49,757 nucleotides of DNA from Gemmatimonadota bacterium (GTDB lineage Bacteria > Gemmatimonadota > Gemmatimonadetes > Gemmatimonadales > GWC2-71-9): NCBI GenBank assembly GCA_003169895.1, contig PNAE01000007.1, positions 225,805-275,561 on the forward strand, given 5' to 3'. Shown piece after piece: positions 1-49,757 of the stretch. A program made the position numbers and the translations under genes. The stretch's first letter is position 1; each line of letters begins with the position of its first letter. The notes under the pieces are model-generated. The model made no database searches and was not told the origin of the DNA. It saw only the letters and a program-made list of their open reading frames with translations.

Positions 1-27
1 CTTTCACGTTTCACGCCTTTCGCGCCG
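1..27. repeat. Heptad repeat arm, cut by the window edge
   Basis: Pyrimidine-rich 7-base units of the CTTTCAC/GTTTCAC type run from the first base to just before the ferredoxin reductase gene. This looks like the right arm of a paired heptad element such as those at 7399-7474 and 43624-43725. The left arm would lie outside the window. Confidence 0.6.
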
Positions 28-48
28 CTTCCATTTTAGCTTCCACCG

Positions 49-1437
49 ATGTCCATCCCCCCGGCCTCCCTGCGCGTCGCCATCGTCGGTTCCGGTCCCG
101 CCGGGTTCTATGCGGCAGAGGCGCTGCAGAAGAGCGCGCCGGGGGCGAGCATCGATATGTTCGAACGGCTGCCGACGCCGTTCGGTCTCGTGCGCGGCGG
201 TGTGGCGCCCGATCATCCCAAGATCAAGTCCGTCACCCGGGTATTCGAACGAATCGCAACACAGCCAGGTTTCCGCTTCCTCGGCAACGTGCAGGTCGGC
301 CGCGACATCAGCGCGGCGGAATTGCGCGAGCATTACGATGCGGTGCTCTATGCCGTCGGCGCCGAGACCGATCGGCAGCTCGGCATCCGGGGCGAGCATC
401 TGCCCGGCAGCCACGCGGCGACCGAACTCGTGGCGTGGTACAACGGTCATCCCGAGTACGCCGATCGCGAATTCGACCTGACCCCGCGTGCCGCGGCCGT
501 GGTCGGGATCGGCAACGTGGCGATGGATGCGGTACGGATCCTCGCGCGCGCGCCGGATCACCTCGCCACGACTGACCTCGCCATGAACGCCCTCGAAGCA
601 CTGCGCGGCGCAGATTTGGCCGAGTTGCACATTCTCGCCCGGCGCGGCCCGGTCCAGGCAGCATGCACCACGCCAGAGCTGCGCGAGCTGGGCGAACTCG
701 AGGACGTGGATGTGATCGTCGACCCGCGCGACCTAGAACTCGACCCCGCGAGCGCCGAGCACCTCACGGCCGCCGAGGACCGCACTGCCGAGAACAACCT
801 CGCGATCCTGCGCCACTGGGCCGAACGCGGCAGCACCGGTGCGCCACGGCGGATCGTGCTGCACTTCAACGTGTCACCACTCGAACTGCTCGGTGAGTCG
901 CGCGTCGAAGCGATCCTGCTCGCCAGGAACCGTCTGGTTCCCGACGGACATGGCAGCGTACGAGCGGTGCCCACGGATGAGCGCATCACCATCCCGGTGG
1001 GTCTGGTCTTCCGGTCGGTCGGCTATCGCGGACTGCCGCTGCCGGGCGTCCCGTTCGATGCGCGGCTCGGCATCATTCCGAATGTATCCGGCCGGGTGGT
1101 CGAAGCTCCCGGCAGCGACACCCCCCTGCGCGGCGTCTATGCCGCCGGCTGGATCAAGCGTGGTCCGCAAGGCATCATCGGAACCAACAAGGCGTGCGCC
1201 GCGGAGACCATTGATCACGTCCTCGCCGATGCCGTCTCGGGCCGCCTGCCGCCGGCAGCACGCCGGCCCGACGAACTCGATCGGTTGCTCGTCGAACGCA
1301 ACATCGACGTCACGACCTGGTCGGATTGGCTGGCAATCGACCGGGCGGAGGTCGAACGCGGAAAACCGGCAGGAAGGCCAAGAGAAAAGTTTACCAGTAT
1401 TAGCGAGATGCTCGGGGTCGCGCGGCGAAGTCGCTGA
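49..1437 (+). CDS. Ferredoxin/adrenodoxin-type NADP+ reductase (FprA-like)
   Basis: A 462-residue soluble flavoprotein that should pass electrons between NADPH and a ferredoxin. The N-terminal FAD dinucleotide fold is visible as VGSGPAGFYAAE (residues about 13-24), followed by the family segment PTPFGLVRGGVAPDHPK. The NADP-binding fold shows VVGIGNVAMD around residue 150. The conserved C-terminal FAD-contact region reads GWIKRGPQGIIGTNK. Length matches the adrenodoxin reductase/FprA family (about 450-460). The small ferredoxin at 15081 is a conceivable partner, but it is distant and the link is a guess. The ATG at 49 is the first in-frame start after the heptad repeat. The cobalamin adenosyltransferase gene follows 18 bases downstream, so the two may be cotranscribed. 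Confidence 0.92.
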   Translation: MSIPPASLRVAIVGSGPAGFYAAEALQKSAPGASIDMFERLPTPFGLVRGGVAPDHPKIKSVTRVFERIATQPGFRFLGNVQVGRDISAAELREHYDAVLYAVGAETDRQLGIRGEHLPGSHAATELVAWYNGHPEYADREFDLTPRAAAVVGIGNVAMDAVRILARAPDHLATTDLAMNALEALRGADLAELHILARRGPVQAACTTPELRELGELEDVDVIVDPRDLELDPASAEHLTAAEDRTAENNLAILRHWAERGSTGAPRRIVLHFNVSPLELLGESRVEAILLARNRLVPDGHGSVRAVPTDERITIPVGLVFRSVGYRGLPLPGVPFDARLGIIPNVSGRVVEAPGSDTPLRGVYAAGWIKRGPQGIIGTNKACAAETIDHVLADAVSGRLPPAARRPDELDRLLVERNIDVTTWSDWLAIDRAEVERGKPAGRPREKFTSISEMLGVARRSR

Positions 1438-1455
1438 CGACGTTACTTTCCCCTC

Positions 1456-2007
1456 GTGCCCTCCAGGATCTACACCCGCACCGGCGACACGGGCGAAACC
1501 GCGCTCTTTGGCGGCGGGCGCGTCACCAAGGATCATGTGCGCGTCGCCGCGTACGGCGATGTGGACGAGCTCAACTCGCTGCTTGGCCTGGTGCGCGCCA
1601 CTGCGCCCGGAGAATTCTTCGATTCCCTGCTCGAGGCGATTCAGCGCGACCTGTTCTCGATCGGCGGCCACCTCGCCACGCCCGATCCGGACAAGGTGCG
1701 CAAGGCGCTCGAGAAGGCAGAGCTTTCGGCAACTCGCGTGGCCGAGTTCGAGGCGGCGATCGATGCGGCGGACACGGAGCTGCCATCGCTCAAGGCTTTC
1801 GTGCTGCCGGGCGGGACCAAAAAGGCGGCGATTCTGCACGTGGCGCGAGCAGCGTGCCGGCGGGCCGAGCGCAGTGTGGTCGCGCTCGCGCGATCCGACC
1901 AGGTGCCGCCGCTCTTTCTCATCTACCTGAATCGCCTGTCTGACCTGCTGTTCACATTGGCGCGGCTCGCCAACCACCGCGGCGGTGTCGGAGACGTCAC
2001 CTGGTAA
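1456..2007 (+). CDS. Cob(I)yrinic acid a,c-diamide adenosyltransferase, PduO type
   Basis: A 183-residue enzyme that transfers the adenosyl group of ATP to cob(I)alamin, making adenosylcobalamin. The PduO-type ATP-binding N-terminus is clear: RIYTRTGDTGETALFGGGR, then AYGDVDELNSLLG. The C-terminal signature RAACRRAERSV and the segment YLNRLSDLLFTLAR are also present. Length is typical of stand-alone PduO/MMAB-type enzymes. The start is GTG at 1456, set directly before PSRIYTRTGD. It sits 18 bases after the ferredoxin reductase gene; reduced flavoprotein systems can supply electrons for cobalamin reduction, so a functional link is possible but inferred. A weak hairpin (CCGCTG/CAGCGG) lies between its stop and the next gene. 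Confidence 0.93.
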   Translation: MPSRIYTRTGDTGETALFGGGRVTKDHVRVAAYGDVDELNSLLGLVRATAPGEFFDSLLEAIQRDLFSIGGHLATPDPDKVRKALEKAELSATRVAEFEAAIDAADTELPSLKAFVLPGGTKKAAILHVARAACRRAERSVVALARSDQVPPLFLIYLNRLSDLLFTLARLANHRGGVGDVTW

Positions 2008-2045
2008 CACCGCTGGTAATCCGCCACAGCGGCGGAAGCTACCCA

Positions 2046-3083
2046 GTGATCATCAGAGCGGGAGCGCGCGCGTTGTTGCCCGCCCTGCTGGATGAACGTC
2101 ACCCGGGCATCCGCGTCGTGGTCATCGCTGACGACGACGCCGTCGCGGCCCTCGGTTCGCCGCTGCCGGCCGTGCCGCTGTTCACTTTTCCGAGCGGCGA
2201 AGCGCACAAGTCCCGCCAGACCTGGGCCGACCTCACCGATCGATTGCTGGCGGCACGCTACGATCGACATACCGTGATTGTCGCGTTCGGCGGCGGCGTG
2301 GCCTGCGATCTGGCGGGCTTCGTCGCGTCGACCTTCCTTCGCGGCGTGCCGTGGATCGCCGTTCCCACCACCACGTTGGCGATGCTCGACGCCGCAATTG
2401 GTGGCAAGACGGGCGTCGATACGCCGGCCGGAAAGAATCTTGTCGGCACGTTTCATCCGCCGAGCGCGGTCCTCTGTGACCCGTCGGCGCTGCGCACGTT
2501 GCCGGACCGTCACTATCGCGAAGGACTCGCCGAGGCAGTCAAGCACGCCGCCACGCTCGACGCCTCCTTTGGCAAGTGGATACTCGCCCACGCACGCCAC
2601 ATCGCCGCGCGAGAGCCGCGTACGCTCGAAACCCTGATTCGCCGCAGCGTCGAAATCAAAGCCGACGTGGTGATGGCTGACGAACGAGAGACCGACCGAC
2701 GCGCTGTCCTCAACGCCGGGCACACCGTGGCGCATGCACTCGAGAGCGCGACCGACTACGCCATCCCGCACGGCGAGGCGGTCGCCATCGGACTGGTGCT
2801 CGAGACTCGCGTCGCGGAACGAATGGAAGTTGCGCAACCGGGCACGGCGGATGAGATCACCGCCGTTCTCACCCGGCTGGGCTTGCCGATCGCACCGCCA
2901 GCCGACCTCGATCGCGGACGCATCATGAGCGTCATCGATGCCGACAAGAAGAACCGCGCTGGCGTCGTGCACGCAGCGCTCATCGCGTCCTTCGGCAACA
3001 TGGCCCGTGACGGCGATGCCTGGACGCATGCGCTGGATCTCAATGTCCTCCAGCGACTGTTGGAGGCGAACGGTGAACGGTGA
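2046..3083 (+). CDS. aroB: 3-dehydroquinate synthase
   Basis: Second step of the shikimate pathway: converts DAHP to 3-dehydroquinate using NAD+ and a divalent metal, in the cytosol. The 345-residue protein shows the family blocks in order: FPSGEAHKSRQTW, the NAD-binding GGGVACDLAGFVAST, the active-site stretch VPTTTLAMLDAAIGGKTGVD with GKNLVGTFHPP, the metal-ligand segment NAGHTVAHALE, and HGEAVAIG. The start is GTG at 2046. The extreme C-terminus (EANGER) and the TGA stop at 3081-3083 lie inside a heptad repeat array, so the last residues are encoded by repeat units. No other shikimate gene is adjacent. Confidence 0.95.
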   Translation: MIIRAGARALLPALLDERHPGIRVVVIADDDAVAALGSPLPAVPLFTFPSGEAHKSRQTWADLTDRLLAARYDRHTVIVAFGGGVACDLAGFVASTFLRGVPWIAVPTTTLAMLDAAIGGKTGVDTPAGKNLVGTFHPPSAVLCDPSALRTLPDRHYREGLAEAVKHAATLDASFGKWILAHARHIAAREPRTLETLIRRSVEIKADVVMADERETDRRAVLNAGHTVAHALESATDYAIPHGEAVAIGLVLETRVAERMEVAQPGTADEITAVLTRLGLPIAPPADLDRGRIMSVIDADKKNRAGVVHAALIASFGNMARDGDAWTHALDLNVLQRLLEANGER

Positions 3084-3186
3084 GCAGTGAGCGGTGAGCG
3101 GTGAGAGGGACGCATACGTAGTTCGGGGGTGCGTGCCGCCGAGCTTGACGGGCGGCCCGTTTCACCTCTCAACGCTCACTTCTCAC
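3072..3186. repeat. Paired heptad repeat element after aroB
   Basis: Left arm 3072-3109 holds five 7-base units of the GGTGAGC type. Right arm 3159-3186 holds four units of the GTTTCAC/TTCTCAC type, roughly the reverse complement. Between them a shorter stem pairs GCCGCC (3135-3140) with GGCGGC (3151-3156). The aroB stop codon lies in the second left unit. The whole could fold as a long hairpin and may end transcription. Confidence 0.75.
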
Positions 3187-3435
3187 CGACTTAATCACAT
3201 TCGACATCACTGTCGCGACGTTGCAACACTCACCATACAAATGACTTGTCGCGTCCATGCACATCGATGTGGATAGATCGACTGTGGATGATGTGCAGAA
3301 AAACCGCAACAGATGATACCGCAAGTCATTGCAATGTCGACATTTAGAACCTCTTGACAACCCGTCCGCAGTTGCGATCTTGCGCAGGTATTCGCAACCT
3401 CTCCCAAGACAATTCAGCCGCAGAGTGGGCCCCTG
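3084..3435. other. Intergenic region between aroB and the sigma factor gene
   Basis: About 350 bases without a supportable gene. The first 100 bases are the heptad element. From about 3190 to 3350 the sequence is noticeably more AT-rich than its surroundings, as expected for regulatory DNA ahead of the sigma factor gene. A possible promoter is listed separately at 3354-3381. Confidence 0.6.
3354..3381 (+). promoter_or_regulatory. Possible sigma-70 promoter for the sigma factor gene
   Basis: A consensus -35 box TTGACA (3354-3359) is followed after 16 bases by GATCTT (3376-3381), a weak -10 that keeps the important second A and last T. This would give a leader of about 45-50 bases before the ATG at 3436. 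The -35 is convincing; the -10 is not. Confidence 0.4.
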
Positions 3436-4332
3436 ATGCCCCGTCGTAGCCGCCCTGTGCCAGCGCGCGCGCGCGCCGTTCCGATCGGCGCCGCCGAGTC
3501 GTTCGAGCAGTACCTGCGCGATATCAAGGACCTTCCGATGATCGGGAGCATCGAGGAAGAGCGAGCGCTGGCGCGGCGGGCGCGCGACGGCGATCCCGAG
3601 GCGGCCGAACGCCTGGTGACCGCCAACCTCCGCTTCGTCATCGCCTTCGTCAAGCGATATCAGGGACACGGTCTCGACCTTGGCGATCTTGTCGCGATCG
3701 GCAATGAAGGACTGCTCCGCGCGGTGCGCAAGTTCGATCCTGAGCGCGGCGTGAAGTTCATCTCGTACGCGGTATGGTGGGTACGCCAGGCCGTCCTCAA
3801 GGCACTCGCCGAGCAGACGCGATCGGTGCGGTTCCCGCTCAACCAGAACACGGCCGTCGTGCGGTTCGCCAAGGCGCAGGGGCTGCTGGCGCAGGAACTC
3901 GGGCGCACGCCGAGTGACGACGAACTGTCGACCGCGTTATCGCTCCCGGTGCAGGAAGTCCGCGATGCCAAGCGCCTGTTCGTGACCGAAGTCTCGCTCG
4001 ACGCGCCGGTCGAGTCCGGTGACGCCCGCGCCGCCACGCTCGGCGAGCGGCTCCCGCTCGGCGAAGGTAATGAGATCGAGACGCACACCGATGTCACCCT
4101 GCGCCGCGATTTCATCGACCGCCTGTTCCGTCAGTACCTCACACCCCGCGAACGACGGATCCTGTCACTCTACTATGGCCTCGATCCTGCCGAAGACGCC
4201 CGCACCCTTGAAGAAATCGGCACGGCCCTCGGCGTGACGCGAGAGCGCATCCGGCAGTTGAGGGAGCGGGCGTTCGCGAAGCTGCGCGCCTGCCCGGAAG
4301 TTCGTTTCCTCGGAGAGTTCCGAGCGGCCTGA
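3436..4332 (+). CDS. RNA polymerase sigma factor, sigma-70 family (RpoD/RpoS-like, short)
   Basis: A 298-residue primary-like sigma factor. Region 1.2 starts at about residue 21 (SFEQYLRDIKDLPMI). Region 2 includes LVTANLRFVIAFVKRY and the core-binding/-10 recognition stretch GNEGLLRAVRKFDPERG, then FISYAVWWVRQAVLKAL. Region 3 (SVRFPLNQNT onward) and region 4 follow; the -35 helix-turn-helix reads TLEEIGTALGVTRERIRQL. It has no acidic region 1.1 or long nonconserved insert, so it resembles a group 2 (RpoS/HrdB-like) factor more than a full RpoD, though some bacteria have short primary factors. Which one it is cannot be told from this window. The N-terminus is rich in Arg/Pro before region 1.2. 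Confidence 0.92.
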   Translation: MPRRSRPVPARARAVPIGAAESFEQYLRDIKDLPMIGSIEEERALARRARDGDPEAAERLVTANLRFVIAFVKRYQGHGLDLGDLVAIGNEGLLRAVRKFDPERGVKFISYAVWWVRQAVLKALAEQTRSVRFPLNQNTAVVRFAKAQGLLAQELGRTPSDDELSTALSLPVQEVRDAKRLFVTEVSLDAPVESGDARAATLGERLPLGEGNEIETHTDVTLRRDFIDRLFRQYLTPRERRILSLYYGLDPAEDARTLEEIGTALGVTRERIRQLRERAFAKLRACPEVRFLGEFRAA

Positions 4333-4340
4333 CAAGTACC

Positions 4341-4418
4341 GACGAGAGACAGCTGAGGCAGTGGATGTCGCGCCGCTCCCGGCTTCTCCCGGTTCTCTTC
4401 TCTCGTCTCTCTTTCTGG
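4341..4418. repeat. Heptad repeat element after the sigma factor gene
   Basis: Five 7-base pyrimidine units (4384-4418), of the TTCTCTC/GTCTCTC type, face a short left arm GACGAGAGAC at 4341-4350. GAGAGAC (4344-4350) can pair with GTCTCTC (4405-4411). The element separates the sigma factor stop from the YgfZ-like start and argues against the upstream in-frame ATG at 4361 as a start. Confidence 0.6.
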
Positions 4419-4432
4419 TATCTTCCTCCCCC

Positions 4433-5356
4433 ATGCCGGCCCTGGTTCCGCATGTGGCGCTCACCGACGCCGAATTCTCCGCCTTCCGCGCCGAGCGTTC
4501 CGCGATTCCCGTCGACGATGCGGTCTTCCGCATCGAAGGCGCCGGAGCGATCGACTGTCTTCAGGGCCTGCTCACCAACGACGTCGTGAAACCTGCCAAG
4601 GGCACTGCGATCTGGGGCGCGTTTCTCACCCCCAAGGGCATGATCATCACCGACGCGTGGGTACTGCGGGACGAGCGTGCCGCGTGGATCCTGGTGCCCG
4701 CCGCCATGCGCGCTGCCATGCAGCAGCTCTTTGCCCGGAGCATTCCGCCCCGACTCGCGAAGGTTACCGATGAGTCGGACAGCGTTCGGGCGCGCTGGTT
4801 ATGCGGCGGCGCGCCGACGGCGCACCCCGACATGGAGCTGTTCGCGCCGCACGGCATTGCGCCATTCACCGCAGTGCTGCTCACTCGCGACGCGGCGGCC
4901 ACCGATGCACGCTTGGCGCAGCATGGCTGGAACGCCGCGCCGCCTGCCCATGCCGACGTTGCCAAGCTGCTCCTCGGCTGGCCGAGCCTGGGCCGGGAAA
5001 TCGACGAGCGCACGCTGCCCCAGGAGGCACGCTTCGACGAACTGGGCGGAGTGAAGTACGACAAGGGTTGCTATACCGGACAGGAAACCGTCGCGCGGCT
5101 GCACTTCCGCGGTCACGCGAATCGAGTCCTCCGGGGCGTCTGCTGGGCTCCCGGCGACCGGCCCACGGACACCGCGGTGACCGACGGCGAGAAAGTCGTC
5201 GGAACGCTGCGCACGGTGGCGCAGCTGGGCGACCGGAGCGTCGCACTGGCGATGATTCGCCGCGAGGTCGCCCTCGGCGATACCGTGCGCGCCGGCGAAA
5301 GCGAGGGTGTGGTGGTCGAGCCCCCTATTGATCTCGGCGAGCCGGCGGTGGCTTGA
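4433..5356 (+). CDS. YgfZ/GcvT-like folate-binding protein (CAF17 family)
   Basis: A 307-residue protein of the YgfZ/IBA57 family, which binds tetrahydrofolate and helps assemble or repair 4Fe-4S clusters in certain enzymes. The hallmark is KGCYTGQE around residues 206-213, carrying the conserved Cys. The N-terminal GcvT-like fold shows LQGLLTNDV and the segment GAFLTPKGMIITDAWV, as in family members. The frame is open from an ATG at 4361, but that stretch runs through a heptad repeat, so the ATG at 4433 before PALVPHVALTD is the better start. No clear ribosome binding site is visible. A strong hairpin at 5371-5400 follows the stop. Confidence 0.88.
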   Translation: MPALVPHVALTDAEFSAFRAERSAIPVDDAVFRIEGAGAIDCLQGLLTNDVVKPAKGTAIWGAFLTPKGMIITDAWVLRDERAAWILVPAAMRAAMQQLFARSIPPRLAKVTDESDSVRARWLCGGAPTAHPDMELFAPHGIAPFTAVLLTRDAAATDARLAQHGWNAAPPAHADVAKLLLGWPSLGREIDERTLPQEARFDELGGVKYDKGCYTGQETVARLHFRGHANRVLRGVCWAPGDRPTDTAVTDGEKVVGTLRTVAQLGDRSVALAMIRREVALGDTVRAGESEGVVVEPPIDLGEPAVA

Positions 5357-5370
5357 ATACCGGAATACAC

Positions 5371-5400
5371 GACGCCCCGGGCGTTTCAGCCCAGGGCGTC
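5371..5400. terminator. Hairpin terminator between convergent genes
   Basis: An inverted repeat: GACGCCC plus GGGC on the left and GCCC plus GGGCGTC on the right, with single C/A bulge positions and a loop of about six bases. It sits between the convergent YgfZ-like and lipoprotein genes, so it may serve both. No clear U-run follows. Confidence 0.6.
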
Positions 5401-5425
5401 AGGGTGCATCGGCGAACGGAGAAGC

Positions 5426-5692
5426 TTACGGCTTCTTGACCGGCGGCTTCATGTTCTTGATCGAGTCTGCCTTGTGCGCCGAATCTGCCATCGTGGTCGG
5501 CATCGTTGCCGGCTTGCTCGAGTCAGCCTTCATTTTCGCCATCGAGTCGGCCATCTTCATCGAGTCGGCCAACTTGGTCGAATCCGCCATTGTGGTCGGC
5601 GTGCCGGCCAAGTTCGAGTCCGCGCTGTTCGCCTTCTTCTCGCCACACCCTACGACCGCCAGCAGGGCCGCAGCCATCAGGAACTTCCGCAT
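5426..5692 (-). CDS. Small lipoprotein with ADS-K-M repeats
   Basis: An 88-residue secreted lipoprotein of unknown role. The N-terminus MRKFLMAAALLAVVGC is a lipoprotein signal with the lipobox ending at Cys16. The mature part is almost all Ala, Asp, Ser, Met, Lys and Thr, built from repeats such as ADSTKLADSMKMADSM and a second copy of the TMADS-HKADS kind, ending in PPVKKP. It should be unstructured or helical and highly charged. The start is supported by a purine-rich AGGGAGAGGCG just upstream. A -35-like TTGACA lies about 105 bases upstream. I do not recognise a family. Confidence 0.75.
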   Translation of the reverse strand: MRKFLMAAALLAVVGCGEKKANSADSNLAGTPTTMADSTKLADSMKMADSMAKMKADSSKPATMPTTMADSAHKADSIKNMKPPVKKP

Positions 5693-5773
5693 CGCCTCTC
5701 CCTTTCGTGGATGACGTTGGTCACCGAGGCCGGTACTGCGTACCGGCCGCTCTCGCTCAGTGCACCGGGAAAC

Positions 5774-5801
5774 AAGTTAGGCACCGGACGCGCCCTGTCA
5801 A
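5774..5801 (-). promoter_or_regulatory. Possible promoter for the ADS-repeat lipoprotein gene
   Basis: On the minus strand TTGACA (5801-5796) is followed after 16 bases by TAACTT (5779-5774). The -35 is perfect, the -10 weak. The predicted leader is about 75 bases. Confidence 0.4.
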
Positions 5802-5938
5802 GCGGCTAACCCCCTCCGGCGCCTCAACTTCCGACGCTGGAACCGGTCCCGGCTAGCTTCCGGGTGCACTCACGGCACGTGGGGGACGTCCTTCCCGCAC
5901 CGATTGTCACCCGTCCGATGCTTTTCCCGGAGGACTCC

Positions 5939-7393
5939 ATGACAGCTCGCCCTCGGACCCTTGCCGACCTCAAGCAGAGCGCGTGGGGAGAACCGCCGCT
6001 GCGGCGACGGTCGGTCCGCGACGAGCTGCGCGGCAATCTGATCAAGCGGCTGGACGAGGGCGGCGCGCTGTTTCCCGGCGTGCTGGGTTACGAGGACACC
6101 ATCGAGCCCGAGTTGGTCAACGCCATGCTCGCCCGTCACGATTTCATCCTGCTCGGGACTCGTGGGCAGGCGAAGTCACGGCTGCTGCGCGGGCTGGTCG
6201 CGTTCCTCGACGAGGCGATTCCTGTCGTCGCCGGCAGCGAAGTGAACGATGATCCATTTGCACCGATCTCCAAGTACGCCCGCGAACGACTCGCCGAATG
6301 CGGCGATGCAACACCGATCGCGTGGGCGTCGCGCGACCAGCGGTTCGTCGAGAAACTCGCCACGCCCGACGTCACGATCGCCGACATGATCGGCGATCTT
6401 GACCCGATCAAGGCGGCGCGGGGCGGGCATTTGCTCGGGGATGAGCTGACCATGCACTTCGGGCTGCTGCCGCGCGCGAACCGCGGCATCTTCGCGATCA
6501 ATGAGCTGCCCGACCTGTCCGGCAAGATCCAGGTTGGCCTGTTCAACATCATGCAGGAAGGTGACGTCCAGATCAAGGGCTATCCGGTCCGGCTGCCGCT
6601 GGACGTGCTGCTGGTGTTCACGGCGAACCCCGACGACTACACGGCGCGCGGCAAGATCATCTCGCCGCTCAAGGACCGCATCGGATCGGAAATCCGCACG
6701 CACTACCCGCGCACGGTTGAGCTTGGCGTCGCGGTGACGGCACAAGAGGCGTGGGTCGATCGTGGCGAAGTGCACATCATCATTCCCGATTTCATCGCCG
6801 AGATGGTGGAGCACGTCGCCTTCGAGGCCCGGCGTGACAAGCGCGTTGACAAGCGATCCGGCGTGAGCCAGCGACTGCCGATCTCGTTGCTCGAGATCGT
6901 GGCGAGTAACGCGGAGCGACGCGCGTTGCGCACTGCCGAACGCACCGCCGTCGCACGCGTGGTGGATGTCTATGCCGGCTTGCCGGCCATCACCGGCAAG
7001 ATCGAGCTGGAATACGAAGGCGAGCTCCAAGGGGGCGATGCCATCGCCCGGGAGCTGATCCGGCGGGCGGCCGGGACGGTCTTTGCCGACCGGGACCCGG
7101 ATGCGAACGTGGAGGAGGTCGTCACCTGGTTCGACCAGGGTGGCGCCCTCAAGGTGGGCGTCGAGGAGCGGAGCGAGACATGCTGGCGGGCGTTCGGGGT
7201 GATCCCCGGACTCCTCCCCGTCGTGTATCAGGCCGGGTTGGCAACGCCGGCCGATCGCGAACTCACCGTCGCCGCGTGCGAACTCGTGCTCGAGGCGCTG
7301 GTGTCAGAGCAACGCATCAGCCGGAGCGAGGAGTATGGCTGGCAGCGCGTGAAGCCCAAACGTAAGAACTATGGCGAGGGGGAAGGACTCTGA
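5939..7393 (+). CDS. MoxR-type AAA+ ATPase (magnesium chelatase ChlI-like)
   Basis: A 484-residue ATPase that probably works as a remodelling chaperone with a von Willebrand factor A partner, as MoxR/vWA and ChlI/ChlD pairs do. The Walker A is GTRGQAKS (about residues 72-79). The Walker B region is in GGHLLGDEL or, more likely, IFAINELPDL, as in ChlI-type proteins. A sensor 1-like stretch LLVFTANPDDY and the arginine-containing SPLKDRIGSEI follow. The start at 5939 is set by a GGAGG (5929-5933) five bases upstream; the longer open frame has no such site. The likely partner is the vWA protein at 9404-10684, separated by two genes on the other strand. A heptad hairpin follows the stop. Confidence 0.85.
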   Translation: MTARPRTLADLKQSAWGEPPLRRRSVRDELRGNLIKRLDEGGALFPGVLGYEDTIEPELVNAMLARHDFILLGTRGQAKSRLLRGLVAFLDEAIPVVAGSEVNDDPFAPISKYARERLAECGDATPIAWASRDQRFVEKLATPDVTIADMIGDLDPIKAARGGHLLGDELTMHFGLLPRANRGIFAINELPDLSGKIQVGLFNIMQEGDVQIKGYPVRLPLDVLLVFTANPDDYTARGKIISPLKDRIGSEIRTHYPRTVELGVAVTAQEAWVDRGEVHIIIPDFIAEMVEHVAFEARRDKRVDKRSGVSQRLPISLLEIVASNAERRALRTAERTAVARVVDVYAGLPAITGKIELEYEGELQGGDAIARELIRRAAGTVFADRDPDANVEEVVTWFDQGGALKVGVEERSETCWRAFGVIPGLLPVVYQAGLATPADRELTVAACELVLEALVSEQRISRSEEYGWQRVKPKRKNYGEGEGL

Positions 7394-7398
7394 AGATC

Positions 7399-7474
7399 GT
7401 GAAACGTAAGACGTAACACGGAGGCTTCAATCAAGTCGGAGCCTCCCTGTCACGTTTCACCTTTCACGTTTCAC
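7399..7474. repeat. Paired heptad repeat element with central hairpin
   Basis: Left arm: three units of the GTGAAAC/GTAAGAC type (7399-7419). A stem GGAGGCT (7420-7426) pairs with AGCCTCC (7440-7446). Right arm: four units of the GTTTCAC/CTTTCAC type (7447-7474). The element fills the gap between the convergent MoxR and kinase-like genes, reaching into the last bases of the latter, and could act as a two-way terminator. Confidence 0.8.
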
Positions 7475-8091
7475 GTGGTTGGCATCGTTCTCACCGTCGC
7501 GACGATCAGCTCCGCGGCCCGCTCAAGACCGAGCCACCCCGCGTTGATCACCAGGTGGTAGTGTCGTGGATCGTTCCAGTCCCGCTGGTACCAGCGTCGA
7601 TGGTACTCGGCGCGGTGCGCGTCGACGTCGCGGATCTTGCGTGCGGCCTCCTCGAAGGAGATGCCGAGCCGATCGGCGATGATTTGCGCGCGGTAGTCGG
7701 GGCTGCCGACCAGCTTGACGTGCAGGGCGCCCTGATCCTGGCCAACGACGGCCACCGCCGCGCGCCCGACCAGGACGGCATGATCTTCCGCCGCGTCTGC
7801 CACTACCTGCTCGGTAATGCGCTGGAGCCGTGCCTCCTCCGCTTCGGGCGGTTGCACGGCAGCTGGAGCGAGGAGTTCGGGAGTCGCCGCGGATAGCGCC
7901 CTGGCCAGTCGCTCGACGAACGTCGGTCCGCGCTCGACGCGCTCCTGCGCTTCCGCCATGGTCATCCCGGCACGACGTGCGATCTCCTCCACCAGCTGAT
8001 TGTCGACCAGGCGCCAGCCAAGCCGTTCGGCAACCATACGGGCGACGGATGAACCGCCCGCTCCGTATTCCCGTGAGATGGTGATCAGCAT
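7471..8091 (-). CDS. Cytidylate kinase-like family protein
   Basis: A 206-residue P-loop protein of the cytidylate kinase-like family (Pfam Cytidylate_kin2 type). The nucleotide-binding loop reads ISREYGAGGSSVARMVAERLG at the N-terminus, the variant found in this family. The middle part has the Arg-rich segment GRAAVAVVGQDQGALHVKLVG typical of these proteins. Whether it really phosphorylates CMP is unknown; the family is broad. The start at 8091 has a GGAGG (8096-8100) at good spacing, so the longer frame extending to 8622 is rejected. Its start overlaps the end of the MFS gene by 7 bases, so translation of the two is probably coupled. Confidence 0.82.
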   Translation of the reverse strand: MLITISREYGAGGSSVARMVAERLGWRLVDNQLVEEIARRAGMTMAEAQERVERGPTFVERLARALSAATPELLAPAAVQPPEAEEARLQRITEQVVADAAEDHAVLVGRAAVAVVGQDQGALHVKLVGSPDYRAQIIADRLGISFEEAARKIRDVDAHRAEYHRRWYQRDWNDPRHYHLVINAGWLGLERAAELIVATVRTMPTT

Positions 8092-9347
8092 GCTTCCTCC
8101 GTGCCATACCAGAGGCGGCGACGCAGTATTGCCGTGCCCGCCAGGCAGATCGCACCACTGATCGCGATGCTCCATGGCGCGCCCAGGTGCTCGGCGACCC
8201 AGCCCGCCTGGAACGCACCGAGTGGCGCCAGCCCCAGCACGACAAACGAGTAGACCGACATGACACGCCCTCGCAGTTCGGATGGCGCCGCGAGCTGCAG
8301 GCCGGTGGCGGTCACGATGCCCTGGCTTGCCATCGCCGCCCCAGCGCAAGCGAGGATGACTAGCGCCATGATCAGACTGCGCGCCAAGGCGAGCAGGATG
8401 ACCGTGCTCCCCAGCACCGTCGCCGCGACGACAGCGACGCGCGGCCGGGAAAAGCGGCTGCCCATGCCGCCAATACCGATGGCACCGATCGCCGCGCCGA
8501 CGCCTACGGCGGAGGTGAGCAGTCCGTACCCGGTTGCGCCGACCCCGAGCACCGTGCGGGCGTAGACGGCCATGATCGGAATGAAGCTGCCGGCAAACAC
8601 GGTAAGCAGCACCATCTGCCACGCGAGTCCACTGAGCATGGGACGCGACGCGATGAACCGGAGTCCGGTGAAGATCGACTGCCGTTCGGTGCGCACCGTG
8701 TGCTCATACGGCTTCCGGATCCGCGACAACCCGATCAGCACCGCGACGTAGCTGAGCGCGTTCACGGCGAAGGCGATCCCGGGACCGGCGGCCGCCACGA
8801 GAATGCCCGCAATCGCCGGCCCGACCACGCGCGCGAGGTTGTACGTGGTGGAATTGATCGCCGCCGCCGATACCAGGTCCTCTGCCGGGACGAGTTCGAC
8901 CAGGAACGCCTGCCGCGCCGGCACCTCAAACGCCGTGGCGAACCCGAAGATTACCGCGAGGCCCCAGATCCAGTGGACCGTGACGTGATGCGTCAGCGTC
9001 AGGGTCGCCAGCGCGCTCGCTTCCAGCAGCATGATCGTCTGCATCAGCATGATGAAGCGGCGCTTGTCCACCCGGTCGGCAACCACGCCCCCGTACAGGG
9101 TGAGCCCCAGGATCGGCAGCGTGGCGAACGTCGCGGTGAGGCCGACGGCGAACGCCGAATGGGTGAGTTCGAATACCAGCCACGCCTCGGCGATCGACTG
9201 CATCCAGGTACCGACGAGCGAGATCCCCTGACCCGACAGGAACCGCCGGAAATCCGGATGGCGCAACGCGCGCAGCGGGCCATTGACCGCCCCGGCACCC
9301 AGGTCGCGGAACGGTTGCAACATGCGAGTGACAAGAGCAGTCGCCAT
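8085..9347 (-). CDS. MFS transporter (enterobactin exporter EntS-like, MFS_3)
   Basis: A 420-residue integral membrane protein with about 12 hydrophobic segments and the charged cytoplasmic loop motif GGVVADRVDKRRFIM between TM2 and TM3, as expected for the major facilitator superfamily. The start of the conserved part, LRHPDFRRFLSGQGISLVGTWMQSIAEAWLVFELTHS, is characteristic of the MFS_3/EntS-like group of exporters. The substrate cannot be told. It is divergent from the vWA gene, with only about 56 bases between starts, and is the first gene of a two-gene unit with the kinase-like gene. Confidence 0.88.
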   Translation of the reverse strand: MATALVTRMLQPFRDLGAGAVNGPLRALRHPDFRRFLSGQGISLVGTWMQSIAEAWLVFELTHSAFAVGLTATFATLPILGLTLYGGVVADRVDKRRFIMLMQTIMLLEASALATLTLTHHVTVHWIWGLAVIFGFATAFEVPARQAFLVELVPAEDLVSAAAINSTTYNLARVVGPAIAGILVAAAGPGIAFAVNALSYVAVLIGLSRIRKPYEHTVRTERQSIFTGLRFIASRPMLSGLAWQMVLLTVFAGSFIPIMAVYARTVLGVGATGYGLLTSAVGVGAAIGAIGIGGMGSRFSRPRVAVVAATVLGSTVILLALARSLIMALVILACAGAAMASQGIVTATGLQLAAPSELRGRVMSVYSFVVLGLAPLGAFQAGWVAEHLGAPWSIAISGAICLAGTAILRRRLWYGTEEAC

Positions 9348-9403
9348 TGCTCCCGAAGGTAATCGTGCAGGAGATCCCGTCTCTCCCTGTATGTTTGAGG
9401 CGT

Positions 9404-10684
9404 ATGCGCTTCACCACCTATTCGAAGTACGTCGCCGGGATGGCCGATCAGGTCAACCTGCAGGCCCTGCTCGATCAGCTGGGTGATTTCCTGCTGCAAT
9501 CCGGCTTCGCCGGCAACCCGTGGTGGGGCGGGCCGGAGGATTCCGACGCGGGCCATTCACTCGACGATCTGCGCCAGGCGATTCTCCAGGCCCTGATGGA
9601 ATCGGGCCAGCTCACGCCGGACATGCTCAAGGCATTGCGCGGTGAATCCACCGGCGACGACGCGAAGGACGCGCAGACGCTCAAGGACCTGGCCGACCTG
9701 CTCGACAAGATCGTGCAGCGACTGGTCGACGAGGGGTACCTCAAGCTCGATGGCCCGCCGAGCCAGCCTGGATCGGCGAACCAGACCGCGAGCGGACAGG
9801 AACGCGACGCGGCGCGAACGGTGCAGTTCGACCTCACCGAAAAGGGTGCCGATTTCCTCGGCTACAAGACGTTGAAGGAACTGCTCGGCGCGCTGGGCAA
9901 GTCCGCCGTGGGCGCCCACGAGACGACAAGCCTGGCAACGAGCAACGAAGCGGAGGCGGCGAGCCGGCAGTACGAGTTCGGCGACGTGCTGAATCTGGAC
10001 GTACCCGCGACCCTGTCGAGCGCGATCGCGCGCCACGGGCTGCAGGTGCCGATCGAGCTCGACTACAAGGACCTGATGGTGGTGCAGTCCGAGTATCGGT
10101 CGTCGGCCGCGACGGTGCTGATGCTCGATTGCTCGCACTCGATGATCCTGTACGGTGAGGATCGCTTCACGCCGGCGAAGAAGGTGGCGCTGGCACTGGC
10201 ACACCTGATACGAACGCAATACCCCGGCGATTCGATTCGCGTGGTGCTGTTCCATGATACGGCGGAAGAAATTCCGGTAGCGGCACTCGCCAACGTGAAG
10301 GTGGGACCGTACCATACGAACACCGCGGAAGGACTGGCGTTGGCGCGGCGGATTCTGGTCGGCCAACGCAAGGACATGAAGCAGATCGTCATGATCACCG
10401 ATGGCAAGCCGTCTGCGCTGACCCTGCCCAATGGCAAGATCTACGTCAACTCGGCAGGCCTCGATCCGACCATCATCAAGGCGACGTTCGCCGAGGTCGC
10501 GGCGTGCCGGCGAAGCAACATCATGATCAACACGTTCATGCTGGCCAGGGATCGGCAGCTGGTGGAGTTTGTGAAACAGGTGTCGCGTATCTGCCGTGGG
10601 AAGGCGTACTTCGCCAATCCCATGACGCTGGGGCAGTTCCTGCTCATGGACTTCCTGAAGGGGAAGACGCGGAGGGTGGCGTAA
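9404..10684 (+). CDS. von Willebrand factor A domain protein, probable MoxR partner
   Basis: A 426-residue protein with a C-terminal vWA domain starting at about residue 240. The metal-ion-dependent adhesion site is present: DCSHS fits DxSxS, and [11 protein letters not shown] supplies the later Asp. The N-terminal half is helical and charged, with no recognised domain. AAA+ proteins of the MoxR class usually pair with such vWA proteins, and the ATPase at 5939-7393 is the only candidate nearby. The frame is open from 9347, but [11 protein letters not shown] looks like the natural N-terminus and a GAGG (9397-9400) lies before the ATG at 9404. No signal peptide, so cytoplasmic. Confidence 0.85.
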
Positions 10685-10779
10685 CGGAACGCGATCCGCG
10701 TCGAACCAGCTGAATCCGACCTTGGCAAGCTCGCCGGCGTCGATGAGATCAATGTGAGGATTGTCCCGTCGCCGCGCAC

Positions 10780-10807
10780 TTCACGTCGCTCGTCTCTCGT
10801 CGCTCCT
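10780..10807. repeat. Heptad repeat run at the end of the propeller gene
   Basis: Four 7-base units of the TTCACGT/CTCTCGT type in the gap between the convergent vWA and propeller lipoprotein genes. It touches the TAG stop of the latter (10808-10806). No clear paired arm is seen. Confidence 0.55.
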
Positions 10808-12530
10808 ATTTCCCTTCCACGATCGCACTGAGCTCTCCCACCGCAACAAATCCGTCCGGCTCGACGTCCATCGCGACCAGCAACCCCGGCAGCCCCGAGT
10901 CGAATTCACTCCACGCGGCGCCACTCCAGCGCCACGCCTTGCCGTCGGCACCCACGACGAAGATGTCGCTGCCAATGCCATGCACGGCACGCAACGCCTG
11001 GTTGGTCGGCGATGCGAGCGCCTGCCAGGCCCGGCCATCCCAGTGCAGCGCGGCGCCGCTGTCGCCCACGACCCACACGTCCCGTGGTGAGCGTCCCCAC
11101 ACGCCGCGCAGCAGTTGCGTCGTCGGTGCGGCGAGCCGATGCCATTCGTTGCCGTCGAATCGGAGCACCGTGCCACTGTCACCGACGGCCCAGACATCCG
11201 CCCATTCTGAACCCCAGACGTGACGCAGGAATGCGGTCGAGTGCGTCGGGGTTGCGTGCCAGGCTGCCCCGTCCCATGCCAGCGCGGTTCCGTTGTCGCC
11301 CACGATCATCGCCCGATTGTCGGGCGACCACCAGACGGCCCGCAACAAGCCGGGATAGGGCGACGCTTCGCGCCGCCAGTTGGCGCCGTCGAACCTGAGA
11401 ATGGTGCCGCTGTCACCCACCGCGAGCCGTGCGCGAGCCGACGGGCCGGCAATGCCATACAACGTACTGCTGGTGGGCAGCACAACGTTCTGCCACGCGC
11501 CGCTGACGCGCTGGAACGCCAGGCCGCCGGAACCGACCGCGATTGCTGGCCCGTCGGCCGGCACGTGGACGTCGTAGAGAATTCCGCCGTCGAGGGTCGG
11601 ATGCCAGCTGCCCCCGGAATCGTCGAGTATGGTGCCGAACCAGCCGGCGGCGAAATGCCGGCCGCCAGCCGCGACCACGCCGCGAAGATTCTCGTGCGCA
11701 CCGGTGGTCGGCACCACGCTCCAATTGACACCGTCGCCACTGATGATCCGGCCGCCGTCACCGACCGCGACAAACCGCCCCGGACCGTCACTCCATACGT
11801 CGAACAGATTCACCGACGTCGGTGACGGGACGACGCGCCAGCTTCCGACGTCGCGCAATAGGATCGTTCCATTGCCACCCACGGCAACGACCCGCCCGGC
11901 GCCATCGCCCACCACGGCGAAGAGAACCGCGTTGGTGGGCGACGGCACGCTTTGCCAGACGCCTCCGTCGCAGCATTCCAGCAGCACACCGTTCTGGCCC
12001 ACGGCAACGAGCGCGTCTTCCGACGAGCCCCAGATGCCCCAGATCTCCGCGGGCAGTGGCACCGACATCGGCGTCCAACCCGTCGCCGTGCGGCGCAGCA
12101 CCGTACCGTTGGTGCCCACCGCCCAGATGCGATTCCGGTCGAGGCCCCAGACGTCGAGCAGCGTCGCGGTCGTGCCGGTCGGTTCCGACACCCAGTTACC
12201 GCCCACGCGATGCAGCAGCACGCCACCGCTGGCGCTGGCGTACGCGGCATCGGTGTCAGCGGCCCAGAGCCCGGCGATGGTTTCCTGCGTTGGCGTCGGT
12301 TCAATGCGCCAGTCGGTGCCGTTCCAGGCCAGGATGACCCCGCCTTGACCACCGGCCCACGCGCGATTGGCAGTCAGTGCCCACACCGCGAGCAGCGAGA
12401 CGTTGGTTCGGCCATCCCGGACCAGCGTCAGTGCCGTGATCGACGCGGGACCCGGAACCGCCAAGGCAGGTGGGTCGGCGAGGCAGGCGGTCAGGAGGAG
12501 TAAGACGACGGCGAGAGATCGGCGCACCAC
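10806..12530 (-). CDS. Secreted lipoprotein with 13-14 beta-propeller-like repeats
   Basis: A protein of about 574 residues. A GTG start near 12530 gives VVRRSLAVVLLLLTAC, a lipoprotein signal with lipobox LTAC. The rest is a chain of about 40-residue repeats with the pattern V-W-A-V-G-D-S-G-T-V-L-R-F-D-G-x-x-W. I count 13 full copies (for example IWAVGTNGTVL, VVAVGGNGTIL, RLAVGDSGTIL, VWVVGDSGAAL) and a 14th half copy at the C-terminus, FVAVGELSAI. This resembles photosystem-stability/Kelch-like propellers and suggests two seven-bladed propellers or one large ring. The function is unknown; binding of a surface or periplasmic partner is likely. The open frame continues upstream to 13094 across the SPFH gene, but that part is antisense shadow. 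Confidence 0.8.
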   Translation of the reverse strand: MVRRSLAVVLLLLTACLADPPALAVPGPASITALTLVRDGRTNVSLLAVWALTANRAWAGGQGGVILAWNGTDWRIEPTPTQETIAGLWAADTDAAYASASGGVLLHRVGGNWVSEPTGTTATLLDVWGLDRNRIWAVGTNGTVLRRTATGWTPMSVPLPAEIWGIWGSSEDALVAVGQNGVLLECCDGGVWQSVPSPTNAVLFAVVGDGAGRVVAVGGNGTILLRDVGSWRVVPSPTSVNLFDVWSDGPGRFVAVGDGGRIISGDGVNWSVVPTTGAHENLRGVVAAGGRHFAAGWFGTILDDSGGSWHPTLDGGILYDVHVPADGPAIAVGSGGLAFQRVSGAWQNVVLPTSSTLYGIAGPSARARLAVGDSGTILRFDGANWRREASPYPGLLRAVWWSPDNRAMIVGDNGTALAWDGAAWHATPTHSTAFLRHVWGSEWADVWAVGDSGTVLRFDGNEWHRLAAPTTQLLRGVWGRSPRDVWVVGDSGAALHWDGRAWQALASPTNQALRAVHGIGSDIFVVGADGKAWRWSGAAWSEFDSGLPGLLVAMDVEPDGFVAVGELSAIVEGK

Positions 12531-12546
12531 GGAAGGTACATGGGGG

Positions 12547-12595
12547 TTGGGACCCAAGAGCCGGGAGCTGGGACGCACTGGCTTGCAGCTCTTGA
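12547..12595. repeat. Heptad repeat element, CTGGGAG type
   Basis: Seven 7-base units with a CTGGGAC/CCGGGAG core. CAAGAGC (12555-12561) pairs with GCTCTTG (12588-12594). It lies between the divergent propeller lipoprotein gene and the SPFH promoter, one of the few copies at gene 5' ends. The unit type matches the element at 24140-24174. Confidence 0.65.
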
Positions 12596-12608
12596 TTCCG
12601 AGTCCATC

Positions 12609-12637
12609 TTGACACATAGATTCCATTATGATATCAT
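12609..12637 (+). promoter_or_regulatory. Strong sigma-70 promoter for the SPFH/RHH operon
   Basis: TTGACA (12609-12614), a 17-base spacer, then TATCAT (12632-12637). This is the best promoter match in the window. The -10 box is part of a perfect 10-base palindrome ATGATATCAT (12628-12637), a possible operator. The leader would be about 30 bases. Confidence 0.7.
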
Positions 12638-12672
12638 AGCGATGCCATCCGTCCCCAACTGGATCCGATCCA

Positions 12673-13539
12673 ATGGCCAACGAGATCGAACGCAAAGCAG
12701 TGAATGGCATCCCGGCATTCCTGGCCCTGTTGCTCGGGGGCGCGGCGGCGGCGTACCTGCTCTGGCATGGTGGCAACACCGGCGACACGGTCTTGGTAAT
12801 CGCCGGCGTTGTCGGCGGAATGTTGAGCATGATTGCGCTCACCGGCCTGTTTGCGGTACAGCCCAACCAGGCCAAGGTGCTGACGTTGTTCGGCAAGTAC
12901 GTCGGTACGGTCAGGACCTCGGGGCTGTGGTGGGCCAACCCGTTCCTGCTCAAGCGCAGCATTTCGTTGCGCGTCCGGAACTTCGAAACGGCCAAGCTCA
13001 AGGTGAACGACAAGAACTCCAACCCGATCGAGATCGGCGCCATCGTGGTGTGGCAGGTGATCGACTCGGCCGAGGCGATGTTCGAGGTCGACAACTATGA
13101 GGATTACGTTCGGGTGCAGAGCGAGTCAGCGGTGCGCACGCTGGCGACCAGCTACCCGTACGACGCGCACGTCGAGGGCGAGCGTTCGCTCAGTCACAAC
13201 GCGGTGGAGATTTCCGACCAGCTGGCCGGTGAGGTGCAGGCACGATTGGAAAAGGCCGGGATGAAGGTGCTCGAGGCCCGCATCGCCCACCTCGCCTACG
13301 CCCCGGAAATCGCCAACGCGATGTTGCGCCGCCAGCAGGCGAGCGCGATCATCGCCGCGCGCACGCTGATCGTCGAAGGGGCGGTGACGATGGTCGAGAT
13401 GGCGCTCAAGAGCATCGTCGAGAAGGGGATCGTCAATCTCGATGAAGAGCGCAAAGCCGCCATGGTGTCGAACCTGCTCGTAACACTGTGCGCCGAGCAA
13501 CCGATGCAACCGGTGGTCAATACCGGTTCCATCTACTGA
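12673..13539 (+). CDS. SPFH/Band 7 domain membrane protein
   Basis: A 288-residue stomatin/flotillin-type protein. Two hydrophobic segments near the N-terminus (about residues 13-31 and 38-60) form a hairpin anchor, followed by the SPFH domain: VQPNQAKVLTLFGKYVGT, then the segment VRNFETAKLKVNDKNSNPIEIG, and the helical part EVQARLEKAGMKVLEARIAH with the conserved LAYAPEIANAMLRRQQA. Such proteins oligomerise on membranes and often act with proteases or in membrane microdomains. No NfeD-like or protease partner is adjacent; instead a tiny ribbon-helix-helix gene follows 18 bases downstream, behind a strong common promoter. Confidence 0.88.
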   Translation: MANEIERKAVNGIPAFLALLLGGAAAAYLLWHGGNTGDTVLVIAGVVGGMLSMIALTGLFAVQPNQAKVLTLFGKYVGTVRTSGLWWANPFLLKRSISLRVRNFETAKLKVNDKNSNPIEIGAIVVWQVIDSAEAMFEVDNYEDYVRVQSESAVRTLATSYPYDAHVEGERSLSHNAVEISDQLAGEVQARLEKAGMKVLEARIAHLAYAPEIANAMLRRQQASAIIAARTLIVEGAVTMVEMALKSIVEKGIVNLDEERKAAMVSNLLVTLCAEQPMQPVVNTGSIY

Positions 13540-13557
13540 GCGTGCAGCGATCCGCCG

Positions 13558-13725
13558 ATGGGTGACCGCAAGCCGTTCCTGGTGCGACTGGATCCGGAGC
13601 TCCACGCCACGCTGGCCCGGTGGGCGGCGGATGAGCTGCGCTCGTTGAACAGCCAGATCGAGTACCTGTTGCGGCAGGCGGCGAAGGCGGCTGGACGGAC
13701 GAAGCAAAGCAGGACTGAGCCCTGA
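13558..13725 (+). CDS. Small ribbon-helix-helix (Arc-like) protein
   Basis: A 55-residue protein. The segment [25 protein letters not shown] starts with an alternating hydrophobic/polar strand followed by two helices, ending [11 protein letters not shown], which is the Arc/MetJ-type DNA-binding fold seen in antitoxins and small repressors. It starts 18 bases after the SPFH stop, so the two are almost surely cotranscribed. Its stop codon TGA (13723-13725) and last residues (RTEP) lie in a CTGAGCC heptad array. It may repress its own promoter, whose -10 lies in a palindrome, but this is inference. No toxin gene is adjacent. Confidence 0.75.
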
Positions 13726-13819
13726 GGCCTGAGCCGCTGACGTCAGGCTCGGCCAGAAACTTGAAGTTCCTCGCCGAGCCTGACATGAGGGGCTCATGGT
13801 GCATGGCTCGTGGCTAGTT
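13715..13819. repeat. Paired heptad repeat element, CTGAGCC type, with a perfect inner stem
   Basis: Left arm 13715-13742: units CTGAGCC, CTGAGGC, CTGAGCC, GCTGACG. A perfect 12-base stem pairs GTCAGGCTCGGC (13742-13753) with GCCGAGCCTGAC (13773-13784). Right arm 13792-13819: units GCTCATG, GTGCATG, GCTCGTG, GCTAGTT. The stop codons of both convergent genes, RHH (13723-13725) and HAD (13816-13814), lie in the arms. It is a good candidate for a two-way terminator. Confidence 0.8.
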
Positions 13820-14518
13820 GATCGGCAGCAACCCCCGGTCCCGCAATAACTCCGGCAAGTCGACGATGCTCGGGATCAAACCATCGTGGGGATGCTGCAT
13901 CAAGGATTCCAGCGAGTGGGCACCGCTCAGCACTCCGATGACCAGTCCGCATCTCGCCAGCGTACCTTCTTGCAGGTCGATCGGAGTATCACCCACCTTC
14001 GCGACTTCGGTGTACGCGATGCCTCCGAGACGGGCGCGCAGCGCGTCGATCATGTCGGGATACGGGCGTCCGCGGGCGACCTCATCGCTGGCGATCGTGG
14101 CGTCCAACGGACCATCCGGCCCGCTCCAACCGAGTCGCGTGAGGATCTCATCGAGCACCGACCGCGAGAAGCCGGTGTTGAGCGCGACGCGGACCCCGGA
14201 CGTCCGCAGCGCTCCGAACGTCTGCGTGGCCCCCTCGACCGGCCCCACGGTGCCGTCCTCGCGGTAGTACCGCTGCATCCGCGCGACGAAGTCGGCGTGG
14301 ATCGCGTCGGTGCGCGGCACCAGCTCGTCGCGGCCGTGGCCTTCGAGCAGCGTGCGGATCGCCTGCGGCTTGGCGAGCCCGGTCACGCCAGCCATCGCGT
14401 CTTCGCGCAGGGCGAGCCCGGTGACGGCGATCGCGTCGCGCATGGCCCGCTGCACTGCCCCGCCCCCATCGCGAACGGTGGTACCCGCCACGTCGAACAC
14501 CACCAGTCTTATTGCCAT
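13814..14518 (-). CDS. Phosphonatase-like HAD hydrolase
   Basis: A 234-residue haloacid dehalogenase-fold hydrolase close to the PhnX-like (phosphonoacetaldehyde hydrolase-like) group. Motif I reads VVFDVAGTTVRDGG, with the nucleophile Asp and the DxAGT form typical of phosphonatases rather than DxDGT. A GLAK segment follows in the cap region, motif II is ALNTGFSR, and motif III/IV is KVGDTPIDLQEG. The true substrate is unknown; no phosphonate uptake or transaminase gene is near. The ATG at 14518 has GGGAGG just upstream, so the longer frame is rejected. The TAG stop lies in a heptad repeat. Confidence 0.85.
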   Translation of the reverse strand: MAIRLVVFDVAGTTVRDGGGAVQRAMRDAIAVTGLALREDAMAGVTGLAKPQAIRTLLEGHGRDELVPRTDAIHADFVARMQRYYREDGTVGPVEGATQTFGALRTSGVRVALNTGFSRSVLDEILTRLGWSGPDGPLDATIASDEVARGRPYPDMIDALRARLGGIAYTEVAKVGDTPIDLQEGTLARCGLVIGVLSGAHSLESLMQHPHDGLIPSIVDLPELLRDRGLLPIN

Positions 14519-14589
14519 CCGGCCTCCCGCTGATACCTTCCTCGATGCGGAGCCAACTACGGTTCCGGTCAACTTCGACCCCGATACCC

Positions 14590-15075
14590 ATGATTCGACG
14601 CGCCATGATTCCGATGTTCGCTGCCTTCGCCATCACCGCCTGTGGCCGGAAGGGCTCCCGGTCCGCCGACTTCGATAGCGCGACCGCCGCGGCGCTTGCC
14701 AGCGGCGCGCCGACCACGCTCGCCGCCGCGCCCAAGATCACGCACGTGGTCAACTTCGAGTTCGCGCATCGCCTGGACCGGTACGACATGGTTTTCGGCG
14801 GGCCGGCGCAGCAATTCGCGCCGGGTGACTCGATTCTGCTTTCAGTTCGCAGCATCTACACCGACAGTGGCATCAGCGTCAGCGCCCGCCTCAGGCAGAA
14901 CAACCGCACCATCGACTCGATCGGAGCGAAGACCACCACGGCCGACAGCACCGGGTTCAGCGTGGTGGGATTGCGCTTTGCCCAGGCGAAACCGTTTGCC
15001 AGTGGGACCTATCAGGCGGACGTCTTCCTGAACGGGACATTCCAGATGTCGAAGGAATTCAAGATCGCCCAGTGA
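14590..15075 (+). CDS. Uncharacterised lipoprotein
   Basis: About 161 residues. MIRRAMIPMFAAFAITAC is a short lipoprotein signal with Cys18. The mature part is an Ala/Thr-rich linker followed by a compact beta-rich domain: HRLDRYDMVFGGPAQQFAPGDSILLSVR through FASGTYQADVFLNG, ending KEFKIAQ, which resembles an immunoglobulin-like fold binding domain. I do not recognise a family. The open frame extends upstream to 14512, but the signal peptide fixes the start near 14590. It is divergent from the HAD gene. Confidence 0.7.
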   Translation: MIRRAMIPMFAAFAITACGRKGSRSADFDSATAAALASGAPTTLAAAPKITHVVNFEFAHRLDRYDMVFGGPAQQFAPGDSILLSVRSIYTDSGISVSARLRQNNRTIDSIGAKTTTADSTGFSVVGLRFAQAKPFASGTYQADVFLNGTFQMSKEFKIAQ

Positions 15076-15080
15076 GCGGA

Positions 15081-15338
15081 TCAGGCCCCACCGTCACGCT
15101 TGACGCTCCGCAGCACCGATGTCACCAGCTGCGCGCGCAATGCGCCGGAGGGACACTTCGCAACCACAGCCATGACCGCCTCCGCGGCGGCGTTTTCCGG
15201 CTGCACCCAGCGCTCCGGCCGCCCGTCGAAGACGGCTGGCATCGTGCGCAGACAGACACCGGAATGCATGCAGACACTGGGGTCATACGTAACTCGGACC
15301 TGGTCGGTCTGGTAGACCTGCAGCCGTCGATCGCTCAT
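15081..15338 (-). CDS. Small ferredoxin, divergent 4Fe-4S mono-cluster type
   Basis: An 85-residue protein of the divergent mono-cluster ferredoxin family (Fer4_19-like). The first cluster ligands lie in VCMHSGVCLR (about residues 22-31), with the conserved His-Ser between the cysteines, and the last in AKCPSGAL near residue 62. Members often act as electron carriers or occur next to CDGSH-type proteins; none is seen here. It might accept electrons from the FprA-like reductase at 49-1437, but this is speculation. The ATG at 15338 lies after a GGAG site; the longer open frame to 15437 has no support. It converges with the lipoprotein gene, 5 bases apart. Confidence 0.82.
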   Translation of the reverse strand: MSDRRLQVYQTDQVRVTYDPSVCMHSGVCLRTMPAVFDGRPERWVQPENAAAEAVMAVVAKCPSGALRAQLVTSVLRSVKRDGGA

Positions 15339-15488
15339 GGTGGACTCCGGATCGAGACGCGCAATCGCCCGCCGGGGAAGAATCCCATACCGGCCGCGGC
15401 GCAGCAAGGGCTGGCCGTCGCCTGAACTGCGATTCAACGTCCAATTCGCGGTGGCGTCACTGCCGCGTCCTCCGCTAGACTCGGGCCC

Positions 15489-16541
15489 ATGCAGACTCTA
15501 ACTCGTCTCCCCTCCCGCCGAACCCTGCTCGGCGCCGTCAGCCGGCGCGACGCCGCCTGGGACGGCCTGTTCGTCGTGGGCGTGCGGAGCACCGGCATTG
15601 CGTGCCGTCCCACCTGTCCGTCGCGCCGGGCCCGCCCCGACCAACTGGCGTTCTTCGCGACGCTGGATGCGGCGAAGTCCGCCGGGTTCCGGCCCTGCCT
15701 TCGCTGCCGACCCGACCAGGAGGTGGCAGAACCCGAATGGTGGCCGCGCCTGGTCGCGCTGATTGACGGTGCCGGGAATGCGCGGGTCAACGACCGCCAG
15801 CTCGCCGCCCAAGGGTTCGATCCGGTGCGAGTGAGGCGCCACTGTCGCCGGACATTCGGGATGACATTTCATGCCTGGGTGCGCGCACGCCGACTGGCGG
15901 CAGCCCAGCACGAGCTGCGGCGAGGAGCGCCCCTCGACCAGGTCATTATCGACTCCGCCTGGGAATCGCACAGCGGATTTCGCGACGCATTTTCCCGGCT
16001 GGTCGGCGCACCACCTGGTCGTGCGAGGGAGGGTGAACCAGTGATCGCCTCGACCTGGACTTCTCCGCTCGGCACCCTGGTCGCCGCGGCGGTCGACGAA
16101 GGTGTGGTCCTCGTCGAGTTTGGCGACATCGCCCGGCTCGAGCGTCAGGCACCCACGCTGCGGCGCTGGTTTCACGGGCCGGTCATCGCCGGGCAGCATC
16201 CCCACCTGACCCAGTTGTTCGGTGAACTCGAGGAATACTTCGCCGGCGCGCGGCGCGAATTCACGGTGTCGCTGGTGCTCCGCGGTTCGCCGTTCGAGCT
16301 CAAGGTGTGGAACACGCTGCGCCAGATTCCCTACGGCTCGACCCGTTCCTATGCCGACGTGGCGCGCGCCATCGACAATCCGCGCGCGGTCCGGGCCGTT
16401 GGCAGCGCCAACGGCCGGAACCGCCTCCCGATCGTGATCCCCTGCCATCGCGTCGTCAACACCGGCGGAAAACTCGGCGGTTACGGCGGCGGGTTGTGGC
16501 GCAAGGTACGATTGCTCGAAATTGAAGGCGTCAAGGTTTAG
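15489..16541 (+). CDS. ada: Ada: methylated-DNA repair protein and AraC-type activator
   Basis: A 350-residue bifunctional regulator, the same size as E. coli Ada. The N-terminal methylphosphotriester domain has the zinc cysteines at 39, 43 (CRPTC) and 70, 73 (CLRC); Cys39 would accept the methyl group. An AraC-type helix-turn-helix follows (HCRRTFGMTFHAWVRARRLA, then SAWESHSGFRDAFSR). The C-terminal O6-methylguanine transferase domain ends with the active-site IPCHRVV and GGYGGGLWRK. In the known family, methylation of the first domain turns the protein into an activator of its own gene and other repair genes. No alkB or alkA is adjacent. Its end overlaps the convergent NTF2-like gene by 11 bases. 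Confidence 0.95.
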   Translation: MQTLTRLPSRRTLLGAVSRRDAAWDGLFVVGVRSTGIACRPTCPSRRARPDQLAFFATLDAAKSAGFRPCLRCRPDQEVAEPEWWPRLVALIDGAGNARVNDRQLAAQGFDPVRVRRHCRRTFGMTFHAWVRARRLAAAQHELRRGAPLDQVIIDSAWESHSGFRDAFSRLVGAPPGRAREGEPVIASTWTSPLGTLVAAAVDEGVVLVEFGDIARLERQAPTLRRWFHGPVIAGQHPHLTQLFGELEEYFAGARREFTVSLVLRGSPFELKVWNTLRQIPYGSTRSYADVARAIDNPRAVRAVGSANGRNRLPIVIPCHRVVNTGGKLGGYGGGLWRKVRLLEIEGVKV

Positions 16542-17040
16542 CCGGGCCGTCGGCGTTCACTTCGTACGCAACGCGCCAGCTTCCGTCAGCCCCCTTCTTC
16601 CAGTAATCGACGTACGGGTTGTTGTGCCGCTCGGACTTCTGGCCCTTGCCCTTCATCTTCATCGCGCCGATGCCGTGCGAGAAGGTCACGGCTTCGCTGT
16701 CGCTGACCACGATCAGCTTGTCGATGACGTTCGATTCCGGCGTGAACGAGTCGAGGGCATCGAAGAAACCCTTTGCGCCCGCCTGGATCGCGGCCTTGCC
16801 CGTAAACGTCGAGGCATCCGGCAGGATCCATGTGGCATCATCGGTGAACTGTGCGGCAACGCCGGCGACGTCCTTGCTCTGCAAGAGCGGGCCGAACTTC
16901 GCTTCTTCCTTCTCCAGCGCAGCACGGATCGCCGAGGCATCGGGCGGCGGCGGCGGTGGTGGAGAGACCGCGAGCTTGGGTGCACACGCGGCGAGCAAGA
17001 TGACAGCAGTGAACGCGGAACCTGATGGGACAACACGCAT
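16531..17040 (-). CDS. NTF2/SnoaL-like (DUF4440-type) lipoprotein
   Basis: A 169-residue secreted protein. A lipoprotein signal ends in ILLAAC (Cys19), followed by a run of seven prolines as a linker. The mature domain, AIRAALEKEEAKFGPLLQSKDVAGVAAQFTDDATWILPDA, continuing to YVDYWKKGADGSWRVAYEVN, is the cone-shaped NTF2-like fold. These domains bind small ligands or serve as scaffolds; the function here is unknown. It is the second of a tandem pair with the gene at 17093-17620, and its 3' end overlaps ada. Confidence 0.82.
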   Translation of the reverse strand: MRVVPSGSAFTAVILLAACAPKLAVSPPPPPPPDASAIRAALEKEEAKFGPLLQSKDVAGVAAQFTDDATWILPDASTFTGKAAIQAGAKGFFDALDSFTPESNVIDKLIVVSDSEAVTFSHGIGAMKMKGKGQKSERHNNPYVDYWKKGADGSWRVAYEVNADGPAKP

Positions 17041-17092
17041 GAGCTTCCTCCTCGGTGGTCGCGGCTCTGCAGGGGGTAAGGTTACTCGCCGG

Positions 17093-17620
17093 TCATTTCG
17101 CCGGCGTCATCGTCTGGTAATCCAGGTCGCGCTGAATCCGCCACGCGCCGTCCGCGTCCTTGTGCCAAGTAAAGACAAAGTCGACGCGCATCTTCATCGG
17201 CTTCTTGCCCTTGTCGGTTTCGGTCCAGGTCACGTGCCCCGATTGCACCGCGCGATCGCCACTGATGACAAGGTCTTCCGTCGTGGCGGTGTCGCTTGCC
17301 GTCGACACGACATTCGCGAACCTCTTCTTCATCACCGCCTCGATCGCGGGGCGCCCCGTGAGCGCGCCATTCGGCGAACTTGATACCGCATCGGTAGCGT
17401 AGACCGCGGCAAACGCGGTGCCGTCGAGGGCCCGGTACGCGGCCGACAGCTTGCCGAACTGCGAATCGACCGCGGCGCGCACTGCGGCTGGGTCGGGGCC
17501 CGGCGGTGGCGGTGCGGCCGGCTGGCTGCAGGCGGCCAGCGTCGCGATGGCCAGCGGCAGCCCGGTCAAGAGGCGGACATGCACTGCGAGTCTCCGTGAC
17601 GTAGGGAGGGAAACGACCAA
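17093..17620 (-). CDS. NTF2/SnoaL-like (DUF4440-type) lipoprotein, paralogue
   Basis: A 175-residue relative of the next gene downstream. The signal region LTGLPLAIATLAAC gives a lipobox, followed by a Pro-rich linker PAAPPPPGPDP. The domain runs from AVRAAVDSQFGKLSAAYRALDGTAFAAVYATDAV to FVFTWHKDADGAWRIQRDLDYQ, matching its paralogue in order of elements (start helix, KADGxWR near the end). It may have arisen by duplication. A GTG codon about 40 bases inside the frame would give a more normal signal peptide length than the ATG at 17620, so the start is uncertain. Confidence 0.8.
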   Translation of the reverse strand: MVVSLPTSRRLAVHVRLLTGLPLAIATLAACSQPAAPPPPGPDPAAVRAAVDSQFGKLSAAYRALDGTAFAAVYATDAVSSSPNGALTGRPAIEAVMKKRFANVVSTASDTATTEDLVISGDRAVQSGHVTWTETDKGKKPMKMRVDFVFTWHKDADGAWRIQRDLDYQTMTPAK

Positions 17621-17673
17621 TCATACCGCACGATCGGAAACGCGCTATCCTGCTCGGCGCCGGTCCCGTTCGC

Positions 17674-18393
17674 TCACGACGCCATCAACTTGATGCCTGC
17701 GGCAAGCAGGACCACGGCAAGCGCGGCACGAAGTCCCGCGTTCGGCAGCCGCCGACTTCCCAGCCACGAGCCGATCAGGCCGCCTGACACTGCCGCCGCC
17801 GCCCATGCCGGCGCGATGTCGTGAACCGCCGCGAGCGCCGCGTGCTGCGCGAGCAGGCCTGCGGCGGAGTTCGCCAGGATGAAGGCAACTGACGTGGCTG
17901 CCGTCGTACGGAGGTTGGCCCAGCCGGTGAGCAGCAGCAGCGGACTCAGGAAGATGCCGCCCCCAACGCCGGTGAGTCCCGCGAGCAGCCCGAGCATCGC
18001 CCCGACCAATACCGCAAGCAGGACGGGCACGGAGTGCTTCGCCCGGTCGGGTGCCCGCAGCGTAACGATGAAACGCGCCGCCGACAACAACAACACTACG
18101 CCGACCACAATCCGATAGGTCGGGCCCGGCAGCGAAAGCCGGCCGCCCAGATAGGCCGCGGGAATCGATCCGGCCGCGAACGGCCAGAATAGCGACCACC
18201 GGAAGTACCCCGCACGAGCAAACTGCACGGTGCCGATCGTTGCCACGAGCAGGTTGAGAAGCAGCGCCGTCGGGCGCATCGCGTTCGGGGCCGTGCCGAG
18301 AAACGCCATGACGGCGAGGTATCCCGATGCACCGGCATGGCCGACCGCGCTGTAGAGCAGCGCGGCGATGAAGATCAGCGAGGCGCCGACCAC
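17674..18393 (-). CDS. TauE/SafE (TSUP) family membrane transporter
   Basis: A 239-residue membrane protein with about eight hydrophobic segments. The two repeats of the family are seen as YLAVMAFLGTAPNAMRPTALLLNLLVA and GLLAGLTGVGGGIFLSPLLLLTG, with the Gly-rich GVGGG near the middle. TSUP proteins move sulfite, sulfonates or related anions, but the substrate cannot be named here. The start is GTG at 18393. It follows the small membrane protein gene by 34 bases and is probably cotranscribed. Confidence 0.87.
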   Translation of the reverse strand: MVGASLIFIAALLYSAVGHAGASGYLAVMAFLGTAPNAMRPTALLLNLLVATIGTVQFARAGYFRWSLFWPFAAGSIPAAYLGGRLSLPGPTYRIVVGVVLLLSAARFIVTLRAPDRAKHSVPVLLAVLVGAMLGLLAGLTGVGGGIFLSPLLLLTGWANLRTTAATSVAFILANSAAGLLAQHAALAAVHDIAPAWAAAAVSGGLIGSWLGSRRLPNAGLRAALAVVLLAAGIKLMAS

Positions 18394-18427
18394 CGCGATT
18401 CTCGAATGCTCCCCGATGCCATGCGCC

Positions 18428-18766
18428 TCACGGCACGCCGCTCGGGCCGGCGCCGACGATGACGCCGATTCCCACGATCCCCATGACCAGCAACGGCACG
18501 AGGGGCGTATCGAGATTCATCGCCGCGAGTGGCGCCGCGAGCGCGAATCCGCACAGCCCCCCGATGGAACCGCCTCGCCGCCGCTCAGGGTTCAGCCAGC
18601 CGAGACTGGCCAGCAGTCGTATCGCCAGCAGGATCGCCAGCGTCCCCAGCACGATGCCGCCGAGGAACAGCTCCTGGCGGCCGAACGGACGGCCAACTGC
18701 CCATCCCAGCGCCGCTCCGCAGTCGGCGAGTAGCCAGGCGAGAATAACGACGCGGAGAGTACGCAT
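18428..18766 (-). CDS. Small membrane protein, unknown
   Basis: 112 residues with three or four hydrophobic segments (VVILAWLLADCGAALGWAV, then GGIVLGTLAILLAIRLLASL, GLCGFALAAPLAAM and VPLLVMGIVGIGVIVG) and an Arg-rich loop NPERRRGGS. No family recognised. It lies 15 bases after the cupredoxin-like gene and 34 before the transporter, all on the same strand. Confidence 0.6.
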   Translation of the reverse strand: MRTLRVVILAWLLADCGAALGWAVGRPFGRQELFLGGIVLGTLAILLAIRLLASLGWLNPERRRGGSIGGLCGFALAAPLAAMNLDTPLVPLLVMGIVGIGVIVGAGPSGVP

Positions 18767-18781
18767 GAGCGGACGGGAAGA

Positions 18782-19624
18782 CTACTGAACCGTGAACTCC
18801 TTCACCATCCCATGCGCCGCGTGGGGCTGGCCATCCTTGGCGTCCGGCACAAAACAGATGAGCACGTAGTTCCCGGGTTTGAAGTCCACCGTGGTGTAGT
18901 TCACGGTACCGGGGTCCATGGGAGCAATGCCTTCCACGACTTCCGCCGGCGGCGGGCCGTTGGGGTGCGCACTCCAATCCATGACATCCTTGGCGCTCTT
19001 GCCCGGGGAGAGGTGGATGATCACGAGCTCGTGCGGCTGCGACTTGGCTGCGGTCACCACTCGCAATACGTGACGACCGCGGGTGATCGGCCTGGAGATC
19101 GTGAAGTTGTAGTCGGCCATCGTCACGGTCCGATCGGGGGCCGGCGCGGACGCCGACAGCTTGTCCGGGCCGACCGTGAGCGGCCGGACCATTCCCTTGA
19201 CGAAGTGCGGAATGCCATCGGCACCGGGGATCAGGCAGACCCACACGTAGTTGCCGGCTGGCAGGTTCATCGTGACGGTGCCAGCGTTCTGTGGCCCGCC
19301 GTACAGCTTCGCCCACGTCGGGAGGGGTCCCGACTTTTTCAGCGCCTCCAGCAAATCCGGCACGGTCCGCCCAGAATCCAGCCGGACCAGCGTGCCGTGG
19401 TGCAGTTCCTTGCTGTGGTTCACTGCATGGAAGGTCGTCATCCCCGCCGGCAGGTGCTCCGGCACGTCAAACGCGTTATCAGTGTAGGTAATCGTCACGA
19501 TCCGCGGCGCCCGCGGGGTGGGCGGGACGACTTGCTTCACGTTTGGCGCGGAGTCCCTGACCTGCGCGCCTGCCGCCGCCGGCAGTGCCAGCGTCAGGAT
19601 GATGAAAACAGCGGAACGGGGCAT
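18782..19624 (-). CDS. Exported double cupredoxin-like protein
   Basis: A 280-residue protein with a Sec signal (FIILTLALPAAAGAQ). Two similar halves follow, each a plastocyanin-like beta sandwich. Half 1 ends GNYVWVCLIPGADGIPHFVKGM; half 2 ends GNYVLICFVPDAKDGQPHAAHGM. Each keeps the upstream His candidates (ELHHG; QPHELV), the Cys, the His and the Met of type 1 copper sites, but Cys and His are about ten residues apart, longer than in classical plastocyanin or azurin. It may bind copper or only share the fold. It lies in a run of minus-strand membrane and envelope genes. Confidence 0.75.
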   Translation of the reverse strand: MPRSAVFIILTLALPAAAGAQVRDSAPNVKQVVPPTPRAPRIVTITYTDNAFDVPEHLPAGMTTFHAVNHSKELHHGTLVRLDSGRTVPDLLEALKKSGPLPTWAKLYGGPQNAGTVTMNLPAGNYVWVCLIPGADGIPHFVKGMVRPLTVGPDKLSASAPAPDRTVTMADYNFTISRPITRGRHVLRVVTAAKSQPHELVIIHLSPGKSAKDVMDWSAHPNGPPPAEVVEGIAPMDPGTVNYTTVDFKPGNYVLICFVPDAKDGQPHAAHGMVKEFTVQ

Positions 19625-19675
19625 GGTAGACTTCTCCGTTGCGAACGGGATGTAGAGGAGACGACCGCCCTGCCC

Positions 19676-20071
19676 TCAAAGCCCACGAAGCGTGATGCTT
19701 TCGCCGGCGGCTCCGAACGCGAGGAGCGGGACACCGAGGGCACCACCGATCCACATCCAGGCAGGATGTGGGGCCAGCAACAGCTCACGGATGATGAAGA
19801 TCGTGAAGACCATCGTGAACGCCAGCGTGGCGGCCCGCGCCCGGCCAATGTGCGACGCGATCCGGCTGCCGGCATAGGCGGCCAGCCACCAACCACACAG
19901 TACGAGGGCAAACGACGCGAACGGCAGCTCGCCACGCTCGAGTGCGGTCTTGTAATCGACGCCGGGTGGCATGGTCACCTGCTTCGCCAGCTCTTCGAGC
20001 AGCCGAACGACGACGATCGCAACAACACACCCGACGATGACCGCAATGATGCGCCGGTATGCAGAGGACAT
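19676..20071 (-). CDS. Small membrane protein, unknown
   Basis: 131 residues with four hydrophobic segments: IIAVIVGCVVAIVVVRLL, FASFALVLCGWWLAAYAGS, AATLAFTMVFTIFII and MWIGGALGVPLLAFG. No motif recognised. It is about 84 bases downstream of lepB on the same strand and may belong to that transcript. Confidence 0.6.
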   Translation of the reverse strand: MSSAYRRIIAVIVGCVVAIVVVRLLEELAKQVTMPPGVDYKTALERGELPFASFALVLCGWWLAAYAGSRIASHIGRARAATLAFTMVFTIFIIRELLLAPHPAWMWIGGALGVPLLAFGAAGESITLRGL

Positions 20072-20155
20072 GGAATCCGCCCTTACTTGACGCTGGCGCT
20101 GTCGAGGTTCAGCGCCGGCTTGGTGTGACGCGATGCAGGTCGCGCCAGTCGCGCG

Positions 20156-20875
20156 CTATCTCGGAATGTGAAACATCCGGTTCCACCGTGTCGCCGTGAA
20201 GAACGGCAGCGGTCGGTAACTGCTCGCATCCCAGCTGTAGTAGATGATCACCGGCGTCCCTCGCACGTTGCGACGCGGCGTGAATCCCCAGAAACGGGCG
20301 TCGCGCGAGCGGTCCCGGTTGTCGCCCATCATCCAGAGCGAGTCGTGCGGCACCACAAGCGGACCCCATTCGTGTACGTCCGGAAGGTAGTGCGCCGGAT
20401 CGAGGCCGATGTAGTGCGGCAGCTGCAACGCACGCATCTGCCCGCGAGTGACCGAGTCTTCGGTGAATTCCGGGCTCAGGGATTGCGCGTACGGTTCCTC
20501 CAGCGCCTTGCCGTCGCGGTACAGCGCGCCGGCCTTCATCTGGAGCGTGTCGCCCGGAAGTCCGATGAGCCGCTTCACCAGGATCGAATCCTCGATCGGG
20601 GAGATGAACACCACGATGTCGCCGTGCCGCGGCTGGCGAATCGCCGGCAGATGGGCGTTGATGAACGGGACCTTGGCACCGAAGAGAAACTTGTTGACGA
20701 ACAGCACGTCGCCCACCATCAGCGTCGTTTCCATGCTCGGTGACGGTATGAAGTACGCCTGTACCACGAAGTTGCTCAGCACTAACCAGATGCCGATCGC
20801 CCAGGCCGCCGCGCGAACCCATTCAAAGGTCTTCTTCTTCGCCTTGGCGATGCCCGTCACCTTCGGCTCCGTCAC
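20156..20875 (-). CDS. lepB: Signal peptidase I
   Basis: Cleaves signal peptides from exported proteins at the outer face of the cytoplasmic membrane. The 239-residue protein has one N-terminal membrane anchor (AAAWAIGIWLVLSNFVVQAYF), then box B SPSMETTL with the catalytic Ser47, the general base Lys in ILVKRLIGLPGD, and box E in MMGDNRDRSRDARFWG. The ATG overlaps the msrA stop as ATGA, so it is translationally coupled as the last of a four-gene chain from 23059. Signal peptidase II (lspA) is elsewhere in the window at 45305. Confidence 0.93.
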   Translation of the reverse strand: MTEPKVTGIAKAKKKTFEWVRAAAWAIGIWLVLSNFVVQAYFIPSPSMETTLMVGDVLFVNKFLFGAKVPFINAHLPAIRQPRHGDIVVFISPIEDSILVKRLIGLPGDTLQMKAGALYRDGKALEEPYAQSLSPEFTEDSVTRGQMRALQLPHYIGLDPAHYLPDVHEWGPLVVPHDSLWMMGDNRDRSRDARFWGFTPRRNVRGTPVIIYYSWDASSYRPLPFFTATRWNRMFHIPR

Positions 20876-21429
20876 CCGGCCCTCCCCTGAGGTTGCTCCG
20901 GCTTGAGGCGGGCCGCATAGCTGCGCCGCAACTTCACCAGTTTCGGTGCAATCGTCGCCGCACAGTACGCCCGCGCCGGATTCCGCTGAAAATACTGCTG
21001 ATGGTGCGCCTCGGCCGGCCAGAACACGTCCAGCGGCGTGACCTCGGTGACGATGGGGGCACCAAACGCATCATCGCGGCCAAGTTCGGCGATCACCGCA
21101 CGGGCAGTGACTACCTGCTCGGCGGAGCCGGTGAGAATGATGGACCGGTATTGCGTACCCACGTCGGGCCCCTGGGCGTTGACCGTGGTCGGATCGTGGA
21201 ACGCGAAGAAGAGCTCGACCAGCTCGCGATACGAGATCTGCGCCGGATCGAAGTGGACCTGGATCACTTCGGCGTGCCCGGTTGCTCCGGTACAGACGCG
21301 CTCGTAGCTGGGGTTCGGGATCTTCCCGCCGGCGTATCCGGACACCACACGCTCGACGCCGCGAAGCCGCTCGAAGACCGCCTCGAGGCACCAGAAGCAA
21401 CCGCCGCCGAACGTCGCCGTTGCGGTCAT
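20872..21429 (-). CDS. msrA: Peptide methionine sulfoxide reductase A
   Basis: Reduces the S form of methionine sulfoxide in proteins and free methionine. The active site GGGCFWCLEAVF is at the N-terminus (first Cys at about residue 10), followed by GVERVVSGYAGG, YERVCTGATGHAE and the conserved FFAFHDPTTVNAQGPDVGTQYRS. It is 185 residues, the size of a single-domain MsrA; no MsrB domain is fused. The start at 21429 is fixed by an ATGA overlap with the upstream gene, and its own stop overlaps the lepB start the same way. Confidence 0.95.
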   Translation of the reverse strand: MTATATFGGGCFWCLEAVFERLRGVERVVSGYAGGKIPNPSYERVCTGATGHAEVIQVHFDPAQISYRELVELFFAFHDPTTVNAQGPDVGTQYRSIILTGSAEQVVTARAVIAELGRDDAFGAPIVTEVTPLDVFWPAEAHHQQYFQRNPARAYCAATIAPKLVKLRRSYAARLKPEQPQGRAG

Positions 21430-22361
21430 CGTGCGCCGAAATCCCAGACCGCGATCCGCCCCGGGCCGAACCGAAGTTGCGACCGCGGGCCAAAACTGTA
21501 GACAGGATTGGCCGGGACATCGCGTGTCAGCGCGAACTGCAGTTGCTTGACACCGGCGCCGGCCCACGGCGGAATCAGGTGCAGGGTGAACCCGTCAAGC
21601 TTGATGATGGCACCTTCGCCTTCGGCGAACACCGTGATGCTGTCGCGCTTGAGAACCGCGACGATCCTGGCGATGTCGTCGACGGGAACCGCAAGTGTGG
21701 CCGACGAAACGTACGCGAGCAGTTTGCCCGGGAGGTATCGCGAGGCGAGGAACCGGGAGACCGCAAGGTTGCTGATTGGAAGCGAATCCTTGACGGCCGC
21801 CTGGCGCGCCGAATTGCTGGTGTACTGGATGATCGAGAACCGGGCGTGGTCGGACGTGGAATCCGGTCCCGCCAGCCGCAACACCTCGTACCCCGTGGAC
21901 AGGTCGCCCCACGAGGTTTCGCTCTCGCTACTCACCGTTTCGCGCTGATAGCCGCCGCCTGCCGACAACACGTCGAATGCGCCCGGTTTTTCGCTGGCGA
22001 GTACGATGTCGACATCACCAGGCTGCCTAGCGAGAGCCGCGTGCGGGGCCGCGAAAACGAAATAATTGTACTTGCCGATGAGACCGAGGCGCTCCACGGC
22101 TAGCGTGCGCCCCGACAGGTGGGGAAAGTTCGCCGCGAATTGCTCCCGCAGGAGCGGCGCCGTGCTGACGTCGTGCCAGGTGGCGGAATCGAGCACGATT
22201 ACCAGATGGTGAAGCACCAACGGCACCTTCTGCTGGCCTGCGAGCGGCGGCGTGGACAGCATCGCCGTCATGGTGCATAGCGCCAAAGCGCGCCGGACAG
22301 TCACGCGCCCATCCCGCGTCACCGCAGCCGCGAGCCGCATCGGCGCATCGCACGGCGTCAT
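21426..22361 (-). CDS. Secreted DUF5829-like protein
   Basis: 311 residues. A signal-like segment VRRALALCTMTAMLSTPPLAGQQ precedes LHHLVIVLDSATWHDVSTAPLLREQF and later GLIGKYNYFVFAAP, an arrangement resembling DUF5829 proteins (a glyoxalase-like beta domain with LDSATxxx and a GxYxY strand). The function is unknown. The start at 22361 overlaps the stop of the VIT1/CCC1 gene as ATGA, which supports this start even though it places about 20 residues before the hydrophobic core of the signal. A GTG near VTVRR would give a shorter signal. Family assignment is from memory of the motif pattern and moderate. Confidence 0.65.
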   Translation of the reverse strand: MTPCDAPMRLAAAVTRDGRVTVRRALALCTMTAMLSTPPLAGQQKVPLVLHHLVIVLDSATWHDVSTAPLLREQFAANFPHLSGRTLAVERLGLIGKYNYFVFAAPHAALARQPGDVDIVLASEKPGAFDVLSAGGGYQRETVSSESETSWGDLSTGYEVLRLAGPDSTSDHARFSIIQYTSNSARQAAVKDSLPISNLAVSRFLASRYLPGKLLAYVSSATLAVPVDDIARIVAVLKRDSITVFAEGEGAIIKLDGFTLHLIPPWAGAGVKQLQFALTRDVPANPVYSFGPRSQLRFGPGRIAVWDFGAR

Positions 22362-23059
22362 CGCCCGCTCACCAGCTTGGCGAGCTGGAATGCGGCGGCG
22401 GCGGCCACGCCACCCACCACCAGCGTCTGCAACGCGCTGCGCCAGCGCGGCGCGCCGGTGAACCGGCCCTTGATCCAGCCGAAGATCGCCAGCGCCGTAA
22501 GCGTGATGCCGATCGACCAGTGCAGCGCCACTGTGACGTTCGCGGTCGCGAAGTATGCCGACAGCGGGATGGCGCCACCCACGACGTACGAGGCCGCGAT
22601 GGTGATGGCGCTCCGCAGTGCGCGCTGCGGATGCGGTTCTTCGAGCCCCAGTTCGAAGCGCATCATGAAGCGAACCCAGTCATCGGGCCGCTTGCGGAAG
22701 GAGGCGATCACCGCGGCGCTCTCTTCCGGGGTTACGCCATAATCCGAGAAGACCTCGACGACCTCCGCCGCCTCCTTGTCCGGGACCACCGCCACCTCGC
22801 GGTACTCGCGAGTCAGTTCGCTGGCGTAGTGCTCGGCGTCGCTGCGGGCCGCGAGGTATCCGCCCAGCCCCATGGCGATCGCGCCGGCGATGATCTCGGC
22901 CAGTCCGGCGGTGATAACGATGCTGGTCTGCGCGATCGCGCCCGACAAGCCCGCCGCCAGGGCGAACGGCACTGTGAGGCCGTCGGACATGCCGATCACT
23001 ACGTCGCGAACCGCTTCGGGCGCGGTGAAGTGGTGTTCGTGCGCTTCGGGTGCCGTCAC
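22358..23059 (-). CDS. VIT1/CCC1 family iron/manganese transporter
   Basis: A 233-residue membrane protein. The family start VRDVVIGMSDGLTVPFALAAGLSGA is clear, followed by IIAGAIAMGLGGYLAARSDAEHY and the charged cytoplasmic metal-binding helix region EREAxxVVEVFSDYG type with FMMRFELGLEEP. Three further membrane segments close the protein. Homologues move Fe2+ or Mn2+ out of the cytosol. It heads a chain of four genes joined by ATGA overlaps (VIT, DUF5829-like, msrA, lepB), which could tie metal handling to repair of oxidised proteins, but this is inference. Confidence 0.9.
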   Translation of the reverse strand: MTAPEAHEHHFTAPEAVRDVVIGMSDGLTVPFALAAGLSGAIAQTSIVITAGLAEIIAGAIAMGLGGYLAARSDAEHYASELTREYREVAVVPDKEAAEVVEVFSDYGVTPEESAAVIASFRKRPDDWVRFMMRFELGLEEPHPQRALRSAITIAASYVVGGAIPLSAYFATANVTVALHWSIGITLTALAIFGWIKGRFTGAPRWRSALQTLVVGGVAAAAAFQLAKLVSGR

Positions 23060-23084
23060 TGCTGTCTCTCTCTATTGGGGGAGC

Positions 23085-23201
23085 GTCGCATCCGGCGTGC
23101 ACCTTCACCAGCCAGGTGCGGAAGAACTCGCGCGTCCGTTTGTGTACCAGCCTGCCGTCACCATCGATCTCGTCCTGTGCGCGACGACGACGCCAACAGG
23201 C
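23085..23201 (-). pseudogene. Possible remnant of a flavin reductase-like gene
   Basis: Directly after the stop of the VOC gene, in the same frame, the minus strand reads on as DEIDGDGRLVHKRTREFFRTWL, which has the look of a protein C-terminus. It resembles the end of NADPH-dependent FMN reductase-like proteins (DxDGRLV...TREFLRTFL). There is no start codon or full domain. It could also be chance. Weak evidence. Confidence 0.25.
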
Positions 23202-24119
23202 TCACCAATCGGCGCGAGGATCCCGCAGCGGCGTCAGACGCGCCTCGATCTCCACCCGGCGCGACGCCAGCATCGGCGGGAGCACCAGTTCGCGACCCAG
23301 CCGTTCGAGTGGCAGGTCGACCGTGAAGCCGGGGCCCTTGGTCGCCAACTCGAACAACACGCCGCTCGGCTCTCGAAAATAGATCGACCGGAAGTAATAC
23401 CGATCGATGATCGGAGTCGATGACACGCCGCCGCGATGCAGTCGCTCGAGCCAGCGTTCGTGATCCGCCGGTTCGGTCGCCCAGGCGATGTGATGCACGG
23501 TCCCGGCCCCCGCTCGACCGGGGAGCGTCGGGGGCGCGTCGTAGGCGATGGTACCGTGCCGGGCTGAGCCGGTCAGTTCCCACCGGTACTCAGTCGGCGA
23601 CGTCGCGCCCATCACCTCTTCCAGCAGCCGCCCGGTGCTGGCGACACGCCCCCCGTAGGCGCGGACTGCATCGAATCCGCAGAGGGCAACTTCCGCCGGG
23701 ATCTCCGGATGCCATGCGACGAGCGGTGCGTCCGGCGACTGGACCGCAACGAGTTCAAGCCCGAGGCCCTCCGGGTCGTCGAAGCGGACCCGGTCCTCGT
23801 GGCGCGTCGTCGCGATCGCGTGGTCGGCGAGGCGACGCTCCCAGAAGCCAAGCGCATCGTACGAACGCACCCGGAACGTGATCCGGTACACCATGCCGGC
23901 CCCGGCGCGGCCCTGTAACGCGCCCGGGTACTCGAAGAAGGTCAAATCGGCCCCGGGAGAGCCACTTTCGTCGGCGTAGAACAGGTGGTAGACGTAGGGA
24001 TCGTCCTGATTCACCGTCTTCGCGACCAGCCGGAGCCCGAGAACGCCGGTATAGAACTCCAGGTTTCCCGGTGCGTCACCGGTGATGCAGGAGATGTGGT
24101 GAATGCCGTCCAGGCGCAT
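23202..24119 (-). CDS. Ring-cleaving dioxygenase, VOC (glyoxalase) family
   Basis: A 305-residue protein with two pairs of beta-alpha-beta-beta-beta VOC modules, related to the MhqO/LinE-type dioxygenases that open hydroquinone rings using Fe2+. The first module begins IHHISCITGDAPGNLEFYTGVLGLRLVAKTVNQDD; the second has GTVHHIAWATE and ends RSIYFREPSGVLFELAT. Metal ligands are probably the His after I-H in module 1, the His of VHHIAW and the Glu of LFELAT. No neighbouring MarR/MhqR gene is adjacent, though a MarR gene lies at 26984. The substrate is not predictable. Confidence 0.85.
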   Translation of the reverse strand: MRLDGIHHISCITGDAPGNLEFYTGVLGLRLVAKTVNQDDPYVYHLFYADESGSPGADLTFFEYPGALQGRAGAGMVYRITFRVRSYDALGFWERRLADHAIATTRHEDRVRFDDPEGLGLELVAVQSPDAPLVAWHPEIPAEVALCGFDAVRAYGGRVASTGRLLEEVMGATSPTEYRWELTGSARHGTIAYDAPPTLPGRAGAGTVHHIAWATEPADHERWLERLHRGGVSSTPIIDRYYFRSIYFREPSGVLFELATKGPGFTVDLPLERLGRELVLPPMLASRRVEIEARLTPLRDPRADW

Positions 24120-24524
24120 GGCGGAAACTAGCTAGGGGCCTGGGAGCCAAGGGCTGGCAGCTTGGGGCTGGGAGCTGATCACACTATCGTCGGCAGTCCA
24201 GGTGGAACGTCGGCACCGGTACTATCGGCGTCCAACTCCCAGCGACCGGCCCCACCCCCCATTGCGCAAATGCGCCCGGGGCGCTTCATTTGTAGTCTAC
24301 GATCGCCACGTGCCATTCCGGCATCTTGGAAAGATTTCAGGGGAACGCTATCAGGGGATCGGCGTTCAGCCGGTCCCCTGTTGAGTTTCCTGATCGTGCG
24401 TACCAGCGGCAAATCGCCGTGAGTGCGGAAATCGACCCGGCGCGAGGGTTTGATCGCGAAACTGTAGTCGGTCGCACGGCATCGTCCGGACTCCGATTAC
24501 ACCATCATTCAGGAGCAGGACAGC
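24120..24524. other. Intergenic region between VOC and cold-shock genes
   Basis: About 400 bases without a gene. It contains a CTGGGAG heptad element (24140-24174) and, near 24352-24378, a hairpin pairing AGGGGA-CGGC with GCCG-TCCCCT around a GTTCA loop. The rest ahead of the cold-shock gene probably holds its promoter and long leader, as is usual for this family, but no clear -35/-10 pair was found. Confidence 0.5.
24140..24174. repeat. Heptad repeat run, CTGGGAG type
   Basis: Five 7-base units: CTGGGAG, CCAAGGG, CTGGCAG, CTTGGGG, CTGGGAG. CCAAG (24147-24151) can pair with CTTGG (24161-24165). It starts about 20 bases before the VOC gene start (minus strand). The same unit type occurs at 12547-12595. 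Confidence 0.65.
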
Positions 24525-24737
24525 ATGCGTACAACCGGCACAGTGAAGTGGTTCAATGACGCGAAGGGCTTTGGCTTCATCACCCCCGAGAACGGTGAAA
24601 AGGATTGCTTCGTTCACCACTCGGCCATCCAGGCCCAGGGCTTCAAGTCGCTTTCCGAAGGGGAGCGCGTCGAGTTCGACATCGTCCAGGGCGCCAAGGG
24701 CCCGGCGGCGGAGAACGTCGTGAAGCTCGGCCGCTAA
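24525..24737 (+). CDS. Cold shock protein (CspA family)
   Basis: A 70-residue single OB-fold protein that binds single-stranded RNA or DNA and melts RNA structure. RNP1 is KGFGFITP and RNP2 is CFVHHSAI, preceded by [10 protein letters not shown]. It matches family length exactly. An AGGAG site lies 12 bases upstream of the ATG. It is followed by a perfect 16-base stem terminator (24773-24808), so it is a single-gene transcript. The long upstream region with a hairpin fits post-transcriptional control. Confidence 0.96.
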
Positions 24738-24772
24738 GGCCAAGCCCGTTGCGGCCTTCGGGCCACGACGCC

Positions 24773-24808
24773 AAATGGCCGGCTCACCTCACGGTGAGCC
24801 GGCCATTT
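24773..24808. terminator. Perfect-stem intrinsic terminator after the cold-shock gene
   Basis: A 16-base perfect stem (24773-24788 with 24793-24808) around a TCAC loop, GC-rich in the core with AAAT/ATTT at the base and a short T run after it on the plus strand. It lies between two convergent genes and could end transcripts from both. Confidence 0.85.
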
Positions 24809-24822
24809 TGCTTCAGCAGCAC

Positions 24823-26364
24823 TCAGACTTCCCAACCGGGGTGGTAAGGCGGTTTGAGATACTGATTCGCATCGGGCGCATTCGTGACGCTCATGCTGGC
24901 GGCGTCGTACAGGATCTTCTTCCCCTGGCCCGTGCGCAGCGCGACAATGCCGAGGAGCATGGTTTCGGTGAGGCCGGCCGCATATTCGAACGGTGAGGTC
25001 GCCTTGCCGTCGCCCTTGCAGGCCTGGGCCCAGTTCATTTCGTGCGACACGGTGATCCGCGGATACGTCTGCGCCACCGATGCGGTCTTTTCCATCAGGT
25101 CATGCGGGAAAAGCTGCGGCCGTTGACCGTACGTCTCATGCAACAGCACCCCCTTCTCTCCGATGATGAATACTCCGCCTTCGGCGTTGAGCGCCACATC
25201 ATCGGGAAGTACCGCCGGGCGCGGTGGGTACAGGCCGCCGTCGAACCAGCTCAGGCGCACCGGTGGCTGCTTGCCGCGCGCGGCGAATTCGTAGTGCACC
25301 GTCATCGCGAGCGGATAGGACGCCGGGTTACGCGACCCGCCGCCCCAAGGGGTCGAGGTCGCTTCAATGCTGGTCGGCGCGCCCAGTCCGAGCGCCCAGT
25401 ACGGATGATCGATCAGGTGCGCACCCATGTCGCCCAGCGCACCGACACCGAAGTCAGTCCAGCCGCGCCAGTTGAACGGGTGATAGATCGGATGGTACGC
25501 CACGTCGTGCGCGCACGGCGCCGTGTACAGCTCCCAGTTGAGCGACGGTGGCGGCGAATAGTTCGCCGCCCACAGGCCTTGCGCGATCAAGTTGGTGATG
25601 TCCCCGCGTCCCCATTCCGGCGCACCTGCCTGCAACTTTGGGCTGCCGGGCGCGTAGACATCCGGCGTCGTGGGTGCTGCCTGCAACGACGGCACGGGTC
25701 GAGTCGGGCGCGGCACGCCCTGCGGCCAGATCGGCCGATTGGTGTACACCTGCACCTCGCGCACCGGTCCGATCAGTCCGGCCTGGATCCATTCATTGAT
25801 GAGCCGTGCGTCGTTGCTGGAGTGACCCTGGTTGCCCATCTGCGTGACAACGCCGCTGCTCTTGGCGAGATCCCGGAGGGTGCGCGCCTCGTACACGGAA
25901 TGCGTGAGCGGCTTCTGGACGTAGACATGCTTCTTGAGCTGCATCGCCGACTTGGCGATGATCGCGTGCGCGTGATCGGGCGTCGCGACGACCACGCCAT
26001 CAATGTCCTTCTGCTTGTCCAGCATCTCGCGGAAGTCCGCATACCGCCGCGCCACCATGAATCGGTCGCGCAACTTGAGGGTGTTCTCTCCCGGGTCCTT
26101 GCCCCCGGTGATCCTCAGGCGGTCGGCAAGCTGACGGTCGACGTAGCCGAAATCGACATCGCAGAGTGCGACGATGTTCTGGCTCATCAGGTTGGCGGCG
26201 TTCTCCATTCCCTGGCCGCCGCAGCCGACGATGGCGACGTTCAGCGTGTCACTGGGCGCCTGAAAACCACGCCCGAGCACGTGGCGCGGGACGATCATGG
26301 CGCTGAGCGCCACGTTTGCCGTGCCGGCGACGAAGTCGCGCCGGCTGACCTTGCGAGATGACAT
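24823..26364 (-). CDS. Tat-exported Gfo/Idh/MocA family oxidoreductase
   Basis: A 513-residue NAD(P)-dependent dehydrogenase of sugar or inositol type. The twin-arginine signal is [16 protein letters not shown]. The dinucleotide fold follows: [18 protein letters not shown]. The family motif usually EKP is QKP here ([11 protein letters not shown]), a variant common in the secreted group of this family. The substrate domain includes [15 protein letters not shown], with the catalytic-type His-Asp. The C-terminus has [19 protein letters not shown]. It likely binds its cofactor before export. The substrate is unknown. It stands alone between a terminator and the large heptad palindrome. Confidence 0.9.
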
Positions 26365-26411
26365 GGGAATCCACCCGGAGTTGATGGGAGCGACGGAAAG
26401 CTACGACAAAG

Positions 26412-26528
26412 GACGAGAGGAGAGAAGAGAGACGAGAGAAGAGAGACGAGCGAAGCCAACCGTTCCGTCAGGGCCCCAACCAACGAGCCGGTTTCTCTCG
26501 TCTCTCGTCTCTCGTCTCTCGCGTCTCC
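26412..26528. repeat. Large paired heptad palindrome, GAGAGAC/GTCTCTC type
   Basis: Left arm 26412-26453 has six purine units (GACGAGA, GGAGAGA, AGAGAGA, CGAGAGA, AGAGAGA, CGAGCGA). Right arm 26494-26528 has five pyrimidine units, four of them exactly TCTCTCG. The arms are reverse complements over about 35 bases and enclose a 40-base loop. It lies between the PH-domain gene stop and the oxidoreductase gene, and is the longest and cleanest copy of the family in the window. Confidence 0.85.
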
Positions 26529-26531
26529 CCC

Positions 26532-26987
26532 TTATCCGCCATCGGTCGCCGCCTGCACTGCCTGGCGAAAGTCCAGCGGTGACTGGATGCCGTCGAACGG
26601 CTCCTGGGTCCCGCCGCTGCCGGTGACCACGATCTCGCCGAAGCCGAACATCCGGCCCCAGAGGCTCTGCGTAACCGTGATGCCCTCGATCTTCGGGAGC
26701 AGCAACTCCATTGACCGGGTCGTCGTCACGCCGAGCTTGATGATGACCCGCTTGTTGGTCACGGCGAACTCGGAACTCCGGCGCCGGATCCATGCCGCGA
26801 GCAGCAGGATGAGCGCGATCACGACCGGGGGGATCGCCAGTGGCTTGCGATCGGCCGACATGGCCCAGAGTGCCAGTGCCACCAGGACCAGGCACCCCAG
26901 GACCGGCACCACGAAGATCTTCCAATGCAACCGGGTCCGGTACGTCACGACCTCACCGGGCAACAGGTGCCGGTCGATGTAGCTCAC
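26532..26987 (-). CDS. Bacterial PH domain (bPH_2) membrane protein
   Basis: 151 residues. Two membrane segments (WKIFVVPVLGCLVLVALALWAM and IPPVVIALILLLAAWI) are followed by a small PH-like beta domain: EFAVTNKRVIIKLGVTTTRSMELLLPKIEGI, typical of DUF304/bPH_2. The end has GFGEIVVTGSGGTQEPFDGI. Its role is unknown, perhaps membrane stress. Its ATG overlaps the MarR stop as ATGA, so the two are coupled. Confidence 0.85.
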   Translation of the reverse strand: MSYIDRHLLPGEVVTYRTRLHWKIFVVPVLGCLVLVALALWAMSADRKPLAIPPVVIALILLLAAWIRRRSSEFAVTNKRVIIKLGVTTTRSMELLLPKIEGITVTQSLWGRMFGFGEIVVTGSGGTQEPFDGIQSPLDFRQAVQAATDGG

Positions 26988-27439
26988 GGCGTCAGCGCTG
27001 CCAGCGCCCTCGCGAGCGCGGCCCGGTCGGCGGGAGGCAGCGCCGCCGTGAACCCTTCCCTGACCTTGGCCAGTTGGCGCGCTCCTTCGGCCTGTCGCTC
27101 TTCACCCAGACGCGTCACCGACGCAAGCACGCTCCGACGGTCGCTCGCGTCATCGATCCGGCGGACCAGCCCATCCGCCTCGAGCCGGTCGACCAGCTGT
27201 GTCATGTTGGAGCGCACGCAACTCAGCCGTGCCGCGAGTTCGCTCAACGGCAACGGTTCACGCGCTTCAACGAGCTGGGTCAGGACGCCGAGCTTCGACA
27301 TCGACAGACCCACCTGGCCCAGCGCGCGCTCAAGCCGGTCCTCGAGCGCGTGTGCGGCGCCGAGCAGCGAGAACATGACTTGTTCCGCGCCAGGCGAGGT
27401 GGCCGGCGCGCTCTCGGTCGGCACCTTGAGACGATTCAT
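26984..27439 (-). CDS. MarR family transcriptional regulator
   Basis: A 151-residue winged-helix repressor or activator. The DNA-binding part runs LSMSKLGVLTQLVEAREPLPLSELAARLSCVRSNMTQLVDRLEADGLVRR, followed by the wing IDDASDRRSVLASVT. The flanking helices for dimerisation are present. The start ATG is at 27439-27437. A promoter with TTGACG and TATCGT lies so close that the predicted transcript starts at or next to this ATG, so the mRNA may be leaderless. A near-palindrome TTCATATGTGAA covers the start codon and -10, suggesting autorepression. It is coupled to the PH-domain gene. Confidence 0.9.
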   Translation of the reverse strand: MNRLKVPTESAPATSPGAEQVMFSLLGAAHALEDRLERALGQVGLSMSKLGVLTQLVEAREPLPLSELAARLSCVRSNMTQLVDRLEADGLVRRIDDASDRRSVLASVTRLGEERQAEGARQLAKVREGFTAALPPADRAALARALAALTP

Positions 27440-27446
27440 ATGTGAA
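27435..27446. promoter_or_regulatory. Probable MarR operator at its own start codon
   Basis: TTCATATGTGAA is a 12-base palindrome with one mismatched pair. It covers the marR start codon and touches the -10 box. Autoregulation is usual for MarR proteins. Confidence 0.5.
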
Positions 27447-27474
27447 CGATACGGTCCGGGGCGGATGACGTCAA
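27446..27474 (-). promoter_or_regulatory. Promoter of the marR gene, giving a leaderless mRNA
   Basis: TTGACG (27474-27469), a 17-base spacer, then TATCGT (27451-27446) on the minus strand. The A of the ATG is the seventh base after the -10 box, which is where transcription should start. Confidence 0.6.
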
Positions 27475-27560
27475 GCCATCGGCCGTGCTCACTTGAGCGT
27501 CACGACTCCGAACGCGATGAGCAGCACCCATGAAACATGCGGGTATGAGTGACGGACTTT

Positions 27561-28295
27561 CTATGGTTCCGGGTTCCGGGTCCACGATCCGTACATCGGG
27601 TTCGGCAGCAGGAAGTATCGCAAGCCGAAGTCGGCGTACTTGCCGGGGACATCCCGGATTGACTGATTCAGATCGGGAAAATCCTGGATGTTGTCGCCCA
27701 GCCATTCGACGACGTTGAGCGGCGGGATACCGGGAATAGCGGTGCCTTGCTGGATGCGTTGGAAGCGGGGATTCTTGTCGCTCTCCGCGCGCGGCTGACA
27801 CAGCACGATGTCCGCCTCGATGCCGACGCTGCGAAGATTGTCCCGCGTCGGCGCGCACAGGGAATCAGCACGGTTGGTCACGATCGCGACCCGGCCGCCG
27901 AGCGCATGCACCTGACGCGTGAAGTCCACCGCCCCCGGTACGGCCGTCGCCGCCCGCTCGCGAACCCAGCGGGTCCATTCGGCTTCCGTGAAGCCTTCGT
28001 TGCGGTCTGCCAGCCGGTGTTCGTGCAGCGAGTTGTCGAGGACCGTTTCATCGGCATCGAGGATCACCGCCCATGACCCCGCGGCGCGGCCGCGCGCGAG
28101 ATCCGTCAGGTGGGCCGTCGCCGTGCGATAGACTTCGATGGCAATGCCACGGTACTCGGCCGATGACCGGAACCAGTGGATATCGTTCCGGGCGGGCGGT
28201 ACCGCGGCGAGCTTCGGTGCAGGACTGGTCGTGGGATGCGGCGCGCAGGCTGCTATCGCCAGCACAGCGAACAGACCAGCCGCCCGATGGCGCAT
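27561..28295 (-). CDS. HAD-superfamily acid phosphatase lipoprotein (class B/e(P4)-like)
   Basis: A 244-residue lipoprotein. The signal MRHRAAGLFAVLAIAAC ends at a lipobox Cys. The HAD motif I is AVILDADETVLDNS (DxDxT) and a second motif GRVAIVTNRADS follows, then EWLGDNIQDFPDLNQ with the metal-binding Asp residues. This matches the outer-surface acid phosphatases/5'-nucleotidases of the e(P4) group, which release phosphate from nucleotides. The ATG at 28295 starts just after the ferritin-like stop; a GTG at 28310 would overlap it. The C-terminal TRNPEP is encoded by ACCCGGA heptads (27565-27585). Confidence 0.85.
   Translation of the reverse strand: MRHRAAGLFAVLAIAACAPHPTTSPAPKLAAVPPARNDIHWFRSSAEYRGIAIEVYRTATAHLTDLARGRAAGSWAVILDADETVLDNSLHEHRLADRNEGFTEAEWTRWVRERAATAVPGAVDFTRQVHALGGRVAIVTNRADSLCAPTRDNLRSVGIEADIVLCQPRAESDKNPRFQRIQQGTAIPGIPPLNVVEWLGDNIQDFPDLNQSIRDVPGKYADFGLRYFLLPNPMYGSWTRNPEP
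27565..27585. repeat. Short heptad repeat in the 3' end of the phosphatase gene
   Basis: Two exact units and one altered unit of GGTTCCG (plus strand), that is ACCCGGA on the coding strand, right before the TAG stop. The C-terminal residues of the phosphatase are thus built by the repeat. Confidence 0.45.
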
Positions 28296-28299
28296 CACG

Positions 28300-28794
28300 T
28301 CAGCTGCCACCCTTGACCCGGCTCAGGTTCGGCGGATCTTCGCCGAGCGCGGTGGCGAGATCGGTCAGGTGTTCCTGCTCCTGCTTGAGGATCTCGCGGA
28401 TGTGCTCGGCCATGGCGTATTCCTCGAGCGCCTCGCATTGCTTGATGCGCGCCCGGTACTGCAGGATGGTCTGCCGCTCGTTGTCGAGGTCGAATCGCAG
28501 CATGTCCCTGGCCTTGTCCGACGTCCTGACTGGCTTGGGTACCACCGTCGGGTCGCCACCGAGGTAGTCGATCTGCTTCGCGATGGTGATCGCATGCTGG
28601 AGTTCCTCGCCGGCATGCGCCTCGAGCTCCGCCGCGATCGACATGTATTCGGCGCCCTTGAGCACCTGCGAGTACACCACGTAGGCGATGATGGCCTGGT
28701 ACTCCCGCGCCAGGTCCTGATTGAGCAGCTCGATCAGTTGCGCCCGCGACACGGGTGACGCATCAGGCGGGGGCGATGAGGATTTTGTCGCCAT
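28300..28794 (-). CDS. Ferritin-like domain protein (bacterioferritin-type)
   Basis: A 164-residue four-helix protein. Iron-ligand candidates: Glu31 in DLAREYQAI, Glu64 and His67 in EELQHAI, a Glu in the DNERQTIL helix, and EQEHL near the C-terminus, fitting a di-iron site. The helix spacing is that of ferritin-like/DUF892-type or Dps-related proteins used in iron storage or peroxide defence. It is the first gene of a pair with the acid phosphatase, whose start follows its stop by four bases. Confidence 0.85.
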   Translation of the reverse strand: MATKSSSPPPDASPVSRAQLIELLNQDLAREYQAIIAYVVYSQVLKGAEYMSIAAELEAHAGEELQHAITIAKQIDYLGGDPTVVPKPVRTSDKARDMLRFDLDNERQTILQYRARIKQCEALEEYAMAEHIREILKQEQEHLTDLATALGEDPPNLSRVKGGS

Positions 28795-28944
28795 GGGTTC
28801 CCTGTCCTTTCAGGAAGTCGTTGCTGTGGCAGAAAGGACGCTCACCGGGGCTGCACTCGCACCATCAGCCCGGCGCGCGCCGCGGCCGTGGCAATGTCGC
28901 ACTTCTCGCAAGCCGCCTGCATCTCGAGCGTGATCGGTCGTCGT

Positions 28945-30627
28945 TCACGACAACAGCCGCCTGAGCATGTCGACGTTAACGGGCTTGGTCAGGTGGTGAT
29001 CGAAGCCGGCCTCCAGGGACCGGGCACGATCCTCCTCGCGGGCATGGCCGCTGAGCGCCACCAGGAGCAGGTCACGGCGGCGCCGCACACGCAGCTCGGC
29101 GGCCACTTCGTATCCGTTCTTCCCGGGCATCTCGATGTCGAGGATCACCGCGTGCGGCTCGAATTCCCATTCCAGCCGCAACCCCGCGGCGGCCCCCTGT
29201 GCCGTGCGGACGTCGTGGCCCCACGATCGCAGCAGCATGGCCAGGCTGTCGGAAGAATCGACGGAGTCGTCCACGATCAGCACGCGCTCGCGGCGGCGCG
29301 GTTCGCGCACGCGCTGGCCGTCGGCTCGCCGGGCGGTCCGCTCACCCACTGCAGCATCCGGGGCATCGAGCACCGGAAAGCGCGCCTCGAACCCGTTGTC
29401 GTGCGCGGCGCCGACGCTCATTGTGGCAACTCGACCGCCGTGCATCTCGGTCAGGTTGCGGGCCAGCGTGAGGCCGATGCCATGGGCCTCGGCTTGGTTG
29501 CGCGGCGCACCCGTGGGAGCCGCGCCCACGTCGGAATCCTGAGACGCCCATCCGGATGCGACGCCGTCGGTGTCGCTCGATACCGTGATCGTGGCCTCGC
29601 CGCCATCGCGCGTCACCCCGAGCCATACCTGGCCGCCGGCGAGAGTGCGCCGTGCCGCGTTGGTCAACAGGTTCGTGACGATCTGCGACAGTCGCGTTGC
29701 ATCGCCTTGAACCCAGATCGGCGCGTCGGGCAGCGTGACGCTGATTTCACGGCCGTATTCCGCAATCGCCGGCGCCGCGGCTTCGCGGCCCATGCGCACC
29801 GCGCTCACCAGGTCGGTCCGCTCAGTGCGCAGTTCCAGCGTACCGTGACCGATGCGCGACACGTCGAGCAGGTCCTCGGCGAGTCGGGTCACCTGCGCCA
29901 GCTGGCGCTGCACCACACCGCGCGCACGTTCGTGGTCGCGATCCAGAGGGACAGTGAGCGTCAGATACTCGACCGCATTGCTCATCGCCGCCAGCGGATT
30001 GCGCATCTCATGGCTCAAGACCGCGAGGAACTCGTCCTTCCGCCGGCTCGACTCGCGCAGCTCCTCGACGATGCAGAACGCCTGGTACCCAGCCGCCGCG
30101 ACCTTGCTGAGGTTGGTTGTCAGTCGCGCGTCCTCGGCGTCGAACTGGTGCTCCCGGTCGTGCGACGTTATCCAGAGCGTGCCGGCCACCTGGCCGTCAA
30201 TGCTGAAGGGCGTAACCAGCATCTCGACGATCGGCGGCTTCAACTCGGCGAGGTAGCGGAAATGGCGCTGCGGACGCGCGAAAAGTTGCACCGAATTGCG
30301 ATCGGCCGCGACTGCCTCCGGTGAGGCGTCCGGTGGTGCGAGGTTCCAGAGATTGTCGCGGAGCGCCCCGGTCACCGCATGCCAGCGAAACCGCGGCTTC
30401 TCGTGCCGGCGCTCGAGAATACTCACGCCCGCGGAGCCCGCCCCGCAGAGATCGAGCGCAACCTCCACAACGCGCTGCAACAGGTGCCGTGACGGGTCGC
30501 CCATCTCTTCCACGAGCCGGAGCAACGCCTGCTGCTCACGCTCGAACTCTGGTGCCCGCGCCGGCCGAGCCGCAAGCTCGTTCGTGACGATCACCGACTC
30601 GAGTGGCGGATTATCAGCGGGCATCAT
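28945..30627 (-). CDS. Hybrid histidine kinase: GAF, HisKA, HATPase, receiver
   Basis: A 560-residue cytoplasmic sensor kinase. A GAF domain spans about residues 35-190. The phospho-accepting helix is LAVLSHEMRNPLAAM with His206. The ATPase has the N box NLLTNAARRT, and HGIGLTLARNLTEMHGG as G2; the G1 box (DTDGVASG) is degenerate. A receiver domain follows from about residue 445 (VLIVDDSVDSSDSLAMLL) with the phospho-acceptor Asp497 in LDIEMPGKNG and the late Lys in HHLTKPVN. There is no membrane segment. The start ATG overlaps the M14 peptidase stop as ATGA, an unusual coupling of a sensor kinase to a secreted peptidase gene. No separate regulator is adjacent. Confidence 0.9.
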   Translation of the reverse strand: MMPADNPPLESVIVTNELAARPARAPEFEREQQALLRLVEEMGDPSRHLLQRVVEVALDLCGAGSAGVSILERRHEKPRFRWHAVTGALRDNLWNLAPPDASPEAVAADRNSVQLFARPQRHFRYLAELKPPIVEMLVTPFSIDGQVAGTLWITSHDREHQFDAEDARLTTNLSKVAAAGYQAFCIVEELRESSRRKDEFLAVLSHEMRNPLAAMSNAVEYLTLTVPLDRDHERARGVVQRQLAQVTRLAEDLLDVSRIGHGTLELRTERTDLVSAVRMGREAAAPAIAEYGREISVTLPDAPIWVQGDATRLSQIVTNLLTNAARRTLAGGQVWLGVTRDGGEATITVSSDTDGVASGWASQDSDVGAAPTGAPRNQAEAHGIGLTLARNLTEMHGGRVATMSVGAAHDNGFEARFPVLDAPDAAVGERTARRADGQRVREPRRRERVLIVDDSVDSSDSLAMLLRSWGHDVRTAQGAAAGLRLEWEFEPHAVILDIEMPGKNGYEVAAELRVRRRRDLLLVALSGHAREEDRARSLEAGFDHHLTKPVNVDMLRRLLS

Positions 30628-33600
30628 CTCGGATCCAGTTTCCGGCCGGCGTCAAGGTGGTCGAAATTGAGCAGCGTGTTGAACACGAGGAAATAACTGC
30701 CGATCGTCTGACCACGATAGATGGGGTTGTTCGCGAACAGCACGACGTGGCCCTTCTCCAGCGGCGCATCGACCACGACAGGCCGCTGGGCGATCTCGCT
30801 GCCACCGTCGAGCAATCCTGACACCAGCAGGTCGTGCTGGTCGCTGAAGCGCAGCGCCACGCGAGGCCGCTGGTTCGGCGGAATGATGTAGAGCGGGTTG
30901 CGCAACTCGTTGTCGGTAACCGGCGCGAGTTGCCATGGCTGCACCGGCTGGCGCGTCGGCGCTTCGAATCGGGGGTCGAGCGCCGGCCGTCCCTGCACCA
31001 CGTCCGCATCGTCGGGCGTGCCACGGCCGGTTGCCCGGCTGGCGCCGGCGCCGCCACCGCCGCCGCCGCCGCGCCCGCCGCGGGAGTTGCTGACACCAAA
31101 ACTCTCGCCGCTCTCGCTGTAGACCGCGAGGCTGTCGGTGACGCCGTAGACGATCGGACTGGCATCATCGACGATCCTGGTGCGCAGCAGGCTGCCGACG
31201 ACCTTGCTCCGGGCTGTGTTGCTGCTGACACCGTTGGTCATGCCGAGCGAGATGGCGAACTCGGCACTGTTGCTGACGCCGATGAACACGCCTCCACGCT
31301 TGACGAAATCCTGCAAGTGCTGCACGCCATCATATCCCAGACCCGGCCGGATGTCGTCGGTCTGCGCCCACGTGCCGATGTTGGGCGTTTCTGGTGAATT
31401 CTTCCACGGCATCGGATTGCGCCACATCGGCATGCCTTCGATGACCCCCTGCGCGCCACCGCCGCCCGGGCCGAAAATCACGACGTCATACTTCGCGTTG
31501 AGGTCAGCGTCCTTGGCCACGTCCTGCACGCTGATGTAGTCGTACGGGATGCGGAGCACGTCGAACGCCTGCCGCCACCACCCTTCGGTCTCGGTGGCGT
31601 CCCAGGTGTGCATCATCGCGACGCGCGCCGCACGCAACGGGTGGGTCTTGACCGACGGCGCCGTGTCCAGGGCGTGGGCCTGGAGGCCGAGTTCGCGCGT
31701 TGTCCTGTCGAGATCTTCTGCCGACACATTTCGGATAATGAACGAGCCGCGGTTGTACTTGATGCCACCGGCAGCGAACGGCTCTTCCGCTGCCTGGAAG
31801 TCGGCGCTCTTCAACTGATAGCGCAGGGTTGCGAGGGCGTTGTCGGCGTCATGATTGATCGCGAAGACGCTACCGGTACCGGTGACGCCACCCGGTGCGC
31901 GGACGTCGCCGGTCACGCGTTCCATCCGGGCGTCGAGCACCGCGGGATCGGTGATGCGCACGGCCTGCACCGCAAAGCTCTCCGGAAACGTCCATCCGGT
32001 GTCGTCATAGGGCTGCTTCTGCGGGTCGGTCGGGCTCCAGTACTGGTAATCAAGCAACGCGTCCGCGATGCGCGAGTATGGCTGGTCCATCCGGATGACG
32101 TAGCTGCCGGCGGGAAACTGCCTGGTCGCCTTCACCATCGCGGTATCGACCGCTGCCGGGGCGGTGGCGCGCCCCGCGGCGGCGGTATCGGCTTCCGCTC
32201 CGCCCCGTCCGCCGCTACCGCGAGCGGGCTTTCTGGCGGGGAGGGTCACGCTGAACGGTTCGGTTGCGCGCGAAATCTCGACGTGCTGCTTTTGCAGCAC
32301 GCGCAGCAGGTCGGCCTGCGCACCCGGCCGGGGATCGCTCGCCGGCAGCACATACGCGGCCGGTCCCTCTGTGCGCGCCTTCGCGATCGAGCGCTTCGAC
32401 TTCTGGTAGAAATTGTCGAGGAACAACCGGTGATTGTCGGCGAAGTAGTTCAGCGAGACCAGGATACCCGTCTCTTCGTAGTTGTTGTTGTCTCGCATCG
32501 ACCATTTCACGTGCGGCAACGGCGGGTTCTGCCGATACCAGGTCCGCTCCGTCTCCCTCGGCGACAGCGTTCGATCCATCGTCTCCGCGGTTCCACCGTT
32601 GCCGAAGGTCTCGTACAAGCGTGAAATACCGTTGTGCGTTGCAGCCATGAACATCAGGTAGCCTGGCGACCAGGTATCGAAATCACCGTGCGCGAATACA
32701 CCGGGCATCCCGAACCGGGTCATTTCCTGCACGTTGTTCCACCCGATCATCTGCCATTCGTTGCTCAGCAGCGGGTCGAGCCAGGCGTTGTATGGGCCAT
32801 CCCCGACGGTGTTGTCGTAGAGGAATGCAACCGACTCGTGCAGGTCGTGCAATACCTGCGCGTTCCAACCGAGGTAGGTGTCGAGCACGTTCTGCGACAG
32901 CTTGAGGGTAAGGGCCATGGCGTCGCGATTGTTGTCATGCGCGACATAGTGGCCCCAGTAGATCAGGCTTGGCGCGGTCTCATTGGGATGCTTGACGTGC
33001 CAGTTGTACAAGTCGACCATCCGATCGCGGCCGTCGACTTCGACTACCGGCGTGATCAGCGTAATCAGGTGATCACGAATGTTCCTGACATAGGGGCTTT
33101 CGTCCACGGCGATCCGGTACGCCAGCTCCATCAGCGCCGAGGGCGCGCCGGCTTCGGTGGAATGGATGGCGCCGGTGATGTAATAGACCGGCGCGGTGTT
33201 CTCGGCGATACGTGTGGCCTCGGCGTCATCCATCCCTATCGTCCGGGGATCGGCAAGCTTGGCGAGGTTGGCCCTGTTCTGGTCGAGCCTGGCGAAGATC
33301 GCTTCCGATGCCACCGCGACCGCAATCATCTCACGGCCTTCTTCGGTCGTCCCGATGGAATACACTCGCACCCGCGGGCTGGCCTTGGCCAGGGCGCGCA
33401 TGTAGTCGTACACCTCTTTGGAGTATGCGAGCTTGTTGGGAGAGCCGGCGATGTCGCCGAGCGTCGCCTTGGGTGTAGGCACCGTCTTCGACGCGGGCAG
33501 GTAGTCCACCAGGGGCGACAGGAAGAACGACTCCGTGGTGTACTCGCGGATCTTCTGGGTATATGCCGAATCAATGGGTTGCTTCGGATCGCGTCCTGGC

Positions 33601-33704
33601 CGGTCGGCCGCGGGATCGGCGGCCTGGGCGCAGACGGCTCCGGCGAGCAGGAAGGCCGGGGCTGTGGCGAGCAGGATTCCGAGCGCGGACCAGGAACGCC
33701 TCAT
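30624..33704 (-). CDS. Secreted M14 family zinc carboxypeptidase
   Basis: A 1026-residue exported peptidase. A signal peptide (ALGILLATAPAFLLAGAVCAQA) leads to the M14 domain, with the zinc motif HxxE at His181-Glu184 (GAIHSTEAG) and the substrate Arg region EVDGRDRMVDLYNWH. A later His/Glu set lies around WNAQVLHDLHESVAFLY. The C-terminal half has a glutamine amidotransferase-like fold (YDVVIFGPGGGGAQGVIEGM). Gly/Arg-rich inserts occur at about residues 520 (RGSGGRGGAEAD) and 880 (SRGGRGGGGGGGAGAS). These long M14 proteins are common in soil bacteria. The gene is followed without gap by the histidine kinase. Confidence 0.88.
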   Translation of the reverse strand: MRRSWSALGILLATAPAFLLAGAVCAQAADPAADRPGRDPKQPIDSAYTQKIREYTTESFFLSPLVDYLPASKTVPTPKATLGDIAGSPNKLAYSKEVYDYMRALAKASPRVRVYSIGTTEEGREMIAVAVASEAIFARLDQNRANLAKLADPRTIGMDDAEATRIAENTAPVYYITGAIHSTEAGAPSALMELAYRIAVDESPYVRNIRDHLITLITPVVEVDGRDRMVDLYNWHVKHPNETAPSLIYWGHYVAHDNNRDAMALTLKLSQNVLDTYLGWNAQVLHDLHESVAFLYDNTVGDGPYNAWLDPLLSNEWQMIGWNNVQEMTRFGMPGVFAHGDFDTWSPGYLMFMAATHNGISRLYETFGNGGTAETMDRTLSPRETERTWYRQNPPLPHVKWSMRDNNNYEETGILVSLNYFADNHRLFLDNFYQKSKRSIAKARTEGPAAYVLPASDPRPGAQADLLRVLQKQHVEISRATEPFSVTLPARKPARGSGGRGGAEADTAAAGRATAPAAVDTAMVKATRQFPAGSYVIRMDQPYSRIADALLDYQYWSPTDPQKQPYDDTGWTFPESFAVQAVRITDPAVLDARMERVTGDVRAPGGVTGTGSVFAINHDADNALATLRYQLKSADFQAAEEPFAAGGIKYNRGSFIIRNVSAEDLDRTTRELGLQAHALDTAPSVKTHPLRAARVAMMHTWDATETEGWWRQAFDVLRIPYDYISVQDVAKDADLNAKYDVVIFGPGGGGAQGVIEGMPMWRNPMPWKNSPETPNIGTWAQTDDIRPGLGYDGVQHLQDFVKRGGVFIGVSNSAEFAISLGMTNGVSSNTARSKVVGSLLRTRIVDDASPIVYGVTDSLAVYSESGESFGVSNSRGGRGGGGGGGAGASRATGRGTPDDADVVQGRPALDPRFEAPTRQPVQPWQLAPVTDNELRNPLYIIPPNQRPRVALRFSDQHDLLVSGLLDGGSEIAQRPVVVDAPLEKGHVVLFANNPIYRGQTIGSYFLVFNTLLNFDHLDAGRKLDPR

Positions 33705-33837
33705 GTCAGGCCTCGAGCGAGGTGGATGCCAACGAGATCATGGCCTATAGAATAAGCGCTCGCGCGACAGCGCGGTCGCCACGCGGTCACCGACTGTGCG
33801 ACGAGGTCATCCATGAACGCAAAGATACGAAAAAACC

Positions 33838-36483
33838 CTATTGCAACGCGCGCACCGGATCGACCCGCGCTGCGCGCCGGGCCGGGGCAACGGTCGCGAG
33901 GATGCCCGCCAGGAGCAACACCGCGGTCACAGCGGCGTACGTCGCGGGATCGTGGGCCGAGACGCCGTAGAGCGACGCCTGTAGCAGCCGTGCCGACCAG
34001 ACCGCGAGGCCGGAGCCGATCAACAGCCCGATGACGATCGGTACGAGTCCCTGCCACGCCAGCAGGCGGAGCACCTGCTCTCCCGTCGCGCCCAGCGCCA
34101 TGCGAATGCCGATCTCGTGCGTACGCAGCGTGACGAAGTAACCGACGACGCCGTATATCCCGATCGCCGCGAGTAGCATTCCGATCGCGCCAAGCGCCAC
34201 CAGCAGGACGGTGTTGAAATGATCGACCGCGATGGTTGCGGAGAGGGCGTCGCGCATCGTGGTGATCCGGTAGACCGGTGCCGCGGGCATCACCGAACGG
34301 ACCGCCGCGCGAATCGCGCTGGTCGCCGGCGCCGGGTCCGGCGTGGCGCCGCGCACGGTGACGGACATGATGTTGCCGATCCAGCCCCAGGCATCGGCCG
34401 GTGCCTGCGCGAGCGGCAGGTAGAACTCGGGAACGATGTCCTGCGCCGGACCGTCGGAACGTACGTTGGCCATCACGCCGATGACGGTCTTGTAGACGTT
34501 CGGTTCGCAGCAGCCAACGCGCTTTCCGATCGGAGTTTCGCCGGGAAACATCTGCTTCGCCACCGCTTCGCTGATGACCATCACCCGCGGCGCGCCCGCC
34601 ACGTCCTGATCGGTGAACCAGCGCCCCTGCTTGAGCCGCAGTTTCATGGTCTGCAGGTAACCGGTGGTGACCAGGCGCAGCCGCGACTGGACCAGGTTTT
34701 CCTGCGAGAACGGCCTGCCCTCCGCGAGCAGGCCGTTCGAGGTGCCACCCGGCCCCATCGGTGCCTGCGACGTCATCGCGGCGGACACGACGCCGGGCCG
34801 GTGGGAGAGGTCGTCGACCACACGCTCTGCCGCCAGGACGTGTTGCTCGGGTGAGCCGGCCGGGAGGAGGACGCGCGCCATCACCACGCCGTCCAGGTCG
34901 AACCCCGGATCGACGTGCTGCAGGTGCATGGCGCTGCGCAGCAGGAGTCCGGCGCCGATCAGCACCGGAAGTGCCAGGGCGACCTCGGCGACGATCAGCG
35001 CCGTGCGAACCCGGTCGCGAATCGTGCCCTGGTTCTGGCGACCCGATTCACGCAGCGTGCCCTGCAGGTCGCGCCGCGACAACTGCAAGGCCGGCATCAG
35101 ACCGGCGAGCAGCGCACTGAATGCGGCCGCGCCGACCGCGAACGCCGCCACGGTCCAGCCAATGTGTACCTGATCGATGCGCGGAATTCCCGTGGGCGCA
35201 TTGGCCCGCAGTGCCCCGATTCCCAGCTGGGCGAGTCCCAGCGCCAGCGCCGCGGCGAGCAGGGCGAGCAGCAGATTCTCGGTCAGCAACTGCCGAACGA
35301 TGCGGCCACGCCCGGCGCCGATCGCCGCGCGAATCGCCATTTCGCGCGCTCTCGAGCTGCTGCGCGCCAGCTGCAGGTTGGCCACGTTGCCGCAGGCAAT
35401 GAGCAGCACCAGCAGCACGGCGCCCTGCAGCAGCATGAGCGGGGTGCGATACTGCGCCGTGAGGAAGTCGACCAGGCCGATCACGTGCGCGCCGTTGGCC
35501 TCTTTGGGAAACCGCTGGTGCTCGGTGCGGGCAACGCCGTCCATGTCGCGCTGGGCCTGCTGCATCGTGACGCCCGGCTTGAGCACCCCGACGACCGTGA
35601 GATAGTGCTCGTCGTGCTGGGCGCGACGCGCCGCGTCGAACGCGACCGGCACCCAGAGCTGCTCCTGCGACGTGGTCGGATCGAAGCCGGCCGGCATGAT
35701 GCCGATCACCGTGCGGACCTCTCCGTCAAGCAGCACCGTCCGGCCGATCAGGCCAGGATCGGCGCCGTAATGCGAACGCCAGAGTTCCTCGCCCAGCACC
35801 ACGACGCCATCATTGCCCGGCTGGTCCTCCGCCGCGGTGAAGACCCGGCCGCGCAACGGGGCCACGCCGAGCGCCGGGAAGAAGTCGGCAGTGACCGTGC
35901 CACCGAAAACCCGCTCCGGCGCGTCCGGAGTGGTCAGGTTGAAGGTGCGGAACCCTTCGGCCGTGAGCGCCGAAAAGCTGCGGGTCATGGCCGCCCAGTC
36001 GAGATAGATCCCCGCCGACACATTGCCGTCCTGCCCCTTGAAGAACTCGTTGACGAACACCGTGCGCTCCGGATGCGCGATGGCGAATCGCCGTAACAGC
36101 ACGGCATCCACCGCGCTGAAGATCACCGTCGTCGCGCCGATGCCGAGCGCCAGCGTGAGCACCGCGATGATCGCGAATCCCGGCGCCTTGAGCAGCTGGC
36201 GCACGGTGAAGCGGATGTCGTCAACGAATTCCTGCAGGTGCAGAGTCCGGCGCATGGTGCGCTCCGTTTGGTGGCCGATACTCCGGCACTCGGCCGCGAT
36301 GTTGGCAAGATTGTTGAACCGGGCAGCGGCGAGGTGGCGCGCTTCGTCAGGATGAACGCCGCGGCGCACGAGGTCATGCTCGAGCATGGCAAGATGGAAG
36401 TCGAGCTCCGTCGCCACCGCGTCGGTGACGTTGCGCCGGAAGAGGCGGCGGTGCAGTGCCGGCGACCAGAGCTGGAACGCCAT
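33838..36483 (-). CDS. ADOP-type ABC transporter permease (MacB-like, orphan)
   Basis: An 881-residue permease of the acidobacterial duplicated orphan permease family. The N-terminal prefix domain, with helices LDFHLAMLEHDLVRRGVHPDEARHLAAARF, is followed by a first FtsX-like permease unit (LALGIGATTVIFSAVDAVLLRRF), a periplasmic MacB-like domain, and two later membrane blocks ending GIYGVVGYFVTLRTHEIGIRMALGATG. It lacks its own ATPase gene nearby, as is usual for this group. It sits three bases after the PadR gene, and the two are surely coregulated. Substrate unknown; export of a drug or lipid is likely. Confidence 0.92.
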   Translation of the reverse strand: MAFQLWSPALHRRLFRRNVTDAVATELDFHLAMLEHDLVRRGVHPDEARHLAAARFNNLANIAAECRSIGHQTERTMRRTLHLQEFVDDIRFTVRQLLKAPGFAIIAVLTLALGIGATTVIFSAVDAVLLRRFAIAHPERTVFVNEFFKGQDGNVSAGIYLDWAAMTRSFSALTAEGFRTFNLTTPDAPERVFGGTVTADFFPALGVAPLRGRVFTAAEDQPGNDGVVVLGEELWRSHYGADPGLIGRTVLLDGEVRTVIGIMPAGFDPTTSQEQLWVPVAFDAARRAQHDEHYLTVVGVLKPGVTMQQAQRDMDGVARTEHQRFPKEANGAHVIGLVDFLTAQYRTPLMLLQGAVLLVLLIACGNVANLQLARSSSRAREMAIRAAIGAGRGRIVRQLLTENLLLALLAAALALGLAQLGIGALRANAPTGIPRIDQVHIGWTVAAFAVGAAAFSALLAGLMPALQLSRRDLQGTLRESGRQNQGTIRDRVRTALIVAEVALALPVLIGAGLLLRSAMHLQHVDPGFDLDGVVMARVLLPAGSPEQHVLAAERVVDDLSHRPGVVSAAMTSQAPMGPGGTSNGLLAEGRPFSQENLVQSRLRLVTTGYLQTMKLRLKQGRWFTDQDVAGAPRVMVISEAVAKQMFPGETPIGKRVGCCEPNVYKTVIGVMANVRSDGPAQDIVPEFYLPLAQAPADAWGWIGNIMSVTVRGATPDPAPATSAIRAAVRSVMPAAPVYRITTMRDALSATIAVDHFNTVLLVALGAIGMLLAAIGIYGVVGYFVTLRTHEIGIRMALGATGEQVLRLLAWQGLVPIVIGLLIGSGLAVWSARLLQASLYGVSAHDPATYAAVTAVLLLAGILATVAPARRAARVDPVRALQ

Positions 36484-36486
36484 CGC

Positions 36487-36828
36487 TCAACTTTCCGGCT
36501 GCAGAACTCGCGACACCACGTCGACGAACGCCCGCCACTCGGCGGTCTCGAGGCGGAGTTGCTTGCGACCCGCCGGCGTGAGCTTGTAGAACTTGGCCTG
36601 GCGCCCAAGCTCGGACGTTCCCCATTCGCTCTCGATCCAAGCGCGCTGCTCCATGCGATAGAGCGCCGGGTAAAGCGAACCCTCTTCGATCGTCAGCGAG
36701 TCACCGGTGGTGTCCTCGAGCCACCGCGCGATGGCGTAACCATGGCGCGGGCCCCAGGTGAGAGTCTTGAGGATCAGCACGTCAAGCGTGCCGCGGAGGC
36801 GGTCCTTCGAACCGGGCGTCATTGGCAT
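36487..36828 (-). CDS. PadR family transcriptional regulator
   Basis: A 113-residue winged-helix repressor. RGTLDVLILKTLTWGPRHGYAIARWLED is the DNA-binding helix-turn-helix, then TIEEGSLYPALYRMEQRAWIESEW, and the wing and short dimer helix. It is directly upstream of the ADOP permease, a standard arrangement in which PadR represses the permease. A strong palindrome at 36830-36850 lies over its promoter and start region, and its GAGG ribosome site is inside that palindrome. Confidence 0.93.
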   Translation of the reverse strand: MPMTPGSKDRLRGTLDVLILKTLTWGPRHGYAIARWLEDTTGDSLTIEEGSLYPALYRMEQRAWIESEWGTSELGRQAKFYKLTPAGRKQLRLETAEWRAFVDVVSRVLQPES

Positions 36829-36829
36829 G

Positions 36830-36850
36830 TTACCTCGATTGTCTAGGTAA
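36830..36850. promoter_or_regulatory. Probable PadR operator
   Basis: TTACCTCGA (36830-36838) and TCTAGGTAA (36842-36850) form 9-base arms with one mismatch around a 3-base centre. It overlaps the -10 box, the predicted start of transcription and the ribosome binding site of padR. An extra half-site ACCTAGAC lies at 36864-36871. Confidence 0.65.
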
Positions 36851-36877
36851 TATGCCGGACGAGACCTAGACTGTCAA
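36849..36877 (-). promoter_or_regulatory. Promoter of the padR-ADOP operon
   Basis: On the minus strand TTGACA (36877-36872), 17 bases, CATATT (36854-36849). The -35 is perfect and the -10 matches four of six. The operator overlaps the -10. Confidence 0.6.
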
Positions 36878-37030
36878 GGCATGAGTGGCCGCGCCGGCAG
36901 CCGGTCCTCCCCCCGACCGGCCATAATACCTCCGGCCGTTTCGATCTGCATCCGGGCAGCTGTCGATTTGCGGTCATCCCGAGCGACTAGTCATCGACCT
37001 CGGCTACCAATCACCTCATTGGAGGATATC

Positions 37031-37387
37031 ATGAAGTATCTCTGCCTGATTTACGACCAGGAATCCAAGTGGGCCACCATGCCGAAGGCCGAGTCTGATG
37101 CCATGATGGCCGAGTATGGCGCGTTTACCGAGAGCGTCAAGAACAGCGGCCAGTACGTCGGCGGCGACGCGCTGCAGCCCACGCACACGGCGACCACGAT
37201 CCGGGTCCGCAACGGTAAGGTCTCCGCCACCGACGGCCCGTTCGCCGAGACGAAGGAGCAGCTCGGCGGGTACTACCTGATCGAGGCGAAGGACCTGAAC
37301 GCCGCCGTACAGGTGGCCTCGCGAATCCCGTCCGCCAAGGTGGGTTGCGTCGAGGTGCGACCCGTCATGGTGTACGGCCAACAGTGA
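37031..37387 (+). CDS. YCII-related DGPF domain protein
   Basis: A 118-residue small protein of the YCII/DGPF family. MKYLCLIYDQE is the usual first strand and TDGPFAETKEQLGGYYLIEA carries the DGPF motif with the following glycines. Its function is not settled; members accompany ECF sigma factors of group 42. Here the ECF42 gene starts 22 bases downstream. A GGAGG (37021-37025) lies five bases before the ATG. The gene is separated from padR by about 200 bases and diverges from it. Confidence 0.9.
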   Translation: MKYLCLIYDQESKWATMPKAESDAMMAEYGAFTESVKNSGQYVGGDALQPTHTATTIRVRNGKVSATDGPFAETKEQLGGYYLIEAKDLNAAVQVASRIPSAKVGCVEVRPVMVYGQQ

Positions 37388-37409
37388 CGGACGGCGGAAT
37401 GGCGCACTG

Positions 37410-38687
37410 GTGAGTCGTCCCGACGCGGCAATTCGTAACGTCGTCGATGCCGTCTACCGTGCCGACTCGCGCCGGGTCCTCGCCACGCTCATCCGCCTCC
37501 TCGGTGACTTTGATGTCGCCGAGGAGGCGATGCACGACGCATTCATGGCGGCACTCGAGCGATGGTCGGAGACCGGTATTCCCGGCAATCCGAGGGCCTG
37601 GCTGATTTCGACCGGACGCTTCAAGGCGATCGATCAATTGCGCCGCCGCGCACGATTCGACGCCTCGCTCGTCACGCTGGTTCAGCAGCTCGGCGACGGC
37701 GTACAGTCTGCTGCCGACTTCGACGACGACGCAGTCGAGGACGACCGGCTGCGGCTGATCTTCACCTGCTGCCATCCGGCACTCGCAATCGACGCGCGTG
37801 TTGCCCTCACGCTGCGCGAGGTGTGTGGCCTTGAGACGGAGGCGATCGCTCGCGCCTTCCTGACGTCGGCCCCGGCGCTGGCACAACGTATCGTGCGGGC
37901 AAAGGGCAAGATCCGCGACGCAAGAATCCCCTATCAGATCCCATCACGCGCCGACTTGCCGGAGCGCCTCGATGCGGTGCTCCACGTCGTGTATCTCGTC
38001 TTCAATGAAGGCTACTCCGCATCGTCCGGCCAATCGCTCATTCGGCCCGACCTCACGGCGGAGGCAATCCGGCTGGCCCGGCTCCTGGTGGAGCTCCTCC
38101 CGGACCCCGAGGCGATCGGCCTGCTGGCGCTGGTACTGCTCCACGATTCACGGCGCGCCGCCCGCACGTCACCCGCCGGTGCGCTGGTGCTGCTCGACGA
38201 CCAGGACCGCACTAGTTGGAACCGTGAGCAGATCGCCGAAGGACTCGCGCTGGTTGAGCGCGCCCTGTCATCGCAACGTTTCGGCCCGTACACGTTGCAA
38301 GCGGCGATCGCCGCGGTTCACGCCGAGGCCGCGAGCGCGGCAGCGACCGACTGGCGCCAGATCGTCGGTCTTTACGACGTGCTGCTGCGCGTCAATCCAT
38401 CGCCGGTCGTTGAACTCAATCGCGCCGCGGCGATCGCCATGGCTGATGGCGCCGAGGCCGGGCTAGCGATGGTCGACGGGATTCTCGCACGCGGAGATCT
38501 TGCGGACTATCACCTGGCGCATGCCGCTCGGGCCGACCTCTGTCGGCGATTAGGCCGAGTTGACGAAGCAATCGCCTCCTATCGCAGGGCTGCAGGCCTG
38601 ACGCGACAGGAACCCGAGCGTCGTTTTCTGGCGGGAAGATTGGCGGAGCTGCGTCGGCTCGGTGACCGGAAGCGGAACGGCGAGTAG
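37410..38687 (+). CDS. ECF42-type RNA polymerase sigma factor with C-terminal extension
   Basis: A 425-residue ECF sigma factor. Region 2 is LATLIRLLGDFDVAEEAMHDAFMAALERW and PRAWLISTGRFKAIDQLRRRAR; region 4 is ALTLREVCGLETEAIARAFLTSAPALAQRIVRAKGKI. The large C-terminal extension with helical repeats (DYHLAHAARADLCRRLGRVDEAIASYRRA) is TPR-like and typical of group ECF42. These factors occur beside DGPF proteins, as here, with no anti-sigma factor. The start is GTG at 37410. The C-terminal domain probably regulates activity. Confidence 0.92.
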   Translation: MSRPDAAIRNVVDAVYRADSRRVLATLIRLLGDFDVAEEAMHDAFMAALERWSETGIPGNPRAWLISTGRFKAIDQLRRRARFDASLVTLVQQLGDGVQSAADFDDDAVEDDRLRLIFTCCHPALAIDARVALTLREVCGLETEAIARAFLTSAPALAQRIVRAKGKIRDARIPYQIPSRADLPERLDAVLHVVYLVFNEGYSASSGQSLIRPDLTAEAIRLARLLVELLPDPEAIGLLALVLLHDSRRAARTSPAGALVLLDDQDRTSWNREQIAEGLALVERALSSQRFGPYTLQAAIAAVHAEAASAAATDWRQIVGLYDVLLRVNPSPVVELNRAAAIAMADGAEAGLAMVDGILARGDLADYHLAHAARADLCRRLGRVDEAIASYRRAAGLTRQEPERRFLAGRLAELRRLGDRKRNGE

Positions 38688-38698
38688 CTTTAGCGCCG

Positions 38699-41689
38699 AT
38701 GCCCGACCATCCAGTCGCCAACGCTCCGCTCGCGCGCCAGCTCCCGGTCCATACCGACTTCACGCCATCCCAACCCGGCTACACCCGCGCCCTTGTCGAT
38801 GAGCTTCGCGAAGCGATCGCCGGCGACGTGCGCTTCGACACCGGCAGCCGGGCAGCGTGGTCCACCGATGCGTCGAACTACCGGCACGTGCCGATCGGCG
38901 TGGTCCTGCCGCGAACCGCCGACGACGTCGTCCGAACCGTGGCGCTCTGCCGCAAATATGGCGCGCCCATCACGTCCCGCGGCGCCGGCACGTCACTCGC
39001 CGGGCAGGCGTGCAATGTCGCGGTGATCATCGACTACTCCAGGTATTACAATCGCGTCCTGGAGATCGATCCGGTGCGGCGCATCGCCCGCGTCGAGCCG
39101 GGATGCGTTCTCGACGACCTGCGGGCACAGGCGAGCCGGTATGGCCTCACCTTCGGGCCGGATCCCGCTACGCACAATCGCAATACCCTTGGCGGCATGA
39201 TCGGCAACAATTCCTGCGGCACGCACTCCGTGATGTCGCAGTTCTACGGTCCCGGTCCGTTGACGCGTCATCAGGTGATCGACCTCGAGGTGCTGACCTA
39301 CGACGGCGAGCGCTTCACTGTCGGTACGACGAGCGACGCCGAGCTGGTGGCGATCATCGCCGCGGGCGGCCGGCGCGGCGCGATCTATCAAGGCCTGCGC
39401 GACCTGCGCGAGCAGTGCGCCACGGAGATCCACCGCCGGTTCGTGGATATCCCGCGGCGCGTGTCCGGGTACAACCTGGACGCCCTGCTCGCCGAGAATG
39501 GATTCAACGTCGCGCACGCGCTGGTCGGCACGGAGGGCACGTGCGTGGTGGTGCTGAGTGCTACGGTGACACTGATTCCGGACAAGCCCGCACGCACGCT
39601 GCTCGTTCTCGGATACCCGGACGCCTTTCAGGCCGCCGATCACGTCCCGGTGATCATGGCCCACCAGCCGGTGGGGCTCGAGGGGATGGACGGCGTCCTG
39701 GTCGATCTGATGCGCAAGCGGCAGTGGCATCCCGACCAGGTTGCGATGCTTCCTCCCGGCGACGGCTGGCTCCTGGTGGAATTCGGCAGCGATACCAAGG
39801 CGGATGCTGACGCGCAGGCCAACCGACTCATGCGCACGTTGGCGCCACACGTGGACGCGCCCTCGATGTTCCTCTGCGACCACGACGACGACGCCAGGAA
39901 GTTCTGGGAAATCCGCGAAGCGGCGCTTGGCGTGTCCGCACACCCGGCGGGAACGAAACCTGCCTACGAAGGGTGGGAAGATGCCGCGGTCGCCCCGGAG
40001 CGGCTTGGTGCCTACCTCCGCGATCTGCGCGCGTTGCTTCACGAATTCGACTACCACAGCGCCATGTACGGCCATTTCGGCCAGGGATGCGTGCACTTTC
40101 GCATCAATTTCGACTTCGAGAGCGTTGCCGGCATCGAAGCGTTTGGGCGCTTCCTCGAACGGGCTGCGGACCTCGTCGTCTCCCACGGCGGATCGATTTC
40201 TGGTGAGCACGGCGACGGACAGGCGCGCGCCGTGTTCCTGGCGAAGCAGTATGGCGAAGACCTGGTGCGTGCGTTCGAGCGCTTCAAGTGGCTCTGGGAT
40301 CCCGACAACCGGATGAACCCGGGCAAGGTCGTGCATCCGCGCCGACCCGATCAGGATCTCCGCATCCATCCCGGCTACGCCGACACGCAGCTCGAGACCC
40401 ATTTCGCTTATCGCGCCGACGGCGGATCGTTTGCCAGGGCGGCTGCGCGGTGCGTCGGCGTGGGCGCATGCCGGCGTGGTGCTGGTGGCACGATGTGTCC
40501 GAGCTACATGGTGACCCACGAGGAGGTAGACTCGACCCGCGGCCGCGCACGCCTGCTGTTCGAGATGATCGAAGGCGACGTGCTCACCGATGGCTGGCGG
40601 AACGAGCACGTCAAGGACGCGCTGGATCTCTGCCTCGCCTGCAAGGGATGCAAGAGCGATTGCCCCGTGAACGTCGATATGGCGACGTACAAGGCCGAAT
40701 TCCTCTCCCACTACTACGAGGGGCGCCTGCGACCCCGCGTGGCGTACGCCATGGGCTGGATCTACTGGTGGGCCCGCGCGGCCGCGCCCGTCGCGCCGCT
40801 CGTCAACTTCTTCACCGGGACACGTCCGTTCTCGTCGGTCGTGAAGGTGATCGGCGGCATCGCGCAGGAACGTTCCATCCCACAGTTCGCTTCGCCGACA
40901 TTCCGATCGTGGTTCCGCCGCCACAAGAGAGGCGGCAATGGCAAGCGCCGCGTCATCCTCTGGCCGGACACGTTCAGCAACTACCTGCACCCGAACGTCG
41001 CGATCGCGGCGGTGGAGGTGCTCGAGCACGCCGGGTTTGCAGTCGACATCCCGCGGCGCCCGCTCTGCTGCGGCCGTCCGCTGTACGACTGGGGCATGCT
41101 CGACACCGCGAAGAACCTCTGGCGCCAGACGCTGGACACGTTGCGACCCGACATTCGCAGCGGCGTGCCGATCATCGGACTCGAGCCGAGTTGCGTCGCG
41201 GCATTTCGTGATGAGCTCTGCGGATTGTTTCCAGATGATGACGATGCCCGGCGCCTGGCGCAACAGACGTGGATGCTGAGCGAGTTTCTCGCGAAAGAAG
41301 GATATCAACCCGCCCCACTGCACCGCCGCGCCGTGGTACATGGCCACTGCCATCACAAGGCGGTCATCGGGATGCAGGCCGAAGAGCGGATGCTGCAGGC
41401 ACTCGGACTGGACTACCAACTCCTCGATTCCGGCTGTTGCGGCATGGCCGGATCGTTCGGGTTCGAGCCGCACAGGTATGACGTGTCCGTGAAGGTGGGC
41501 GAACGAGTGTTGCTGCCGGCGGTACGCGCCGCCGATCGGGACACGTTGATCATCGCCAACGGTTTCTCGTGCCATGAGCAGATTGCGCAGCTGACCGGGA
41601 GGGCGCCGGTGCATCTCGCGGAGGTGCTGCGAATGGCGTTGGAAGACGTGAAAGGTGAGAGCCAAGCGGTGAAAGTGGGCGCAACGTGA
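38699..41689 (+). CDS. FAD- and Fe-S-binding oxidoreductase (GlcD-GlcF fusion, YdiJ/Dld-like)
   Basis: A 996-residue fusion that oxidises a 2-hydroxy acid such as D-lactate, glycolate or D-2-hydroxyglutarate. The N-terminal FAD_binding_4 domain has PITSRGAGTSLAGQA and GGMIGNNSCGTHS; the FAD-oxidase C domain has MYGHFGQGCVHFRINF and GSISGEHGDGQAR. Two 4Fe-4S motifs follow (CVGVGACRRGAGGTMCPSY and CLACKGCKSDCPVN), then two CCG domains (CCGRPLYDWG; SGCCGMAGSFG). E. coli YdiJ has the same order. The last residues, about VKGESQAVKVGAT, are encoded by GTGAAAG heptads and the TGA lies in one. The ECF42 gene is 11 bases upstream. Confidence 0.93.
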   Translation: MPDHPVANAPLARQLPVHTDFTPSQPGYTRALVDELREAIAGDVRFDTGSRAAWSTDASNYRHVPIGVVLPRTADDVVRTVALCRKYGAPITSRGAGTSLAGQACNVAVIIDYSRYYNRVLEIDPVRRIARVEPGCVLDDLRAQASRYGLTFGPDPATHNRNTLGGMIGNNSCGTHSVMSQFYGPGPLTRHQVIDLEVLTYDGERFTVGTTSDAELVAIIAAGGRRGAIYQGLRDLREQCATEIHRRFVDIPRRVSGYNLDALLAENGFNVAHALVGTEGTCVVVLSATVTLIPDKPARTLLVLGYPDAFQAADHVPVIMAHQPVGLEGMDGVLVDLMRKRQWHPDQVAMLPPGDGWLLVEFGSDTKADADAQANRLMRTLAPHVDAPSMFLCDHDDDARKFWEIREAALGVSAHPAGTKPAYEGWEDAAVAPERLGAYLRDLRALLHEFDYHSAMYGHFGQGCVHFRINFDFESVAGIEAFGRFLERAADLVVSHGGSISGEHGDGQARAVFLAKQYGEDLVRAFERFKWLWDPDNRMNPGKVVHPRRPDQDLRIHPGYADTQLETHFAYRADGGSFARAAARCVGVGACRRGAGGTMCPSYMVTHEEVDSTRGRARLLFEMIEGDVLTDGWRNEHVKDALDLCLACKGCKSDCPVNVDMATYKAEFLSHYYEGRLRPRVAYAMGWIYWWARAAAPVAPLVNFFTGTRPFSSVVKVIGGIAQERSIPQFASPTFRSWFRRHKRGGNGKRRVILWPDTFSNYLHPNVAIAAVEVLEHAGFAVDIPRRPLCCGRPLYDWGMLDTAKNLWRQTLDTLRPDIRSGVPIIGLEPSCVAAFRDELCGLFPDDDDARRLAQQTWMLSEFLAKEGYQPAPLHRRAVVHGHCHHKAVIGMQAEERMLQALGLDYQLLDSGCCGMAGSFGFEPHRYDVSVKVGERVLLPAVRAADRDTLIIANGFSCHEQIAQLTGRAPVHLAEVLRMALEDVKGESQAVKVGAT

Positions 41690-41736
41690 AACGTGGCGGC
41701 CCTCTCACCTCTTACCTCTCACGTCTCACGCCTTAT
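41648..41736. repeat. Paired heptad repeat element at the end of the GlcD-GlcF gene
   Basis: Left part 41648-41692 has GTGAAAG, GTGAGAG, GTGAAAG and GTGAAAC units, with some spacing changes, inside the coding end of the gene. Right part 41702-41736 has five pyrimidine units of the CTCTCAC/GTCTCAC type. The TGA stop (41687-41689) is inside the last left unit. Confidence 0.75.
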
Positions 41737-41768
41737 CTTTTCGCATCTCCCATCCACCGGACACCTGC

Positions 41769-43613
41769 ATGACCCGTCTCCGTCTTGTCCCCATCGCGGT
41801 GCTCGCGTGCCTCGCCGCGGCACAGCCGCTCGCCGCGCAGACCTTTCCCACGAATGACCCGGTGATCAAGCGGATCTTCACGTTGGGCATGGATAGCACG
41901 CAACTTTACACCGAGGCACACGTGCTGTTCGATTCACTCGGACCACGCCTGATGGGCACGCCCAACATCAAGCGCGCCCAGGACTGGCTGGTGAACACCT
42001 ACAAGTCGTGGGGGATCGACGCCAAGGAAGAGAAGTACGGTACCTGGCGCGGCTGGATTCGCGGGTACTCGCACATCGACCTGGTCGAGCCGCGCGTGCG
42101 CTCGCTCGAAGGCCAGATGGTCGGCTACTCGCCTGGAACCAGCGGCAAGGACATGACGCTTTCGACCATCATCCTGCCGCGCTTCAAGGACAGCACCGAA
42201 TTCGTCAAGTGGCTGCCCCAGGCCCGGGGCAAGCTGGTGCTCATCGCCGCGCCGCTGCCGACCTGCCGGTCGCAGGATCAGTGGAACGCGTTCGGTACGC
42301 CGGAATCGGCGGCGAAGATGGCGGCAGAGGTGACCGCGGTGAAGACCGAATGGACGTCCGCTCGCGTGAACCCGAACAATCCGAATTCGACCATCACCGG
42401 CGCGAACGCCGGCGTGCGCGGCACCGGATATTCATCGGCGCTCGGCGGCGGCGAACTCGGTGTGCGACTGGAAGACGGCGGTGCGGGCGGCATCATCACC
42501 TCGCGGCCGAAGCTGACGTTCAGCAGTGGCGGTGCTGGCGGCCGAGGCGGTGGTGGCCGCGGCGGCGGCGGACGCGGAGGGTCTCCAGCGGCGGCCAATG
42601 TCACCGTCAATCTGAACCTGGCCGACGGCACGGCGACAGTCGATACCGCGAGTCTCCGGATGGCACAAGCGGCGGTGGCTGGTCGCGGGCGCGGCAGTAG
42701 CGGCGGGGTTGGCGCGATGGAGGTCTTCGAGACCTACAACAAGAAGACCCCGGCGATTGCGCTGAATTGCGAGGACTACGGCCTCGTCTACCGGCTCACC
42801 GAAGCCGGCGACAAGCCGAAGATCAAGCTGAATCTGCAGGGCAAGCTCCTCGGCGAGCAGCCGGTGTTCAACGTCGTCGCCATGGTGAAGGGCTCCGAGA
42901 AACCGGATGAATACGTCGTCCTGTCATCGCATTTCGATTCCTGGGACGGCTCATCGGGCGCGACGGACAACGGCACCGGCACGCTCACCATGCTCGAGGC
43001 GATGCGCATCCTGCGGGCTGCATACCCGCATCCCAAGCGTACCATAGTCGCCGGGCACTGGAGCGGCGAAGAGGAGGGCGAAGTCGGCTCGAAGGCATTC
43101 ACCGAGGATCATCCCGAGGTGATCAAGGGCCTGCAGGACGTGTTCAACCAGGACAACGGCACCGGCCGGATCCAGAACATCGGCGGCGGCGGGATGGCGC
43201 ACTCCGGTGAGCACATCAACATGTGGCTCAGCGAGATTCCGAGCGAGTGGAAGGACGCCGTGCGGGCCAACGTCCCCGGTGGACCGGCGGGCGGGGGAAG
43301 CGACGACTACTCGTTCACTTGCTACGGCGTTCCCACCTCCGGCCTCGGCGCACTCAACTGGGACTACGGCTCGCTGACGTGGCACACCGAGCGAGATACC
43401 TACGACAAGGTCGTGTTCGACGACCTGAGGTTCAACGCCACGTTCACCGCGATGATGGCGTACCTCGCGTCGGAAGACCCGACGATGATCCCGCATGAAA
43501 AGATCGATCTGACGGCGGGAGCGGCGGCGCCGGCAGGCGGCGGGCGCGGCGGTGCCCGGACGTGGCCGGCGTGTGAAAAGGCGCCACGCGTAACAGCACC
43601 ACGACTGAAGTAG
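41769..43613 (+). CDS. Secreted M28 family zinc peptidase
   Basis: A 614-residue exported aminopeptidase-like enzyme. A signal peptide (VLACLAAAQPLAAQ) starts it. Zinc ligands and catalytic residues: His388 and Asp390 (SSHFDSWDG), Asp400 (GATDNG), Glu434-Glu436 (WSGEEEG), a later Asp in FNQDNGTGR, and His539 in WHTERD. A PA-like insert domain precedes this part and carries a Gly/Arg-rich stretch around residues 253-275 (GGRGGGGRGGGGRGG). The C-terminus again has PAGGGRGGARTWPA. The start at 41769 follows a heptad repeat, and another heptad element follows the stop. Confidence 0.9.
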   Translation: MTRLRLVPIAVLACLAAAQPLAAQTFPTNDPVIKRIFTLGMDSTQLYTEAHVLFDSLGPRLMGTPNIKRAQDWLVNTYKSWGIDAKEEKYGTWRGWIRGYSHIDLVEPRVRSLEGQMVGYSPGTSGKDMTLSTIILPRFKDSTEFVKWLPQARGKLVLIAAPLPTCRSQDQWNAFGTPESAAKMAAEVTAVKTEWTSARVNPNNPNSTITGANAGVRGTGYSSALGGGELGVRLEDGGAGGIITSRPKLTFSSGGAGGRGGGGRGGGGRGGSPAAANVTVNLNLADGTATVDTASLRMAQAAVAGRGRGSSGGVGAMEVFETYNKKTPAIALNCEDYGLVYRLTEAGDKPKIKLNLQGKLLGEQPVFNVVAMVKGSEKPDEYVVLSSHFDSWDGSSGATDNGTGTLTMLEAMRILRAAYPHPKRTIVAGHWSGEEEGEVGSKAFTEDHPEVIKGLQDVFNQDNGTGRIQNIGGGGMAHSGEHINMWLSEIPSEWKDAVRANVPGGPAGGGSDDYSFTCYGVPTSGLGALNWDYGSLTWHTERDTYDKVVFDDLRFNATFTAMMAYLASEDPTMIPHEKIDLTAGAAAPAGGGRGGARTWPACEKAPRVTAPRLK

Positions 43614-43623
43614 CAGAAGGAAC

Positions 43624-43725
43624 GAGCGAGAGGTGAGAGGTAAGCGGTGAAAGGGACGGCGGCTTCGTGAGGAGCCGCCTTCCTTCTTACCTTTCACCTT
43701 TCATCTTTCACCTCGCACTTCTTCT
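43624..43725. repeat. Paired heptad repeat element with hairpin
   Basis: Left arm 43624-43658: purine units GAGCGAG, AGGTGAG, AGGTAAG, CGGTGAA, AGGGACG. Inner stem GGCGGCT (43658-43664) with AGCCGCC (43673-43679). Right arm 43684-43725: six pyrimidine units, mostly CTTTCAC. It lies between the M28 peptidase and the MprF-like gene. Confidence 0.8.
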
Positions 43726-43740
43726 TTCGTACCTTACAGC

Positions 43741-45381
43741 ATGAGTCCCGGCGAGCAGCGATCGGCGTGGAAGCGCTGGCTTTCCCTCGGCATTAACGTG
43801 ACGCTGTTCGGCGTCGCGATCGCGATCCTGCACCACATCCTCACCGAGTATCATGTCAGCGACGTCGTCACGTCGCTCCGCCGCATCGGCTGGGCATGGA
43901 TCTGGGCGAGCGTGGCACTTACGGTCCTCGGGTACGCGGCGTTGATCGGCTACGATTACCTGTCACTGCGCATCGCGGGCCACCCGATCGCGGTGCGCCG
44001 CATGTGGTCAGCGTCATTCGTCAGTCACGCGGTCCAGAACAGCGCTCCGATGTCAATCGTTGCGGGTAGCGGTCTGCGTTACCGCTTGTTCAGCCGACTG
44101 GGAGTCAGTGGCAGCGAGACGGCGGCCGTAGTAGCCGGTAACCTGCTGACGTTCGTGATCGGCCTGTTCGCGGTCGCAGGCCTGAGCTTCGTCATCGCAC
44201 CGATTCCAATCCCGGCGATGTTCCACCTGCCGTTCAAGTCGCTGCAACCCGTCGGCGTCACGTTCCTGCTGCTCGTCGTCGGGGCGCTGGTGTTTTCCCA
44301 ATTCGGCAGCGGCAGCGTCCGTTTCTTCCGGTGGCAACTGGACCTGCCTCGCGCCAGCATGCTGCGCGCGCAGCTCGGCGTGTCGGTCGCCGACTGGCTG
44401 CTGAGTTCCACCGCGCTGTATGTGTTGGTGGCCGCGGCGGGCCCGGTGTCGTACCCCAAGTTCCTGAGCGGGTTCCTGCTGGCACAGATCGTGACCCAGG
44501 TGATCCCGTTGCCGGGCGGCATCGGCGTGTTCGAGGCGGCGATGCTGCTCCTCAAGCCGCAGGAGTTGTCCGCTCCGGTCGAGACCGCGGCATTGCTCGT
44601 TTATCGCGGCGTCTACTATCTCGCCCCGCTGTTCTTCGCGACCGCAATCCTGGCGCTCGAGGCGTCGAACAAGCACGGGCGGGACACCACTCCTGCCGTG
44701 CGTCTCGCTCGCGAGGTCAGCCCGCACCTGTTTGCCGTGCTGACATTCATCGCGGGCTTCATGCTGCTCGCCTTCAACACGGTTCGCGAGCAATCGCAAG
44801 GACTCCAGTGGCTGGGCCATCTGCTGCGCCTGGCCGTGATCGAGGGCTCCCACTTCATCGGGTCGCTGGTCGGCATGGGGTTGCTGCTGCTCGCGTTCGG
44901 GCTGGAACGGCGGTTGCGCAGCGCGTTTCACCTCACGGTCGGCCTGTTGTTTCTGGGCATTCCGGCGGCGCTCCTGCGCGCCGTCGACATCCCCAGCGCC
45001 GCAGTGCTCACGGTGCTGCTGATGCTGCTGCTCATGGCCCGGCGCGAGTTCGACCGAACCATTCCGATCACCGACGAGCCGCTCAACGCCGGATGGGTGG
45101 CCGCGGTCGTCGTCGCTGTCGCCGGAATTGGCTGGCTGGGCATCTATCTCCAGGTGCGCCACCAGTACACCAGGAGCCTCTGGTGGCGATTTGCGCTCGA
45201 CCAGGATGCGCCACGCACCTTGCGGGTCGCGATCAGCGTGCTGATGGCGGTGGTGATCTTCATTGCAGCCCGCCTGGTCAGCCGGGCCCGGCGCAGCCGC
45301 AACGTCAGCGGTCGGGCGAAGCAGGCTTCGGCGACGTCTCACGTGAAAACGCCACGGCGAGCAGGAACGCGCCGGTCATGA
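43741..45381 (+). CDS. MprF-like membrane protein without the lysyl-PG synthase domain
   Basis: A 546-residue protein with about 14 membrane segments, matching the flippase part of MprF: FVSHAVQNSAPMSIVAGSGLRYRLFSRLG, QIVTQVIPLPGGIGVFEAAMLLL and LLVYRGVYYLAPLFFA. The last part, RSLWWRFALDQDAPRTLRVAISVLMAVVIFIAARL, is the junction that in full MprF leads into the soluble DUF2156 synthase domain. Here the protein ends with an Arg/Ser-rich tail instead. It would move lipids across the membrane but could not make lysyl- or alanyl-phosphatidylglycerol by itself. Its end overlaps lspA by 77 bases on the opposite strand. A separate synthase elsewhere cannot be excluded. Confidence 0.85.
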   Translation: MSPGEQRSAWKRWLSLGINVTLFGVAIAILHHILTEYHVSDVVTSLRRIGWAWIWASVALTVLGYAALIGYDYLSLRIAGHPIAVRRMWSASFVSHAVQNSAPMSIVAGSGLRYRLFSRLGVSGSETAAVVAGNLLTFVIGLFAVAGLSFVIAPIPIPAMFHLPFKSLQPVGVTFLLLVVGALVFSQFGSGSVRFFRWQLDLPRASMLRAQLGVSVADWLLSSTALYVLVAAAGPVSYPKFLSGFLLAQIVTQVIPLPGGIGVFEAAMLLLKPQELSAPVETAALLVYRGVYYLAPLFFATAILALEASNKHGRDTTPAVRLAREVSPHLFAVLTFIAGFMLLAFNTVREQSQGLQWLGHLLRLAVIEGSHFIGSLVGMGLLLLAFGLERRLRSAFHLTVGLLFLGIPAALLRAVDIPSAAVLTVLLMLLLMARREFDRTIPITDEPLNAGWVAAVVVAVAGIGWLGIYLQVRHQYTRSLWWRFALDQDAPRTLRVAISVLMAVVIFIAARLVSRARRSRNVSGRAKQASATSHVKTPRRAGTRRS

Positions 45382-45802
45382 CACCGGCGTCGGCAAGGTT
45401 GAACGTCCAGAAGCGGTGCGAGCCGAGCCCCAGGTCGATGAAGTCCACCACGCCACGATCCCACCGCAGTCGATCGACAAGGTTCCCGATCGCGCCCGCG
45501 GCGATCAACCCGAGCGCCATTCCCCGCAGGCGGGCCTGCGGCTGACTGCGCCACAGCAAACGGACCACCACGATCACACCGATCACCGCAATGAGCGCGA
45601 ATCCCCAGCGCGACCACGAGCCCAGGCTCACGTCGAGTGCGGCGTTACGATTCAACAACAGCGTCAACCGGACTACGTCGCCGATCGCCTGATGCGGGAT
45701 GCCGATGGGCTGGAGATCGGCATAGGCGAGCACCTTGCTCGCGCGGTCAGCCAACAGCAGCGGGAGTGCCGCAGCAAGGAAGAATCGGACCTTGGGTTGC
45801 AT
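45305..45802 (-). CDS. lspA: Lipoprotein signal peptidase (signal peptidase II)
   Basis: Removes the signal peptide from lipoproteins after diacylglyceryl transfer; the window encodes at least six such lipoproteins. The 165-residue membrane protein has the catalytic Asp motifs GNLVDRLRWDRGVVDFID and FWTFNLADAGVM, and an N-terminal segment FLAAALPLLLADRASKVLA. The usual NxGAAFG box is changed to NRNAALDVSLG. The ATG at 45802 is well placed before the hydrophobic segment; the longer frame is rejected. Its 3' end lies antisense to the end of the MprF-like gene (77 bases). Confidence 0.9.
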   Translation of the reverse strand: MQPKVRFFLAAALPLLLADRASKVLAYADLQPIGIPHQAIGDVVRLTLLLNRNAALDVSLGSWSRWGFALIAVIGVIVVVRLLWRSQPQARLRGMALGLIAAGAIGNLVDRLRWDRGVVDFIDLGLGSHRFWTFNLADAGVMTGAFLLAVAFSRETSPKPASPDR

Positions 45803-45819
45803 GGACCTGCTCGCCAGTC

Positions 45820-47469
45820 TCAGCTGTAATCTGCCGTCAGCGCAAAGCGCGGTTTCCGCCGGGCCGGCGCCGCCTGCTCGAATGCATAGGCGAGCTTGAG
45901 GAGCATGGCTTCGGACCAGGCGCGCCCCATGAATGAGAGTCCGACGGGCAGCTGGCGCACGAAGCCCATTGGTACCGTGATGTGCGGATAGCCGGACACT
46001 GCTGCTGGGCCGGTGAACGACACGATCCCGCCCGCATCGCCATTCACCAGGTCGATCAGCCACGCCGGACCCTGCGTCGGTGCCACGAGCGCATCCAGCC
46101 GATGCTTCGCCATCGTCGCGTCGATTCCCTCGGTCACGGCCAGCCGGTGGATCCGCGCGCGCAATGCGAGATATTTCGCGTCGGTGAGTGGTGCCTTCTT
46201 GACCGACATCTCCATGATCTCCTGCCCGAAATACTGCATCTCGCCGGCCGAGGTCCGGGTGTTGAACGCGATCACATCGGCGAGTGAATGCACCGGCACG
46301 CTGCTCAAGGTGCCGCGGAGGTACCCGTCGAGACCCGCCTTGAACTCGTACTGCAACGCCTCGAACTCGGGGTCGTCGAACTGCCCGGCCGTCACGATGT
46401 CGGCGGGATCCACGACGATCGCGCCGTGCTGCCGCATCAGGTCGATTGCGGACTCGAAGACCTTGTCGGTCGCCGGGTGATAGCCGGAGAAGTGCTTGCG
46501 CACCACTCCAATGCGAGCGCCGCGCAATCCGTCGCGGCTCAAGGCGGTGGTGTAATCGGTGCGGGCGTGTCCTCGACTCGCCTGCGTCGCGGCATCACGC
46601 GGATCCACACCGGTGAGGGCGCCAAGCAGGATCGCGACGTCGCGAACCGTGCGGGCCATCGGACCAGCGGTGTCCTGGATGTGCGAAATCGGGATGATGC
46701 CGGACCGGCCAACCAGCCCGACGGTTGGCTTGATGCCGACAAGCGCTGCGGCCGCGGCCGGCGACGTCACTGAACCGTCGGTCTCGGTACCGATCGCGGC
46801 GGCACAGAAGTTGGCCGCCGCGCCCGTCCCGGAACCGGAACTCGAGCCCGACGGCGTACGATCGAGGGCATAGGGATTTCGTGTCTGGCCGCCGCGCCCG
46901 CTCCATCCGCTCGACGAGTGCGTCGAGCGGAAATTCGCCCATTCGCTGAGGTTGGTCTTGCCGAGAATCACGGCACCAGCGGCGCGAAGGCGTTCGGCGA
47001 CGCATGCGTCCTTCGCCGCCACGTTGTCGGCGAGCGCCAGCGACCCGCCACTGGTCTTCATCCGGTCAGCGGTGTCGATGTTGTCCTTGATCAGGACAGG
47101 GATGCCGTGGAGTGGGCCACGAATCCGGCCGGCGCGACGTTCGTCATCGCGCTGAGCTGCGGTGGCCAGCGCATCCGGATTGAGCTCGATTACCGCGTTG
47201 ACGGCCGGACCGCGCTTGTCGAGCGCATCGATGCGCGCGAGATACTGCTCGGCGATCGCCCGCGCCGTCGTGACGCCGCCCTGCATTCGCGTCCGCAACT
47301 CGTCGATGCTGACTTCGTCGAGGGCGAAGTCGGGAACCTGCGATGGCTCCACGGCCTCGCCTGGAGGTGGAGCGGCGACGTGGCGACCATGGGTCGTGAT
47401 CGCAACGGCGGCGGCAACGCTCGTGCCGACAAAATTGCGACGCGATACTCCTCGCGGCTCCTGCTTCAT
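45820..47469 (-). CDS. Tat-exported amidase (amidase signature family)
   Basis: A 549-residue amide hydrolase. The Tat signal is SRRNFVGTSVAAAVAI. The Ser-Ser-Lys catalytic triad is visible: Lys in PVLIKDNIDTA, Ser in the Gly/Ser-rich GSSSGSGTGAA, and Ser in ETDGSVTSPAA. The rest fits the family, for example TVGLVGRSGIIPISHIQDTAGPMARTV. Secreted amidases of this kind are common in soil bacteria; the substrate is unknown. The lspA gene is 17 bases downstream on the same strand, so the two may be cotranscribed. Confidence 0.93.
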   Translation of the reverse strand: MKQEPRGVSRRNFVGTSVAAAVAITTHGRHVAAPPPGEAVEPSQVPDFALDEVSIDELRTRMQGGVTTARAIAEQYLARIDALDKRGPAVNAVIELNPDALATAAQRDDERRAGRIRGPLHGIPVLIKDNIDTADRMKTSGGSLALADNVAAKDACVAERLRAAGAVILGKTNLSEWANFRSTHSSSGWSGRGGQTRNPYALDRTPSGSSSGSGTGAAANFCAAAIGTETDGSVTSPAAAAALVGIKPTVGLVGRSGIIPISHIQDTAGPMARTVRDVAILLGALTGVDPRDAATQASRGHARTDYTTALSRDGLRGARIGVVRKHFSGYHPATDKVFESAIDLMRQHGAIVVDPADIVTAGQFDDPEFEALQYEFKAGLDGYLRGTLSSVPVHSLADVIAFNTRTSAGEMQYFGQEIMEMSVKKAPLTDAKYLALRARIHRLAVTEGIDATMAKHRLDALVAPTQGPAWLIDLVNGDAGGIVSFTGPAAVSGYPHITVPMGFVRQLPVGLSFMGRAWSEAMLLKLAYAFEQAAPARRKPRFALTADYS

Positions 47470-47554
47470 CGGGATCTCCGGATCGTGAATGGACGGCTCT
47501 ATGATAACGCCAACCGTTCAGGCAGCGGGAGCAATCCCGGCGAACCCTGCCGCT

Positions 47555-48007
47555 TCATGCACTGCACACGAGTGGGGTGCCCGCCTTGCCTGGAGCGAGC
47601 GTGATGAGGACCGGATCCGAGACGGGAGGCAAGGTCCGGATGACGACGAGCTGGAGCATCAGCTGATTGCCGGCGAAATAACCCTGGATCCGGAGCCGAT
47701 CACCCGGAGAATGAATCGCGTTGCCAGTCTCGGTGAACACCGTCGACTCCGCCTGGAAATTGCGATTGGCGTCAGGCACCACCGGACCGAACTCGGCCCG
47801 CTCGCACCGCGCCGTGAACACCATTGCCTGGCTGCTGGCGTCGAACGCGGCATCGGGACTGGACCAGTGACCGCTCAAAGTGTTGCCCGGCTCGAGCGGG
47901 CCTTGGCACGCCGCAAGAAGCACCGTGAGGAACAGGCCGGCGACTCCCCCGGCACGCAGCCAGGTTGCCATCCTGTTGCCGGTGCTTGCGATCGATTGGT
48001 GGTACAT
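47555..48007 (-). CDS. Uncharacterised lipoprotein
   Basis: About 150 residues. The segment WLRAGGVAGLFLTVLLAAC is a lipoprotein signal. The mature part is a small beta-rich domain (SGHWSSPDAAFDASSQAMVFTARCERAEFGPVV to QLMLQLVVIRTLPPVSDPVLITLAPGK). No family recognised. The start at 48007 has GGGAG seven bases before it; an ATG at 47971 would give a shorter signal and is also possible. Confidence 0.65.
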   Translation of the reverse strand: MYHQSIASTGNRMATWLRAGGVAGLFLTVLLAACQGPLEPGNTLSGHWSSPDAAFDASSQAMVFTARCERAEFGPVVPDANRNFQAESTVFTETGNAIHSPGDRLRIQGYFAGNQLMLQLVVIRTLPPVSDPVLITLAPGKAGTPLVCSA

Positions 48008-48291
48008 CGAGGCACTCCCATGAGAAGCGGGGCGTCCAATGCGGTGCGCCCTCACCAACTAGACCTCCGACGGGCCGTCACCGTCACACCCGTCCGGCGG
48101 TCAACGCCAGTCACCGCGACGATTGCGTCAGCGCGCCTCCGGCCCTCGCGCAACGAGAGAGTGTAACGTACGCTGTGTCCTGCCAGGAGAAGCTTACGTC
48201 CTTACGGACGGGAGTTTCCTCGGCGGTGCACTTAATGCGTCGCGCAATGCCGAGGCTGAGGGGTTAGGCGGAAAGTGAGGCTGTGATCTGG
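48008..48291. other. Divergent intergenic region before the phosphoketolase gene
   Basis: About 284 bases between divergent genes, expected to hold two promoters. I see no clear -35/-10 pair. A small hairpin CGTCC-TTA-CGGACG lies near 48195-48209, and an AGTGAGG just before the phosphoketolase start could be its ribosome site. Confidence 0.4.
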
Positions 48292-49757
48292 ATGCGAAAC
48301 ACAAGAGCACGAACGAAGGCGCTCACGCCGGAACTGCTCCACACGATGGATGCCTACTGGCGCGCCGCCAACTATCTGGCGGTTGGCCAGATCTACCTGT
48401 ACGACAACCCGCTGCTGAAGCGGCCGCTGACGCTCGCGGATGTGAAGCACATGCTGCTGGGACACTGGGGCACGACCCCGGGGCAGAACTTCATCTACGT
48501 GCACTTGAACCGGGTCATCAAAAAGTACGACCTCGACATGATTTACATCTCCGGCCCCGGCCACGGCGGGCCGGCCGTCGTGGGCAACACGTACCTCGAG
48601 GGCACCTACAGCGAGATCTATCCTGACATCAGTCAGGACGAAGCCGGGCTGCGGAAGCTCTTTCGTCAGTTCTCATTTCCCGGAGGCATTCCCAGCCACG
48701 CTTCGCCGGAGTGCCCCGGCTCGATCCACGAGGGCGGCGAGCTCGGCTATTCGCTCAGCCATGCGTTCGGGGCGGCGTTCGACAATCCCGATCTCGTCGT
48801 CGCCTGCGTCGTCGGGGATGGCGAGGCGGAAACCGGACCGCTGGCCACCGCGTGGCATTCCAACAAGTTTCTCGATCCGGCCACCGACGGCGCGGTGCTC
48901 CCGATCCTCCACCTCAATGGCTACAAGATTTCCAACCCCACCATCCTCGCTCGGATCACGCGGGAAGAGTTGGAACAGTTGCTCCGCGGTTACGGGTGGA
49001 CGCCCCTTTTCGTCGAGGGTCACGAACCCGCGCTGATGCATGAGGCCATGGCCTCGACGCTCGACACGGCCGTGGAGCAGATCAGGGAAATCCAGCAGGA
49101 CGCTCGCATCCACGGCAACCTCGCACGTCCGCGCTGGCCGATGATCGTCCTCAATTCCCCTAAAGGTTGGACGGGGCCGAAGATGGTCGATGGCTTGCAG
49201 GTTGAAGGCACTTTTCGTTCGCACCAGGTGCCGATTTCCGTATCGCCCACGACGCCGCCCGAACATCTCAAGCTGCTGCAGGACTGGCTGAGGAGCTACC
49301 GGCCGGAGGAACTCTTCGAGAGCTCTGGGCGCCTGAAACCGGAACTGGCCGAACTTGCGCCCAAGGGCAAGCGGCGCATGGGCGCGAACCCCCATGCCAA
49401 CGGCGGCATGCTGCTTCGCGATTTGCGCATGCCGGACTTCCGCAAGTACGCGGTCGACGTGCCCGCGCCGGGAGTGCTCGGCATCGGCGACACGCATGTA
49501 CTCGGGCGTTTCTTGCGCGACGTGGCAAAGCTGAACAGCGAGCAGCGGAACTTCCGCATCTTCGGCCCGGACGAGACGCTCTCCAACGGCCTGGAAGCGC
49601 TCTTTGAAGCGACCGAACGCCAGTGGGACGCCGCGTCCGAACCGAACGACGAATTTCTCGCGCCCACCGGGCGCGTGATGGAAATGCTCAGCGAGCACCA
49701 ATGCGAGGGCTGGCTCGAGGGCTACCTGCTCACTGGGCGGCATGGACTCTTCAACTG
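48292..49757 (+). CDS. Phosphoketolase, N-terminal part, cut by the window edge
   Basis: Splits xylulose 5-phosphate (and often fructose 6-phosphate) with phosphate to acetyl phosphate and an aldose phosphate, using thiamine diphosphate. The first 488 residues of a family that is about 790 long are in the window. [38 protein letters not shown], the ThDP motif [11 protein letters not shown], and [15 protein letters not shown] are all clear family blocks. The frame is open to the last base. The ATG at 48292 precedes [15 protein letters not shown]; a GTG at 48283 in frame is an alternative start. A phosphoketolase suggests a carbon-saving route to acetyl phosphate besides glycolysis. Confidence 0.93.

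Follow-up and report, generated by a model that had tools for sequence, protein, structure and literature searches.

The palindrome at positions 26412-26528 of the window (the whole stretch of 49,757 nucleotides of Gemmatimonadota DNA that was analysed) lies just past a stop codon, its purine-rich arm is transcribed first, and its stem is predicted to be very stable. It belongs to a family of 7-nt (heptad) repeats found at gene ends, in gaps between tandem or convergent genes. We interpret the elements as gene-end (3'-UTR) RNA hairpins of a lineage-wide family that would act as terminators or 3'-end protectors, with slippage operating in each arm and unit type matched between arms, and assign this reading a probability of about 0.55. 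The contig that includes the window is 1.85 Mb long, and the whole genome, labelled G000, is 3.42 Mb at 98% completeness.

Structure of the element

An inverted-repeat search of the window recovers the palindrome at 26415-26528, with 39-nt arms that are 85% complementary and lie 32 nt apart (Table 1). Tandem Repeats Finder reports 5.9 copies of 7 bases at 26415-26455 in the purine arm and 4.0 perfect 7-base copies at 26494-26521 in the pyrimidine arm. The sequence, the coordinates and the four exact TCTCTCG units described in the initial annotation are confirmed. Of the five pyrimidine units counted there, four are exact and the fifth (26522-26528) matches TCTCTCG at 4 of 7 bases; the loop, given as 40 bases, measures 32-37 bases, as set by where the stem closes. 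The element had also been called the longest heptad palindrome, which holds among heptads of its kind, its score of 48 being the top among five purine-first stems overlapping heptad arrays in the window, but a longer and less complementary inverted pair (46 nt, 78%) is located at 13717-13809. The latter palindrome consists of GAGCCNT-like heptads and lies at a distance of 4 nt from the stop codon of gene 13814-14503; it thus represents a second, unrelated heptad family within the window.

Since the element is located between two minus-strand genes, the transcript of the PH-domain gene runs from its stop codon straight into the stem, and on this strand the 26490-26528 arm is the first, purine-rich one. 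The two arms differ in their variants, one having four identical units and the other alternating two variants. The hairpin far exceeds chance: the transcribed strand folds at -74.3 kcal/mol (z -6.22) and the other strand at -67.9 kcal/mol (z -6.15), and in neither case were any of 200 shuffles equally stable. No Rfam family matched at gathering score across the whole window; microRNA models matched far below the gathering score, which reflects a long hairpin. A plain 22-bp hairpin without heptads was observed at 24767-24814, 8 nt past the stop codon of the oxidoreductase gene; gene ends with and without heptads are thus present side by side.

Table 1. Coordinates of the palindrome, its flanking genes and other heptad elements in the window
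Feature	Position	Strand	Details
Purine-rich arm	26419..26457	+	units GGAGAGA AGAGAGA CGAGAGA AGAGAGA CGAGCGA; tandem array 26415-26455
Loop, 32 nt	26458..26489		without significant hairpin of its own (z 0.37)
Pyrimidine-rich arm	26490..26528	+	four exact TCTCTCG at 26494-26521
Pyrimidine-rich tail beyond the stem on the transcribed strand	26405..26418	-	TCTCGTCCTTTGTC
Upstream gene, bacterial PH domain (PF03703)	26532..26987	-	stop codon 3 nt from stem
Downstream gene, GFO/IDH/MocA oxidoreductase (PF01408)	24823..26364	-	
Heptad hairpin after gene 2046-3083	3078..3188		both arms of other unit type in the G001 ortholog
Heptad hairpin between convergent genes	7398..7468		
Heptad hairpin	41643..41734		stem overlaps end of gene 38699-41689
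Heptad hairpin	43616..43728		GC-rich core hairpin (43658-43679) in loop
Pyrimidine heptad array, tandem gap	4385..4412	+	without clear stem
Pyrimidine heptad array, convergent gap	10779..10806	+	without clear stem

Repeat period and unit families

Among tandem arrays of at least three copies in 87.6 kb of G000 intergenic DNA, period 7 is represented by 86 arrays, period 6 by five, period 14 by three, and periods 8-13 and 15 by none. Mononucleotide shuffles of the same DNA contain no period-7 array, and periods 4 and 5 (18 and 12 arrays) stay at the shuffle level. The period-7 excess is shared by the genomes G001 (32 arrays) and G004 (23 arrays), and is absent by the same intergenic census from G007 (one array), G043 and G027 (none in either). 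In unselected stems of G000, G001 and G004, arm identity peaks at lags of 7 and 14. The repeats comprise several unit families, namely CGAGAGA, CGTGAGA, GGTGAAA, GATGACG, TAGAGAC, GAGCCAT and AACAAGN, across which the 7-nt step is kept and the sequence is not. Neither strand of the commonest units in canonical rotation (ACGAGAG, ACCTCTC, ACGTCTC and AAAGGTG) contains three consecutive G.

Abundance, location and polarity

The 14-mer TCTCTCGTCTCTCG occurs 137 times in the G000 genome and its reversed control does not occur at all. In 850 kb of G000 we identified 98 heptad arrays (19 in the reversed sequence) that constitute 71 elements, and in 639 kb of the same-genus relative G001, 51 arrays (17 reversed) that constitute 33 elements; judging by the reversed counts, about one fifth of the G000 arrays and one third of the G001 arrays may be due to chance at the threshold used. 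Stems were selected by a score of at least 24 and overlap with a heptad array, a criterion that favours complementarity. Edge and in-gene elements were dropped from the stem analysis and, for the wobble count, divergent and convergent elements as well.

The 71 G000 elements are distributed over tandem gaps (42), convergent gaps (22), divergent gaps (5) and genes (2). Of 49 convergent gaps, 18 contain heptads, compared with 37 of 244 tandem gaps and 5 of 78 divergent ones (convergent versus divergent, p 2.7e-5; tandem versus divergent, p 0.053), and this preference was reproduced in a count on about half the sample. A stop codon is no more than 15 nt from the stem end in 41 of 53 cases for G000 and in 14 of 17 for G001, and a start codon is equally close in 5 of 31 and 5 of 13, respectively, by gene calls from a codon-usage caller trained on G000 without annotation, with which some stop and start distances are probably wrong. 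The stop codon is often inside the first heptad unit, e.g. TGAGACG. Within genes, stems with a score of at least 24 are rare (2 of 337 windows).

All clear stems in G000 (42 of 42) and in G001 (22 of 22) start with the purine arm, 64 of 64 in total, as do the 11 stems examined in G003, G009, G333 and G008. An inverted pair reads alike on both strands, and hence the purine-first order belongs to the element itself and does not depend on which strand is read. In stems picked blind to heptads (score of at least 30) the bias is strong but not absolute: purine-rich to pyrimidine-rich first arms number 34:1 of 45 stems in G000, 16:1 of 22 in G001 and 17:0 of 20 in G004.

Not every element is a hairpin. 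A clear stem is lacking in 29 of the 71 G000 elements, which are single-arm or stemless, and, among 11 elements from G003 loci picked for their long arrays, in 9. Nor is a core hairpin present in every loop, as had been expected: some loops include a GC-rich hairpin (43658-43679) and the majority do not, with z below -1.5 in only 9 of 44 loops, the loop at 26412-26528 not among these. By eye, the pyrimidine arm shows no tendency to be longer in tandem elements. When 45 loops were compared with each other by BLAST, the matches inspected, which are not all of the matches, were mostly leftover heptads or a separate repeat. This separate repeat, TCATCCTGAGCG...GAAGGAYC (and GTCACCCTGAGCGCAGCGAGGGGGCGG), builds long palindromes at gene ends that are at times nested in heptad hairpins, and was observed at loci L010, L160, L211, L213 and L218 and at G004 loci L241-L250.

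Probable slippage and coupling of the arms

Similarity is higher between adjacent units than between units three apart (0.834 versus 0.785; 55 arrays, p 5e-6), as predicted by slippage. The two arms have different copy numbers in 29 of 42 pairs, and these numbers show no correlation (rho 0.22, p 0.16, 42 pairs). Because stem selection favours complementarity, the coupling of unit types was recomputed on separately detected arms (26 elements in G000 and 16 in G001). In G000 the arms are coupled at the unit's A/T position (r 0.85, p 1e-4). Coupling with p < 0.01 is also seen at position 6 (0.66) and position 4 (0.42) and for X=G (0.75) and X=C (0.63), and is absent for X=A (p 0.053) and at position 7 (p 0.76). 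When the stems chosen for complementarity were used instead, position 4 was uncoupled (r 0.07). In the 16 G001 elements, only the A/T position is coupled (r 0.96, p 0.012). A mirrored order of the unit variants has borderline support (17 nested, 8 reversed, 17 ties, p 0.054). Uncorrelated numbers together with coupled types indicate that the number drifts in each arm, as slippage predicts, and that the type moves in concert.

Comparison of 201 orthologous genes of G000 and G001 revealed an element in both genomes at 10 gene ends, in G000 only at 11, in G001 only at 11 and in neither at 169; the 10 shared elements compare with 2.2 expected from 21 and 21. At 4 of the 10 shared loci (gene 2046-3083, L205|13, L210|5 and L213|6), both arms have a different unit type between the species, the classes being assigned by reading. 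The difference at L144|10 is similar with one arm weak, L211|10 is a mosaic with mirrored order in G000, and in the remaining four, including the element at 26412-26528, the unit type is unchanged or unclear. A comparison of ortholog gaps between adjacent gene pairs provided 14 gaps, few of them informative.

At the end of the PH-domain gene, the element in transcript orientation has four purine (R) and five pyrimidine (Y) units in G000 (R4/Y5) and R5/Y3 in G001, and its loop differs between the two genomes. In both genomes the arms are unlike at the variable unit position; thus, a change in copy number is seen at this locus and there is no evidence of correction. Expansion by slippage, proposed in the initial annotation, agrees with this variation between species, with the likeness of neighbouring units and with long near-perfect arrays in relatives (R18, Y14 and R12). 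Its further proposal, that a correction process must act between the arms, is supported across the family for unit type, which is coupled and differs in both arms together between species, and has no visible counterpart at 26412-26528. It is not supported by copy number, which is uncorrelated between the arms, nor by the many G003 and G164 arrays that have no partner arm. The word "must" is also too strong. Template switching, known for quasipalindromes in E. coli (PMC7202029), would produce a concerted change of type; selection on the stem combined with slippage might do so too, as might loss of the entire element followed by its regain.

Terminator-like features

Rho-independent bidirectional terminators have a stable stem past the stop in convergent and tandem gaps, with the purine-rich side first and a T-richer tail. 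The element at 26412-26528 has such a stem, 3 nt from the stop. Across the family, the T content is 0.33 next to the stem versus 0.22 further on (n=70, p 2e-8), an excess to which unpaired heptads perhaps contribute in part, and 9 of 70 tails have five or more T in the first eight positions. In contrast to terminators of this kind, the stem is much longer and built of heptads, and a clear U-tract is found in few elements (the same 9 of 70). Position, polarity, stem stability and the T-richer tail fit terminators or mRNA 3'-end hairpins, and it is from this fit that we infer the function.

Signals of selection at the RNA level are weak. On the transcript strand, G.U outnumbers A.C by 41:26 in G000 (p 0.043) and by 8:6 in G001 (p 0.40). 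The transcribed strand is the more stable one in 26 and the less stable one in 15 of 42 tandem elements in G000 (p 0.056), and in 8 and 6 of 14 in G001 (p 0.16); 144 control gaps have no strand stability bias (62 and 82). A simple terminator scan of 24001-44000 found 7 sites versus 9.5 in shuffles and did not flag 26412-26528.

We also considered whether, in species without heptads, a plain stem persists at the corresponding gene end. Individual cases were found but no overall signal, stems at gene ends that lack the element in one species being no better than elsewhere (10 versus 115, p 0.35), and the idea was not retained. At the convergent ortholog pair L144/L196, a plain hairpin is present in one species and a similar hairpin flanked by heptads in the other.

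Distribution in other genomes

Matches to the 14-mer were found in 8 of 61 genomes searched (own included), seven of the eight belonging to the same genus. A degenerate 21-mer matched 13 of 395 Gemmatimonadota genomes, spread over 6 of 138 genera. Its reversed control matched six genomes, five of them with 1 to 5 matches and one, G164, with 122. The latter genome belongs to a different family of the same order, and its 122 matches represent the heptad unit AGAGTGC/GCACTCT. In 20 stretches around listed G164 matches (L293-L312), selected for long perfect arrays, we found 22 elements: 8 convergent, 12 tandem, 1 divergent and 1 at an edge. A sense-strand purine array lies within 20 nt of a stop codon in 16 of the 22, and a stem with a score of at least 24 includes the array in 3 of the 22, the other 19 being single-armed. 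Thus, place and polarity recur with another unit, and the inverted partner is often absent. This prevalence of single arms lowered our confidence in the hairpin reading to the 0.55 given above.

The 21-mer TCTCTCG x3 was found in at least 119 stretches of other genomes. No inverted partner was detected within 160 bases in 108 of the 119 listed stretches, and these single arrays were for that reason not counted as the same element. Purine and pyrimidine arrays occur together in the other 11 listed stretches, of which at least four are from Gemmatimonadota and one, from Sorangium (L096), is pyrimidine-first.

Several G001 contigs start or end in heptad palindromes (L165, L166, L170, L171 and L188), and in the palindrome at L170, 68 of 68 aligned bases are paired. 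These contig ends are possible assembly breaks or fold-back artefacts.

Comparison with known heptad repeats

The closest known system is the GGGAATC heptads of Xanthomonas, for which the published account (PMC4692102) describes 7-nt tandem units that are mostly intergenic and under-represented between divergent genes, a purine-rich strand that is sense within 50 bp of a stop or antisense upstream of a gene, and 70 and 75 convergently oriented pairs in two genomes. The Gemmatimonadota elements share with it, as far as it is described there, the heptad, the stop-proximal sense purine strand, the inverted pairs and the scarcity in divergent gaps. In Xanthomonas, one G-rich unit is read as a G-quadruplex former, and transcripts start or stop oftener at the quadruplex-forming set than at a control set, the authors leaving the function open (PMC4692102). 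In contrast, the main Gemmatimonadota units lack G-tracts, having no run of three G, a single genome can hold several unit families, and the difference between species affects the two arms at once.

According to PMC4679880 and PMC4692102, a 2007 survey of long simple sequence repeats in prokaryotes found heptamers to be the commonest class in most genomes and proposed slippage, with 7 nt as a possible polymerase footprint. By this type of measure the Gemmatimonadota heptads belong with those repeats: intergenic 7-nt tandem units exceed neighbouring periods. They also have paired arms, a gene-end position and arm coupling, of which the passages on the survey in these two papers give no description. 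The TAACTGA heptamers of marine Beggiatoaceae (PMC4679880) likewise form many intergenic arrays, but these are described as direct repeats of one unit located largely just upstream of start codons. In a search that mostly excluded subscription journals and preprints, no title or abstract opening in the literature on repeats, Gemmatimonadota, terminators, slippage and quasipalindromes describes the present elements.

Proposed mechanism and alternatives

In the mechanism that we favour, the heptad hairpin would either terminate transcription, in both directions where genes converge, or protect the 3' end of the mRNA, and tandem heptads would replace or extend the tracts flanking a terminator. 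Heptads may be gained and lost by 7-nt replication slippage, separately in each arm, and the unit type may be carried between the arms by template switching in the hairpin, kept matched by selection on the stem, or both. The same observations could arise without any function if the heptads were neutral satellites that spread by 7-nt slippage where this is harmless, mainly past stops, and obtain their partner by template switching. A period of 7 whatever the unit sequence, common single arms, unequal copy numbers and high turnover (22 of 32 element-bearing orthologs have the element in one species only) all agree with such neutrality. It nevertheless leaves the strict purine-first polarity (64 of 64) unexpected, together with the persistence at the same gene ends above expectation and the preference for convergent over divergent gaps, although promoters may bar divergent gaps; we consider it rather unlikely. 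Still less probable, in our view, is that the signal resides in the sense-strand purine array past the stop (and the pyrimidine array before the next start), e.g. as putative sites for a single-strand-binding (cold-shock) protein, with the palindrome being secondary. CspB is described as binding heptamer repeats with one protein per heptamer (PMC4679880), and stop-proximal sense purine arrays in G164 (16 of 22) are far more frequent than stems with an array (3 of 22), G003 being similar. Against binding to an array, the unit sequence varies freely and, in elements that have both arms, the arm types are coupled, which suggests that the stem matters. Arrays without stems (9 of 11 in G003) mean that an array does not always need a stem, and leave both of these alternatives to the hairpin some probability.

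Transposase-mediated insertion of a mobile palindrome (REP/BIME or MITE) would also explain many dispersed, REP-like intergenic palindromes at gene ends. The Y1 transposase domain (PF01797) was detected in 11 of 17 genomes, including the heptad carriers G001, G008 and G333, but not in G000 (98% complete), G003 (86%) or G009 (80%), and a transposase origin is accordingly not favoured. The loop at the 26412-26528 locus that differs between G000 and G001, as well as the unit number and type that vary from copy to copy, also speak against insertion, making this origin very improbable.

Significance

That heptamers are in excess among the repeats of bacteria is a long-standing observation, with no accepted cause according to PMC4692102 and PMC4679880. 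Here, the excess is tied to one place (past stops), one polarity (sense purine) and often one structure (hairpin), in a phylum distant from that of Xanthomonas, and the units are unable to form the G-quadruplexes proposed there. This suggests that the stop-proximal heptad architecture does not depend on G-quadruplexes. A broader and tentative idea, which we regard as doubtful at present, is that a fixed 7-nt-step process, independent of the unit sequence, may be continually rebuilding gene ends in several bacterial lineages: slippage would act on the purine-sense side by the stop, the type would be copied to the inverted partner by template switching, and hairpins would change in concert with place and polarity kept. 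Orthologs in which both arms are of the other unit type provide a natural test of inter-arm copying versus compensatory selection.
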